From positions 10,610,001 through 10,674,000 of the forward strand of contig CM073321.1 of assembly GCA_037043015.1 (NCBI GenBank): DNA of 64,000 nt. The letters run 5' to 3'. A model generated the notes under the pieces. It saw only the letters and a list, made by a program, of their open reading frames with translations, searched no databases and had not been told where the DNA came from. Within the stretch, counting starts at the first letter, position 1. Every line of letters begins with the position of its first letter. This DNA comes from Bryum argenteum. Lineage: Eukaryota; Streptophyta; Bryopsida; Bryales; Bryaceae. Both the position numbers and the translations under genes were made by a program. Shown one piece after another: positions 1-64,000 of the stretch.

Positions 1-2060
1 GGCAGCATGAGATTTCGTTACCATTTGGGACGGCAGATGCTGTATGGTAATTTCCAGTATGTGAGATATAGACGCGTAGAGGACAAACTTGGATAGCCAT
101 TGATCAAGCTCATGCAAAGTGGAGATGGTAAGGACTAGAGTGATATTTGGAGACACTTTGCTCCCGGCAATTGAAGTAGGCGAGAACATGGCCTCATGTC
201 ACACACACATACGTAACGAGATTTCAATCATTGTGTCAAGAGACTCTCTTCCGGGAGGAGTATGACCTTGTCATTCAACGGCTTGGCCACCTTGATGCAA
301 AGGTACGCGCTTGGGAGTGTAACGTTGTTTCTGTAGGGTCGCAACATCGTGATGTGCGCATTGCAAATGGATAGACCAAAGTCAAAGCTAACTTTGTGTT
401 GCTTAATTTTGCGATAAATGCTCGGCATGAAAAGGTCACGGTGATTGGTGCGATTAACTCGCTAGCAATGGTCTATTCAAAATTGTTCCAAAGATAGATA
501 ACTTGCTAGAAATTTAAGGGTTTAGGCTATGCTTCAGCAAAGAGCCATTGTAGACTATGGTTAGTGGTGCCCGAACCTAACACTAGATCACAGAAATAGT
601 GACTATTGACATTACTATTTTTGTGAGATTTTACAAGTGTATGAGATTTGTTATTCATTGTTTTTTTTTTGAAATTCATCGTGACTAGAGAAATCTTGAC
701 TTTTGTTGTTCTTATACAATGATACAATCTAAAAATCCATAAACATTACCTAGGGAATTGAGAAACATAGAGGTGCTGAAGCACAATCCGTGTTTTCAGC
801 AAGCTATAATGACGTAACTGGGACATATAAAGGATATACTAAAAATATTTAAGAATGTAATAAGATAATTATGGACATGGATTTGCAAATTGAGCCTCTG
901 TTTAATAACATCCGCATTGAGAATCTAAGTACATAATTCAACACTCAAGTGACATGCAACAGAATTTCAGAACATCTGTTTTGAAGGGGTTAATACGATG
1001 ACATGCAATAACATGCAATAGTATGTCTTGGAGTTTTTAGTGCACTGAATGATGAGTTTTTCATATAAGTGAATTTTTTCTATTGAAAGTCAACTATAAC
1101 ATTTGCCCTTCACATTGATTTTTGAAAAATGTGATGATCATTGCAGTGACTACTTACGAACTTTATCTGTTTCTTGATACAGTCGGATATAGATCAAGCT
1201 ATTAATATTCTTGAAGCAGGCTTTAGTGACTCTCAGCCTAGCTATAGTGACTCTCAGCCTAGCATAGAGGATATCACTGTTTGATTCAGTTGAACCCGCT
1301 TTCACGCACCAACATCTATATTCTAATGGTGGATGATTTTTACCATTTACCACATACAACTATCATCCATGCATCCATCCATTTTATTTTATTATGAAAT
1401 CTTCTATTGCTTAAATACCATTTGTGCGGTCTAGATCTTTGAAACAAATTAATGTGAAATGAAGAAATTACAGAAGTAATATATGTCAAATTTTAATCTT
1501 GCCATAAAAGAGTGATAGACGATTATATGATTCTGCAAAATAATTGAAGACTAAGCAAAATAGTCATCAATAAATAAGCACTGTAAGTAACCGCTAAGTG
1601 CATACAAATATTGATAATCATGGCATACATTAATATGTCAACAAAGGTGTTTTGCGCTTCTATTTCATTAAGGGGATATTTGCATGATATGCACATTTCA
1701 GTACACTAAGTAGCCAAACACTCTACTGTTGATTCATCTCCTAGCTGCAGCAAGTATTCTAAGTTCATATTTGTTGGCGTTTAAGTAGCTTAAGTAATGA
1801 ACATGTTTCCTTCATGTTGCACAAGTGGGATCCGTCATTGCTCAAAGACTTGCAGTGTTCAAGATCTCTTCATAATCTAAAGGTCCAACTTCATGTAAAA
1901 TTTCAACTCCTATGTCTCCCTCTGTACAGTCAGGTGGCATTGAGCCAGATGCTGCAACGTTCTCGCCTGTTGAGTTCACATTGGCTTTGACATCGTCGCC
2001 AACTAATACATTTTTGACAACATCATTCGCAGCAACAACTCCTCCTCACCAAATACCGCT
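1..2060. other. Gene-poor AT-rich spacer
   Basis: No open frame here is long or shows recognisable protein character. The frames present are short and fall in AT-rich, mostly unique sequence. The only local structure noted is a two-copy 21-bp repeat near 1.2 kb, listed separately. Confidence 0.6.
1222..1263. repeat. Two-copy tandem repeat, 21-bp period
   Basis: The block TAGTGACTCTCAGCCTAGC occurs twice in direct orientation with a 21-bp period. No function is suggested. Confidence 0.8.
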
Positions 2061-4146
2061 TCAATCAGTGCTACTTGCTACGTCGTTGCAAACTTTCAGC
2101 TGAAGCCCAGTGTGGCTAACTATCTTGCAAGGCGTTGCTCCCAAGTTGACAACGTGTACAGCAACGCTTGCTGGACTATCAGCTTCCGCAACAATGTGCC
2201 TGACAACTTCAACGTTTGATGCAACCCCCTTCTGTAGTGGGTGACAAGCTCGCTTGGAGGAGGAAAATTTAGAAGATGGCACTTCAAACTTTCGTTTGGT
2301 ATTCTGCAGCTTTGTCTCAATGAGACTTAATGGAGGTGCCCATCCTTCTTTGTAGACCGTCGCAGCAGCAACCTCTTCAGAAGCAATGTCGGACTTAAAA
2401 CCCCATTGGCCCATCCATCCTCCAGAAGGCTTAACATCACAGCCAGGACAGCAAGGTTCCGTAGATAAAGCAATCTGAAACAAGCAAATTGGGTGAAGAA
2501 GACATCCGCAAGGGAGGCAGGCAAAAGCCATGTTAGCCCAATAATGTCCGCATCCTACGCATGGGAGGTGTTGTTTCAATGGTACCATTTCCTCACAATT
2601 GACAGGAAATGCTGAATAAAACTGTTGTGGGCGGATACAGCTCTCTTGAACAATTATGACGTCAATTTTGGTGCTAATGTTGTTGATGGAATCCTGCAGA
2701 CAAAGCAACTAGGCTCGCAAATCGGTAGTAACTCCAGTAAAGTGCTCAATCTGTGGGCTCAAAGTTGACAGCTGAGTAGTCACAGTAACATCATCCTCCA
2801 TGAGAGATCGCAAGCGTGCATCTACCACCTTTTTGGAGCGATCATCCAAGACCATGTCTTGCTTAGATTGTTGGATCCTTGCAAACTCCTCCCACTTGGC
2901 TTGCTCGGTGTGCGCCAACTCTTGTTTCTTGGTCTGGACCATCGTCAACGACATTTCTGCATGTTCCAGTTGATCTTTGATTGATAGCAGCTCCGCCTCT
3001 ATCTTTGAACGTTGCTTCATCAATTGTGCACTTCCCCGGACCGTTGACTTCTCGAGTGCCGCCTCTGGTTGTGTTTGAGAGGGCTTCTTCCCGGAGATTT
3101 GCCGATGCTCCAAAGAGCCTAGGTGATGTCTGGTGTAGTGGTCCTCCAGCTTGACCCTTAAGTACTATTGTAGGCTTCGTTGGTAATTTGCGGAGCGGCG
3201 CTTGGTTGACATCTTCTGTAGTGGATGGCTTCGACGAAGATTTTTGGAACACAGTTTTGGTGACATCGTGCTGACGCATGGTACGGTTGGAACGCGCCCC
3301 GCTTCCTCGGATATTGTCTTCATTGCTGCATTTCTATCTCGTAAGAGCTTGTCAACCACTCCCCTAAACACGTGCAATATGGCTTGGATTTGCTCTCGCA
3401 AGCATGGTGGAGTGAACTTCACTGGATTGATGCCAGGATTTCTGAGACAGCTCTACACAAGCATCAACAGAAGTCAAACAGTATTTTAAAGTCTGCAAAT
3501 GAACAACTTTGAGCTAACAATGATCGAGATTTAAAATCAGTAAAAGTAAGAAGCACATACTTAGTGGACCAGCTATTTTTGCTCAAGGTATCTGCTACAA
3601 AAATATGGAACTTACCTTTGCTATCTCAACCGCACCCTCAGCCCAATTTATCTTCCACTTCTTGGATTGAAGCATCAAGCCTCTCACAAAAGCAGTTCCA
3701 AATTCCCCATTGTCTGGGCATGTACCTCCGTAAACGCGTTGATACATCCTTAGTGCTGTAGCAGCAACTTCGTCATCCATAAGCTTAAGCGGATGGCGGT
3801 TCTCATTCCTGTTCAAAGGGTAGGTGCTAGCAATTGCCTCCACAGGGAGATTATGCTCTTCCTTCAAGCGCTTGAATGGGACACCCTTCATTGAAAGTCC
3901 GCCTATCTCATGGAAGAAGTTCATATTGTAACACGCGGCATCACCAAGCAAAAATGGAGCTACAGTGGTTAAATGCTTCCTCAAATTCTCTCCTATTCCT
4001 CCGAAATCAAAAGGCTCAGCCCAAATAGAAGGACTTTGTGAAGCAGAAGTGAGCTCAGGACTTTCATCGCTGCTAATCTCATCTGAAATTTCATCGACTT
4101 CTGCCACAGCCACTCTCTGTTGTATCTTAGTTCTACCCATTCTCAT
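2061..4146 (-). pseudogene. Coiled-coil / RING-like family gene, copy A, degenerate
   Basis: The first exon (4146 to 3616) starts at an ATG and encodes an acidic N-terminus. An unnamed domain follows with the features PFDFGG, AP-LLGDA and YGGTCPDNGEF, also seen in the copies at 6.9-8.3 and 11.6-12.2 kb. It ends at a good donor (AAG^GTAAGT). A second exon begins after TGTGTAG near 3451. A Gln/Lys/Glu-rich coiled coil (about 3113-2712) is followed by a RING-like finger near 2600-2430: CVGC, then CGCLLH..C, then CC..C, with a WMGQWG tail. TAG codons at 3165-3163 and 2711-2709 interrupt one frame, and the best reading changes frame near 3280, so this copy is probably non-functional. A RING finger would suggest an E3 ubiquitin ligase, but only the zinc-ligand spacing supports that. 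Exon borders after exon 1 are uncertain. Confidence 0.6.
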
Positions 4147-4199
4147 GACCTACTACAGCAAATGTATGGAGGACGCAAATGTAAAGAGTTGAGCCTAAG

Positions 4200-6880
4200 C
4201 TTGTGCATTAACAAAGGCTTAGAGGTTGAGATTTGAGAATAAAAAGTGTGGGGAACGGCACTTATGGGCTTAATATGGCTTCAAGAGTCCATGTGTCTAG
4301 ATGTTTTTTATAATTAAAACTTAGACATCCAGATGGGTCAATTGAATGTACCCTTGATGTCGTAGATTCAATCAGTGAATCTAGTGGGTACTTTGATAAT
4401 CTCTCCCGGACCATTTGGTACATTGCTTTTATCCATCATGATTTTGGTAGGGTTGAAAAATTTACATATACAACAATTTGTACAGTACCCTCTAACAAGT
4501 CTTACAATTCCCTTGTGAGTTCCTACTAAATCTTTTTCCTTATAAAACCATTACGTGTACGTGAAATTGGTCAATGTCCAAAAATAAATACACTAATTTT
4601 TGTGAATTATCTAAATTATTCTCTTTATTTCACAAAAATCTATTTAGAAATATGTAATGATTTTTTAACTCATCTGATTGGACTAAATAGTATGTTACCA
4701 TGTGATTTTGGGACAAATAATCTATTCAATGGCTAGATTATGAGGGCTCGTAAGAGTAAAGTACAAATTCTTTTAAAGATTATGGTAAAGAACTTAAATG
4801 GTAAAGCATCTTAATTGGGCACTATCTTATATGCATGTAGATTCCACATTATTATGTTGAGAATGACTACCGGGAACCCCATATTTGTTAAATTGGCCTA
4901 ATCCCCTTTATATTTGGCCGCACAGTATTTAAATAAATGCACTAAAAAGAAGCATAGTGAGGGTCCTTAATACAATGGTAATGGAATAGAAATACTTCTG
5001 GTTCCTATACTTAGTTTTAATCTAAATATCTACATGGCATTTTATTCATTTATGCTAAAGATAGATAGATAGATAGAAACTCCGGTCCCTTTCTAAGGGG
5101 CCGTGAATGAAATGTTCGTTCGTAATGCTAATGTCCCGATGGCCACCGGACAAGGAGAAATTTGAACTGTTTATGCTAAACACACTATTTCACGTTGCCA
5201 ACATAATGAGGGATTGGCCAATTCAACGAATATGGTGTTTGGGGTTATACGATTTTGTTGTCCAAGTGCTAACCCTTTGACATACCATAAGTTACTAGTT
5301 CTTCATGTACTAAAATGAGCAAACAATCGGAAGTTGAAAAAACAAGTTGAAAAAACACCAAAAAAAATTGGTTGATATTCTACTTGCTTGATTCCATGGA
5401 TTTTAGGTTATTGGGACATGACTTTTTCAACTAAAAAATCAAATAAAATTACTTCAAAAAATTCACTAGATTAATGTGACAAGATTAATGTCACATGTAA
5501 TTGGAAACTAAAACTAGTCTCAATCCCTAGTTCCCTACAATAAAACTCCAACTTGATCAGATTACCCAATACCAGTTATCACCTGTCACTATGATACACT
5601 TCATGATATTCAAAGATTCAAAATATAGTGAACTGTGTAGTGAACTGGCCCCCAGGATCTGTCGTGTCACCACTTGGAATCGATCCCTCAACCTCAAACA
5701 TCCCACTCTCACGCCCTCAGCTGCACCACCCCCTTAGCTGCACCACCCGCACCCAATCTTCCAATTTGCACCTAATCCACTGCGGTACATCGCATGCACA
5801 TTTGGGGGACAAGAATTAAAGTATACACCGCTGGAATAGAAGAATTTTAACTTAAAAGATTACTTAGCCTTGAACCTATATGGTTGGGTATCAATTTAGT
5901 CTCAAAAATCATATATGTTTAGTATAAAAACTAGTATGGCTTTGAGACAGAAACTATATTGAATCAATATGGTAACTCCAACAAACTATTAATACTAATT
6001 TTGTATAAGAACCATACTAGAACCATTGCAAGTACTACTCAAGTAAACAAACCATATTGATGTAGACCCATATAAAAGCAATATTAGCTCTAAAGCAATA
6101 CAACTTCATGATGGTTCTTATACAGGTGACAATTCCCATATGGATACCTTATTAACTGATACTGTTAGAAACCATTGGCATGTTTTCAGTATTGGCTTGG
6201 TACAGCTCCGATACAGTCCCCATATGGGACTCATACATCAATCCATATGGATGAAAGTTGTACAGAAAATATACATAATTAGTCGCCTCCCAGTTTCCTG
6301 ATGATAGCATTTAAGAGATTGCAGTTGACCGAAAGTTGACCACAGTTGACCACTAGTCACATGTTCACCTCGCAATCATTGAGGCTTACATGGAATTGGT
6401 GATTGTTTCTGTGTATTGGAGGTCATTCTAGTTTCAACCGGCCGTGACTGATCTGATGGTTTTAAGTCCAGAGATGAGGAAGTATCAATCAGACCTTTGA
6501 GTAGCGAAATTCGATGAGATTCTGATACATATACTTAAAAGCAGAATTATTTTGATAGTTTACCTGTACATTAAGCTAGGCACATGCACTTCTGATTACT
6601 ATCTCAAACCTTAAGCACATTTGAAGGACGTCTAATTGTCTTAACTGAGTGTAAATGGCTAAAGAGTGGGGAAGGTGGAGAGTATGAGAGTCTAACTCTG
6701 GATTCACCCCTTCAGTTTAAGGTGAGATTTTCACTAGTTTTCGGCCTTATTATGCATGCACAGCTTTGGTTAAGCGGCTCTGCTTGGTCCTAGTTACCGC
6801 ATCACTTGTCACTGAATTTCAACATGCAAATTATAGAAGATAGAAACTAAGAATTACTGAATCACTTGGAGTTTCTATCT
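4200..6880. other. Gene-free spacer
   Basis: AT-rich sequence with no credible coding frame. It includes a short GATA run and one copy of a dispersed repeat near 5.09 kb. The small frame near 5.6-5.8 kb has no domain character. Confidence 0.6.
5070..5125 (+). repeat. Copy 1 of a dispersed repeat
   Basis: The block ATAGAAACTCCGGTCCCTTT followed by a TAAGGGGCCG-type segment recurs near 29186-29230 with similar flanks (GTGAATGAAA versus GTGAATAAAG). The two are in the same orientation. It is probably a fragment of a dispersed element that cannot be classified from two pieces. Confidence 0.6.
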
Positions 6881-6881
6881 T

Positions 6882-8303
6882 CTATAGTTTGGGGTTCGAT
6901 GCTCCAACACGCTTGACAATCTCCACTGTTTGCTCAACCCAACTATCCTGCTCAGGAGTTAGATTCCCCCCCCACTGTGCCACCCACGCTGCGTCGAGAT
7001 CTGCGTTGCAAGAGAGGCAACGGTGACAGTTGGATTCAATCATCTCTGCAACACATGTGTTATGGAAAAGGCAACCACATGATCCGAGGACAGCCGCCCT
7101 AGCTACGAATCCCTTTGAACACATTGGGCAGCATTCCTTCAAGATTACTCCTCCGACCGAGGTACCGAGTGTTGATGCGATGCTGAACAAGGATTTGGGC
7201 CGCAATACCATATTCTCTTGCCTTGCTTTCTTGAATGCCGCCTCTGCTACAAACACGTGCCACCGGGGATTGCTTGAAATCCATGGTAGCCATGGCGAGT
7301 GACCCACTCTCACCGCAAGATGGTCAATGGTGAATCGAGCCGTCATCAAGGCCTCCCCGCAATTGACTAACTTTTTGAACCGGCCCTAACCACTTCTACC
7401 CGAGCCTTGTAATCCGTTGGTGTCCCCATGCGAACAACCTTTTACGCTCCAACACACCAGGCGGGTCGATTCTTGAAATCCGCTAAATCCTTTGCTGAGC
7501 ACATTGCCGAATCGCCTCGGCGTCATCTTTCTCCTTTTGAAGTGCTTGCGGCCTCCGGCTGCGGATGTCTCATTCTTTGCCGCAAGCTTCGCCTCCTTTT
7601 CTTTGTATCCACTGAGGTTTCCACTGTCGGTAGAGATGGAGTTCCTGTGGACAAGGTTCGGATGACGTTGCATAAGCCTTCAACCTGGCGGCGGAGTGCG
7701 ATGGGGCCAAGCTTGCGGGGTTCTTCAATGCCATTGCGATCGTCTGCTCCGACAATGCGATGCTTGACCCACCCATTCACCTCCAAACCATGCACGAATG
7801 TTGCGGTGGCGGCCTTCAAAAATTGCATGGAGTAGTACTTGTTGTCGGGTCATGTCCATAGACTTCGTAGCGATGTTCTTGAATAACCGAGCCTGCTCCT
7901 TGTCGGTGCAATTGACAATCTCAAAGTGGTTTGGTTGATTTCCAACCCTCCAGATCTTGGTGATCTCACTCTCCACAATGTGCAGGTAAGCCATGCCAAT
8001 GTCGTCGACCATGGCACCTCTGTCGCACAAGCCAACCTGCTGACGAAAAAAGAGAGCATCGTACTCTGCTTCGCGGCCAACAAGCGCTGGAGCTACCGCA
8101 AGCATGGAAGCTTGCAACAGCCTTAGGATTCCCGTGAGATCAAATGGAACATCCCACTCCAAGTTTGCTACTTCGTACGCTTGGGCAATCTCAACCAAAT
8201 CAGCTTCCCCTTCATCGCCATGGTTGGAGTCGATCACATTGCGGCTGGATCTCCTGCTTTGTGAACTCTCGGCTCTAGATTTCCGCTTCTTTTCTTGCAC
8301 CAT
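6882..8303 (-). pseudogene. Coiled-coil / RING-like family gene, copy B, frameshifted
   Basis: The ATG at 8303 opens a basic Ser-rich N-terminus. The shared domain follows: EWDVPFDLTG, then APALVGREAEYDALFF, GLCDRGAMVDDIG and DKEQARLF. Alignment by eye to the 11.6-kb copy shows the reading must switch frame twice near 7880-7840 to recover a YEVYGHDP and MQFLKAATATF reading, consistent with two 1-nt losses. Downstream frames are basic. The last segment (7349-6882) ends in a RING-like finger: CPMC, then SCGCLFHNTC, then NCHRCLSC, followed by WVAQWGG. The order matches copy A. Putative ubiquitin-ligase function is inferred from the finger only. The lesions are few, so sequencing error cannot be excluded for this copy. 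Confidence 0.6.
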
Positions 8304-8499
8304 GGCGACACAATCAACCTGAAAATGACACCAAAGCACAGAAGGAGCTGAATACAAAATCAAAAACTTCCAAAGCTTTAAGTCCAATGGAATCACCTCA
8401 ACCTTTGCAGTGGACAGAAGCACAAGAGATGTTGCAATTTTTGGTGTGTTCCAATGTATTGTACAATTTTGTATGTAAGAGCAACACATTGAAAGCAAT

Positions 8500-9904
8500 T
8501 TCTCATTGAATAATAATCATTTCAAATATAGGGAAAGGATTTACACTTGAATTGTTATTATGAAGAAATATTTAGAACTTGAGTGCAAAGAGAGGGGTAA
8601 TTATTGGTTGGTGATAGATAATGATGGTTTCCTCTTATTTTCTTCTTTATATCATATCTTATCTAGTTTTACAAAAAATATTTAGTTATTGAATATATAT
8701 TCACCTAACTTTAATGTTATGCTACACGTGCTACTATGGACTAGTACCCGATCCGCTCATTTCTTGTAAAGAAATTAGTTGAAATTTTTGACATAAAGTA
8801 GAACGCCATAATTAGGTTGTAATACATATTTGGGAGAAGATAATTATAGGACACATATAAGTCAAATTTCACGAAGACTAGTGGATTATGCATTGGTCTC
8901 ATGGCCAAACAACATGCATTTGTATAATATTCAAGTTTGCAAGTATATTCCTATTTTAGCGAACATGGAGTCAAAAGGTTAAGCGGATCTAAACCCTAAA
9001 CCCTAAACTTAATCACATTGGGTTGGTTTTCTTGTGGTGTATAGTAATAGTTTCTTTTGGGCGTTGCCACATTGTTAAGTACTTATGAAGTGATTAGTAC
9101 GTAAAAGGCTCAGACATATACATATATTGATTATCCACCATACAAGCACAATGAGTCAGAGAAGCATACAATATGCTCACTCTAAATCTCACTTTTGAAG
9201 ATATCAAAAGGGCATCTCCGCTTCAAATGGTATCTGATCTCATGTATTTAAGCATGCTCGTACAATCACTTTCTGAAGGCAAGATTAGACACAAGGTTAG
9301 GAAACTTAATTAGTACTTGCGTAACAGTTGTTTCTCATACAGTATCAGTCGAATTGCGAATCTCCAACTCAATTCTAAGCTTCATGTGAATCTTAGAGAT
9401 CAAGAAGACATATGACCAAAGAGTTTCAAGTATTGACAAGAGAAAGGATTTCTCAATTGTTCTAATTCAACTATAAACACCTGGAGAAATCCTAGCACTG
9501 ATTTGGACATAGGTAACTGTATAGGTGTTTGTTGATTTTTGACCCTAGACTATTGTTGAAGGAAAATTATTCTAAATGACCGCTGTAACATATTTTTCCT
9601 TGAAGTGTTCTTCAAACTTTAAAATTATCAAAATGTGTGATATTAGGAAATTTTTGGTGATAGTACAGAAATTATTTGATGTAATGGAAGAAGTGTGTGA
9701 TATTAAAATAACTTGCCATTTTAGAAGCTTAATTGAAAGTGCCTCTAAAATAACAAGGGGCCGAAATATCACATCTCATTCCTCAAAATGGCACATGGAA
9801 TAACAGTCCATTTTCACAAAATTGAGGTTGTATATAACAATCGGTGTTTTTATTAAAACTTACAATAAGTAAGGGGTCACATATTGTTATTTTATTTCTA
9901 ATTT

Positions 9905-9958
<54 letters not shown>

Positions 9959-11560
9959 GTGATAAAATAGTAATATTAGCATGAATATGAGGCCTTCTTG
10001 ATAAATAATAGTCTTATTTAAAGAATATGAGTGATGATAATAGGAATGGGTTGTAAAAGTATGCATTATTGGCATGTTTTTGACCTCAAAGGCGATATTT
10101 TGTTGTTTTTTAATTGCCGTTGACAAATACTTGCACTTCAAAAATATGCCTCTAAAATGGCATGTTTTGAAACGCAGGCCAAAACGGCACATTAGGGTTT
10201 TGGCAAAATGGAATATAGAATAATGCCATTTGAACGGAATTAAGGTTATAAAGGTTCAATGAAATCATCTTTTAGAACCTTATTTATATGTCAAATTCAA
10301 CCAAAACTTGAATAAAAGTAAAGTCTCAATTTTTGATAAATTTTTTTAGTTTATGCGATTCATTGATTCTAGACTGATTTTATTTCTGAGCATATACTGC
10401 AGTCTCAGGAGTATATCTATAATGTGTAGAAGTTGCAACTTCATACAATATAAAGTCAAAAACGGCCACAATCTTATTCTTATTGAGTTTGGAGGTTGAA
10501 TATTGGATTAAAGAAGGGGTCACATTCTATGACAATTCGGCATAACTTCTTCTCAAAATATATAGTCTAGAAGATGATAAAAATGTGACATTAAAATGTA
10601 TGTAGGGTCTTTAGCACCACACTCCTATATTGGTATCAAAAAATTAATAATAACGCTAGTAGGTTGTGAAATGCGCACATCACTGAGTAAAAGATTGAAG
10701 GTTTTTAGCACAAAGCGGTGAAAAATCAAGTAAGAAATATAGAATGAACCAAAAGTTTCTGTAAATCAGGAGTTGTTAAATGCTAAGAAATACTTCCATA
10801 ATTGCTCTAACAGTAACAAATGTGAATTGTCACAAGCACAATTGAAAGTTGAATACAATTTGCAAAAGCGAGATTCACCCATCTTAGAATTTTTGTCAAA
10901 ATAAGGCTAAAGTCAACTTCTTCGGCTCGTATATTGGGTCTTAAAAGCTTATTTCCATTTTCATCTAGAAAATGTGTTTTTGGCTTAAAATAGGTTGTGA
11001 GTTGTGACGTTTAGGGGTTGAATAGTCTAATTGCCTTAGCACATGAGACAAATACTATAAAAAAGAGGGGAATATTGTTTCATTTACAACAAACAAATTT
11101 TAGACTTTAGTGTAAAAATATGAAGCGAGAGGAGGGAAAAGTTAAGATTCAAGAGAGAGTTGATAGTCATAAGTTTTATTTACAAATGATTGCCTATACC
11201 AAGGAATAATTTCACTACTTGGATATTCAATACCTTAGTAATCCACATGTCATTTTAATTGTTGATATTGGCTATCTTGTATGAGTTTCACCAAATTTCC
11301 ATGTGAAAATCAAACGTTCTTTGGGGTTTTATGTAACACATAAAAATCATGTAAGGATATTTCTAACTCATATAGAAGGAAAAATTGACTGACAATCCTA
11401 AGGCATATTTACAGTTTTACACTTTGAAATGGTTTAGAAAACAATGCTATTATTCACTTGTTTTAGCAAGGGGGTTATTTATTCATTTATTATAGATTTT
11501 GATCTCACAAACTATTGAAGATTCCAAATCTAATATCTGGGGGACATCAATTGGGTTGCT
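8500..11560. other. Gene-free AT-rich spacer with transposon debris
   Basis: No credible coding frame. It contains a TA microsatellite (9907-9954) and a short CCCTAAA-type run (three units near 8988-9010, plant telomere-like but too short to mean more). A segment ending GACGTTTAGGGGTTGA near 11013-11028 resembles the ends of the TTAA-flanked element at 32.2-35.0 kb. Confidence 0.55.
9907..9954. repeat. TA dinucleotide microsatellite
   Basis: About 24 uninterrupted TA units. Confidence 0.95.
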
Positions 11561-11565
11561 GAAGC

Positions 11566-12195
11566 TCAGGGACGTCGTACCCAATCTTTGTACAAAGGTA
11601 GCGATGGCAGCCAATCTTTGTACAAAGGTAGCGATGGCAGCCTTCTTTGTACAAAGGTAGCGATGGCAGCCTTCAAGAAGCGCATGGCAAAATATCCATT
11701 ATCAGGGCGATGGCCATACACTTCGTAGTAGAGCTGACAAAACATGCGGGCTTGCTCCTTGTCGCTGCAGTTCAGAATCTCATACCGGTTTGTCTGTGCA
11801 CCTGCCTTCCAGACTTCTTTAATCGCACTCTCTGAAACTTGTGGATAAACCTTCCCGACATCGTCCACCATCGGGCCACTGTTGCACAAGCCTACAACGT
11901 GCTGGAAGAATGCGTCGTCATACTCTGCTTGCCCGCCTCGAAGCATTGGAGCTGCCGCATACAGAGAATCAAGCAATGGCGTCGGGACTCCAGAGAGGTC
12001 AAATGGCAGATCCCACTCCGACGTGGCAACTGCTTGTAGGACATCCTCTGAATCTGCTTTGGATGGTGTCGCAGTTACAGCTGATCCTTCTTCCCCATCC
12101 GAGAGACCGCCAGAGCACTTGAGTGGCTCGACTTGTAATTTACGTGGAGTACTCTGGCTTGCTGACGACTTTCGCTTCTTCTGCTGCTGTGACAT
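11566..12195 (-). pseudogene. Coiled-coil / RING-like family gene, copy C, truncated N-terminal part
   Basis: The ATG at 12195 starts a 209-codon frame. It has a basic Gln/Lys/Ser N-terminus, then the clearest version of the shared domain: EWDLPFDLSGVPTPLL, APMLRGGQAEYDDAFF, VVGLCNSGPMVDDVG, CSDKEQARMFCQLYYEVYG and PDNGYFAMRFLKAA. It ends in LPSLPLYKDW repeated twice, produced by a 30-bp tandem duplication, and then stops. The coiled-coil and RING parts found in copies A and B do not follow. The frame is intact, so a short protein could be made, but relative to its paralogs it is truncated. Confidence 0.6.
11581..11669. repeat. 30-bp tandem repeat, three units
   Basis: Two identical 30-bp units (11581-11610 and 11611-11640) and a 29-bp third unit share CTTTGTACAAAGGTAGCGAT. 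TTTGTACAAA inside each unit is palindromic. The array encodes the repeated tail of copy C. Confidence 0.95.
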
Positions 12196-12199
12196 GGTG

Positions 12200-13135
12200 A
12201 CGCCGACGACCTATTCAATACAAAAAAGCAAGTTCATACGAATCAGTGTGATTGACAAAGATTGATAGGCAAAGAACTCAATACGCAAAAGAGTCACCCG
12301 AAATTGCCAGAATATTTCACGTTACTGTTACATGAACTATTTTGAACAGAGATGGACATGGCAGCAACAACATTACTTGGGATTGCAGCAAAGGAGCTTG
12401 ATAAAGCAGGCGCGAATATGCAAGGAGCAACACTCGTCCGCTACTCCATCAGCTCGGTACAACTGCACAATTCACTACAAAATATGACTTTTTGCTCACA
12501 CAAAATATTGACAATCGGTCACCTGTTTTGAATCACAATAATGAAAACAATGTCCGGAAATCTAAAATGAGTCAAGTGTGGCTTCTACCCTTTCCAAAAA
12601 CCTCTGTCTTCTCCCCAGATCAACAACTCTCTCAAACCATTGCTTAGGGTCTGGAAAGTACACTACCAAAGGTCTTGTGGGTACGGACACCTACAAACAG
12701 TGCGGCAAATTAGATTCACTGATGATAGTCGGAGCTACCGCACCTTTTTAGAGCTGAATGTAGCAGCAAGAGGACTAAAACGGCACCCACACTCACGATT
12801 GAATTACACAAATCGAAACTAAACTCTCAAAGCTTGCGTGAGCGAGACTGCTGCATGCTGTGGCAATTAAGTAAACTCAGTGACGGAGGCAAGTAGTGCG
12901 ACTGACCCCTAATACGCCGGCTTAAGCACTGCCGGCTTAAGCACTCGATGGCAACGCCCGTGCCGATCCGTGTGATTGAACATTCTGGAAGGTGGGCACT
13001 AAATGCATAATCGGGCTAGTTTAAAAATGGCCAGTTTATGGCACGGCTTTAATAATTCTTTTTTCTTTAAGAGAACGCAAGGACCAACTTATGATACATT
13101 ATTCATTTAATTTGAAAGAAGCGAAATTACAATTT
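12200..13135. other. Spacer without a recognised gene
   Basis: Short open frames only, with no motif. The duplicated decamer CCGGCTTAAG near 12920-12940 is the only local repeat noticed. Confidence 0.5.
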
Positions 13136-13137
13136 CA

Positions 13138-13401
13138 AAAGCCCTCTCAAGGTATTGTGGGTGTTTTTTGCATGCTCCTTGCGTGGTGGAGCTGATCACA
13201 AGTCAAGATTACAAGTGCAAGCAATGCAAGGATCCTCACCTTGCTTCATCACCGATTCATCTAGCAGGCCCATGGGTGGCTCAATTTGGAGGACTGTTGG
13301 GGCCACACCAAGCGGTCGACTGCAATGTGTTTACTAGTGTGTTGGAAGCCTCTCACAAGAATGGCAACACTTCAGTTATGGCAAGACTCCAGAATGACTA
13401 A
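13138..13401 (+). pseudogene. Opposite-strand RING-finger remnant of the same family
   Basis: The plus-strand frame reads YCGCFLHAPCVVELI, then YKCKQC, then GPWVAQFGG. This matches the second half of the RING-like finger and the WVAQWGG tail of the copy at 6.9-7.3 kb (CGCLFHNTC, then HRCLSC, then AAWVAQWGG). It stops at 13401. No N-terminal domain, coiled coil or first zinc-ligand pair lies upstream, so this is a fragment inverted relative to copies A-C. Confidence 0.6.
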
Positions 13402-13524
13402 AGAGGGCCATGTAGCCCAAAACAGAGGTGAAAACGTCTAATTTTTGTATATTCCACACTAAAACTAAGTAATATCAGTGACATGTTGATTTTCCCACTC
13501 TGTATCCGTACTGGCCTCCGAGGT

Positions 13525-16500
13525 CTACTCTTGAGATGGGTGGAAACTAAGTGTCTCTCTTGCCCCGTTGCTTGATCTGCTTGGTATGTCAGCAGTTCTT
13601 GCACTATCTGCTTCCATGTCTACGCCCTCTATAGAACTCGTATCTCCAACCACCCAGCGCTTCCTCTCTCTGTGACGCCCACTTCGCCACTCCTCGGAAG
13701 CTGCTGCAGCATTTGACGTCCACCATGCCTCACGACGTTTTGCAGCCGCAGCAATGGCGTTTGGATTGACTGGTACAGCCCCCGATTTAGCCAACTTCTT
13801 TTGCTCCTTCCTCGTGTAGCGATGCTGAATGCACCGGTACCACCACTGATACTGCTGCACAATGACGCTTGTGCGCGCTGCTGTCCCTCCATGCTGCGTG
13901 TGACCTTGCGTTGCTGCTATTGCGGCATGGTGGGACTTTTCCATCCCTTGACAGCTCCAAATAGACAAACTTCCATATTTTTCGACAAACCACGGCCCGT
14001 GCTTCACGAGCACATGCTACACCCAAGAGAAGAAATGGAAAAATTAGCGGCATGACATGTAATAAAACTAGATTTCACGTCATACATCATCTATCAATAT
14101 CAATCCACATTTCCTCAACAGTTGACATCTATCCCGGCCCATTCATTCCCATGTTGGTCGAACAAAATAATTGAACCATACAATATAGTGTGTTACGTGG
14201 GTTTCGCCAAACGCTGCGAGGAAGGCTTTTCCAAAAGCATCCATCTTCGTTCTACAGGAATCACGTTGTCTCTGCGTCAGCACAAGTCCCGTAAGATATG
14301 GTTGTAAATCCTCTAGTGTCTCCCAGACCCGCCATCGATTTTGCCGAGCCTGTCCTCCATTGAGGTTGTTGAGCTCTGACATACACACCTCTTTCCAGAC
14401 CTTATCATAGGTGGACCATGAGCTGGGACGGAACAACCTCGCTGCTACTTTTCCGCTCAAACTTGGCTTCATCACCACATTACCGTTTCTTCCTGACTTC
14501 TTCTTATCCTGCTTCAGCTGGCAGTTGCCCCCCTCTACACCTATGGCTGACAAAGTCTTCTCAATGGAATCCATGGCTTCGGCTCTTCTCACTACATCTT
14601 CCATGTTCCATATGAACATGAAATGTAGGTGTAGAATTTTCTCAATGATTCGCACTTGTGCATGGAGGGTACAAATATGCACGTTTGACAAGGGAATTGG
14701 TAAAATTGGCTTCCATCGTGGATGCATCCTAGTATCACAAGGTTGTGCTGAAATCCGTGATGCAAAGAGACCCCCTTGCCAGTTACCCTTTCCTTGAAGT
14801 CTGAACTCACGCATAGCTGCAGCACTGGTACAAGACTTCAACATGAGATGGATTTGCTCACAATAGATGCAGGTCATCTTGCATGTAGGACCATGCTGAA
14901 GCCCATACATACATTTAATGGTCTTCATATCCGAAGCAAGGTGCCATTCCACATTGAAGTTGCCGACTCCTTCGACAACAAGCTGTTGGCCTGCATTCTG
15001 TGCTGCAATTAACTCACAGAAGTTCTTCTGGTTGAACGCCCAGTTGAGCACATCATAGGACTCTTTACCAACCTGGAAGCAACCTATGGGCCATATCTCC
15101 TGTTCGGATTGGACAGAGAAGTATCTCTCATCGTTCTTTTGTATGTCAGGATCTAATGCTCGGTTCATCAGCGTCAAACTCACTCGTTCAAATTTCTTGC
15201 CCTGTAGCACCTCTGCTTCATCGAACTTCAGCACAAATATCAGAGGCCCTCCGTTGCATTCTGCAAAACATGGACATATGAATTTTGTTCAATGTTGTTA
15301 CCGACACTAAGACTACAAAATAAATTATTAGATTCACCTGAAACATATTGGAAATCAGATAATCGTACCTTCAATCGTCATTTCATAGAACACCACCATT
15401 GAACGTTGCACAACTTCCAATTCAACAAACAAGTTGTTTTTGCTATCCAGCACAACCTCCTTTGCTGCTGTGACCACCTTTCCGCCGACTCGTACTTCTG
15501 GAATAGTCCGGCGCCCGTCAATGTGATAATAATCACCGATAAACTGCGGAAGCTTTGCATTCATTTCTTTCCTCAACATCGCAAGCCGATGAGGCGCTGG
15601 CAAAATACTTGCTTTAACACCAGGTGCTAGTAGCCCAATGCGATTCTTCATTGTCCTGAAAATTGCATCGTAACCTCTTACAGTCACTCCAGACCCATCG
15701 CATGCATCTAACATGCTATCCTCGCCTATGCTATCTCCAATTTTTCTGATCACTTCTTTAACCACAGTCGCCTTTGCTTGGGCCATTCTTGGTTGTTCAA
15801 TCATTGCGGCCGCCTCGGTTGGCCTCAGGATATTGGCCAAGCAGGTGGCCGTTTTCACTTGTGTTGTTGAATCTCCAGCCAGCCTCTTCTTACCACCACC
15901 TGATTTGTTTGTGCGTTGCACTGCTTCTACGACTGCAGGCTGCAATATAGCTCTTATAAGGGCCCGTTGGCGCTTTGTATGGCCGCTGCTGCTTGCAAGC
16001 TCGCAAAAGCTTTTCATTTTTCTTCCGTGAACCCTTTCGCGGAAGCCTCGGGGAGTCCGAACGATGGAGTGCAATTTCTCTTTTAACTTTTCATGTTCGT
16101 CTTTGCACCGCTGCAATTCATCTTCCATTGCCTGTACTTTCTCACTATGATCGACATCTTGTGCTATATTGAACTGTTCGCTACACGTCAAAGCATTGCC
16201 AATTTCAACGCATCTTGCTTCAAGTGTCTCTATGTCCAAACGTAGCTGTTGTCGGTCTATGGCATCTTGTACTGCAGCAACCTCCGTATTTTTGGCCTCG
16301 GTCTGAAACCGCTGACACAAAATCTTGAGTTGTTGAATTTCTATCCCATAGTTCGTAATCCGTTGCTGCAGCGTTGAGACGAGGCTCTCCATTTCATGAC
16401 CATTATCCCCTAATTTCAATCGCTTTGTGTAACCTAGCATTCCACTCTCACACTCACAAAGAAATTCCAAGTATTCTTTTGTGCTCCTAAACGAGGGCGG

Positions 16501-16752
16501 CTCTTGTGTGATGGGATCTACAGGATACATGCGTCCATCGACCCAAAGATCTATGTTAGTTTCTCCCCTTGCTCTCCTCAGTGGAAAACTACTACGTGAT
16601 GCTTGGCTATCCAATGACTTCCCTCGCCTAATTATTGGTGCATACTTTCCTGATAACTGAATTTGCGGAATATACGAACTGCATGTATTTGTGGCATCCT
16701 GCAACACCATGTTGAAGCACAGAGTTGACTTCATAGCCACGCACACGCACAC
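13525..16752 (-). CDS. Three-exon transposase-derived protein of unknown function
   Basis: Three exons splice in frame on the minus strand. They are exon to 15369, intron 15368-15261 (G^GTACGA to TTTTGCAG), exon 15260-14182, intron 14181-14017 (GTATGG to GTGTAG), and exon 14016-13525. The N-terminal third has a coiled coil (about 16380-16090). Then come IGDYYHIDGRR, a LKFDEAEV and LTLMNRALDPD segment, and GLQHGPTCKMTCIYC (a possible CxxC zinc pair). PLSNVHICTLHAQVRIIEKI follows, and after the last splice KYGSLSIWSCQGMEKSHH. I recall similar motif strings in large uncharacterised, probably transposase-derived families of algae, sponges and cnidarians, but cannot name a Pfam entry. No internal stop was found, making it the least damaged long gene here. 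The 5' end is uncertain: the first in-frame start is GTG, and an AG acceptor (GTTGCAG near 16700) may mark a further upstream exon. Confidence 0.6.
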
Positions 16753-17108
16753 CGAGGCACCTCGCTAATTCACGAAAGACGCACACCAACACCACGGCAG
16801 CTGGCTAATCCACGAAGGATACATGGCACACGCCCACCCGCCAATTCTATCCTACTTGTCTGTGACACATTGATTTGGCGCCATTTTTGACTTAACATCC
16901 ACATGCTTCCCGCCATCTCATTGCCAAAACGACATGGTACATCCCTTTTTTTTCAATATTATAGTCCGGTACCACGATTGACTTTCGACTTTAATATAAT
17001 TTGGGGGTCGGACACCTTTTGGGTGATTCAGCATAAAAAATTCTGATAAATAAACGTGATGATGGTGCCACGCAAGCCCACTATGACGATATAATCATGT
17101 CAACAAAC

Positions 17109-18195
17109 CTGCCCAATGCCCAAATTGTACAGAAAATGCACCATCGGCATGCTGCCCAAATGGGGCTTGGAGGGCCTTTTGAAGACCCCAAATTATTTCT
17201 AATGCTACATTTCGAAAAATGTGTTGGACTTCTAGGTCACTGAGATTTGCAATGGTGCGCAGCACCGCCTGAACTTCTTTACTAGGGAGTAAAAAATTAC
17301 CGCATAGATTGATCAGCATTCAGTAGCAGAGAGTTTGACTCGTGCTCTAACCTCTTTGATGATGCTGGTGATGAATTCGAAGGGGACTGAATTTTTGCTC
17401 CAGACAGCCCTGCAGCAAGCCCCGAGATTCTGAGCTCTTTCAGGTAGGCCTGGTTGCGCTCAACGTTCTTCTGCTTCTGGAGCTCGTACGCGCAGGCGGG
17501 TGCTGCAACCTCCTTCTTCTTCAGCTGTGCCCGTTTACCTCGCTTTCTGTTTCGCCTCTTTGACGAGCTGTCGGACGTGGATGTTGAGCTTGTGTCAACT
17601 GACTCAGCGGATGACTTTGTGCTGGAGTTGGTGTCGTCTCCGTCGTTGGAGGGGGAGTAATCTTCCGTGTCGCCCTCGTCACCGTCCCCCTCGTCACCGT
17701 CGCTCTCTACACCCTCGGCCTTACCAATGCCCTGTTTGGCGGCAGGCTCGTCAGCGTCGCTATCTTCAGCGGAGCTACTCCCACGATCACCCTCGTCACC
17801 CTCGCCCTCGCTGTTGGCTCTTCCCTTGCCGACATCGTCCTTCTCAATCCGCCCCTTGTCTTCCTCAGCGTCGACGTCCTCACCGTCGCTTTCATTACCC
17901 TCGCCCTCCTCACCGTCGCTCTCTCTACACTCGCCCTCCTCATCGTCGCTCTCTCTACACTCGTCCTCCTCACTGTGGCTCTCTTTCCCCTCGCCGTCCT
18001 CACCGTCGCTCTCTCTACCCTTGCCCTCCTCACTGTCGCTCTCTTCAGCCGAACTACTCCTACACTTGCCCTCGTCATCCTCGCCTTCGTCACCGTCGCC
18101 CTTGCTCTTTGCTTCACCCTCGCTGACCTCCTCCTTCTCACTCTGCCCCTCGTCGTCGTCACTTTGTCTATTGTCGGATTCGTCGCTGTTGTCGC
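17109..18195 (-). pseudogene. Acidic low-complexity gene split by a copia insertion
   Basis: An open minus-strand frame without ATG runs from 18195 to 17352. It encodes SD/E/G-rich repeats (recurring ESDGEEGEG-type units), then a Ser/Thr stretch, a basic KRRNRKRGKR block and a helical QKQKNVERNQAYLKEL segment. It ends at AAAGAG^GTTAGA. The next exon (17281-17109) starts after CCCTAG, keeps frame and reads KEVQAVLRTIANLSDLEV, then HADGAFSVQFG. Its 5' side abuts the left LTR. The missing upstream piece is beyond the right LTR at about 23797-23830, in the same frame (NSDAKEAS), preceded by a possible acceptor CATAG. With the retrotransposon removed, the acidic frame is continuous across one GTCGC. 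The CACTA element lies a further 140 bp upstream. Function unknown; the acidic/basic layout suggests a nuclear protein, by inference only. Confidence 0.65.
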
Positions 18196-18601
18196 TGTTG
18201 AAGATTAGATTGCTCGTAGTTACTAAGGGTAACTAGAGTTTATTAGAGTATGTGGAGAGGACTGGATGAATAAAGTCTTATCGTATATGGAGAGGGTTGG
18301 ATGAATAGAATCTTATTGTATATGGAGAGGGCTTGTCCGCAAGAGCCTTATCGTGTGTAGAGAAGGATGGACCACTAGAGCCTTATCAAATGTAGAGAGA
18401 GAAGGTCTTCTAGTGGTCTATCCTTTGTAGAGTGATCTTGATCACTCAAACCTTATCTTTGTTGTAGCACCTAGTGCCTTCACTTGGATATATAAGTAAG
18501 TGCTTGGAATGAGTGAGTATCTCATTCAAGCATTCTTTGCTCTACTACTTGTAAGCTTTGAGTGTGTTGTATTCTCTCTCTCCCTTTATTGAATCTCAAT
18601 A
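18196..18601 (+). repeat. 5' LTR of copia copy 1
   Basis: 406 bp, starting TGTTGAAGATTAG and ending CTCAATA (TA rather than the usual CA, in both LTRs). A TATATAAGTAAG stretch near 18490 may be the promoter. Confidence 0.93.
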
Positions 18602-18602
18602 A

Positions 18603-18615
18603 GTTATGGGCCCAG
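18603..18615 (+). other. Primer-binding site matching the tRNA-iMet anticodon arm
   Basis: GTTATGGGCCCAG lies one base after the LTR. It is complementary to the conserved initiator-tRNA anticodon stem-loop (CUGGGCCCAUAAC), not to the tRNA 3' end. This is the half-tRNA priming mode known for Drosophila copia. Confidence 0.75.
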
Positions 18616-19335
18616 TACTCTTGTAGTGAGGTTGAGTTCGAGTACTTTTGGAGGCTTGGAGCGGTCAAGGAGGTGTTGCATGCACATGTAGGGCTCATTT
18701 GCATTACTTGGAGTCTCTTGGAGATTTGGAGGTGCACTTGGAGTCATTTGGAGGTGTTTGCAACCATTTTGAAGGAGGTTTGGAGCATTGGAGGCAATAG
18801 AAGCAATTTGGAGGTGTTGGAGGTGACTCAAACACTTGTAAGATTGTATGCTTGTTGTTTGAGTCCTCCTTACACATTGAAGGTGCTTCTTTGCATTAAG
18901 GGCTCTCAAAATCCATTGTTTGAAGTGTTTTGAGCTTAGGAGTGTGTGTTGTGATGTTTACTTGAGTGCACTTGGAGTTGAGATGGCCGAATCTAGCATT
19001 TGGAGTGCATATGTGCACACATAGGGCTGATTTTAGCATTTGAGGTGCAAAAGTAGGTGATTTGAGACTCCTTAAGCTTAGATTCGAGTGATTTGTGGAT
19101 CTACAAGCTTTATTGACATAGTTTGAGAGTTGATCTAGTGTAAAGAGTGCAAAAGTGCTCATTTGCATGCATTGAGGGTTGATTTGAGTGCTTTGAAGTG
19201 CAACCACACCTTCTGTGTGTAAGAGATCTAGATATTCTATTTGGAGGTCAAATAGCTTGTAGAAGATCAAATTTAAGTAGGAGCAAGTGTATCTTTCTTG
19301 TTTGAGTGTTGTAGTAGCAACATTGGAGCTTTGCC

Positions 19336-22300
19336 ATGGCTTCTTTGGAAGGTGAGAGTGTTAGAGTGCTTGAAAGGTTCAATGGCACCAACTTCAACTT
19401 GTGGAAGTTCAAGATGAACTTGGCACTTTCTTCCATGGACTTGTGGGAGATTGTTGAAGGCACGGAGGAGGCTCCACCATCCGAAGCAAGTGAGAAGGAC
19501 AAGAAGGACTACCAAAAGAACGTGCGCAAGGCGATGTCCATGATTGGGCTCAACTTGGTGGATGCGCAACTTGCGCACATCAAGAGTTGCAAGGGTCCGG
19601 CGGAAGAATGGAGCGTGCTTTGTAACATCCACGAGATAAGAAGCTTGTCCAACATACTCTATTTGAGGCGCAAGTTCTTCACAATCAAGATGGAGGAAGG
19701 GGCGGACTTGTTGGAACACATCAACAAAAATCAAGACACTTGCGGATCAACTCGCATGCTTGGATGTGCCCATGAGGGAGGATGACATTGTCATGACATT
19801 ACTTGATAGTTTGCCACCTTCATTTGAGAGTTTGATCACGGCATTGGAGACTTTAAAACTTGCTGACCTTAAATGAAGTTTGTTGTATCAAGGTTGATGC
19901 ATAAAGTGTCTAAGAGGAAGGAGAAGGGTGCTTCAAGTGGTGACGTAGCGTTGGTGGCGGCCCAAAACAAAGGGAGGATGCAAAATGGCCCAAGAATGTG
20001 CTACAATTGTGGCAAACCGGACCACATTGCAAGGTATTTCTTTCGAAACAACAAGAAAGAGAAGGAGAGTGCCAATGTTGCAAGCAACAACGACAACGAG
20101 GCGGATTATACGTTTCTAAGTGCCGTTGTTGCAAGCAAAGAGGAGATGGAAGTGGAGCATGCCTTTGCAATCAATGATGAAGATGACAAGACCATGGCGA
20201 AGTGGATCATGGATTCGGGAGCAACCAAGCACATGTCACCCCATAGGGCATCGTTCCAAACATATGAGGTAATATCACCACCACAAAATGTGCACTTGGG
20301 AGATGATAGCATTGTGCATGCGGTTGGAGTTGGCACCATTGTTGAGGAGGTGATGGTGATGGCACTGAAGCACAAGATCAACATGAAGGAGGTGCTCCAC
20401 ATCCCCAAGTTCAAGAGGAACTTGATTTCCGTGGTAAAACTTGCTCTCAACGGTTTAAAAGTGGAGTTTGATGATGATGCATGCATTGTGAGAGATGTTA
20501 ATAGAAAGGTGATTGCTAGATTACCAAGAGTAAGGAGCTTGTATGAAATGCCCTTCTCCATGCATGAAATGGCCAATGTAGCACACCAAACACCCCAATT
20601 AGCCCTTTATGAGCTATGGTATAGACGCCTCGGGCATTTGAATGTGAAGAGTCTCAAGGTGCTTCAAAGCATGGTGAATGGCATGCAAATCAAGGATGGA
20701 GCATCAAATTCGGCGGTTTGTGAGGGGTGCTTCAAAGGCAAGCTCTCAAGGACTCCATTTCCAAGTGGGGGAGGTCAGCGTGCAAGCAAGCCTTTGGAGT
20801 TAGTCCACTCGGATGTGTGTGGTCCATTTAAGACCATTTCCATGGGCGGTTGCTTGTACTTTGTCACTTTCATGGATGATTTCTCTAAGAAGGTGTGAGT
20901 GTATGTGTTGAAGTCCAAGGGAGAGGTGTTTGCCAAGTTTGTGGAGTTCAAGGCCCTTGTGGAGAAGCAATCGGAGCACAAGATCAAGGCATTTCGGTCC
21001 GACAATGGAGGGGAGTTCACTTCCAAGGCCTTTGAACGCTTCTTGCAAGCACATGGCATTGAGAGACAACTATCAGCACCATACACACCACAACAAAATG
21101 GAGTGGCGGAGAGAGCAAATCGCACCATTGTGGAGATGGCAAGGAGCAAGCATGCTACATCACCAGAACCTCAACAAGAACCTTTGGGCGGAAGCGGTGG
21201 TTACAGCGGTGTACACACGCAATAGGTGTCCAACTAGTGCACTTGTTGGTAAGACACCCGAAGAGGCATGGAGTGGTAAGAAGCCTTTTGTGACACACAT
21301 GCGCGTGTTTGGGTGTGTTGCTTATGCAAAGGTGCCAGATAAAAGAGGACTAAACTTGATGCAAAGGGCACAAAGTATGTGTTTCTTGGTTATTGTGAAG
21401 GGACCAAGGCTTATAAGTTGATGTGTTTGGAGACCAAGAAGATACTGAAGTGTCGTGATGTGGTATTTGTGTAGGATGCTATTTGTGGAGATGCAAATGT
21501 GGAGATGCATCCAAGTGGGAGCTTGGAGCCACCTACGGTGATTTCGGTGGATACACCTCCAATTTCAAGGCCCGTTGTACAAGAGGCACAAGTTGGAGAG
21601 GAGTTTAAAGATGTGCAAAATCCACAAGAGAAAGAAGAGGAAGAGGTAGTGGAAGAAAAGCTAGGTCCACACGAGGAGATTGATGAAGGGCAACGTGCAC
21701 AAGGCTCAAGGTATCCAAGAAGGGAGAGGAGGCCGTCGGGTGAGTGGTGGTTGAATCACGTTCTTCCACTAACGAGGTAGAACGTGCAAATGTGGCTTCT
21801 TTTTATGATCCTTTGAGTTTGGGTGATGCTTTGCAAAGTGTGGATGCAAGCAAGTGGGCGTTGGCCATGCAAGAGGAGTATACATCTCTAATGGCCAATG
21901 GCACATGGGAGCTGGCTCCATTGCCAAAAGGCCGCAAGAGTGTTAGTTGCAAGTGGGTGTTTAGGACCAAGAGGGATGCACAAGGCAACGTGGTGCGCTA
22001 CAAGGCACGGTTGGTGGCGAGGGGCTTCTCTCAAGTGGAGGTGTGGATTTCCATGAGACCTTTGCACCCGTAGCAAAGTTTACCACCATTCGTTGCATAT
22101 TGGCGATTTGGGCAACCATGGACTTGGAGATTCACCAAATGGATGTCAAGACCGCATTTTTGAATGGTGAGTTGGAGGTGGACATCTAGATGGACCAGCT
22201 CCTTGGTTTTGTGGAGGAGGGCACTCAACACCTTGTTTGCAAGCTCAAGAAGTCGTTGTATGGGCTCAAGCAATCACCAAGGGCGTGGTACCATAGGATT

Positions 22301-23398
22301 GACATGTTTTTCACCAAAGAAGGCTTCTTTAGAAGCCATGCGGATCACTCCTTGTATGTGAAGCAAACAAGAGAGTTGTTGTTGATTGTGATCATCATTC
22401 TATGTAGATGATTTGATTATCTTGGCTAGTGATGATGCGGTTTTGGGGTGGTTGAAGGCCAAGCTTGAGAAGGAGTTTGAGATGAGTGATCTTGGGCCTT
22501 TGGAGTTTTGCCTTGGTGTTGCGTTTGAGAGGAATCGCAACGCACGCATCATCACCATGAGCCAAGGCAAATACATTGAGGAGGTGCTCAAGCGCTTCAA
22601 CATGGAGGAGTGCAAGCCAATTGGCACGCCGCTTGATGTAAAGAGGTCGTTGTTGAAGCTTTCGGATAAGGAGTTTAAGGAGGTTTAAGAGGAGATGAAG
22701 GCTATTCCATACAAGGCTGCGGTGGGGTCGTTGATGTATGCAATGGTGGCCACAAGGGCTGACCTTGCATTTCCGGTGCACATGGAGAGCCAATTCATGG
22801 CAAAGGCTGGTCCTCAACATTGGATGACGGTTATCGCATCTTGAGGTACTTGAAAGGCACCATTGACTACAAATTGTGCCTTGGTGGTAACAACCTTGAT
22901 TTGAAGGGATATTGTGATGCGGATTGGGCGGATGATGTGAATGAGCGCCGATCTACGACGGGGTATGTGTTCTTTGCAGGAGATGGTGCAATCTCGTGGA
23001 ATTGCAAGAGGCAACCTACGATAGCGGTGTCCACTACGGAGGCGGAGTACATGACAACTAGCCATTGCTTGAAAGAGGCGTTGTGGCTACGGCAACTATT
23101 GAAGGATGTTGGGTTTGTGCAAGCGGAGGCCACAAAGATCATGTGTGACAACCAAGGGTGCATTGCGCTTGCAAAGGACCCCAAACACCACTCTCGTACA
23201 AAGCACATAGATGTGCAACATCACTTCATTCGGGTGAAGTTAGAGGATGGAGAGGTGAGCTTGTGGTATTGCCCAACGGAGGACATGGTGGCGGATGTGT
23301 TGACAAAGGTGCTTGCTAGGGTGAGGCACGAGAAGCTAACAAAGGCGATGGGATTGCGAGGTGGTAACTACTCGCAAAGTGGGAGTGTTGAAGATTAG
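19336..23398 (+). pseudogene. copia gag-pol, multiply disrupted
   Basis: Gag starts at 19336 (UBN2-like). It continues after a frameshift near 19760 with a zinc knuckle CYNCGKPDHIARYF, where Phe replaces the last Cys. Protease has WIMDSGATKHMS. The GAG-pre-integrase region has LGHLN and CEGCFKGK. Integrase shows HSDVCGP, RSDNGGEF and NGVAERANR, the D, D and E positions of the catalytic triad. An in-frame TGA sits at 20896-20898 where Trp is expected, and a frameshift follows at about 21160. Reverse transcriptase runs from about 21790 (KWVFRTKRDAQGNVVRYKA) with frameshifts near 22040 and 22390 around the YVDD box, and a TAA at 22686-22688. RNase H (about 22880-23200) has YCDADWADD and STTEAEYM. 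The last frame runs 11 bases into the right LTR. Confidence 0.92.
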
Positions 23399-23791
23399 AT
23401 TGCTCGTAGTTACTAAGGGTAACTAGAGTTTATTAGAGTATGTGGAGAGGACTGGATGAATAAAGTCTTATCGTATATGGAGAGGGTTGGATGAATAGAA
23501 TCTTATCGTATATGGAGAGGGCTTGTCCGCAAGAGCCTTATCGTGTGTAGAGAAGGATGGACCACTAGAGCCTTATCAAATGTAGAGAGAGAAGGTCTTC
23601 TAGTGGTCTATCCTTTGTAGAGTGATCTTGATCACTCAAACCTTATCTTTGTTGTAGCACCTAGTGCCTTCACTTGGATATATAAGTAAGTGCTTGGAAT
23701 GAGTGAGTATCTCATTCAAGCATTCTTTGCTCTACTACTTGTAAGCTGTGAGTGTGTTGTATTCTCTGTCTCCCTCTATTGACTCTCAATA
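23386..23791 (+). repeat. 3' LTR of copia copy 1
   Basis: 406 bp, about 98.8% identical to the left LTR, and followed directly by GTCGC, the target duplication. Confidence 0.93.
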
Positions 23792-24154
23792 GTCGCTGGC
23801 TTCTTTGGCGTCAGAATTGGCTATGATCGTCGTTGATTTAACTCGATGTGACACTTAAATCAGAGAAGATTGCAAAAGGCGACGTTGTTTAAATGCAATT
23901 AGGGTTAGGAGCCTTCTACCTACTTCTAAGCACCCCTGGCTACTACAAATAACCGTTGTCTTTCAAATTTGCAGTCATTTTGTTGAGCCTGTACAGTCAT
24001 CCCCAATGACTCTGATGACTATGTGTAGTCAAATTGACCCTTCTTAGTGACCCGTTGTAGTCACACTGTGACTACTGTCAGCCAAGACAGTCATACTCTT
24101 AGTCAAGTGGTTCCTCCAGAAATCATTTCCTTGCTTATTTTCATGCCGTAATCG

Positions 24155-25070
24155 ATGGACACACAATCGCGGAGGGAGCTGGCGGACTTGACATTGTGGC
24201 AAGAGGAGGAAAAAGAGGCTGATGCACAGGGACTCACTAGTTACTCATGTCTCTGCAAGCGATGCATGGGGGGGAGACGTATGTGTCGGGAGACAATCCC
24301 GAAGCATCTGCGCTTGTACAAACGCGATCCCCAACTCACGAAATCTATACTAGTTAGTGACCTATCTACCACCCTCTCTCAGTTTCGGCCTTTGCAATTT
24401 GTGATCAGAGATTCCCTTAATTTCTCTTTCAAAGAAGATAGCGGAACTTAATGCAGAGCAAGTGTTAAAGATGTAGGAACAACATCGGCCGCTTGTCCTT
24501 GCTGCAATTACAGACGCGCTGCAAGGGACAATTTCGGCAAGGATCCCTATAACAGGAAAGCTCGTTGATAGAACACCTACAGAATCTAACGCGTTTGCTT
24601 CAACGTCGACAAGATTACACGGACAATGGCATCTAGGTCCTATCCCAAAGTTGACGCAGTTTACATTTTTCGGCCGTAGTTGGGAGATTAAAGTTTCAAA
24701 GTTCCCTTTCATGGGATGGGGTTTGTTCGCCATGCAACCAGCAGCGGTAGGCGATGAGTTGCTGCCGTTTGTGGGCAGTCTCCACTTTCGATCTGAGTAT
24801 CGTTCCCTGTGTACTTCCAATCCGCGATTCAAACGATACGTCTTGCAACTGCAGAAAAATGACTATCAGGATGGTGATGTACTGAATGGAAATGTTGCGG
24901 GCTTCATCAACAGTAGTAAAGGGCGACATGAAATAGGGAATTGCATCTGGAAGTACATTGATTTACCTAGACCATGGTGTAAACACGAATGGGGGTACAC
25001 AATGACCGTCGCAACCCGAGGCATTGCAGTTGGAGATGAGTTGTATACTTTCTATCATGTGAATCAATGA
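24155..25070 (+). pseudogene. SET-domain protein encoded in the CACTA element
   Basis: Exon 1 (24155-24352) has CLCKRCMGGRRMCRETI followed by HLRLYKRDPQLT, a motif recalled from N-termini of TNP2-type proteins. A proposed 82-bp intron (GTTAGT to TTTCAAAG, 24353-24434) joins it in phase 0 to exon 2. Exon 2 shows SET hallmarks. These are GWGLFAMQPAAVGDELLPFVG (start of SET), NGNVAGFINSS (the asparagine/NHS core), NC-W, and ATRGIAVGDELYTFY (the catalytic-tyrosine segment). A TAG at 24474-24476 interrupts the linker. The frame then ends at TGA 25070, or splices at CAT^GTGAAT (25058) in phase 0 to the TNP2 exon at 25227, which would make a SET-transposase fusion. SET enzymes methylate lysines, usually on histones. 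Activity here is unproven and the stop suggests this copy is dead. Confidence 0.7.
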
Positions 25071-25226
25071 AGGAATACGTTTTGCAAACTTGATTTTGAA
25101 TGATAATAACAGATGCACAGACTTCTTAAGACTCACATTCTTTATTTTTTCTATATGTCTCTTGCATGTGGACTATTAGCAGAATAATAATTTCATGTTT
25201 GATCTCATGCTCGTGTGTCCTTGTAG

Positions 25227-27020
25227 AGGGTACAAGTGGACTCTCCAGCACGTTCTCGGCCTCTTTGTCACAGCCCCTTAGACCCAACAGAAACCAATCC
25301 GGTCACCGGCTCCAGCCCAGTAGACGAGAATCAGGTCACAGTGTGTGACGTCACAGTCTATGTTCACCGAATGATTGTTGAATGTTTAGGCCGATATGAC
25401 AATGACGACGTAGTTCTGCATGATGAGGAAACAATGTCCCCATCACATTCAGAGTTACCTGCAAGTGAACTGGAGGGAGACATGAACTACCCACAAGCAA
25501 ACATGAACATGGATGGCAAGGGAGAAGTAGATGACATGACGAATTTGTTTGAGCAGTCAACAAAGCCGTTGTTTGAAGGATCTCGGCACAGTACATTGGT
25601 AGCCACCCTCCTTATACAGAACTGCTTTACAGTGTTTGGTGCGACAAACAGCTTTAGAAATGAGATGTGGAAGTTGTTGAGGGAGCTCCTGCCATGTCCA
25701 AACTCTCTACCAACATCCCAATACCTAGCTATGAAATACATTCAACGAATGGGAGTGAGCTATGTCTCCATTCACGCATGCCAAAACGGGTGTTGCCTAT
25801 TCAGGAAGAAACTGCAAGATGCAAAAGTCTGTCCTAAATGCAACACTTCGAGGTATGTTCACAATTCTTCCACTCGCCCGGTGAAGGTGCTCCGCCACTT
25901 TCCGCTTATTCCTTGGCTGTTACGAATGTTTCGCTGCAAACGTCTAGCTGAGCTAAACAAATGGCATGCAACAAGGGAGAAAACTGATGAGAAAGTGGAG
26001 TGCGTACCGGACTCCAAGGCATGGAAACACATAAACAAGTTGTACCCAGAGTTTGCATCATCAGAACGCAACATTCGATTTGGTTTGGCATTAGATAGTA
26101 TTAATCCTTTCTCGAACCAATCGTTGAGTCAATCTACGTGGCCCATACTACTGCTCAACTACAAACTCCCCCCCCCTGGCTTGTTACAAAGCAATTCTTC
26201 ATCATGCTAGCCTTGTTAATTCCTGGCAAAGAAAGTGTGACATCTGAAAATATAGACGTCTACATGGTCCTACCAATAGAGGAGTTGCAAATACTATGGG
26301 ATGGTGTTGATGCCGTAGATGTCTCTGCTTCTGAGAATAGAAGGCACTTTCGTATGTTTGGAATGTTAATATGGTGTATACATGATTTTCCTGCATATGG
26401 CTTAGCCTCAGGGCAAGTAACAAAAGGTTACAAGGGCTGCCCAGAATGTGGACCACACGTCACTACAAGAAGATCAGCCGCCCTCGGGAAGAACATCTAC
26501 TTAGGACATTGGAGGTTTTTGAGATTGAACCATCCATATCAGCGAATGAAGCGAGCATTCGATGGCCACGAAGAACAGCGTCCCCCCCTACGAAACTTGT
26601 CAGGCCGGGATATTATGCGATTTGCACTTCAACGACGCGGATGGCAACTTCAGTCGTCTCCAACAACAAATGAGGGTGAAATTGATCCAGTCCATGATAT
26701 AGGGGTGAAGCGCTTATCGGCCCTGTATGGCCTTCCATGCTGGAAGGTACGTACTTTATCTCCGTACATTACATTCCTATGCATGGAGGTACACATTGTG
26801 ATGGTGTTAACGTTTCTACTAATGATCACTAATTCGGTCCCTCCGCTTCTGCAGTTCCTGATGATTCGGCATGTTTTAGATGTCATGCACTGTGAGAAAA
26901 ACCTATGCAAGAACATATTCAAAACAATATGGGGATTGAAAGACTCGCTGAAAGTCCGTCTGGATCTAACAGAGGTGATCATACGACCAGAGTTGCATCC
27001 GATACCTAGAAAGAAGCCGG
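25227..27020 (+). pseudogene. tnp2: TNP2 transposase, N-terminal and central part
   Basis: The frame opens after an acceptor (CCTTGTAG). It carries the TNP2 features CQNGCCLFRKK, CPKCNTSRY, HFPLIPWLLRMF, the catalytic-region string GLALDSINPF, and after a frameshift LVTKQFFIMLALLIPGK, IDVYMVLPIEELQILWDG and CPECG. The frameshift falls in a run of nine C (26168-26176). A 108-bp intron (26747-26854, AAG^GTACGT to TTCTGCAG) keeps frame into HVLDVMHCEKNLCKNI. The gene is cut at 27020 by the nested element and resumes at 37103 in the same frame. TNP2 is the DDE transposase of plant CACTA elements. Confidence 0.9.
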
Positions 27021-27048
27021 AACACGTAATTTGTTATAATGGGAATAT
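27021..27048 (+). repeat. Left terminal inverted repeat
   Basis: Begins AACACGTAATT. It matches the reverse complement of 37075-37102 except at two positions. Confidence 0.88.
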
Positions 27049-27289
27049 ATACTTAATTTGGTAATTAGGGAGACTTCCATTTAGATCGATTCTGACCTGA
27101 TTAGTTACCAAATCACCAGGTTTTTGCTGATAATGATGAATTTTCTCAATATAAAAGACAATCATAGAAAGAAATTCATAATGCAAGCTAAGAAATATGC
27201 TCTCCCAAGAGAAAATTTTATTGATATGAAAGCACAAATACAATTTATTGGTGTAATTGTAGACCTCCAACAGGTAGGCATTATATTAT

Positions 27290-27823
27290 CTACCAATTAC
27301 GACGTGGCGGAGAGGAGGTATCACCACAAGAATCTTTCTTAGTGAATACAGGGTCCTCACTACGTGTGTATTTAGAGAAGGCATGTTTGTTCATCTCTAT
27401 AAGTGCACTACTTCTACGATGTTTCAGTGCACGTCTCCGTAATAGACGGTGAGTCTCAGACGAAAATCGTGTTGGATGAACGCGAGTGTTTGCCCCAAGA
27501 GATAAGGAGCAATGAGCCACAGTATTTGGCAAGAAACTATTTAGCTCAAATTGAGCTAAATAGGCATGGCCATCGACGACGGAGTTGCGTAATACAGCTT
27601 CACCTTGGGGTGCCGCTGCAACCGCGGTCATCACAGCGATTCGATCATGGCAGGTTGCAATAATTGGTTGAATCTGAATAGGAGGACCGTCTACTACACC
27701 GTCAACGTCATTATCCATGTCCTCCTTTGTGTAATCTACAGCCGACGCGTCGTCCGGAGCACAATAGATCAACTGTCCCCGCATTCGCAAACAAGCCTGA
27801 CCTCGTTTTAGGTCCATGACCAT
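27290..27823 (-). CDS. Unrecognised 177-codon frame near the left end of the 10-kb element
   Basis: An open minus-strand frame rich in Arg, Asp and Ala, with an HRLLRRRALKHRRSS basic stretch. It spans one of the palindromes, which argues that part of it is structural DNA rather than coding. No domain recognised. It could be an exon of an element gene or chance. Confidence 0.25.
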   Translation of the reverse strand: MVMDLKRGQACLRMRGQLIYCAPDDASAVDYTKEDMDNDVDGVVDGPPIQIQPIIATCHDRIAVMTAVAAAPQGEAVLRNSVVDGHAYLAQFELNSFLPNTVAHCSLSLGANTRVHPTRFSSETHRLLRRRALKHRRSSALIEMNKHAFSKYTRSEDPVFTKKDSCGDTSSPPRRNW

Positions 27824-28167
27824 TTAGCTCGAGTCGAGCTAAATGGGCTTGACCTACCACATTGCAGTATGCCCATTTAGCTCGAGTCGAGCTAAATGGT
27901 CACGGACCTAAAACGAGCAGTAAGCCCATTTAGCTCGACTCGAGCTAAATGGGCCTGACTATTGTTTGAGGTCCGTGACCATTTAGCTCGACTCGAGCTG
28001 AATGGGCTTGACTTGCTACAGTGCAGTAAGCCCATTTAGCTCGACTCGAGCTAATTGGTCACGGACCTCATACGAGGTCAGGCCCATTTAGCTCGAGTCG
28101 AGCTAAATGGACTTGCCCTAAATCAGAGCAGTAAGCCCATTTAGCTCGAGTCGAGCTAAATGGGCTT
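27537..28167. repeat. Array of eight odd-length palindromes
   Basis: The outlying palindrome 27537-27563 has 13-bp arms (CTATTTAGCTCAA) around one base. Seven more follow at 27820-27846, 27873-27899, 27924-27954, 27979-28005, 28032-28058, 28084-28110 and 28133-28167. All share ATTTAGCTCGA, one central base (G or C), and TCGAGCTAAAT. Arms reach 15 bp in the one at 27924 and 17 bp in the last; two have mismatches. The spacers form a second level of inversion (GGTCCATGACC and GGTCACGGACC), so larger foldbacks are possible. Likely transposase-binding or hairpin-forming subterminal DNA, by inference. Confidence 0.93.
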
Positions 28168-28209
28168 AGGTGGTCCTGGAGAATTAAATAATTTAATGAA
28201 GTTAATTGG

Positions 28210-28289
28210 GCATCGAGCTAAATGGGCATCGAGCTAAATGAGCATTGAGCTAAATGGGCATTGAGCTAAATGAGCATCGAGCTAAATGA
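28210..28289 (+). repeat. Five direct half-palindrome repeats, 16-bp period
   Basis: GCATCGAGCTAAATGG-type units (variants with TTGAGC and ATGA) repeat five times in one direction. They are the right half of the palindrome unit. Confidence 0.93.
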
Positions 28290-29460
28290 GCTCAAAGTTG
28301 AAAATGATCGCATTTCAACAGATAAACACAAATTTCGAAGCGAAAAACACAAATTGGAAGACCTCGGTTACTCCGCGAGCAACATTCCATAACATTGTGC
28401 CATGCAATGTACAAAATAAGCTTTGAAAATGCAAACTCAATCCAAAACCTGAAACTCGAGAATGAGCAACTTACAATGAAGAAGCGGCAGCGATGCGTGA
28501 AGCAGGCGGAGAGCACGTTCGCAGCAAAGCCGCTGCAAAGGCGCAACAAAGGTGCTGGGGAACAAGACGACGATCAGGCGCTGAGAAGGAAGACGAGAGC
28601 AGCAGGTGCAGGGAGAGCAAGTGGAGAGCAGGTTCGTGGGAGCTCAGCAAGGGGAGGGCGCGGAAAAGAGTGCTGATTGGGCGCGAAGAAGAGTGCACAG
28701 GCGACGCGGGAGAGCTCGAGCGGAAGAACGTCGACGCGGGAGAGCTTGAGCGGAAGTGCTGGGCGGGGGAAGAGTGCACAGGCGGAGAGGGAGACGCGCA
28801 GAGGAAGACGTGGGAGAGCTGGAGCGGAAGAACGTTACGCGGGAGAGCTCAAGCGGAAGTGCTGGCCGAGGGAAGCATGCGCCGATTCGGGGGCCCTGTC
28901 CGCCGCCTTTTGGTTGGTGACCGACCTGCCCGGGCTACCCGAACTATGGCGGCCTCCTTGGGCTGCCCGGACTGCCCGGGTTGATACTTTTTTTTTCAAT
29001 TTTTTAAATTTTTATTGAAAAATTGAAAGAAAAACATCCTACACTTGTTTTTAGAAGAATATTGTGGGATTGGAATACTTACATGTACGGAAGTTATACA
29101 TTTGATTTTTAGATTCCATCTGTAACGTTTCATGCAAGAATACGTTTAGCGGTACTTAAGTCCTAAACTTCCCACGGATAGATATTAGATAGAAACTCCG
29201 GTCCCTTTGTAAAGGGCCGATGTGAATAAAGTGATTGTTTGTTATGCCAATGACTCACTGTCCTATCGGTATAGTACACATGTACCCGTATAACTGGACG
29301 TTTCTTCCGTACAACATCTTCTGGTTACAAACTAAAAACTACATTAACGCCTACAGATTTGCACATTGCAGTACAATAAGGCAGTTCTAAAAATTATAGA
29401 ATTATTATATGATAATAAATATTATATATGATTCTTAATTCTATTCATAGAGTAATACTA
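28290..29460. other. GC-rich segment with degenerate repeats, then AT-rich spacer
   Basis: Positions 28480-28985 are GC-rich with recurring GGGAGAGCT-GAGCGGAAG blocks about 50-55 bp apart. The overlapping open frames (Arg/Glu/Gly-rich) are better explained by this repetition than by a protein. A dispersed-repeat copy (see 5.07 kb) lies near 29186-29230. No credible gene. Confidence 0.5.
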
Positions 29461-29477
29461 CACTCCATAAAAGCCGC

Positions 29478-29690
29478 ACTAGTTGGGGCCCCAGTTGTTG
29501 TAGTTGGGGTCCCGAGCCGCATTAGTTGGGGCCCCAGCTATAGTAGTTGGGGTCCCCAGTTGCACTAGTTGGGGCTCCAGCTGTAGTAGTTGGGGTCCCC
29601 AGCTGCACTAGTTGGGGCCCCAGCTATAGTAGTTGGGGTCCCCAGCTGCACTAGTTGGGGCCCCAGCTGTAGTAGTTGAAACCCCAGGTA
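29478..29690. repeat. 43-bp minisatellite with GGGGCCCC cores
   Basis: About five units of ACTAGTTGGGGCCCCAGCTG plus TAGTAGTTGGGGTCCCCAGC. Each unit is a pair of half-units of about 21 bp, and each half carries a self-complementary GGGGCCCC or GGGGTCCCC core. Confidence 0.92.
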
Positions 29691-29914
29691 TACTTTTAAT
29701 GTATACATTTAGATTTTTAAAATTTATTATAGGCTTTTATATTTTCCATTTTTAAAACACTTTTAATTTGAAAAGCAAAGTAAAAGCTTGCTCAAGTAAC
29801 AATATAATGTTAAGACTGTATATTATATTTATTATAATATATATAGATATTTTGTGCGTTAAACTTTATTGCCTTATATTTCATTAGTCTATAATTATCC
29901 ACTTTATTGTAAAG

Positions 29915-31468
29915 ATGGATGAGCTTGTAGTACATGAGGCAAAAAAACCTAGAATTGCACAAGTGCCTGCCCTTAACTTTATGAAATCGCAAAATGTTTT
30001 AGAGTTAATATATGATTCTAAAACGAGAGGTTGTAAAGCTCCACAACACTCTCAAAAATTGTTCGATTGTTTGTATGTTCTTTCATGCAAAAAAAATTTA
30101 GAGTGCGAGTATTTCCATAAAATATTTATAGACCCAGCATCTAGAGTAGAATTGCCTGTTCTTGCGAAACAACAATATTATGTTCATTATTGCCACAAAA
30201 TCTGTGGTGCTTGCCTTGAAAAGACATCACGTTGTCCCATACGTGAAGATTTGTTAAACATTGATTTCCGAAAGCACACAAAATATATCTTTGATACATC
30301 GATCACTAAAGATATTGAAATAACTTCTTTACAAGATTTTCCTGATACTTTTGAACGATTACAAATCTTTTTACAAAAAAAGAGTGAAGAAAACAAAAAG
30401 AAGATGCCGCTTCCAAACAAGATACTTCAATGTGCATTGATGCAAAAAGGATATCTTGAATTATTTATTCTCAAGAAATTTGATATAAAAACTGACATGA
30501 GAATTGTTATTAGCTACACAAGCATTCCAGCAAATAAAAGTAAAAAACAAACACCATATTGGGAGAATATCAAATTTGAAAATGCATGGCAAGAAGTTTA
30601 TGAAGACAATCATCTTATACCAACAACATCTATTGCTTCATTATTATTAGATGGTAATAAAATAATAAATGATAAAATATTAAATCCAAGCGATTTATCA
30701 CTGAATCATGTTTTATTTATTTATATACTTGAAATATGGAATAATGATCTGGTTGCATATCAAAGCACATTAGCTGAAGCTGATATATATTATGAAACTG
30801 CTCCGTACAAGGGGAGGTCCAATCAAACAGACCCAAAAAGGGGTTATTATAAGTCTGTGGGCCATGGGTACATAGCTCATGGACGATTAGATTCAAGAGA
30901 AGATGTGGTACCATATGATCGGAAAAACATGCCTCAAAGCAAAAAACGTGCTTTTAGACGTATAGGAGATTCTGTTGCAACGAAGATGTGGAAGGCATTG
31001 GATTTATTTGGTCATCCAGTTAAAGAATTTTTTACAAATCAATTCCAAGCTATAAATTCTATATCAATTGGTTTAGATTCATATCTAACACAAGTGCATC
31101 AATTACATATGTCTAAGAATTCTTTTATTAAGCCACACATAGACATATTGGATTTTGATTGCTCTTTTATATGTTGATTCAATGAGGGACATCCGAAAGG
31201 AGGTGAACTTGGAATTTTTCAACATTGTATGAAATTTGAAAATAGTAACGGAGCTGGTATATTTGTATTTTGCAAATATATTAGCCATGGAACATTACGA
31301 TTTGATTCCAATTCATTATCAGACATTGAATTTAAGATTGGTTGTGCTCTGGTTAATAAAGAAGCAATTTGTACGAGAGTTGAAAATCAACTTCAAAGTA
31401 AAAATCCTATCTCTTGGAAAGTTACTAAGTATACAAATCTTATTGATAATGAAGATTGTGAAAGTTAG
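29915..31468 (+). pseudogene. RING/U-box-like plus 2-oxoglutarate/Fe(II) oxygenase-like protein
   Basis: A strongly AT-rich single frame of 518 codons starts at ATG 29915. A TGA at 31175-31177 interrupts it where Trp fits. Residues of about 85-110 read VHYCHKICGACLEKTSRCPIRE, like the second half of a RING or U-box finger. The C-terminus has KPHIDILDFD (an HxD metal motif), then GGELGIF and YISHGTLRF (distal His and a following basic residue). This is the HxD...H layout of double-stranded beta-helix oxygenases. TET/JBP-type and related oxygenases occur in some fungal and algal DNA transposons, but assignment to that group is a guess. Base composition differs sharply from the GC-rich stretch upstream. 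It sits inside the 10-kb element and may be cargo. Confidence 0.55.
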
Positions 31469-31469
31469 G

Positions 31470-32208
31470 TCACAAATGAAAATGAGAAAATGCTCTAGAA
31501 ATCTTTAACATGCCAAAAAAACCCTAAATATTTCATTTCAAGTTTTGAGGTAGTTTCCACCATTGCAAGACAATTATTTGAGCTAAGAGGGTTGTCTTAA
31601 ATTTTGTAATCTGTACTCTTGTATTTTATATAAAATACACATATTTCTTCTTCTTACATTTTTATTTGTTTATTTATTTACTTATTTATTTATATATATT
31701 TTTTCTATTTTAAAAAGATACCTCTGTTGAATGTGCCTTCTTCTGAGGCGCCATTAGCAGAAACATAGCCTACTTGCAGAGTTCGAGTCTTTGTTTTGCT
31801 TCGTACGGAACATGGCTTTCCAGCTTTTAAAAGGGTAACCAGTCAATAGTCAATGTTTCACTCAACATGTTTTGGAGCAGACTATTGTGCATGAAAGTAA
31901 AGTTCAGCGATAAGCGGTGCAATATTCTAAAATATTCTGCATAGGGGTTCGAATGATATAAACCCTTGCAGGACACACATGCTCTTCATTTCAGCAATCT
32001 ATGCAAATACGTGTCCACATAGGATAATTACAAAATGTATTTAAATGGCTGAGGTATGGATCTAGATTGATAGAAGTAATAGCGTTGGAATGTTTGGTGA
32101 AAGAAACATGTACCTCATTTGTACATTACAGCATATGAAGGGCTTTGGATACACCTCAAAACTTTCGCCTTGAACTTAATTTGTACTTAATATGTAAATG
32201 AAGCTTAA
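31470..32208. other. AT-rich spacer inside the 10-kb element
   Basis: No coding frame. The short TTAT/TTTA runs and two GGTTCGA-like sequences are not convincing RNA-gene promoters. Confidence 0.5.
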
Positions 32209-34965
32209 CCCCTAAACGTCCCTAGTGTCAAAAAACGACATTTTGGATGAAGGGTAGAAACTTTGAAGAGTCATAATTTTTTCACTATACACTCTGTTTT
32301 TGACAAAATCACTTAGGTTAGCTCACAAATCAAGTCTAGTTTATGTGGTAAAAATTTCAGACTCATAAAATAAAGTTTGAATAAATGGCATGGATATTAG
32401 TGAAGGCAGCTTTTGTTTTTGAATTTTCAAACATTTGGCATGTTTTACCATTGCAAGCCAATTATGTGAAATCTAAAATAGTTTTTCATGAATTTTTTTT
32501 ATAGGTTTCATATTTAAATGCATCCCAACAAATTTGTAATTGGAAGTTTTTTGCTCTAGATAACTTTGGTATTGGCTTTGCAATGATGTTTCTACGATAA
32601 AAAAAGTAAAAAAAATGGATCATTTCTGAAGAGTTAGATCTCCTTCATCCACCGTTAGATTTTGACTTTATTTTTTGGGATGGATTCCAATTATAGTCTA
32701 TTTTTAGTGGTAGAAACCTTGATCTAATCGAGGATATATTGAAAAAAAGGCATGGATTTGAGTGCGAGGGGTCTAGTTTTGGACTATTTTTCCTTTGTAA
32801 AATTTTTGGCAGTTTTTACGACTACAAGGCTACTATTTGAGCCAAGATTTTCTTTTGATGAATTTTTTTGGTACAAGAGTGTCTTTGAGATAAAGATGAA
32901 CAACTTTGTAGTTGTTGATTTTTTTATTGCAAATTTCATGTTGGTAGTATTTTCACTTCAAAGTGGAAATGATGGTATTTTGTAGCCTGTTTTGCGCACT
33001 AATATGTTATGATCTCGCAATCTATAAGGTTCCATGAGTCAAGTTTTGGTCCACATCATCTACTACAAGTGTATTACAAGTTTGTACGGTTGAGATCTGA
33101 ATAGCTTATCTTTATTTTTATCTATATCACTTTTTTTGAAAATGAGTTTTTGGCTAAAAATACCCCAAGGACGTTTAGGGGTTAAAAAAATCGAATTAAA
33201 TATAAAAATGGTGAAGTGGGCTTCTAACAAAGAATGAATGAACATCACCTTACCATCTACCTCCTTCATGAAATTCAATTCTTACAACAAGGGTGCTGCC
33301 GAACGCAACAAATTAATATGTGGACCCCTCGAAAATCAATCTTAAAAGGCCACCTGTGACCCCTACCCAACAGCTTATGTGGGGCTACGGGCTCTCGAAA
33401 ATAGATTTTGAAAGGCCACATGTGACCCCTTTTAGATTTGGAGGCCCCCATGTCCAGCACTCCAGCACTTCTCCCAATTTGATGAAAATTAAGAGTACCC
33501 AGCCGTTTGGCCGCCCATGAGGGCAAGACCCATGCCTCGGCATGATTACTTGAGCTCCTCATCGACCAATAAGGTAGCAGAGTCCCAAGAACCCTCCTTC
33601 TCCATGATCACACCCCAAGATGTGCTCTCTATGTGCCATTGACACGTGGCTCTCTCCACTCCTTTCCCTTCTCTTTAAGCTCAAGTATAGCAATTCAAAG
33701 TCCTTCAATCCGGTGAAATTCCTTTTCCGGATTGTTTACACCTATGACTACACACTATGAACTCTCGAGATTTTGGGAATTTCGAGCCTATGGGCACTTA
33801 CATGTAGTGGTATATAGATAGTATTCAACAAAAAAACAACACAAAAACAATAAATTAAGTCTTTTGTGAGTTGTGAGAAATAACGTGCAAATCAACACTT
33901 AAGAAAATTTCCAACAACATGCTCCTTTGCACAACACACTTCTATATGATAAAAGAATGCTCCTTAGACATTTTAAAATTAATATCCCAAGTTTCATAAC
34001 AAACCTACTAAAATTAATTGTTAATATGAGTCCTTTTTGCTATTTTGTCTGATTGGGACGATTCCGGACCTTGAAGAAAAAAGAATCATTGGGAAAGCAG
34101 AATGCTTGAGATACATGTGGCAATTGATTGCAACACATACTACATGTGTATGTGTACTCTTATTTCATATCAATAACACCAAAATGCGATTAAAGAATCC
34201 AAGATTTAAGGTCAAAAACATAGGAGCGAGGCAAATTTCTCATGGGACAGTCCTTTATGACACCCCAAGTAGACCACTACCCACATAATTTCACTATAAT
34301 TCTAGTCTCCATTTGATACTTTATCACAGCTCTATAAATTCAAACTCTTCAAAGTCCTGCGTACTTAATTTAGTATGAAATAAAATTAAATCATTCAAGA
34401 CTACATCAATCTAAGGTACACGACGAGAACAATTTGTGTTCCCTCTAAACATTTAATAAGTTAGTATAAGTTTCATGTAATTTAATCATTTTCTATTTTT
34501 CTCCCTATACTCTATTTAAGGTAATCGTGTAAACTATGGTTCAAATAACAAATGACACTATCTCTTTAACAACTAGATTGAAGTTTCTTTTTCTTGTTGT
34601 GTAGTCGGATGAATTGTGGTAAAAAATGTTTGCAACAATGGTAAAAGTATTATTATTAAAGTTATTGATTCTTAAACTATCAAACGTTAATTTAGTAATG
34701 GTCTAGGGACTAGAGTTTTTCATTACGGTTTTATGGTTTGATGTAAACTTGATTAATATCCAATAGAATAGAAGAGGTGTCTTCACTAAACTGCATTCCA
34801 TTAATTCATACTTTATTGCAAAGTTTAAAATACAAACTAGACTTGATTTGGAGCAAAACCCAAGTGATTTCATCCAAAACGGACCTCGGATGAAGAAGAT
34901 ATGGCTATTCAAAGTTCTGCCTTCTATCCAAAATGTCGTTTTTTGACATTCGGCGCATTTAGGGG
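32209..34965. mobile_element. TTAA-flanked non-autonomous element, 2.76 kb
   Basis: The left end CCCCTAAACGTCC follows TTAA (32205-32208). The right end, in reverse, reads CCCCTAAATGCGCC and is followed by TTAA (34966-34969). The arms align imperfectly over about 140 bp, sharing GTCAAAAAACGACATTTTGG and AAATCAAGTCTAGTTT. A further copy of the end (GGACGTTTAGGGG then TTAA) lies at 33169-33185 in the interior, so a 973-bp element 32209-33181 is an alternative reading. TTAA duplication is typical of piggyBac and Kolobok elements. No transposase frame is present. Confidence 0.65.
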
Positions 34966-35113
34966 TTAACATTCTAGTGCCCAATATGAGATTATTTTGT
35001 TGCTTTGAGTTTGGGTTATCCGTTTTCCTCGCAAATCCGGTTTTTTTTATTACAATTGTGTAATTTCTATTTTTAGAAATATTCCGAATTTCTCGGTGAC
35101 TTAACTTAAGCAG

Positions 35114-36652
35114 ATGTACAAGGCGTCGGGTTTTAAATTTAAGTCACATTTCATGATCACATCACATGCTGTGACTGGCATGATTGCGCATGGGCATAGC
35201 GATGTCCGGTATGCTCATTATGGGCTCGATATTTATCCAAGTGATTGCAATCACAGTCTTGGATCAATATTAAAGCTTTTACGAGATCTACAAGGTGTTC
35301 CGATTTCGTATTCAAAATCATTATTCGCAAATTCGGGGTCGTTGCCTGTATTTGAAGCTGTATTGTTTGGAAAAAAAGAGTGTTTAAACTCTCTTCTACC
35401 TGAAAGTGAAGTTTCTGGGGTGGCGGAGCCTCTACCTCCTGTCTTGCATGTGCAACTGGACAACGCAGCTTCTGACAACAAGATTAGATTTATGTTTTGC
35501 TTTTGGTCTCTTCTGGTACACATGGATGTGTTTCGTGAAGTATATGTCAATTTCTTGTTAGTTGGACATACTCACGAAGATATTGACGCCTTCTTTGGAC
35601 GTTGGAGCATGAATCTCAAAGAGAATGACTTTCTCACACTTCCTCAGTTGATAAAGTCATTTATGGACGCAGAGTCTTTGCCGGTCATTCCTCATTTGAT
35701 AGAGGAAATACCTGACTTCAAGGGTTATATCAAAGACTACATTGGTTCGAGAGAGGAAATTCTAGTTGGGCATTCAGAGGGTCGGCAAATCAAGTTTTAC
35801 AAGTATGACAATGGATGGCCCATGATGCAGTATAAGATGTTATGCACAGACATCGAGTGGTTACCTTCTACTAATGGAGGTATAAAATTGTAGAAAGAGG
35901 ACAGAAGTATAGGAAAACCATTGTTACCTACAGGTGACATGAAACCTTTGGCGCCCATTCCCATGAAGAACGGTGATGACATTGTAAAAGACATTGGAGG
36001 GTTTATTAAGATGTGGGAGACTTCAAATGCGGAGGACATATCTGGAGAATTTGGTCGGCGTCATGAATTTGTTATTCGCTATTGGCAAGCTGTGAAGCTT
36101 GCATTGGTTGAGCCTATAGAAGTGTCTTTATTTTTGAAGAACGGGTGATGGCCTTGAACTCGAGTACCTGCGACACGAGAATTCTTAAATACTGGCGAAT
36201 TGCGAGAGGAATATGGGCGTGATCCGCACTTTATCGGACGGTTGTGTGATAGACCAAGGGAGTCGTTTCGAGTTGGTCGAGATGTTTTTGCTGGATATTT
36301 TGTAGCTCTACGTCTAGCCGATGGGGATGCTCGTCCTTTCCGGATTGCTAGAGCTTTAACTGATTTTGATGTTGATCACAACTATCCAGGCTGTATTCAA
36401 ATGCAATATTTTCAACCTGCATCAAAAAATAGTGTTGTTCAGGAAACCTAGGCTGGTTGGGATACAAATAAGACTTTCAAATGGAAAGTTGAAGACACTC
36501 ACATTCCGGAATGGCTTCATGCTGATGCTATTTTTACGTCGTGGAAATCAAGTGCAAAACTTGGCTCTTGGCGTCGGATTATTTCATTATCGGAGCATCA
36601 AATCGACATCATGAAACAAAGTATTGAGCGGTTCGACGGTGGAGAGGAGTAG
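35114..36652 (+). pseudogene. DUF7869-like protein, candidate transposase of the 10-kb element
   Basis: The frame begins after an acceptor (TTAAGCAG). It has HGHSDVRYAHYGLDIYPSD, then HVQLDNAASDNKIRFMF, then FLLVGHTHEDIDAFFGRW. The DN..DNK and GHTHEDID strings are those I associate with the DUF7869 family found in many plant, oomycete and animal genomes; conserved Asp/Glu suggest an RNase H-like nuclease. An in-frame TAG (35891-35893), a TGA near 36146 and frame changes interrupt the C-terminal half, which continues with DVFAGYFVALRLADGD and FDVDHNYPG to a stop at 36652. The usual N-terminal part is missing; the TTAA element ends 150 bp upstream and may have displaced it. A copy of the 3' half is at 52.3-53.2 kb. 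Confidence 0.65.
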
Positions 36653-36679
36653 CCTGACATCCCTAGTTTATTTGGGCAT

Positions 36680-36708
36680 GCCAATTTAGCTCTAGTCGAG
36701 CTAAATGA
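36680..36708. repeat. Subterminal palindrome near the right end of the 10-kb element
   Basis: ATTTAGCTC-TAG-TCGAGCTAAAT repeats the left-end palindrome unit with one mismatch, about 400 bp from the right terminus. A half-site (TTTAGCTCGA) follows near 37022. Confidence 0.85.
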
Positions 36709-37074
36709 CCTCAGTGCAATTTGAGCTATCAATTTATCGTGTCGTGACTTTTTGCCAATAGATTCATCTTAGAAATGCAGGTAGAAGTCCTACCTCTTAT
36801 CTTTGCTGGCGGTAGATATCTGTAGTTAAGTATTGGTACAGTTGTTATGCCTTAAAGTCAACAATTCAAGTGTTTGTAATTTCTCGGAGTTGATTGTCGA
36901 TTCCCAGTTTAATTGAGTTTATCATTTTATTGTGCTCTTTTTGCAAATTGCTGTCAGGATGCATTTTGCGTTTGCTACTTTCATCATCATTTGTACTCAG
37001 TTTAGCCCTACAACACGCGCGTTTAGCTCGATACATATGTTGGAATTTAGGTCGATTGGTTTTTGAAAATTTGA

Positions 37075-37102
37075 ATATTCTCATTATAACGAATTACGTG
37101 TT
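37075..37102 (-). repeat. Right terminal inverted repeat
   Basis: Ends AATTACGTGTT directly before the second CCGG. It pairs with 27021-27048. Confidence 0.88.
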
Positions 37103-38776
37103 CCGGGGTCTCTTGCTCTACCGGCAGCTCCATATGTTCTTTCGAAGAAGGAAAAAGAAATATTCGTAGGAATACTACGGGGTTTGAAATCGCCCACCAA
37201 CTACGTCGGGCATCTAGCAAAGAGGATAACTACAGTTGGAGACTTGAAGGGGTTGAAATCCCACGACTACCATGTATTGATGTAGCAAATTTTACCCCTC
37301 TGCATCCGGACGTTGATTCGGAAGGACGTGCGTGTAGCCATTTTAACAATATGTCGGGTATTTCATCAATTGTGTATGAAGGCTATTGATCTAACAAGTA
37401 TAAAGGGGTTGCTGGAGGAGACGTCTATAGCAATGTGCTTGCTTGAGAAGGTTTTCCCCCCTTCATTCTTTGATGTCATGTTCCACCTTCCAATTCACCT
37501 TGTTCAACAATTGGATATTTGTGGACCAGTACACACACGATGGATGTACCCAGTGGAGAGGTATCTCAAAATTTTTAAAGGCTATGTTCGACAACGTAAC
37601 CGCCCGAAGGGGTCGATGGCAGCGGGGTATGTGATGGACAAAACTCTTGGCTTCTGCACCGAATACATGCAGGACTGCACCTTAACGCAACGTCGGATTT
37701 GGGATGATATGGAAGACCCAAGAATGTACGATGAGATACTGGAAGGCAACGGCCGCCGCAGGATATTAACAGATGAGCTGCGTCAATGGATTCACGAATT
37801 CGTCCTAAGCAACGCCGATATACTAGAAATCTACAGAGAGTAAGCAATGAACATCCCACCTTCTGTTGCGTGATACGCACCGCTGCTTTTGCATAAGTCA
37901 TGTTCTAATTAACCCGATTCATGCTTGCAATGTAGGCAATATACCACAGCAATGGCCGCCAAAGAACGTGCAAGGGGGGAGTGGCAAAGACGGAACCGTC
38001 GCCAGAATTCCAAGGTCTCGGATTATTTGCAAGCGCAAGCGTTTCACAAATAGTTTGTTGCAGAAATTAAGTGCAATTTGGAGAGAGGACATGACACACC
38101 AGAAGATGTCAAAGCTTTGGTTTTCCCTCCGTCGTTGGAGGCAAGGTCATATCGATCCATGTACGCTTCCGTGAATCATATTCGTGTCCGCACAGCAGAA
38201 GCTGATCTACTCACATGGGACAGTGGTGTCTCAGCAACATTTTCACAAGACTGTCGGGCAAGTTTGCAAGATTGAAACATCAGAAATGCAAACTTGGAGT
38301 ACATTGGATGGGTGGAGGAGATCATAGCAGTCGACTTTGGGAGGTACGAACTTGTTGTACTGTATTGTAATTGGGTAGAGGCAAATACATCTGGTGCCCG
38401 AGCGACAGTGAAGCGCGACGAGTACGGATTCACGCTTATCGAGTTCGGGAGATTGGTCCCGTTTTCGGCTGACTCATTTGCATTTCCCCGACATGTTCTA
38501 CAGATCTATACTGTCGACGTAGTTGATAATCCAGGGTGGAAGATCGTGCTTCGAAGAATACCACGCAGTGTTCGAGTTGCCTCAAGCACTTATGATCTCC
38601 CTGAGCTACAATGTCTTCAGATGCAATGTGTTGACGCACATCCACGCCTACTACCAAATATACATGTGGATGATGTTACACAAAGCGCTCCAGTACTTCA
38701 AGGGTGTCGGATGATGAGTACAAATGAAGTGAATATGGAGATGCACATTCAGGATCCAGAAGACCCTGACATTTGA
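37103..38776 (+). pseudogene. tnp2: TNP2 C-terminal part with DUF4218 and DUF4216
   Basis: TNP2 resumes with APYVLSKKEKE and HDYHVLM. A TAG at 37283-37285 follows where the family has Gln. DUF4218 shows FPPSFFDVMFHLPIHLVQQLDICGPVHTRWMYPVERYL and GYVRQRNRPKGSMA. An intron after 37839 (GA^GTAAGC to AATGTAG) keeps frame into a basic linker. Its TAG (near 38053) and TGA (near 38273, where CGA fits) are single-base lesions. DUF4216 follows: GWVEEIIAVDFGRYELVVLYCNW, then FPRHVLQIYTVD and GWKIVLRR, with a stop at 38776. The order TNP2-DUF4218-DUF4216 is standard for plant CACTA elements. Confidence 0.88.
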
Positions 38777-39955
38777 AACTACATACACCATAGCAAGAAG
38801 TACCGCTAGCTGGCTTCGTTGCTCGTGATTTTACTTCCTAGCTTGGCTTTTTAGTATTGAATTTTGAAAAATTACATTACCCTCCCTGGCCTTTGGCGCT
38901 CTTTAAGTTTTTGATGTTAGAACTTGTTTCATTGGATGGAGGCTAGTTAGAATTGTCCAAACATTGTATTAGCATGTTTGTCCCTCGTGTATTTCACTGA
39001 GGCATGAGTTGTACCTGTACAAATCAGTGATCATGAATGCTGAAACTTGTCACAAATTGCCGCCCGGATGAACTTGGTAAACCGCTAATATGTACCTCTC
39101 GCACCAAATTTTGCCTAAGTGGGCCATTTGACAAAGTCGTTTCATGATCCAAACTCCTTTAAACTTATATGATTGAGAAGGTGTACGGAGTCACCATACT
39201 CAGATTTTTCTTAACTACCCAACTTTATCACGGTAAAGCCTCAAGATCATGGACTTTGATGCTAATAATTACCTCCAACCTCAGAAGGGGAATTGGCTCT
39301 CTCATTAGTTTTTAATTTTTCAATTAACTAGCTATGAATGTACGATGAATCGATTATGAGAAGTCGATGAATTGATGGTCATGTTGTTCCACCTTGGATT
39401 AAATATGTACTTATAGTAACCATTTGCATAAGCAATATGATTTCAGAAGATAGTCTTCAGTACTTGTAACTATCTCCTTGCCGGTATTCACATTAATTTA
39501 CATCTGAAATCTTAGGTCTAACAGAGATTCAACCTTCTGTGATTTTGATATTTTAGATAGTTACTTGCAAATAAAATTTGCACAATGACGAATAAAACAA
39601 TTATGCAAAGAGACTAGGATTTGGGCTTAACCGAAGCCAAACCTCAATACTCAAACTCACTCAGCATTATGGAGAGCAATCACATCTGAAAAATCCCGGA
39701 TTTTTTTGTAGTAATGTCTTATGACTGCGTGCAGTCATATTCCGGGGAGGACTGCTTAGAAGGAGATGACCTCCATCGGGGAACACACAGATATTCTGTT
39801 CCCCAGCGTTCCCATCGAGGTGCCGCTATTTGTTGACTACACATATGACTAAGCCTTGACCATGGACAATTTGACTACGATTTTTGACTCATTTTTAAAA
39901 ATTTGAATAGGCAGTCAAGTGCCCCCAGTCAAATAATCGTGGTTTTGTACTAGTG
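38777..39955. other. CACTA 3' non-coding and subterminal region
   Basis: No frame. TGACTGC / GCAGTCA, GTTGACTAC and CAGTCAAAT motifs cluster between 39720 and 39935, matching the left subterminal zone, and the element ends at TACTAGTG. Confidence 0.6.
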
Positions 39956-39964
39956 ATGTAACTG

Positions 39965-40780
39965 TTTTTTGAGCTGTGTCCATGTAGCTCTATTGTGAGC
40001 TCGAAGGTGCAGCTGTTGAGGCCTTGAATGGAATGCTCTTGGGGCCCCGACTGGTGCTTGAAGTCCCTCTAGTTTTGTTCTTTTTTTGAAGCCCGACGTT
40101 ATGAATTCGAGGTGGATGTAACTGTCTTACAGCTGCGTCCACGTAGCTCTATCGTGAGCTCAAAAGAGCAGCTGTTGAGGCTTGAATGGGATGCTCTTGG
40201 GGCGCCATCTAGTGCTTGAAGTCTTTTGAATTGTGTGTTTATTTTGAAGCCCGACGGTATGAATTTGAGGTAGATGTAATTGTCTCTGAGCTGCGTCCAC
40301 GTAGCTCAAACGTGAGCTCAAATGAGATGCTGTTGAGGCCTCGAATGGGATGCTCGTAGGGCCCCCTCTGGTGCTTGAAGTCCTTCGAGTTGTTTGTTCT
40401 TTTTTTTAAGCTCGACTGTATGATTTGGAGGTCGATGTTATTGTCCCAGAGTTGTGTCCACTTAGCTCTTACGTGAGCTCGAAAGAGCAGCTGTTGAGGC
40501 CTCGAATGGTAGGCTGGTGAGGACCCGTGTGGTGATTCGGTCCCCTTCTGCTGTTCGTAGTTGCGATTTTTTTTAAGACCGATAGTATGGTTTCAAGGTC
40601 AATGAAAGTGTCCTCAGAGCTGCGTCCATGTAGCTCTAATGTGAGCTTGAATGAGATGGTATTGAGGCCTCGAATGGGATGCTGTTGAGGCCCGGTTTGA
40701 GTGCTTCTAGTCCCTCTGCTGTTTGTCGCAGTTGGGTTTTTTTTTTATAGGCCGGATAGTTGAACTTTGAGGATAGATGT
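39965..40780. repeat. Five-copy tandem repeat, about 160-bp period
   Basis: The block GCTGCGTCCACGTAGCTCTA, then GTGAGCTC, AGCTGTTGAGGCC and TCGAATGGGATGCT recurs at spacings of about 159, 158, 161 and 168 bp. It lies directly right of the CACTA end and is probably host sequence. Confidence 0.9.
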
Positions 40781-41043
40781 AGGAGTGCATTATCTATTTG
40801 ATTTTAGTATAGTTTATTTGTTGGTCGGATCTTCGTTATGTAGTTGGAATGTAGACTTTACGTTCAACTTGACTCTTTTTTTTCTTTTTCCATTCTCATT
40901 GCTAGTTCTGAATTTTTTTCATTGAAACAGTTTATTTTTTTGGGTTACTGATAAATTTGATTTTGGCTTATATGTTGTAGCTTATTAGAGTATTTTTAAT
41001 AATTTTTTTTTATCGGTAGCTGAATGTTTTCAGTGATTTTGCA

Positions 41044-41361
41044 GGATCCATTCAAAGAAGTTCGAGTTCATGAAGATGAGGGAGCAGATGATGACAACGA
41101 CCTATCTGCTATGAGAGTTTGTGTGCAGGCTATAGTCGAGTCTTGCTGTTTAGTAGTAGCATTAACTGCAGTCCCCAATATCAACTCAACTGCTTCTCCT
41201 GTCCGTCAGAATGCAAGTGATGACGTTGATCACGTTACACGATCGATTTACAACCGAGATTCATATGCCCATGCGTAAGTTCGTCGTCTCGAAGCAAAGG
41301 CGTTAGCCAGAATTGCACCCGAACGTTCTCCTTGGCTTGTAGCAAAATCGAAAACCGACTA
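41044..41361 (+). pseudogene. Unrecognised coding fragment, possible upstream exon of the 42-46 kb gene
   Basis: An acceptor (GATTTTGCAG) is followed by an open frame with an acidic EDEGADDDNDLS start and an RRLEAKALARIAPERSP helix. A TAA at about 41276 interrupts it, and a TAG ends it near 41361. A GTAAGT at the TAA could instead be a donor. No domain recognised. Confidence 0.3.
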
Positions 41362-42100
41362 GATGTCACATGAGAGCATGTTAAGGGGCTTTTGGTAGTC
41401 TCCCCTAACGAGTCTAAATTAGTTTCTCCACTAGACGCAAATACGTCCGTTTGCGAGAACTACGTCTAAGAGATAAAGGAGAAGTTCTGTCTGTGCTGGT
41501 CAAGAAGTGTCTGTACACTACCGGTACTCTAAGGTCGACACTACTAACAGCACGAGAAGAATAAACAAACAGTTTCTAACGATTATAGTAGCATCCCTGC
41601 AGTGAAAGGTCAGTAGTCTTAAACAAATACACAAGACATTAAAAACAAGATTGAAGACGCTGCAGAAGACTGAGGTTGTAAGCAAAGGGACGTAGATAAG
41701 CAAACAACAACTCTCCCGTAAGAGGGAGAGGTACATATAGGCGGCTGGGTCTGACTGTCTTTCAGATCTAGCTGGCCACAAAAGAACAGCCGACCTAAGT
41801 GCCACGTCGGCAAAGAAGTCGGGTGTTCTGAATGAGTCTAGGACTCTATAAATTGAAAATAGAGAACCGACCTGCTAACACTACCGGGTATCGCATGCTG
41901 GGTCTACACATGCCGGGTATAGACTAGACCAAAACTAGCCTAGAGAATATACTATGAATACTCGGTCAACAAAGTATATGATACGTTTAGCATAATCTAT
42001 ATTATCAAACGATTATATAGTAATATTAATATTCCATTTACTTTGTGCCATATTCTTATTTCCTGTGTCCATTGTTGTTTTTGATTTTGTGATTTGTCAG
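41362..42100. other. Spacer without a gene
   Basis: No supported coding frame. A TGTTA...TAACA-bounded stretch (41379-41880) was considered as a solo LTR but has no target duplication. Confidence 0.5.
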
Positions 42101-45100
42101 ATGCCAATAGAAGAAGTTCAGTCCCTTCATGACGAACAAGGCACTCCACCTTCTCTGTACAGTATGTCAATTTAAGACACCGAGCGAGAAGAACTTCTCA
42201 TCAGTGATGATATGATTCTCATACCACAACAAAATGTTGATAGCATGTGCAATGAAGTTCCGAATTGTAGACCTTTGGGAAGTGATCCTCATCTCCAAGC
42301 TATGCAAGATCTTGATGGACACAAGTCCCTCTCTGATGATGAAGAATTGCCTTTGCCCGGGAGTGTGAACGTCGGCATCGTCCTCATGCCTCCCAATCTT
42401 CAAAACAAGGACCCGGATTGGAGTGCAAACGAGATGAGGATGATTCACAAAAATGATTCTATTGCAATTATAAACAGGTTCCGGTACAAACCTGTTAAGA
42501 AGTCACGGATGCTAATTCCTTTATGTTGTCTTGTGTGTTACCCAAAGGTTTGGCCTATTTCAAAACAAGACGTCATGAAACTTGAGAATGAGTTCAACAA
42601 AGGCTACCGCGAAGGCAATCGGGTTATATATGTTTCGCCTTTCGATGGAAAAGGCAGAGAAAAAAGACTTGAGGGATGCTGTGTGGACGAATCTGCTCTG
42701 GAGAGATGCAAATGAAAAGTTCGAGAAAAATTTGATGTCGGATCCAGATCTTCATCATCTCAGTGGCAAATACTTTTATGTATACGAAGGTAACCATTGT
42801 GTGACAGCGTGGATGCGTCATATAATGAGGTACCACAAGATAAATCCATCATGGTACATCTCTATTGACTGCATCGTACTCGATGCTCGCGGAGAGAGCA
42901 ATCTGCTTCTTGACGCAATGAACAACATCAATTGGTAAGTATATGTCTCATCTCTTGAAATCATTTTATTTTAAATGTTTCCCAACCATAATATTCTTCG
43001 TATATGATTCTGCCTCGTAGGTCTAACGAACATGACCATGTTGAGGACAGTTTGTGTGCGAAACTGCAACGCATGAAGAAGTTCGGAAAGTTGAAACTTG
43101 AAGATTTCAAGAATCTCATTACTCCTGAGGATTACACAATCTGCAAGAACGCAAAAGCAAAGAAGGAAATGTGGTACCCTGTTACGGTAGATGTCTTCGT
43201 AAAATTCTTATATGCGGTATGTTTACTATATGTGTGCTTGTTTGTGCTACCTAGTTTTTATTTCTTTAGACCTTCTTACTCATCTTCATTTTTTGTACAG
43301 AGGAGATTTGCGAAAGCATCGGACAATGCTGAAACTGCTTACTATGCCACTGTTCCCAAGGATAAACAAACAGGGCCAGGAGTATGGAGTGCCATGGATC
43401 ACGCCATCAAAGCAGAGATCAAAGTAATTCTTGGGAGAAATTTCCATAAGATGGTCGCTGTGGCTAATAACAAACTTGAGAAAGTGTTTCCGAAAGAGGT
43501 ATACATTATTATCTTCTTGATTTTCATTTGCGCCTACTTGTTCATTCTATCTCATGTGCAAACGATCGATTGTCATATTGGGTTTAAGGTTTTGATTGTT
43601 TCAATCGATCGATCGTTTGCACATGGTAGCCACTACCAATGTTCATTTCGATTTCAAAGGAAAGTCGCTGCAATGGTGGAACTCACCAAACAAAGTTCGT
43701 CGAACTGTTCACTTTCCAGAAGAGTGCCCTATGAAGGATAAGTTTTTGATTGCATTCCTTCATTGCGCTTCTCTTTGGGCACAGGCAAGTTGCACTTTGC
43801 TTATTAATTCACAAACTTTTTGTAATAAATTATTAACATTTCTAACAAGTTCTATATAATTGCAGTTGGAACAATCCCTTGACAGTGAAATCAAAATTCT
43901 AGTAAAGACTGCCAAACTCAACATTGAGTGGTCTGAGGCAATTCTCAAGCCCTTCGCGCATGTCAAGAAGCGGAGATTGCTCCTGTGGGAGAAGGCTTTT
44001 GGCAACTACCTTGCTCCAAATGCCAGCCCACGGTTCCTTAAAGGCACAGATATTCAGAAGATTGCTAGTGGCAAAGTTACTATTAAATGACTCCTTTTTC
44101 GGTGAGCTATCAAACGCTATTCAGTATTCACACAATATGTCTTATACATTCAACTTGAATAATTTTAAATGTTTGCTTGAGTGCAGGTACTTGAAGCAAC
44201 AGTTGGTTGCCAAAAGAGCATTGGCTTCTTGGTCCATTCCAACAGAGTTTAAAGACTTTGCAATAACAAACGATCCGTGCAGCATCTTCTAAGAAGCTCA
44301 ACAGAGACGGTTCACGACCTCACAACTACTGACTGACAGTGGTTTCTTGAGTGCCAGGAGAACTTTGTGCCCAAAGAGGAGAAACATCTTCTCCGAAATC
44401 TCGATTCAAATGGAGCCGACACTGTAGCTATAGAGATCGACGACGATGACGACGACGACTTATCACTTTTACCAAGTGCACCCATCCCAGCATCTCCACC
44501 TGCTTCTCCAAGGGTACAACCAAAGCCTAGAGGAAACAAAAAGCGTCGCAACGCTGCTGCGGACCAAGTAGAAGATTGTGAACAAGAATTTGAAGATATT
44601 GCTCTTTTTTCACAAGAAATTGGAGGTCCAAGAGAACTTGATCTGACTCAGGCTTCAGATCAAACGACAGTCAATGGATTAGACGCGGTGCACAATTGAC
44701 TCAGATTTCTGCAGGTGGACTTACGAACGCAGGATCCCCTCCTCAATCTTTCACCGTTGACCACAACTCCCCGCAGTCCCCTCGTCGCCTCAATCATCCC
44801 AAATTTGCCAAGCTCCTAGTTCCGAAAACAAAACACATTGGTAGCAGCTCGTCGTCAAACATAAGAGTCACTTTGCCTATGAATCTCGAGAAGGGCAACA
44901 TAGGAGATTTGGTTCATCAATCGCTGACGACTGGAAAATGGGATTTTGAAATTCAAGACATTGTCAGGCACATCAACAAGGTACCTTTGTGTACAATTTT
45001 CATTTATATTCTCCTTACATACATTCTGTACTTCTTATCTATTATCCACTATCTAATTATTTGCTTGTATTTCAGATTGGAAAAGACCGGAAGTACCCGT

Positions 45101-46251
45101 GTACGGCGATGGAATATAATCCCAAGCATGCAGAGATTGATCTTATTTTTGCAGACACTCCAGAGAACTTGCATGTGCCCGTGTGTCTCCTACGGAAATT
45201 CCATCCTAGAACCAGCGTGATAAAAACTACTTTGAGAGCCTCTTTTTCTTTGCCACATATCATTTGACAGTCGTTGGAGCCATTCTTGTAATGCATTCCA
45301 AATGTCTTAGAATCGAGCGTACTCTCTATTCTAAGTCCGTAACTTATAGTTTTTGTTGCGTTCGAGACAACTAGAGATATAATCCCTTGCCTATGACCTC
45401 TACGCTACCGCACCAGAAAGAGGTACGAAACAATTCGTAGTTTCCAATTTTACAATTCATGATTAATGCCATCTATGCTTGTATGTTAATATATCTATAC
45501 TTGTGTTTTGCAGACTCACTGCTTCAATATCAAAGTTTATGCTCGTAAGGAGTTTCTTTCAAAGTTCCAAAGTCGGCAAGTGGCACACACATACGCTGGT
45601 GTGTCAATCATGCCTGATGAGGATGACTACGTCTGTAATTTTGCAGACAAAGAGACATTGCGTTATCGTCCAAACGGTACGCCATGGCGAGGCTCACGAG
45701 AGAAGGACCCCTCTTTCATTCAATGTTTCGTAGATTGTCTCACGGACGATGGGGGTATCGTCTTCGACTGGAGCGCAAGTACAAGTGATGTTTCCTAAAC
45801 GGCTAATTTAGAATTCGATTATACATTTCGTATTTCTAACGTGGGATTCTGAATTGTTAGGTGCATCTGTAATTGCTTGCGCGCGCTCAAACCGACACCT
45901 GATCGCTATGGAACCTGACGAAGAAATCTTTGATGGTGTACAAGCGGATTACAAGGATGGTCCTTCCGGTGATGAAGAAAGTGGAGAATCAGCCCCTCCC
46001 GCAGATTATGACTCTGATGAACCGCAAGTGGAGAAGCCTCCAAAGTTTATTGGTGTGCAATATAATCATTTATTCTCTTACTCAAATTTGAATTCTTGCA
46101 CTTAGAAATATATTGTACTGACTTTCTTTGTACTTTTAGCATCGCAGGTCTGAAAGAGCGATTGACTCGCAAAGCTCATCTCTACAACAGCCCTCCATCG
46201 ACATTCACCCTACCTTCCTATGTCAAGCGTCTTGCACAAGAGTTCGTTTGA
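42101..46251 (+). pseudogene. ParB-like and beta-class DNA methyltransferase-like multi-exon gene, degenerate
   Basis: ATG at 42101. A TAA (42173-42175) and a frameshift in an A6 run (42660-42665) interrupt exon 1, which has LSGKYFYVYEGNHCVTAWM and IDCIVLDARG, resembling the GNHR-type core of ParB/sulfiredoxin-fold domains. Introns at 42935-43020, 43217-43300 and 43785-43864 (the last with a GC donor, AG^GCAAGT) flank exons with WYPVTVDVF and WWNSPNKVRRTVHFPEECP. A TGA sits near 44088. After a Ser/Pro linker with a poly-Asp run, exons near 45076-46100 carry AEIDLIFADTPENL (position of the DPPY motif IV) and later GGIVFDWSASTS, spliced to ASVIACARSNRHLIAMEPDEEIF (motif I). Motif IV before motif I is the beta-class order. 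Both motifs deviate from catalytic consensus. The last exon ends at a TGA at about 46251. ParB plus methyltransferase fusions are known in phages and bacteria. Several lesions make this copy inactive. Confidence 0.5.
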
Positions 46252-47025
46252 GCTCCATCTCCCATTCTGTCTGACAGTACACGTCCACGTTTTAGTAATA
46301 ATGTGCTTAAGTTTATAGACTTTGAGGCTGATGAATGTGATCACCACTTTAATGGTGCTACACCTTCAGCATAGTATGTAATTTGTTTTTTAATAGGTAC
46401 TCGACTTAGTAGCGCCATATATTAGTAGTTCCCATAATCTCCTATTTATCTATGTGTTTTTCAATACAGTTTTATACCTTTACTTGTAAAGTTTATCATT
46501 GATAGCTAAACCTACACTAAGTACTTCAAAAAATACTCTAAGTATGTCAATACAATTTCATCGAAGCCAAGTTTGCGTCTTAATGATGACGTCAGCCCTA
46601 ATTTTAATGTAAATTCTACCACTCCGAATTATATGCATCTAATAAGCTAAAACGTCGATTCCATAATCGGAATCTAAGTTTGTAAATTAAAAAATTTATA
46701 GCGCATGAAAGACACTAGCGACCTCCAATTTCATAAGGTTAGGAACGATGACGTCAACCCTAATTTGGATGACTAAAAACAAGATGACATTATTTTTTAT
46801 TTGAGGATTTACGAAATGGGGTCAATACCACTTTCACATGGAAATAGGATCTGAATCCACGGATTTGGGGTACTCAATGGACTTAACTAATCTTTAAGAA
46901 AATTCTCAACTCCAAAATCAATGGTCATAGGGTCCCTAACTCTAATAAAAAATTACAAAAACGTTCCTCAACAACCATACCATTTTGGACCCCACCGCTC
47001 TACGCTCACGCCCTTACATTTCGCT
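46252..47025. other. AT-rich spacer
   Basis: No coding frame. Two segments with GATGACGTCA and CCTAATTT-type similarity (46580-46600 and 46745-46765) recur about 165 bp apart. Confidence 0.5.
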
Positions 47026-47851
47026 GAGCTAGCACATTCCAATTCACACTCTTGTTCAAGATTTTAGCTCCAAAATTATAACAATATTACAAACATTACA
47101 AAGCACATACAAATATTTGATTTAACTTCCCAATACTATATTACGATTACAATTTACATCATAGGGTGATGGAGATCGTATAGCAAACCAATATATACTA
47201 AAATAGCATAAACAATATATATGTAAAAGAACTTCTTTATAATTGAGTAGGCAATGTTATCATGTAAGTATAAAAATGTAGTTCATAAATATTATAGTAT
47301 TTGTAATGTAGAATTTATTGTCAATCTATGTCTTTTTTTGTGCTTTTGTTATACGTGTTTCTACACAATTAAATACTTTTATATTTTTTAAAAGTTCAAA
47401 TATTTGTATAAAGAATAAACCCTAGAATGTAATATGTATTCCTTACAAAGTACAGGGAGGTTAAATCAAATATATGTGTAAATCCTAATATCTTTTATAT
47501 ATTCTTAACATAGTATTGGGAAGTAAAATCAAATATATGTATACAACATAATGCTTTAATATATATTCCTATTATAATTTTGGAAAGTAAAATAACATAT
47601 ACGTATAAACCATATGATGTAAAATGTATTCGTAATATAGCATAGGAAAGCAACATCAAACAGATGTATGCTATTATAGTATATATTGGTTTGCTATACG
47701 ATTGCCATCACCCTATGATGTAAATTGTAATCATAATATAGTATTAGGAAGTAAAATCAAATATTTGTATGTGCTTTGTAATATTTGTAATATTGTTATA
47801 ATTTTGGAGCTTAAATCTTGAACAAGAGTGTGAATTGGGATGTGCTAACTC
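47026..47851. mobile_element. Foldback element with 184-bp inverted arms
   Basis: The left arm 47026-47209 and right arm 47668-47851 are reverse complements with few mismatches. They are equal in length and separated by a 458-bp AT-rich core. The core contains four or so degenerate units of a GGAAGTAAAATCAAATATATG-like block that is also present in the arms. No coding frame. No flanking target duplication is obvious. The structure is that of a Foldback-type or long-TIR non-autonomous DNA element. Confidence 0.85.
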
Positions 47852-48100
47852 AAATTTGAAATACAGAGGGGGCGGGATTGGAGTGTGATACTTCAAATTT
47901 TGAACAAGGGTTGGATTTTCATATTCCAATATCGAATATAAGAGGGGGGGATTAGAGTGTGATAGCTCAAATTGTGGGCAAGGATTAGATCGGGATGTGA
48001 TTGCTGAAATTTGAAATAGAGGGGGCAATTGGCATGTGGTGGCTCAAATTTGAATAAGAGGGGGAACTAGGAAAACTTGGATTCTCTTTCTCCTTGGATC
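47852..48100. repeat. Degenerate repeats of about 60-65 bp next to the foldback element
   Basis: Blocks like CTCAAATTTGAAATA, GAGGGGG and TTGGAGTGTGATA recur four times with drift. The right arm end contains a related GAATTGGGATGTGCTA segment. Confidence 0.6.
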
Positions 48101-48235
48101 CCCCATTCTCCCAAACTCCGGGTATTTTTGGAGTAAGCAAGTCCAAACATGCCTCCACAAAAACCGGGGTTAAATTTTGTCCGGATATCTTCGGAGAATG
48201 TTTGGATTCGCTATGTTTGGATTGACCTCTCCTCC

Positions 48236-48715
48236 CTTTGTCTCCCCTCCCCTCATCCCCTTCTCTCTCCTCCCCTCCCCTCCCGTCTCCTCCCTTCACT
48301 TCCCTTCTCTCTTCCTTCTCCTCCCTTTCCTCCCTCCACTTCACCCGCTCCCTCCCCTCACCTCACCTGCCCCCCTCCCCTCCCCTCCCCTCACCTCAAC
48401 CGTCCCCCTCCCCTCTCCTCCCTTCACTCCCCTTCCCTCGCCTCTACTCCCTTCACTCCCCTTCCCTCCCCTCTCCTCCCTTCCCTCCCCTTCCCTCCCC
48501 TCTCCTCCCTTCCCTCTCCTCCCTTCCCTTCCCTCTCCTCCCTTCCCTTCCCTCTCCTCCCTTCCCTTCCCTCTCCTCCCTTCCCTTCCCTCTCCTCCCT
48601 TCCCTTCCCTCTCCTCCCTTCCCTTCCCTCTCCTCCCTTCCCTTCCCTCTCCTCCCTTCCCTTCCCTCTCCTCCCTTCCCTTCCCTCTCCTCCCTTCCCT
48701 CTCCTTACCCGCCCC
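48236..48715. repeat. Homopyrimidine minisatellite, 19-bp unit
   Basis: A roughly 480-bp C/T tract is purine-poor on the plus strand. The central part is about ten copies of CTCTCCTCCCTTCCCTTCC. Such homopurine/homopyrimidine DNA can form triplexes. The long Pro/Ser/Leu frames on the plus strand are artefacts of the repeat. Confidence 0.95.
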
Positions 48716-48799
48716 CCTTGTCCCTTACTCGCCCCCCCTTCTTCACTTGTCCCTTCAAAAACAAGAAGAATAAAAAAAATTTAATAAAAAAATTTAAAA

Positions 48800-49460
48800 A
48801 ATTCATTCACCCGCCCCGCCCGAATGTCATCCGCCCTACCAATTTGGTCACCCGCCCTACCACTTTGTTCACCCGCCCTTAAATTGATCTTGATTCTTAA
48901 GTAAAAAAAAACAAATAAATAACCCGTTCCTCGTGAATGTCACCCGCCCTACCACTTTGTTCACCCACCTTTGAATTTATTTTAAGAAGAAGGGAAATTT
49001 AAAATAAAAAAATAAAATAAAATCATCCGCTCCGCCCGAATGTCACCCGCCCTACCGCTTTGGTCACCCGCCCTACCTCTTTGGTCACCCGCCCTACCCC
49101 TCTTTCACCCGCCCTACCCCTCTTTCACCCGCCCTCCCCTCTTTCACTCACCCTAATCCTTTTTGCACCCGCCCTACTACTTTTTGCACCTGCCCTACTC
49201 CTTTTTTTACCCGCCCTACCCATTTTGCACCCGCCCTACCACTTTTGTCACCCGCCCTACCACTTTTGTCACCCGCCCTACCACTTTTGTCACCCGCCCT
49301 ACCACTTTTGTCACCCGCCCTACCACTTTTGTCACCCGCCCTACCACTTTTGTCACCCACCCTACCACTTTTGTCACCTGCCCTACCACTATTTCACTTG
49401 CCTTCACAAAATTTCACACGCCCTACCAAAATTTCACCCGCCCTGACATAAATTCACCCG
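48800..49460. repeat. 21-bp minisatellite CACCCGCCCTACCACTTTTGT
   Basis: At least seven near-perfect 21-bp units lie at 49240-49390. Increasingly diverged units extend both ways (48800-49240 and 49390-49460). Because 21 is divisible by three, every frame stays open and produces false proteins on both strands. Confidence 0.95.
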
Positions 49461-49682
49461 CCCCGACGCCACGGTGGACTTGCACGTCACATCCTACATG
49501 GCTTTTTACTAAAAAGTTTGCTAACCACATAAAATTACACACCCCCCTACAATCAAGGAGGGCAAGCACGCCGGCCCGTCCGGGACAACTTGTACGCCCG
49601 TTTTGCCCGCCGGATTACCTAAACGCGCCCGGTTTGACAACCTTGCCAAGGATTGCACTCGAGCAGACGGCGCCGCCTTGAT

Positions 49683-50331
49683 TGTTGAATGTCGTCATGG
49701 ACATCAACAGGATCCTTTGTCAGAATGTGCATCTGCCATCGCTTAAGAAGAATTCTACCATGTGCTCTCTCCTGGGGGCTGACTCTATGTGTCAGACTTT
49801 CCAAAAAAGGTGCCTCCAAAGGCGGTCTTCTAGTGCCTGGGGGCGAGGGGTTTCTTGGAGACCATGTCTGCCCATGTTGCGAGGGTTGTGATATGGAGCT
49901 CTATGAATAAGTCCACTATAGAGGTCGTCATTGACTACCTCTTCAATGAACTTTCCAAGCCTTTTGAGATCCTCGGACAAGAGTCTTCTGGCTTGGTTCA
50001 GGTTAGCCACGGTGTGTATTTGAATTACCCTACCAATGCGCAAAAGAGAATATTTTTGAAAACGTTGTCCTCTGCGGTGTTTTCGCTTAGTGACGGAGCT
50101 GCTTTGTTTGGATTGGACAACACTCTCCTCATTGACGACAGTCCTAAGAAGAGTATTTGCAACCACACCGGAAATGCCATTTTCCTCGAGCCTTGGGCAA
50201 CATCTACCCAAGACAACAATACTTTGTCCGCGGTACTTACTCCCTGGCTACTTGCTCTCCTTGCCAATTGCAGGCTTGAGAATCTTTGGTCCTATGTCGA
50301 CAATCAGAGGAAATGGTATTCCACCTCTTAA
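49683..50331 (+). pseudogene. FCP1/NIF-type HAD phosphatase-like, disrupted
   Basis: The first frame has NVVMDINRILC, in the position of the DxDx(T/V) nucleophile motif but with Asn replacing the second Asp. After a frameshift the second frame reads VPPKAVF, a TAG at 49831-49833, then LETMSAHV, VVIWSSMNKSTIEVVIDYLF and LDNTLLIDDSPKKSICN followed by NAIFLEPW. The WSSM and LLIDDSPKK motifs are typical of FCP1-homology domains, which dephosphorylate Ser/Thr, classically on the RNA polymerase II tail. The altered nucleophile motif, stop and frameshift argue for a pseudogene. Confidence 0.65.
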
Positions 50332-50987
50332 TAAGTGTAGCAATTTACGAAGGTTTACCTTAGTTGGTATGGCGCAGTCGCATAGGAACTTAGGGCATAC
50401 TTACGACACTCCTTCCTTTCCTAAGTCATCGACATGTGAACTGACTCCTATGTTGTTTGTTACGACGTCATTTTTGCCCCACCAGGGAATAATCTTTTTG
50501 GAGTATCCACTTGTATGCATTCATATTGCTGTTCTTTTTTGTCCGATTTGATTTCACTGGTTGTTACCTTCTTATGTTCATGCATGATTTGTGCTTGTGA
50601 ACTTGACGTCAGTTCTTCTTTCCTTATACTTCCTTCCTCTTATTCTACTTCACAATTATCCCCGCTTCGTGGTTAACAATTGCGTGCTGCAACTTGCATT
50701 TTTTCTTGTTGTGCGCACTTGACCTGCGCTTTGGCTCCCTCGTTTTGCAAATTCTTGTTCTAGGTGCCTTCCATCCCCGATAAGGTGCCTTCCATCCCCG
50801 ATAAGTCCGGTGATGAGGATGATATCTCCAACCGGACCTCCATCCCCCAATGTTTTGTTTCACTTTGAGCAAGTGTAGTCGCCTCTCTAGCGTCAAGGCA
50901 TTTTGATATGTTCACGGCTACGGACGCAGCATCCGCAACGATGCACTTTACGAGAGATAGTGTTAATGACATGTTGTTGACAGTCCT
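50332..50987. other. Spacer with a short tandem duplication
   Basis: GTGCCTTCCATCCCCGATAA is duplicated in tandem (about 50764-50805, 21-bp period). No recognised gene. Confidence 0.6.
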
Positions 50988-51697
50988 TTGAGTGGTAGTC
51001 TTGTTCGGAATCATGTTTGCTCTCCCTCCTCCCTCAAGCGGCTTCGTACATCACCATCACAGTGTCACTCCATGTCACTCAATGCTCTCACTTTAAAAAC
51101 ACCTCAGAGGCAGCTATACCTTGTTGTGGATCCTATGGACCTTCCCTTGCAAGATTCAATAGCATCTCCTTCTACCTTGAATGTAAGAGGGACATCCAAA
51201 AAACCATCTAAGTTAATAAAAATAACAGCACGAGGACAGCACGGTCCCTTGGCGGTGTCCGACGACAATTGATTTCAGAGGCGGATCTCTTGCTTCATAA
51301 AAAGCTACTAGCATCGCGCCTTTCACCATCGAGGCAAGCATCTTGCACACCCCGTCTCTATCCTGCACACGGGGAATTGGCCTCTCCTTCATCTTCTTGT
51401 CCCTCACGTTCTCTTGACTCCCTTCGTAGGCGTGATGGGGAATGTTCTGAAACCTAGATTGCTCGTTGGAGTGAGACTTTGGGTACTGATTGCATGCCAA
51501 ACTCCCGTCGCAATGATCTTATTCGTGCACTTATGAAGCACCACGAGGCCAAAGCTAAGTCTTTGGAGAATTCAACCAAGCTGAATGGCTCTAAGTCTAA
51601 AGAGAAGAAGCCTTCATGTTCCTCCTCCGTGGTCTTCCTACTCGAATCTGATATCCTTGATCGGCTGGATATGTTCAACATCAAGTGTTTAGCATAA
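50988..51697 (+). pseudogene. Unrecognised degenerate coding region
   Basis: A Ser/Lys-rich frame ends at 51272 and continues after a 1-nt shift as EADLLLHKKLLASRLSP. A TAG near 51457 interrupts it, and it goes on as ARWSETLGTDCMPNSRRNDLIRALMKHHEAKAKSLEN to a stop at 51697. Two single lesions in an otherwise coherent frame suggest a decayed gene; it might be the 3' part of the phosphatase-like gene upstream. No domain identified. Confidence 0.35.
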
Positions 51698-52329
51698 TGG
51701 TGGAACCTAGTAAATCTACATTTCAACACTTAGGTAGTTGTGCTTAGTTGTGAACTATTCCCTGTCTTGACTAAGCATTTATAGCTCGTATATGATTTGT
51801 ATATTCCTCGTATAGTCCTTGTATATTCTACATACCTTCATCAAATTACTCTATGTTTAGGATTGTTAAGGGCACAACATTTAATGCCTCTACATTCATT
51901 CTCTTATTTCATACTTTCACAATATACTAGTGTCAAAATATAGTGTACAACTGTACAAATGTACGTATCTTCATATTGCAATACAGCCATTAGCATGTCT
52001 CTCAGCTATAATTAAACTTGGACTAAATGTGACTTCTCATGGGAATTAATGAGGACATGGTTCCTATGTGATTTTTGACTACGTTTTGTTCAATGTCTAT
52101 TTTTAGAAATACTAAATTGTACTTCCTTCTATTTATGGTGGGATCTCGTTTTTCTAAGACATTACTATTTGTATTTGGACCCTTCAACTCTTTTTATAAG
52201 CTTAGCATGTGGATTTAACTTTCATATCTTTCAAATACTTTAACGACTTTTTTCTTTTTCCCCTTGCGTGTGTCTATCTCAATATGTGCACTTTGACTCA
52301 AAAAAACAAATTTCCCCTTGTCATATGAA

Positions 52330-53640
52330 AGGTCAGCAATTTAAGTTTTTCAAGCATGATAATAGATGGCTTATGATGAAATATAAGATGTTATGTACAG
52401 ATGAAATCTGGCTACTTTCTAATACTGGTGGTATAAAATTGTAGAAGGAGGACCCTCATACCGGGAAACCATTATTACCTCTAGGTGAGATGAAACCTTT
52501 GGCGACCAATCCAATGCCTCACTGTGATGACATTGTAAAAGGCGTAGGTGGGTCTATTAAGATGTAAGAGACTTCATGTATGGAAGACATATCTGGAGAA
52601 TTTTATCGACGACATGATTTTGTTATTCGCTATTGGCGAGTTGTGAAGCATGCGTTGGTGGAGCCTATGGAAGTGTCTCCAGCCTTGAAAAATGGATGTT
52701 GGCCTATAACTTGAGTTCCTGTGATTCAAGAATTCCTAAACACCGAGAAATTGCAGGAGAAATTTGGGCGTGATCTACATTTCATTGACCGCATATGTTC
52801 TAGACCGAGACCATTGTTTTGAGTAGGTGGGGATGTCTTCGTTGGGTCTTTTGTAGCCCTACGTCCTGCAGACGGGGATGCTTGTCCTTTCTTGGTTGCA
52901 AGGGTCTTACAGACTTTGATGTGGATCACAACTACCGAAGCGGTATTCAAATCCAGTATTTTCAACCTACAGCAAGAAACCATGTTGTTCAAGAAACCTA
53001 TGCTTGTTGGGATACAAAGAAATTTTGTTAGTAGAAAGTTAATGACTCTCACAACCCGGAATGGCTTAATGCTGGTGGTATTTTACACCATGGAAATCAA
53101 ATGCAAAAACCGGCTCTACCCGACCAATTATTTCCATGTCATACGTTTAGATCGAGATCATCAAAGAGAGTATTCTACGGTTTGAGACTGCAAAGGAGTA
53201 GCGTGACAGTCCTAGTTTGGTTTGGCATGCCAAATTTAGCTCGAGTTTAGTTAAATGGGTTGACTACAATTTTAGCTTTCCATGTATAGTTTCACCCATG
53301 ATATTGTCTTACTACATATAGGAATATTTTTTTTCTTTCTTTAATACTAGTTGATTTCAGCAATTAGGTCTCCATTCAATTGTGTTGTTTCTAATACATA
53401 CCTACAAACTGATTGGATTTATTGAGTGTCTTTGAAGGATTTTCATTTTAAGCAACATTGTCGTTTTAATTTGTAGTTTTTGCAAACTTTGATCGTAAAT
53501 GTATTCTATTGGTTCCAACAATACCTTTTGTATGCACTTTAGCTCTATCTCATGCGTTTTTTGCTCGGTTCACATGTTGGACTTTAGGAGGGTTGAGTTT
53601 TTGAGAATCTAGATATTTCCAGTTTAACGGAATGCGTGTT
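52330..53640 (+). mobile_element. 5'-truncated relative of the 10-kb element
   Basis: The sequence parallels 35790-37102: the 3' part of the GHTHEDID gene (to TAG 53199-53201), a degenerate subterminal palindrome (TTTAGCTCGAGTTTAGTTAAAT near 53237), and the terminal segment with ACATGTTGGACTTTAGGAGG, ending GCGTGTT at 53640. No left end or GHTHEDID core is present. Confidence 0.75.
52336..53201 (+). pseudogene. 3' fragment of a DUF7869-like gene
   Basis: It can be followed alongside 35780-36652: MMKYKMLCTDEIWLLSN, GGIKL, then TAG (52442-52444) at exactly the position of the TAG in the first copy, KPLLPLGEMKPLA, ISGEFYRRHDFVIRYWR and GDVFVGSFVALRPADGDACPF. Further stops and a frameshift follow. 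Confidence 0.75.
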
Positions 53641-54780
53641 AGTATAAGTAGTTTTACTGATATTTAATTCTCAAAAAACATGTGGATATACATGAAAAGA
53701 GTAATTTACAACGCTTTATCTACATAGCAATGAAAATTCCACGTCGGATGACTTGACCAATCATACTTCGTCTACGCGGATTTCTAACATGATGTCTAAC
53801 TTACAATGACTACACTCATGCATAAATGTCGTTGTAGACATCGACTTGAATGTCTACAAAGATTTTCATAAAGATGTCATGGACGACTGCCTACTGCTTC
53901 CCCTGCATTTCACCATTGGTTTCTGAATTTTTTGTTGCTGTAACATAGAACATCCATAATGACATCACAGCAGATGTCATCAAAGAACAAACCTTTTACA
54001 GAACCTTCTTTTTGTTTTCCTTTGGCACTTAGACATGGAGAATGAAAATGACGGGGTCTACAAATATATGGAGAAATTCACATCATGAATTTCGAATACG
54101 TGGATCAAATTTTTATAACACGATAGTATAAAGTAAATCATGTATTGTACTCAAAATGAAGATTCATATATAGCAATCAAGTACACTGCATGGGTTTGTA
54201 TCTTAGAAGTACGTCTTATACAAAATAGGAATTGCGCAAAGTAACGTCCTCATATACAACTATTATCCACTTCTACACTCAATTTCATATGTAGATAATG
54301 TGATTTTAGTTTTCAATTTACTTCACCGTACACTGCACTTTAGAACATCAATATGCATAGAGTGCACAAAAACATTGCAATACCGTAGTCTCCCCAATAC
54401 TCCTAATGTTCAAATAGTACTCATTCATACAATGAAAGAAAGTATATTCTTATTTCATTCCAAAATCCAAAGTTGATTGTTCTATATCAGCTATTAGAAT
54501 CTTCTGATTACTTTTCATAATGCTAAACTTCTGTTGACGCCATCTATAGTAGAACTTCTTCATTGGCAAATGTCTCCTGCAATATCTACACACATGTCTA
54601 AAGAGATGTCTAGACGTCAAAAATAGCAATTAAATAATAAGCAACCCTAATCCACGTATTTAACATGCTTACTGCATCTATTTTGAAACAATTAAAGCAA
54701 TTGTAATAAGCTTACACTCTCACTTTTCAAATAGCCACAATACTAAATAGCCCTAGCTTAGTTCACACCATAGCTTTTTG
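53641..54780. other. Spacer, start of the GATGTCT-rich zone
   Basis: No coding frame. GATGTCT/AGACATC-type heptamers begin near 53785 and recur irregularly to 57245, and again at 63190-63245 beyond the retrotransposon. Confidence 0.6.
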
Positions 54781-55800
54781 AAAACATGGAGGGTACAAGA
54801 GACTTTCATGTGCGTTATATACATGGTGGATGTAGTATCTCGCAGTTCAAGAGAAGCAAGGAAGCGAGTCAAAACCTAAGAAGGTGTTTGAGAAGGTATA
54901 TGAAGAGAAGCAAGGAAGCAATTTTAAAGAAGGAGGCGGCGATAGTGAGGTATGAAGAAACTAGAACCCTAAGCTCCAACTAAAATTTTGTCGATTCGTC
55001 GACATTTGATATGCACCTCTTCTTTGTTTTATAGGATTGAAGTTGCAGTACATGGGCTAAAGAGGCGAAAATGTACGAAGCAAGGATGCAAAAAGTTCTG
55101 TACTTGCGTTGTCCTCGGAGAGCCGCTGCGCCCCTTTTGGGTTTAGAGTTTGGATGTCAGCACGGATGTCTTACAAGATGTCTATATTGATGTCTACGCT
55201 GATGTCTAAAGAGATTTCTAGATGTCAAAAATGGCAGTACGAATAAATAATAAGCAACCTAATCCATGTGTATAACATACTTAGCGTCAGCTGCGTATAT
55301 TCTCATATAACTAAGGCAACTATTATAAGCTTCAACTCTCACTTTTCAAATAGCCACAATACTAACTAGCCCTAGCTTAGTGCATACCATAGCTTTTTAA
55401 AAACATGGAAGGAACAAGAGACTTTGATGTGTGTTATAGACATGGTAGATGTTGTATCTCGCAATTCAAGAAAAGCAAGGAAGCGAGTCAAAACCCAAGA
55501 AGATGGTTGAGAAGGCACATGAAGAGAAGCAAGGAAGCAATTTAAAACAAAGAAGCGGCGGTGGTGAGGTATGAAGAAACTGAAACCGTAAGCTCCAACT
55601 GAAATTTTTTCGATTTGTCAACATTTGATATGCACCTCTTCTTTGTTTTATAGGATTGAAGTTGCAGTAGCACAATCATGAGCAAAATGATTTGAAAGTT
55701 TGCACAAAGTGAGGATACAAGAACTCCTGTACTTGCGCTGTCCTCGCAAAGCCGCTGCGCTAATTTAGGGTTTAGTGTTTGGGTGTGAGCACAAATGTCT
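54590..55800. repeat. Tandem duplication with 619-bp period
   Basis: The ATG context AAAACATGGAGGGTACAAGA at 54782 recurs at 55401 with few changes. The similarity covers the flanks, the small coding exons and a GTTTGGATGTCAGCAC-type 3' end. A weaker third remnant lies near 56178-56235. Confidence 0.88.
54786..55146 (+). CDS. Small two-exon Cys-rich basic protein
   Basis: Exon 1 (54786-54949) ends GTGAG^GTATGA. Exon 2 (55035-55146) follows TTTTATAG, and the join keeps frame. The product is about 92 residues, basic, with KRSKEA repeated twice and a Cys cluster RRKCTKQGCKKFCTC near the C-terminus, faintly like CXC zinc knuckles. The tandem copy (55405 on) has an early stop after KRSKEAI, so only this one is open. 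No family recognised. Confidence 0.45.
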
Positions 55801-57368
55801 TACAAGATGTCTATAATAATGTCTGCAAGGATGACTTAGATAATGTCTATAAAAATGTCTGAAGGAATGTCTAACTATATGGATTGAATTTTGTTTTGTA
55901 GTTTGGGACGTGAAGGGGGAGAGCTTGGAAGACGAAGAAGACGCAACATGGGTTACTACAAAGGTGAACAAGGCATTAACAAACAAACGCTATGCACTGA
56001 ATCAACACGATGGTGAGGTTAGGGTAAGCATCTTTGAAGACGTGGGGACACCCTAAGACACCTGCCAAAGATGTCTTAGGGGATGTCTTAGATGATGTCG
56101 CAGTAGATGTCCAAAGGGCTAAAGTGCATTGATATGGCATTATTGCAGGTTATGATTGAAGCATACTTTTGAATGTCATGGTGGGAAGCTAGTCAAAACC
56201 TCAAAAGGTGGTTGAGAAGGTACAAAAGAAATAACTATGATGTCATGTTTAGACTTGTTTACTTGCATATATGCACATTTTATTTCTGAAGTGGACCCTT
56301 ATGGTGGTAAGAAGGTGTAGAAAGCACACAAAAATAGAAGAAATAAGCAACACTTTGTAGTACAGAATGAAATTGCATAAGCATAGTAAGTGAGGTTTTG
56401 TTTTCTCACAATTGCAGAGAGGCAACGAAACACGATCAGAAGCCACAAAGAGAAAATGACAGGAGACGCGTGCATGTAGGTGAGTGGAACATGACATTGA
56501 GGAGATGTCTGCATAAATATCATAGAGAATGTTTATGATGATGTCTGCAAGGTTATTCATAAATATGTCCGCAAAGATGTCTAACTGTGTCAATTTCTTC
56601 ATGTTAGGAAGTAAACAATGTCTACCTAGGTAGTGCAAGTAAATGGAATTTAATCTAAAAATTTGCCTTTGAAACCTTTTTTTAAGTGCATTTGTTGTTG
56701 GCTTATTGAACATGTGCAGCGGCGGGATATGCGTAGGTCCATAGAGGGGAATCGATTGCCAACAATGTTAGTGGATGGGCTTGAGGTTGTGATGCGTAGT
56801 ACCTTGCAGTTGTTGACAGGTGTCTGTTTCAACATGCTAGTTTTGTGCTATGTGAGGTCCCAAAGACCTAAACATTATATATTTGACTTTTACTTTGAGA
56901 TGTGAGCATGTTCAGTGTTTTGCAATGCGAGTATGTGTACAACATACTATACAATTGATTTGATTCAAAATAGCAGAATGTATATGGTTTACGGTTATGA
57001 TGCCTATGTAAAGATCTACAAATGTTATGCCGGATGTCCGTTGATATGGTGAAAAGACATCAACCAAGACATCTGTAAAAACATCACCAAAACAAACAAC
57101 ATTTGCATTGATGTCCCATGAAATGTTGCTACAGACATCCGTGTCAGATCACAATTATAATAAAGACGTCAATCATGACATCCTTCTAGGCACTAGAGAC
57201 ATCAAACGAGACACACAGATGTCCTCGATGATGTCTAACAGTAACCTCATTTGACCACGAAACTCCAAAAACTTTGTTGACGCGGCATGCCACGTCATTT
57301 TCTTGGGTTCTACGTCAGATTTTTCCCGGTGCCACGTCAGACTTCCAGACAGCTACGTTGGACTTTGG

Positions 57369-57646
57369 TGTTAGGAGCCGGTGAGAGCTCCGGGAGGCAA
57401 AACAGAATTGCAAGAGAAGAAGAGCCCGAAAAGGGCGGAAGATGAAGCTTAAGTAAGTCGGAAAGGAGTGGGTACAATAGTAATGGGGAGTGGCGGCTCG
57501 GCCGCCCTATGCAATGAATGCACGTGTCCTACGATCTCCGGAATCTATGCTCATCAATGCCGCTAACGGCTTAACGACATTCTCTGGATAAGGGAGGTGA
57601 GTGGATGAAAGTGAACCCGGGAGTAGCGCCGAGTAGTTCCACAACA
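57369..57646 (-). repeat. 3' LTR of copia copy 2
   Basis: 278 bp on the left side, preceded by TTTGG. The adjacent inner 57647-57660 is the purine tract on the minus strand. Confidence 0.93.
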
Positions 57647-57729
57647 CTCCTCCTCGAACGAGGGAGACTCGCTAAAAACTCCTCCCCGGAAGGTCTCGCG
57701 AAGAGAAAAGAGTTTCTCCCCGTTCGCAT

Positions 57730-60700
57730 CTAAGTGGAAGACTCAATCTCCTGAAGTGTTCTCATGCCGGCGGCGCGGGTGAGCTGACGGTGTTTGTAAG
57801 CAGACAAAGCTTTGGTGAGCATGTCGGAAATGTTCCGGGCCAATTCGATCTTTTGCACCTTCACTTGGTCGCTTTCAATCAAGTCCTGCATATAGCCGAA
57901 GAGTGTCGGGCTGATGTGCTTGACTCGATCTGCTTTGATGAAGCCCGCGCCGACTTGAGCAACGGCAACGGCATTGTCCTCATAGATTGTTGTTGCTCCT
58001 GGAGTTTGCTGGAACCTGCACATTTCAGAAATAGAACTCACCATGGTGCGGAGCCACACGGCTTCGCGTGCCGCCTCGTGAAGCGCTATGAGTTCGGCGT
58101 GGTTTGTTGAAGTGGCCGTCACGGTCTGCTTCACTGAGCGCCACGAGATGGGAGCTCCGCACTTGATGAAGATGTAGCCAGTCTGGGACTTGCCGCTTGT
58201 CTCGTCGGTTTTGTAACCTGCATCTGCATAGCCGGATATGGTCGAGTCGGCGGTCTTCGTGAAATGAAGGCCTAAGTCTTCCATGCCGAGGAGGTACTTG
58301 AGCAGATGCTTGATGGCGTTCCAGTGGCGTTGCGCTGGTTTCGTGCTATGTCTGGCAAGGAGGCTCGTTGCGAAGGCTATGTCGAGGCGTGTGTGTGTGG
58401 CCAGGTACAAGAGAGCGCCGACCGCGGCGAGGTACTTGGTCTTATCGACCTCGTCCTCCTCCTCCTTGCAAGGTCGGTAGGGGTCGTCGCCGCTCTTGCT
58501 TCGACCTATCATTGGGGCCGATACGGAGTTCGATTCCGCCATGTTGAAGCTTTTGAGAAGCTTCTTCGTGTAGGTCTCCTGGTGTAAGAGGATGCTGCCG
58601 TCGGGGCGGTGGTGAACCTGGAGTCCTAAACAGAACGTTGTCCGCCCGAGTAGCTTCATCTCGAAGCGGGCTACGAGGAGTTGCTCAACTTTCTGGCACA
58701 AGTCTGGTGAGCCAACAAGGTTGATGTCATCGACATATACAGCTAAAATGACAAAATCACCCTGTTTGGCTCGGGCGAAGATGCAAGAGAGTGCCTGGTT
58801 GCAGGTGAAACCCTTTTCAGTTAGAAAACGGCGGAGGTGATGGTACCATGCCCTCCCGGCTTGTTTAAGCCCGTACAACGCCTTCAATAAGCGAAGGCCG
58901 TTGTGCCTTCCTACAAGGGGTGTTGGAGTTGTGTCCAGGAATTGCGGTGGGGGCTTGATGAATATCTCCTCATCAAGCTCGCCGTAGACGTAGGCGGTCA
59001 CCACATCAAGTAGCTTTGTAGTGAGAGTCATCTGCACAGCTAAGGGAAGGAGCAAACGGAAGGAGGAACAGTCCATGACCGGGGAGTAAGTCTGGTCAAA
59101 GTCCACTCCCGGTCTTTGGTTAAAGCCTTGGGCGACACATCTTATTTTGTAGCGTGTCACTTGCCCGTGCTCATTTCGTTTCTTTGTGAATACTAGCTTA
59201 AAGCCAATGGGTTTGATCTTAAGATCCGTGCGCAAAGAACCGAATACCTCGCGCTTGCGAAGTGAGTGATACTCGGCTTCAAGCGCGAGTTTCCATTGTG
59301 GCCAATCTGGCCGCTTCTGTGCTTGCTCAAGAGTTATGGGATCATTATCGAGAGATGACAATTGGGTTACAAACGCTTCAACTTCTAGTTCTATGGGTAC
59401 TTGAACTCCGGGAGTGTGCTCCACTTCCGAGTTCCGATGGGATCGGGTGTAGTGGCCTTGGTTTAATCCCATCACCCCAACTGGGTGATCGGACCCTATC
59501 ATGAGGTTCAACTCCTCAGGTTGGGAAAAATGTAGCTCTGAGGGTGACGTGGGTTCTACTTGGGATGAAGGACCGGCTGAATTCTCAAGGGAGCCACTGC
59601 AATTCACAATCTTGGCTCGTTTTGCTGTGGGCGCCTTAGGCGCCTTAGGTGTTTTAGGCTGCTTTAGAGTTTTGGGGCTCTTAGGACCTGAGGTTTTGGT
59701 TTCCTTGATCGGTTTCATTCCGGGTGCTAGTTTTGGATTTCCAGCGCCCGGGATGGGGTTACGGAGGATTCTGGGGCCGGAGTCAAATCCGTCCGGCACC
59801 CGACTAGCGATACTTTGAAGCTGGAGCAATTTCTGGACTTCGGTCTCAGAAATTGCGGTTCTAGGGTCTGGGTTCATTGTGAAATTCTGGGTGGCACGGA
59901 AGAGAAGAGGTTTGTTTTCTCGGTTGGGAACCGAGGGGAAGACATGTTCTATAAAACGGCAATTCTCAAACTGGGCCTTGTGAAGGGCTCCGGTTTTGGG
60001 ATCTAAGTAGCGAATGATACTTGGGCTGTCAAAGCCCACATACACACCTTCAATTCGATGAACGCTAATTGTTTTGACTTGAGGTTCGGGTGCCGGTATG
60101 AATACTTGGCACCCGAAGATACGCAAGTGTCTTACATTTGGGGTCCTTCCCGAGATCAGTTCTAAGGGCGTTTGAGAATTGATTAGTGTTGGGCGAAACC
60201 TAAGCAACGTGGCGGCATGCAGAACTGCATGTCCCCACATGGTTGCGGGAAGATTAGCATGGATAAGCAAGGGTCTAGCAACCAACTAGATCTTCTTAAT
60301 GTAAGCTTCAGCAAGACTATTCTGTGCGTGTTCGTACGGGACCGCATATGCAAGTGCGATTCTGGACGCCGTGCAATAGTCTTCAAACGAGTGTGAGCGG
60401 AATTCCATGGCGTTATCCATTCTCAAAGTTTTTATTGGTTTATCAGGAAAGTGTGCTCTAAACTTAATGAGCAAGGGTAAGAGTTTGGGAAACGCCATGT
60501 TACGAGTTGTCAACAATGACACCTCGGCGTGGCTACCAGAAGCATCTACTAAGACCAGAAAGTATGAGAACTGACTCGACTGAGGGTTGATCGGTCCACA
60601 GATGTCTCCGTGTAGACGCTCCAGCTGTTGTGGGAGTTCGGTGGGGAGCTTCCACTTTGCTGGGTGTTTGGAGTACTTGCCTTGGATGCAAGCAACACAG

Positions 60701-60759
60701 TCTGGCGCCTTGTCCGCATTACTTGTGCTCAACGGGTGACCTTCAAGGATCGGCAGCAT
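57730..60759 (-). pseudogene. pol: copia integrase, reverse transcriptase and RNase H, one nonsense codon
   Basis: Read from 60759 down. The pre-integrase CxxC (DCVACIQGKYSKHP) and integrase triad regions (HGDICGPI, RMDNAMEF, NSLAEAYIKKI) are followed by a TAG at 60288-60286 where copia integrases have Gln. The frame then runs 851 codons without interruption. It includes a GAG-Pol linker rich in Pro/Lys and a reverse transcriptase (KLVFTKKRNEHGQVTRYKIRC, then YVYGELDEEIFIKPPPQF, LYGLKQAGRAWY, YVDDINLVG). RNase H has SGYADAGYKTD and TSTNHAELIALHEA. It ends at TGCGAACGG next to the purine tract. Only the single TAG separates this from an intact module. Confidence 0.93.
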
Positions 60760-61243
60760 CCGGCGTGCCCGGGTGACCGAATCTCCGGTGCCAAAGTTGC
60801 GCCCAAGGCAACGCAGTGAAGTGGCACTCGAGTTGAGTTGAGGTTGGCACCTTCACGTGAAGTGAGTAGAGTCCTGTCATGGTTGCTCGTACTTCTATTG
60901 GTGCGCCCGTCTTGGGTTGGAGTTTTACCACCTCCGTGCCATCATTATCTTCCACCGAGGTGGAGATATGGATCCCGTTTTTGCGCAGGTCCCGGTAGCT
61001 GATCAGGCTCCGGGGTGCGTCAAGGGCATACATGGCCCGGTCACATACGAGAGGGAATCCCCCGGGCAATTGAATCATTGCCCTGCCCTCCCGGAACTTG
61101 AAGTTCCGGCTTCCGGCGATGGTGAGCACCTTGCACTCTTGCCAGGGTCCGCGCATACATGAGGACTCAAAGAAGACTGGACTCCTCAAAATTGTATGGG
61201 TAGATGCACTATCAAGCAGTGCAATATCCGGTTTTTGACACAA
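60743..61243 (-). pseudogene. copia protease and GAG-pre-integrase segment
   Basis: DIALLDSASTHTILRS holds the protease aspartate (D-S-A). ALWAQLWHRRFGHPG-type sequence is the pre-integrase His pair. The frame differs from gag upstream by +1 at an A5 run near 61231, and from integrase downstream by one base near 60770. Both look like single-base losses. Confidence 0.88.
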
Positions 61244-62555
61244 TGTCAGGACTTAACTGTGTCATGTAATTCTCAAGGTCGACGTTACTAAAGGAGGGAG
61301 CATCGAGGGTGTGCACCTCCCTCTTCTCCTCCTTTAGTTTTAGTAATTCTTGGTACATGTCGACGAAGTAAGGTGTGGTACGACATTCCCGGGCAAAATG
61401 CCCGTGATGCCCGCACTTATGACACAGACCGCGACCGTGATCAGACTTTGATGACCTACTGGACTGGCCATTTCTCTCATAGTGAGAGTCTGACCTAGAG
61501 TCATGTGAGTACCTCTGGGTTGAATCACGATCACGGTTGTCACTCCGGTTGCCTTCCCTGCGATTGTCACGGTGGTAGTTTCGAGAGTGCTCACCTCGGG
61601 AGTCTCGACCACGGCCTCCTCCTCGACCGCCGTGTCCACGCGGGTTGCGCTTCGCGGCCTCCGTGCTATGGGTTTCTCGATCACTGTTCGTCGTGGCAGT
61701 GGCGCTGACTGGTGCCGGCGCGGGGGTAACAGCAGGCTGAGGCGTCGGTGTTGGTTCGGTACTGTGAATTTCGCGGGCAGGTCGGGACTCCGCATTTTTA
61801 CTCATGTCATACCTGCTCCTTTTTGGCCATCAGCAGGTATGACATGAGTTCGGAATGCGTCGCGAACCTCATGTTCCTGTATTGCTGTGACAAAATTGCA
61901 GTGGCCGGTGGGACGTGGACAATGTCTTGTCGATCAGCTCCGCATCAGTGACACGGTCCCCACACATTCGGAGTTGCGCGGCAATTCGGTGGAGTTCAGC
62001 GTTAAATCCCTGCATGTTAGGGAAATCCAAAACTCGGAGATTCATCCATTTGCTACGGGCTTGTGGAAGTAATAGGCTCGTACCGTGGCGGAATCGTTCT
62101 TGAAGCTGCCGCCAAAGATCCGCGGGATCTTGGCACTCTATGTACTGTTGACGGAGTGATGGATCGAGATGGCGTTTGATTATCATGAGCGCTTGGTAAC
62201 GCCACGCCGTGGTCATCTCTGCTATTGTCACTCGATCAAGCGCGCCGTCCAACTCTTCAGCACACAAGTATGTCGTCACGTCGCTGTTCCACTCCAGGAA
62301 GTTCGTGCCGTCTGGTGCGAGTGGATCGAACATCAAGGTCTGAGTGCGCGTCTCACGCATGGTAGCCATGATGACTGGGTTCAGCATCAAGCGCTGAAGC
62401 TCGGGCGCAAGTGTGGTGGTTCCGGCACTGTCCGGAAAGGTCGGAGCTGTCAACGAGGGCCGCTGCTTTGTCTGCGGCGTGCCTACGATGTTTCGATATT
62501 TCGTGCTATCTGTGGGAAGGAAGTTCGGTGACAAGAAAATAAAGCGGCGACGCAC
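61212..62555 (-). pseudogene. gag: copia gag with zinc knuckle, frameshifted
   Basis: The N-terminal part (62555 to about 61885) has the UBN2-like LEWNSDVTTYLCAEELDGAL and LWRQLQERFRHG. A frameshift near 61890 leads into a SQQYRNMRFATHSELMSYLL reading, and a further shift at a 17-bp inverted repeat (61801-61848) returns to the original frame. The C-terminal part is Arg/Asp/Ser-rich with the zinc knuckle CHKCGHHGHFARECR (61440-61385). Confidence 0.88.
61801..61848. repeat. 17-bp perfect inverted repeat within gag
   Basis: CTCATGTCATACCTGCT and its exact reverse complement are separated by 14 nt (61818-61831). The feature coincides with a gag reading-frame break. Confidence 0.95.
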
Positions 62556-62731
62556 TTTTACTGTTGCGGCGGCGCAGTCTCTTACAGTAACGGCGGCTGA
62601 GCTTCTATTTAGATCTGGACTCTACCGCTAACTAGGCGTACAACATGCTGTCATCGTGAAATCATTCTGCAGAAACGGAAAGACTAGTCGGGAATGCGAA
62701 AAAGCTTAGCTCAGAAAAATCAAAAGGTGCA

Positions 62732-62743
62732 GTGCTGATAACG
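62732..62743 (-). other. Putative primer-binding site of copia copy 2
   Basis: Directly inside the 5' LTR the minus strand reads CGTTATCAGCAC. TATCAG matches the initiator-tRNA 3'-end site used by most plant copia elements (TGGTATCAGAGC), but only partly. Confidence 0.45.
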
Positions 62744-63021
62744 TGTTAGGAGCCGGTGAGAGCTCCGGGAGGCGAAACAGAATTGCAAGAGAAGAAAAGC
62801 CCGAAAAGGGCGGAAGATGAAGCTTAAGTAAGTCGGAAAGGAGTGGGTACAATAGTAATGGGGAGTGGCGGCTCGGCCGCCCTGTGCAATGAATGCACGT
62901 GTCCCACGATCTCCGGAATCTATGCTCATCAATGCCGCTAACGGCCTAACGACATTCTCTGGATAAGGGAGGTGAGTGGATGAAAGTGAACCCGGGAGTA
63001 GCGCCGAGTAGTTCCACAACA
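62744..63021 (-). repeat. 5' LTR of copia copy 2
   Basis: 278 bp, followed by TTTGG. Same length as the left LTR and about 98.2% identical. Confidence 0.93.
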
Positions 63022-63026
63022 TTTGG

Positions 63027-63589
63027 CAACGCTACGTTGGATTCTACAAGAGCACCAAAAAGTCCACATCGGGTTGAAATTTATTGCCATGTTGCACTGC
63101 CCGTCCCCATGGCGCCAATGTGTCACCTATGTGGCACACGATTAACCCTTCCAAAGTTGCTTGAATTCATTTGATATCTTTATATATTTAAGATGTCCAA
63201 TTAGATGTTTGCGATGTCTTCTAATGTCTTACAATGTCTACACGATCAACATCCATTTACTTGACTATTCGAGATAGACCGTATCCGGAAACAACCATTC
63301 TCGCGTATAGTTGTATCCGGTTTTAGGCTAGCCCGACTAAACCCTGCTCTTCTAGCTCCTGCCCGCCTAACTCTTGTCTGAGAGTAGACAAAAAAACATT
63401 CAAAAACCTCTAAAATCACCCTAACTTCTACGCTTAAGGAGCTGCCTGGAGAGGCAGACTTTTGACTACTTTACCTTTATCTTGTCTCTACCAGTATAGG
63501 CCAATGTATAAGTCTTTATTCATCTACTTCTTCAACTCCTAGACATTATCCATACCCAAGTTATTAAATTGCAGGAAAACAAGGTTTGA
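63027..63589. other. Spacer, possible intron end
   Basis: Contains a few more GATGTCT words (63190-63245) and no frame. A plausible acceptor (TTAAATTGCAG, ending 63574) precedes the coding region at the window end. Confidence 0.45.
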
Positions 63590-64000
63590 TTGGAAGTTCC
63601 TCCTCTAGGTGATGCTATTGTACAAGAGGTGGAGATTGAGAAGAATGACGATGTCACAATGTGTAGAGTGGTCGAGAGACAACCTCGTGGTCCAAAAGAC
63701 ATCATTGTCATGAGTGAGGATGAAGAAATGTATAAGCGTCGCTCGTTTGATGACAACGAGGAAGATCTTCCTCCACCCAAAATGAAAGTTCTCCTTCATC
63801 CTGTAAGAGGCCAAACCATAAAGGTGGAAAAAAACTATTTTCAGAAGGACAAAGAGAGGTTGGAAAGAAAGATGCAGCGGCGAAAGGATAAGGCACAGAA
63901 AGAGAAGGAGCTGTTAGAGGACCAATGGAAGCTTGCCAAAGCCCAAGAGGCTATTTGTATTGCCAATGAGAGACTTGTTTCGATTCAGGCGGAATCTGAG
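63590..64000 (+). CDS. Partial coiled-coil coding region, runs off the window
   Basis: One plus-strand frame is open for 137 codons to the last base. It has an acidic start, then SEDEEMYKRRSFDDNEEDLPPP, a MKVLLHPV segment and a long Lys/Glu/Gln helix (KDKERLERKM, then KDKAQKEKELLEDQWKLAKAQEA) typical of coiled coils. The first ATG is at 63659. A TGA at 63587-63589 lies in frame just after a possible splice acceptor, so the 5' border is unclear: either the real start is at 63659 or this is another damaged copy. No family named. Confidence 0.5.
   Translation, partial: MEVPPLGDAIVQEVEIEKNDDVTMCRVVERQPRGPKDIIVMSEDEEMYKRRSFDDNEEDLPPPKMKVLLHPVRGQTIKVEKNYFQKDKERLERKMQRRKDKAQKEKELLEDQWKLAKAQEAICIANERLVSIQAESE

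Follow-up and report, generated by a model that had tools for sequence, protein, structure and literature searches.

A large, most probably Sola-type DNA transposon in a moss with a DUF7869 transposase and a predicted TET/JBP-like dioxygenase gene

A 10-kb segment bounded by inverted repeats interrupts a transposase frame in the 64,000-nucleotide stretch of Bryum argenteum DNA analysed here (the window). To which kind of mobile element does it belong, what moves it, and what does the second gene that it carries encode? Our preferred reading, which we would give a probability of about three in four, is that the segment is one copy of a large DNA transposon of the cut-and-paste type in a plant host, most probably a member of the Sola superfamily, combining a DUF7869 transposase with a TET/JBP-like second gene (Table 1).

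Table 1. Features of the element and of a related fragment, in window positions
Feature	Position	Strand
Left target-site duplication, CCGG	27017..27020	none
Left terminal inverted repeat, 28 bp, multi-copy	27021..27048	+
Open frame near left end, 177 aa	27290..27823	-
Left subterminal palindrome array (ATTTAGCTCGA-TCGAGCTAAAT type, CpG-containing); candidate transposase-binding sites	27795..28168	none
Array of GTTGGGGCCCC palindromic units, head of TET-like cassette	29481..29678	none
Predicted TET/JBP-like dioxygenase gene, 517 codons	29915..31468	+
Nested TTAA-flanked element with CCCCTAAACGTCC termini, within transposon	32205..33185	none
DUF7869 transposase remnant	35105..36652	+
Right subterminal palindrome, matching left array	36679..36707	none
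Right terminal inverted repeat	37075..37102	-
Right target-site duplication, CCGG	37103..37106	none
Older partial copy: transposase gene 3' part and decayed right end	52331..53640	+

Ends, target sites and further copies

The original prediction had proposed 28-bp inverted ends and a CCGG duplication whose removal restores a TNP2 frame, and both proposals hold: the ends of the window copy (27021–37102) are identical to each other at 26 of 28 positions, and the flanks, joined without the element, give a single open tnp2 frame that spans the junction. Pfam matches in these flanks are to Transposase_21 and DUF4218. When left and right ends across the same genome were paired by position and strand, eight of the ten pairs, counting that of the window, proved to be bounded by exact 4-bp duplications, an outcome with a chance probability of about 2e-18 at 1/256 per pair. 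All of the duplications differ (CCGG, AATG, TTTT, ATTA, ATTC, GTTA, GGTG and AATA), which rules out CCGG as a fixed target. At other places in the genome, the ends border other sequences.

The frame close to the left end is without a Pfam match and is open in two further copies, at 261 aa and 170 aa; it is possibly a second protein of the element. The partial second copy that had been suspected further along the window is confirmed, with a 77–78% match to the transposon family over 52331–53257 and a decayed right end (22/28) at 53613–53640. No left end belonging to it occurs in the window with up to 8 mismatches allowed.

The DUF7869 protein and the superfamily of the element

The gene in which the original prediction saw the transposase, named for the GHTHEDID motif of its product, contains a DUF7869 domain match (Pfam, 35105–35893, E 5.9e-41). 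Its window version has additional stops and frame changes and is without approximately 425 residues, corresponding to about 1–176 and 194–440 of a 957-aa relative; the helix-turn-helix (HTH) part and the first catalytic Asp are gone, and the DN...DNK and GHTHEDID motifs are kept. Other copies encode DUF7869 proteins of up to about 957 aa. Another copy with the identical internal deletion is found at a different site, flanked by a different duplication; therefore the window copy, unable to make its own transposase, was moved in trans.

The identification of this protein as the transposase is upheld by the position of the right end, which lies within 1.5 kb past the DUF7869 gene in 9 of 12 loci (window counted), by purifying selection on the gene (dN/dS 0.05–0.19 in four comparisons, one of them saturated), and by its predicted core. 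Structure prediction, as had been anticipated, yields an integrase-like RNase H core for which fold matches were found. Three aspartates are invariant in 58 sequences (D421, D543 and D585 in the Physcomitrium relative), and in the predicted fold they would sit just past β1, just past β4 and on the helix after β5, respectively. The VIA Z for the transposase is modest, Foldseek with the full transposase returned nothing at E≤0.001, its profile retrieved nothing usable from the PDB sequences, and a tblastn search against plasmids gave no match. We predict that the protein is a DDD transposase in which an HTH part accompanies a catalytic core of RNase H type; DUF7869, a domain without an assigned function, would then be the core of a transposase.

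At one place, C10:12.75 Mb, a DUF7869 transposase (41–51% identical) occurs without these ends, a situation that had been named in advance as speaking against the assignment; the gene does recur there without them, but as that of a sister family would. The 3.3 kb downstream hold no right end of its own, only the ends of a 150-bp derivative with the 4-bp duplication GCTT, and the C10 element itself showed no inverted ends within the DNA examined.

As to superfamily, two sources describe Sola elements by 4-bp duplications, a DDD transposase, large size and members in Physcomitrella (PMC10741241, PMC9033089), with terminal inverted repeats (TIRs) of variable length, 11–1124 bp (PMC10741241). The present element has the duplications, seen in the end pairs above and in the 150-bp derivative, a DDD triad with predicted catalysis, and TIRs whose 28 bp fit this range. 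In the parts consulted, descriptions of Sola1 from Physcomitrella and of the giant Sola-1 elements of Ectocarpus (PMC12477816) share with our element not only these features and a moss host but also elements of more than 10 kb, nested insertions and trans-mobilised copies; a captured TET-like gene is not described there, and the likeness is one of described traits. We place the transposon most probably in the Sola superfamily, on published trait descriptions. The proposal that DUF7869 instead defines a new superfamily separate from Sola draws on a literature search in which DUF7869 had no match and on the judging of Sola kinship by description. However, the combination of 4-bp duplications, DDD and Physcomitrella members, together with large size and the known giant Ectocarpus elements, is that of Sola as far as these sources go; therefore a new superfamily is unlikely, and this part of the original prediction is not sustained.

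Two other placements were rejected. CMC/CACTA and Chapaev have a C2C...H(3-4)H motif between the second D and the last acidic residue; here, D543 and D585 are only 42 residues apart and the consensus between them is without CxxC. Ginger has a Pfam-detectable retroviral-type integrase, and DUF7869 is the sole significant domain in the two proteins searched (P0008 and L071).

A candidate dioxygenase gene and its distribution

The second gene has one in-frame stop in the window (31175–31177) and an intact relative on C10, which encodes 517 aa. Across 12 sequences, its product shows an HxD...H iron triad in which H236 and H286 are invariant and D238 is conserved in at least 90%, and these catalytic residues are kept among relatives of 38–86% identity; K302 or R316 may be the 2-oxoglutarate (2OG)-binding residue. 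In structure comparison, the model matched the double-stranded β-helix of TET/JBP type, its confidence being low (pLDDT 48 and pTM 0.56, with about 30 for the four remaining models). The 50 Foldseek matches listed do not include human TET2. The window gene, the intact copy, P0095 and P0096 all lack a Pfam Tet_JBP match; a genome-wide scan with PF12851 gave 28 weak matches, none above the cut-off and none at the dioxygenase genes; and searches of Pfam, NCBIfam, PHROGs and PDB sequences with the protein and its relatives gave no usable family. One simple RING-type zinc pattern was not found in the N-terminal part.

We consider the product to be probably a TET/JBP-like Fe(II) dioxygenase, as the low-confidence model suggests. 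It is quite unlikely, by our estimate, that the transposon is as described and its second gene specifies some other 2OG-Fe(II) oxygenase, one that resembles AlkB or prolyl hydroxylases and acts on a different substrate, for instance RNA or protein. HxD...H and GGE/GGxF patterns occur in many 2OG oxygenases, which, along with the low model confidence and the lack of a Pfam Tet_JBP match, would favour such an enzyme; AlkB and PHD2 chains match the model as well, though less strongly than those of TET type.

The putative TET-like gene is present in a subset of transposon copies: at that position it is absent in five of eight loci (one partly read), which rules out carriage by every copy. The GTTGGGGCCCC array accompanies the gene and is expanded in another copy. 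Selection on the gene is weak (dN/dS 0.24–0.77; 0.49–1.32 over the first 150 codons), and it is open from start to end in one of the 12 loci read. Among 35 TET places (100 of 127 candidates scored; 68 of 103 rows were dropped as fragments of loci already represented or as weaker hits), 29 have no same-strand transposase within 12 kb among the matches listed, which represent 146 of 1752 transposase candidates; the random control for this test used guessed lengths for contigs C2 and C5.

Such a distribution raises the possibility that the unit is a passenger which entered the transposon by chance or through mobility of its own and does not benefit its host element. Consistent with this, the unit at 29480–31655 adjoins two transposase lineages with unrelated flanks, copies truncated near 30981 are spread over six loci, selection is weak, and at C1:27.91 Mb the nearest transposase is on the opposite strand. 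However, the edges of the unit have no inverted ends in the DNA examined, its strand and its order with respect to the transposase are the same at all four loci that were read from end to end (that of the window included), and the catalytic residues are preserved among the divergent relatives; on balance, we regard a mere passenger as somewhat unlikely.

A possible role in countering DNA methylation

The TET enzymes of animals and fungi act by oxidising methylated DNA, and CMD1 of Chlamydomonas is an algal TET homologue that uses ascorbate to form 5gmC. The present protein differs in having about 10% identity to CMD1 and in being carried by a transposon. Returning to our preferred reading, the transposase would bind the ends and the subterminal palindromes, excise the element and reinsert it with a 4-bp stagger. 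The dioxygenase might oxidise the 5-methylcytosine of the very element that carries it, with the greatest benefit at the CpG-bearing subterminal palindromes, such that a methylated copy would become expressible and could be bound by the transposase.

TET/JBP enzymes had not been identified in plants according to PMC6917789 (2019) and PMC11233409 (2024). We tentatively raise the idea, itself more doubtful than probable, that land plants have active TET/JBP enzymes by way of Sola-type transposons, in the form of a selfish demethylase that opens methylated ends, crosses transposase lineages and possibly leaves oxidised or glyceryl-modified methylcytosine in DNA. If true, the TET-like gene with its intact copy would be an enzymatic source for the disputed plant 5hmC, and plants would be a second kingdom whose transposons captured the same counter-silencing tool. 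The fungal TET+ transposons (Kojima 2025, PMC12730594) likewise have a TET/JBP-like gene in a DNA transposon and do so across transposase lineages, namely KDZ, hAT7, IS3EU, PHISTA, EnSpm, ESTA, Plavaka and Helitron. They differ from the present case with its plant host, DUF7869 and probably Sola transposase, and dioxygenase that Pfam Tet_JBP does not match; the main text of that paper uses none of the terms moss, bryophyte and Sola.

The TET-like gene, the most surprising part of the element, had been overlooked in the original prediction; also absent from it were the nested insertions, located within 32205–34974, and the loss of the N-terminal part and first Asp from the transposase.

The transposon and its ends

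The original prediction of a DNA transposon lodged in a TNP2 gene proved sound: its inverted ends are identical at 26 of 28 positions, CCGG lies beside both, and joining the flanks yields a single open frame across the junction. The interrupted gene is a CACTA-type transposase gene, with Transposase_21 on one side and DUF4218 on the other (Pfam). The window belongs to C1, a 44.1-Mb contig of the 259-Mb, 25-contig assembly. A wider nested region bounded by longer inverted arms also occurs in the copy at C1:23.47 Mb.

Features in and around the window copy
Feature	Window position	Strand	Remarks
Copia-type LTR retrotransposon genes	19873-20898; 57730-62621		Pol_BBD, gag_pre-integrase, RVT_2, gag
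Transposon	27021-37102		
Inverted ends	27021-27048 / 37075-37102		
Subterminal palindromes	27795-28168 / 36679-36707		contain CpG
TET unit	29480-31655		
TET-like gene	29915-31468	+	517 codons
Nested element	32205-33185		about 0.97 kb; flanked by TTAA; inverted CCCCTAAACGTCC termini
Longer inverted arms	32205-32342 / 34834-34969		bound wider nested region
DUF7869 transposase remnant	35105-36652	+	

Genome searches with each end, taking the best 40 of 142 left and the best 40 of 301 right candidates, gave 27 left and 30 right ends that were read, along with an additional left-end locus (L050) having no recognisable terminus. The first bases of the ends are AACACG or differ slightly from it, and the outer flanking bases differ between copies, so the duplication lies outside the inverted repeat. 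Ten left/right pairs, that of the window among them, were assigned by strand and position. Eight show an exact 4-bp duplication (CCGG, AATG, TTTT, ATTA, ATTC, GTTA, GGTG and AATA); in the other two the flanking 4-bp sequences differ, and these may be wrong pairings. Since the eight pairs span 7.6 to 57 kb between ends, copies contain much additional DNA. On C10, a derivative of 150 bp retains the left and right ends, flanked by GCTT as its duplication.

The host genome contains a LEAFY SAM domain (E 1.1e-28), seen in 0 of 14 control genomes; as LEAFY is not known outside streptophytes, the host is placed among them. Those homologues of the transposase, the DUF7869 (GHTHEDID) protein, that carry a species name come from Physcomitrium, from Ceratodon (two proteins carrying KC19_VG locus tags) and, in one distant case, from Mytilus, which makes a bryophyte host likely. 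Sola elements, in one account, have a DDD transposase, a 4-bp target-site duplication, lengths of 2-9 kb (sometimes over 15 kb) and terminal inverted repeats of 11-1124 bp, and are present in Physcomitrella (PMC10741241); Physcomitrella Sola1 appears by name in a table of PMC9033089. Given these traits and this occurrence, the window transposon is probably a Sola element, as assigned by published descriptions. Giant Sola-1 elements are also listed for Ectocarpus, where most families of giant transposons contain insertions nested within them and the transposase is often disrupted (PMC12477816).

A TET/JBP-like gene in the element

The original prediction overlooked the gene at 29915-31468, whose open frame is interrupted by one stop. 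Pfam gave no match for this frame. A profile search recovered 13 proteins (sources ena, jgi and lgn), all annotated at most as 'hypothetical protein'; a 12-row alignment of relatives, with two short proteins of the 13 set aside, conserves SKNSxIKPHIDxxD...GGxFGxFQH...SHGTL...FKxGxALVNK. AlphaFold modelled the best relative with low confidence (pLDDT 48, pTM 0.56). With this model as the query, each of the 21 hits that Foldseek gave at E<=0.001 is to CcTET, CMD1 or NgTET1, human TET2 being absent among the 50 matches listed. VIA-align scores are 15.1 for CMD1 (297 residues, 4.4 A), 13.8 for NgTET1, 12.2 for TET2 and 11.5 for CcTET, with AlkB (8.5) separated by a gap below this group. The 50-residue spacing in the gene matches that of H229, D231 and H279 in NgTET1. 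On the strength of the conserved motifs, the Foldseek and VIA-align matches and this spacing, we predict that the gene is TET/JBP-like, at odds of roughly four in five; the absent Pfam signal and the weak model keep the call short of certain.

Genome-wide, 28 sub-threshold Pfam Tet_JBP matches, none at the TET-like gene, were seen (e.g. C3:15837933, C4:27022161 and C5:22549), possibly other TET-like repeats or chance. A literature search reaching few subscription papers found no published account of a land plant, or of a Sola-like element, with a TET/JBP-like gene, and PMC6917789 and PMC11233409 state that none has been identified in plants. DNA transposons with TET genes are known in fungi (Kojima 2025, PMC12730594).

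Copies and movement of the TET-like gene

The TET-like gene is cargo that spreads with transposons. A genome search with it gave at least 103 matching rows (best 100 of 127 candidates). Copies of the window type lie in the window and at C1:23.47 and C1:19.59; a second family, at C1:18.13 and five more loci, has a common truncation of the gene, the C1:18.13 transposase being full-length; a third, on C10, C4 and C2, has a TET locus 98% alike. The C10 copy of this third family carries an intact gene of 517 codons; among the 12 TET loci read (L084-L095), no other has a frame open over its whole length. Divergent relatives with 30-46% identity (e.g. C5:13488800, C1:24297476 and C1:33240835), several of them with a frame open for 350-450 aa, appear on sequence comparison to be further lineages in the same genome.

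The TET unit shows 91% DNA identity between the window and C10 copies, whereas the transposase downstream of the latter is 51% (residues 8-649) and 41% (677-928) identical to that of the window's family; hence the unit moved between two transposase lineages. The gene is missing from its expected position in five of eight loci of the window's transposase family, one of the five (C9:7.64) being covered by a 5-kb piece only. When 35 TET places were compared with the transposase places listed, at least six (window included) had a same-strand transposase within 12 kb downstream, against 0.42 expected; at C1:27.91 Mb the TET-like gene and the transposase next to it lie on opposite strands. C1, which may be a repeat-rich sex chromosome, makes up 17% of the assembly and holds 27 of these 35 places and 114 of the 146 DUF7869 transposase places listed.

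Selection on the gene is weak to moderate. Whole-gene dN/dS is 0.24-0.77 (10 pairs, five loci; pairs with locus L088 contain a frame-shifted stretch), and is lower past codon 150 in eight of the nine pairs having both values. Computed by piece, it is 0.34-0.61 for the C-terminal and 0.75-1.20 for the N-terminal part.

Possible role and other open frames

The transposase would bind the element ends and probably also the subterminal palindromes, a proposal well supported at the sequence level. In a plant host these CpG-bearing palindromes would carry methylation and be silenced; the element-encoded TET-like oxidase would then remove the methylation or mark these sites, so that the element could again be expressed and bound. 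This counter-silencing step is modelled by analogy on the fungal TET-bearing transposons, as presented by Kojima 2025 (PMC12730594).

Other open frames occur in copies of the family. The C8:13.74 Mb copy (L073), which has no TET-like gene, contains a 212-aa minus-strand frame, roughly 1.3-2.0 kb in from the left end of the copy, that by eye resembles a fragment of an FCP1/NLI-type phosphatase, an apparent gene capture. At C9:7641500-7646500 (L080), a 465-aa frame runs antisense to the element near the left repeats of a family copy.
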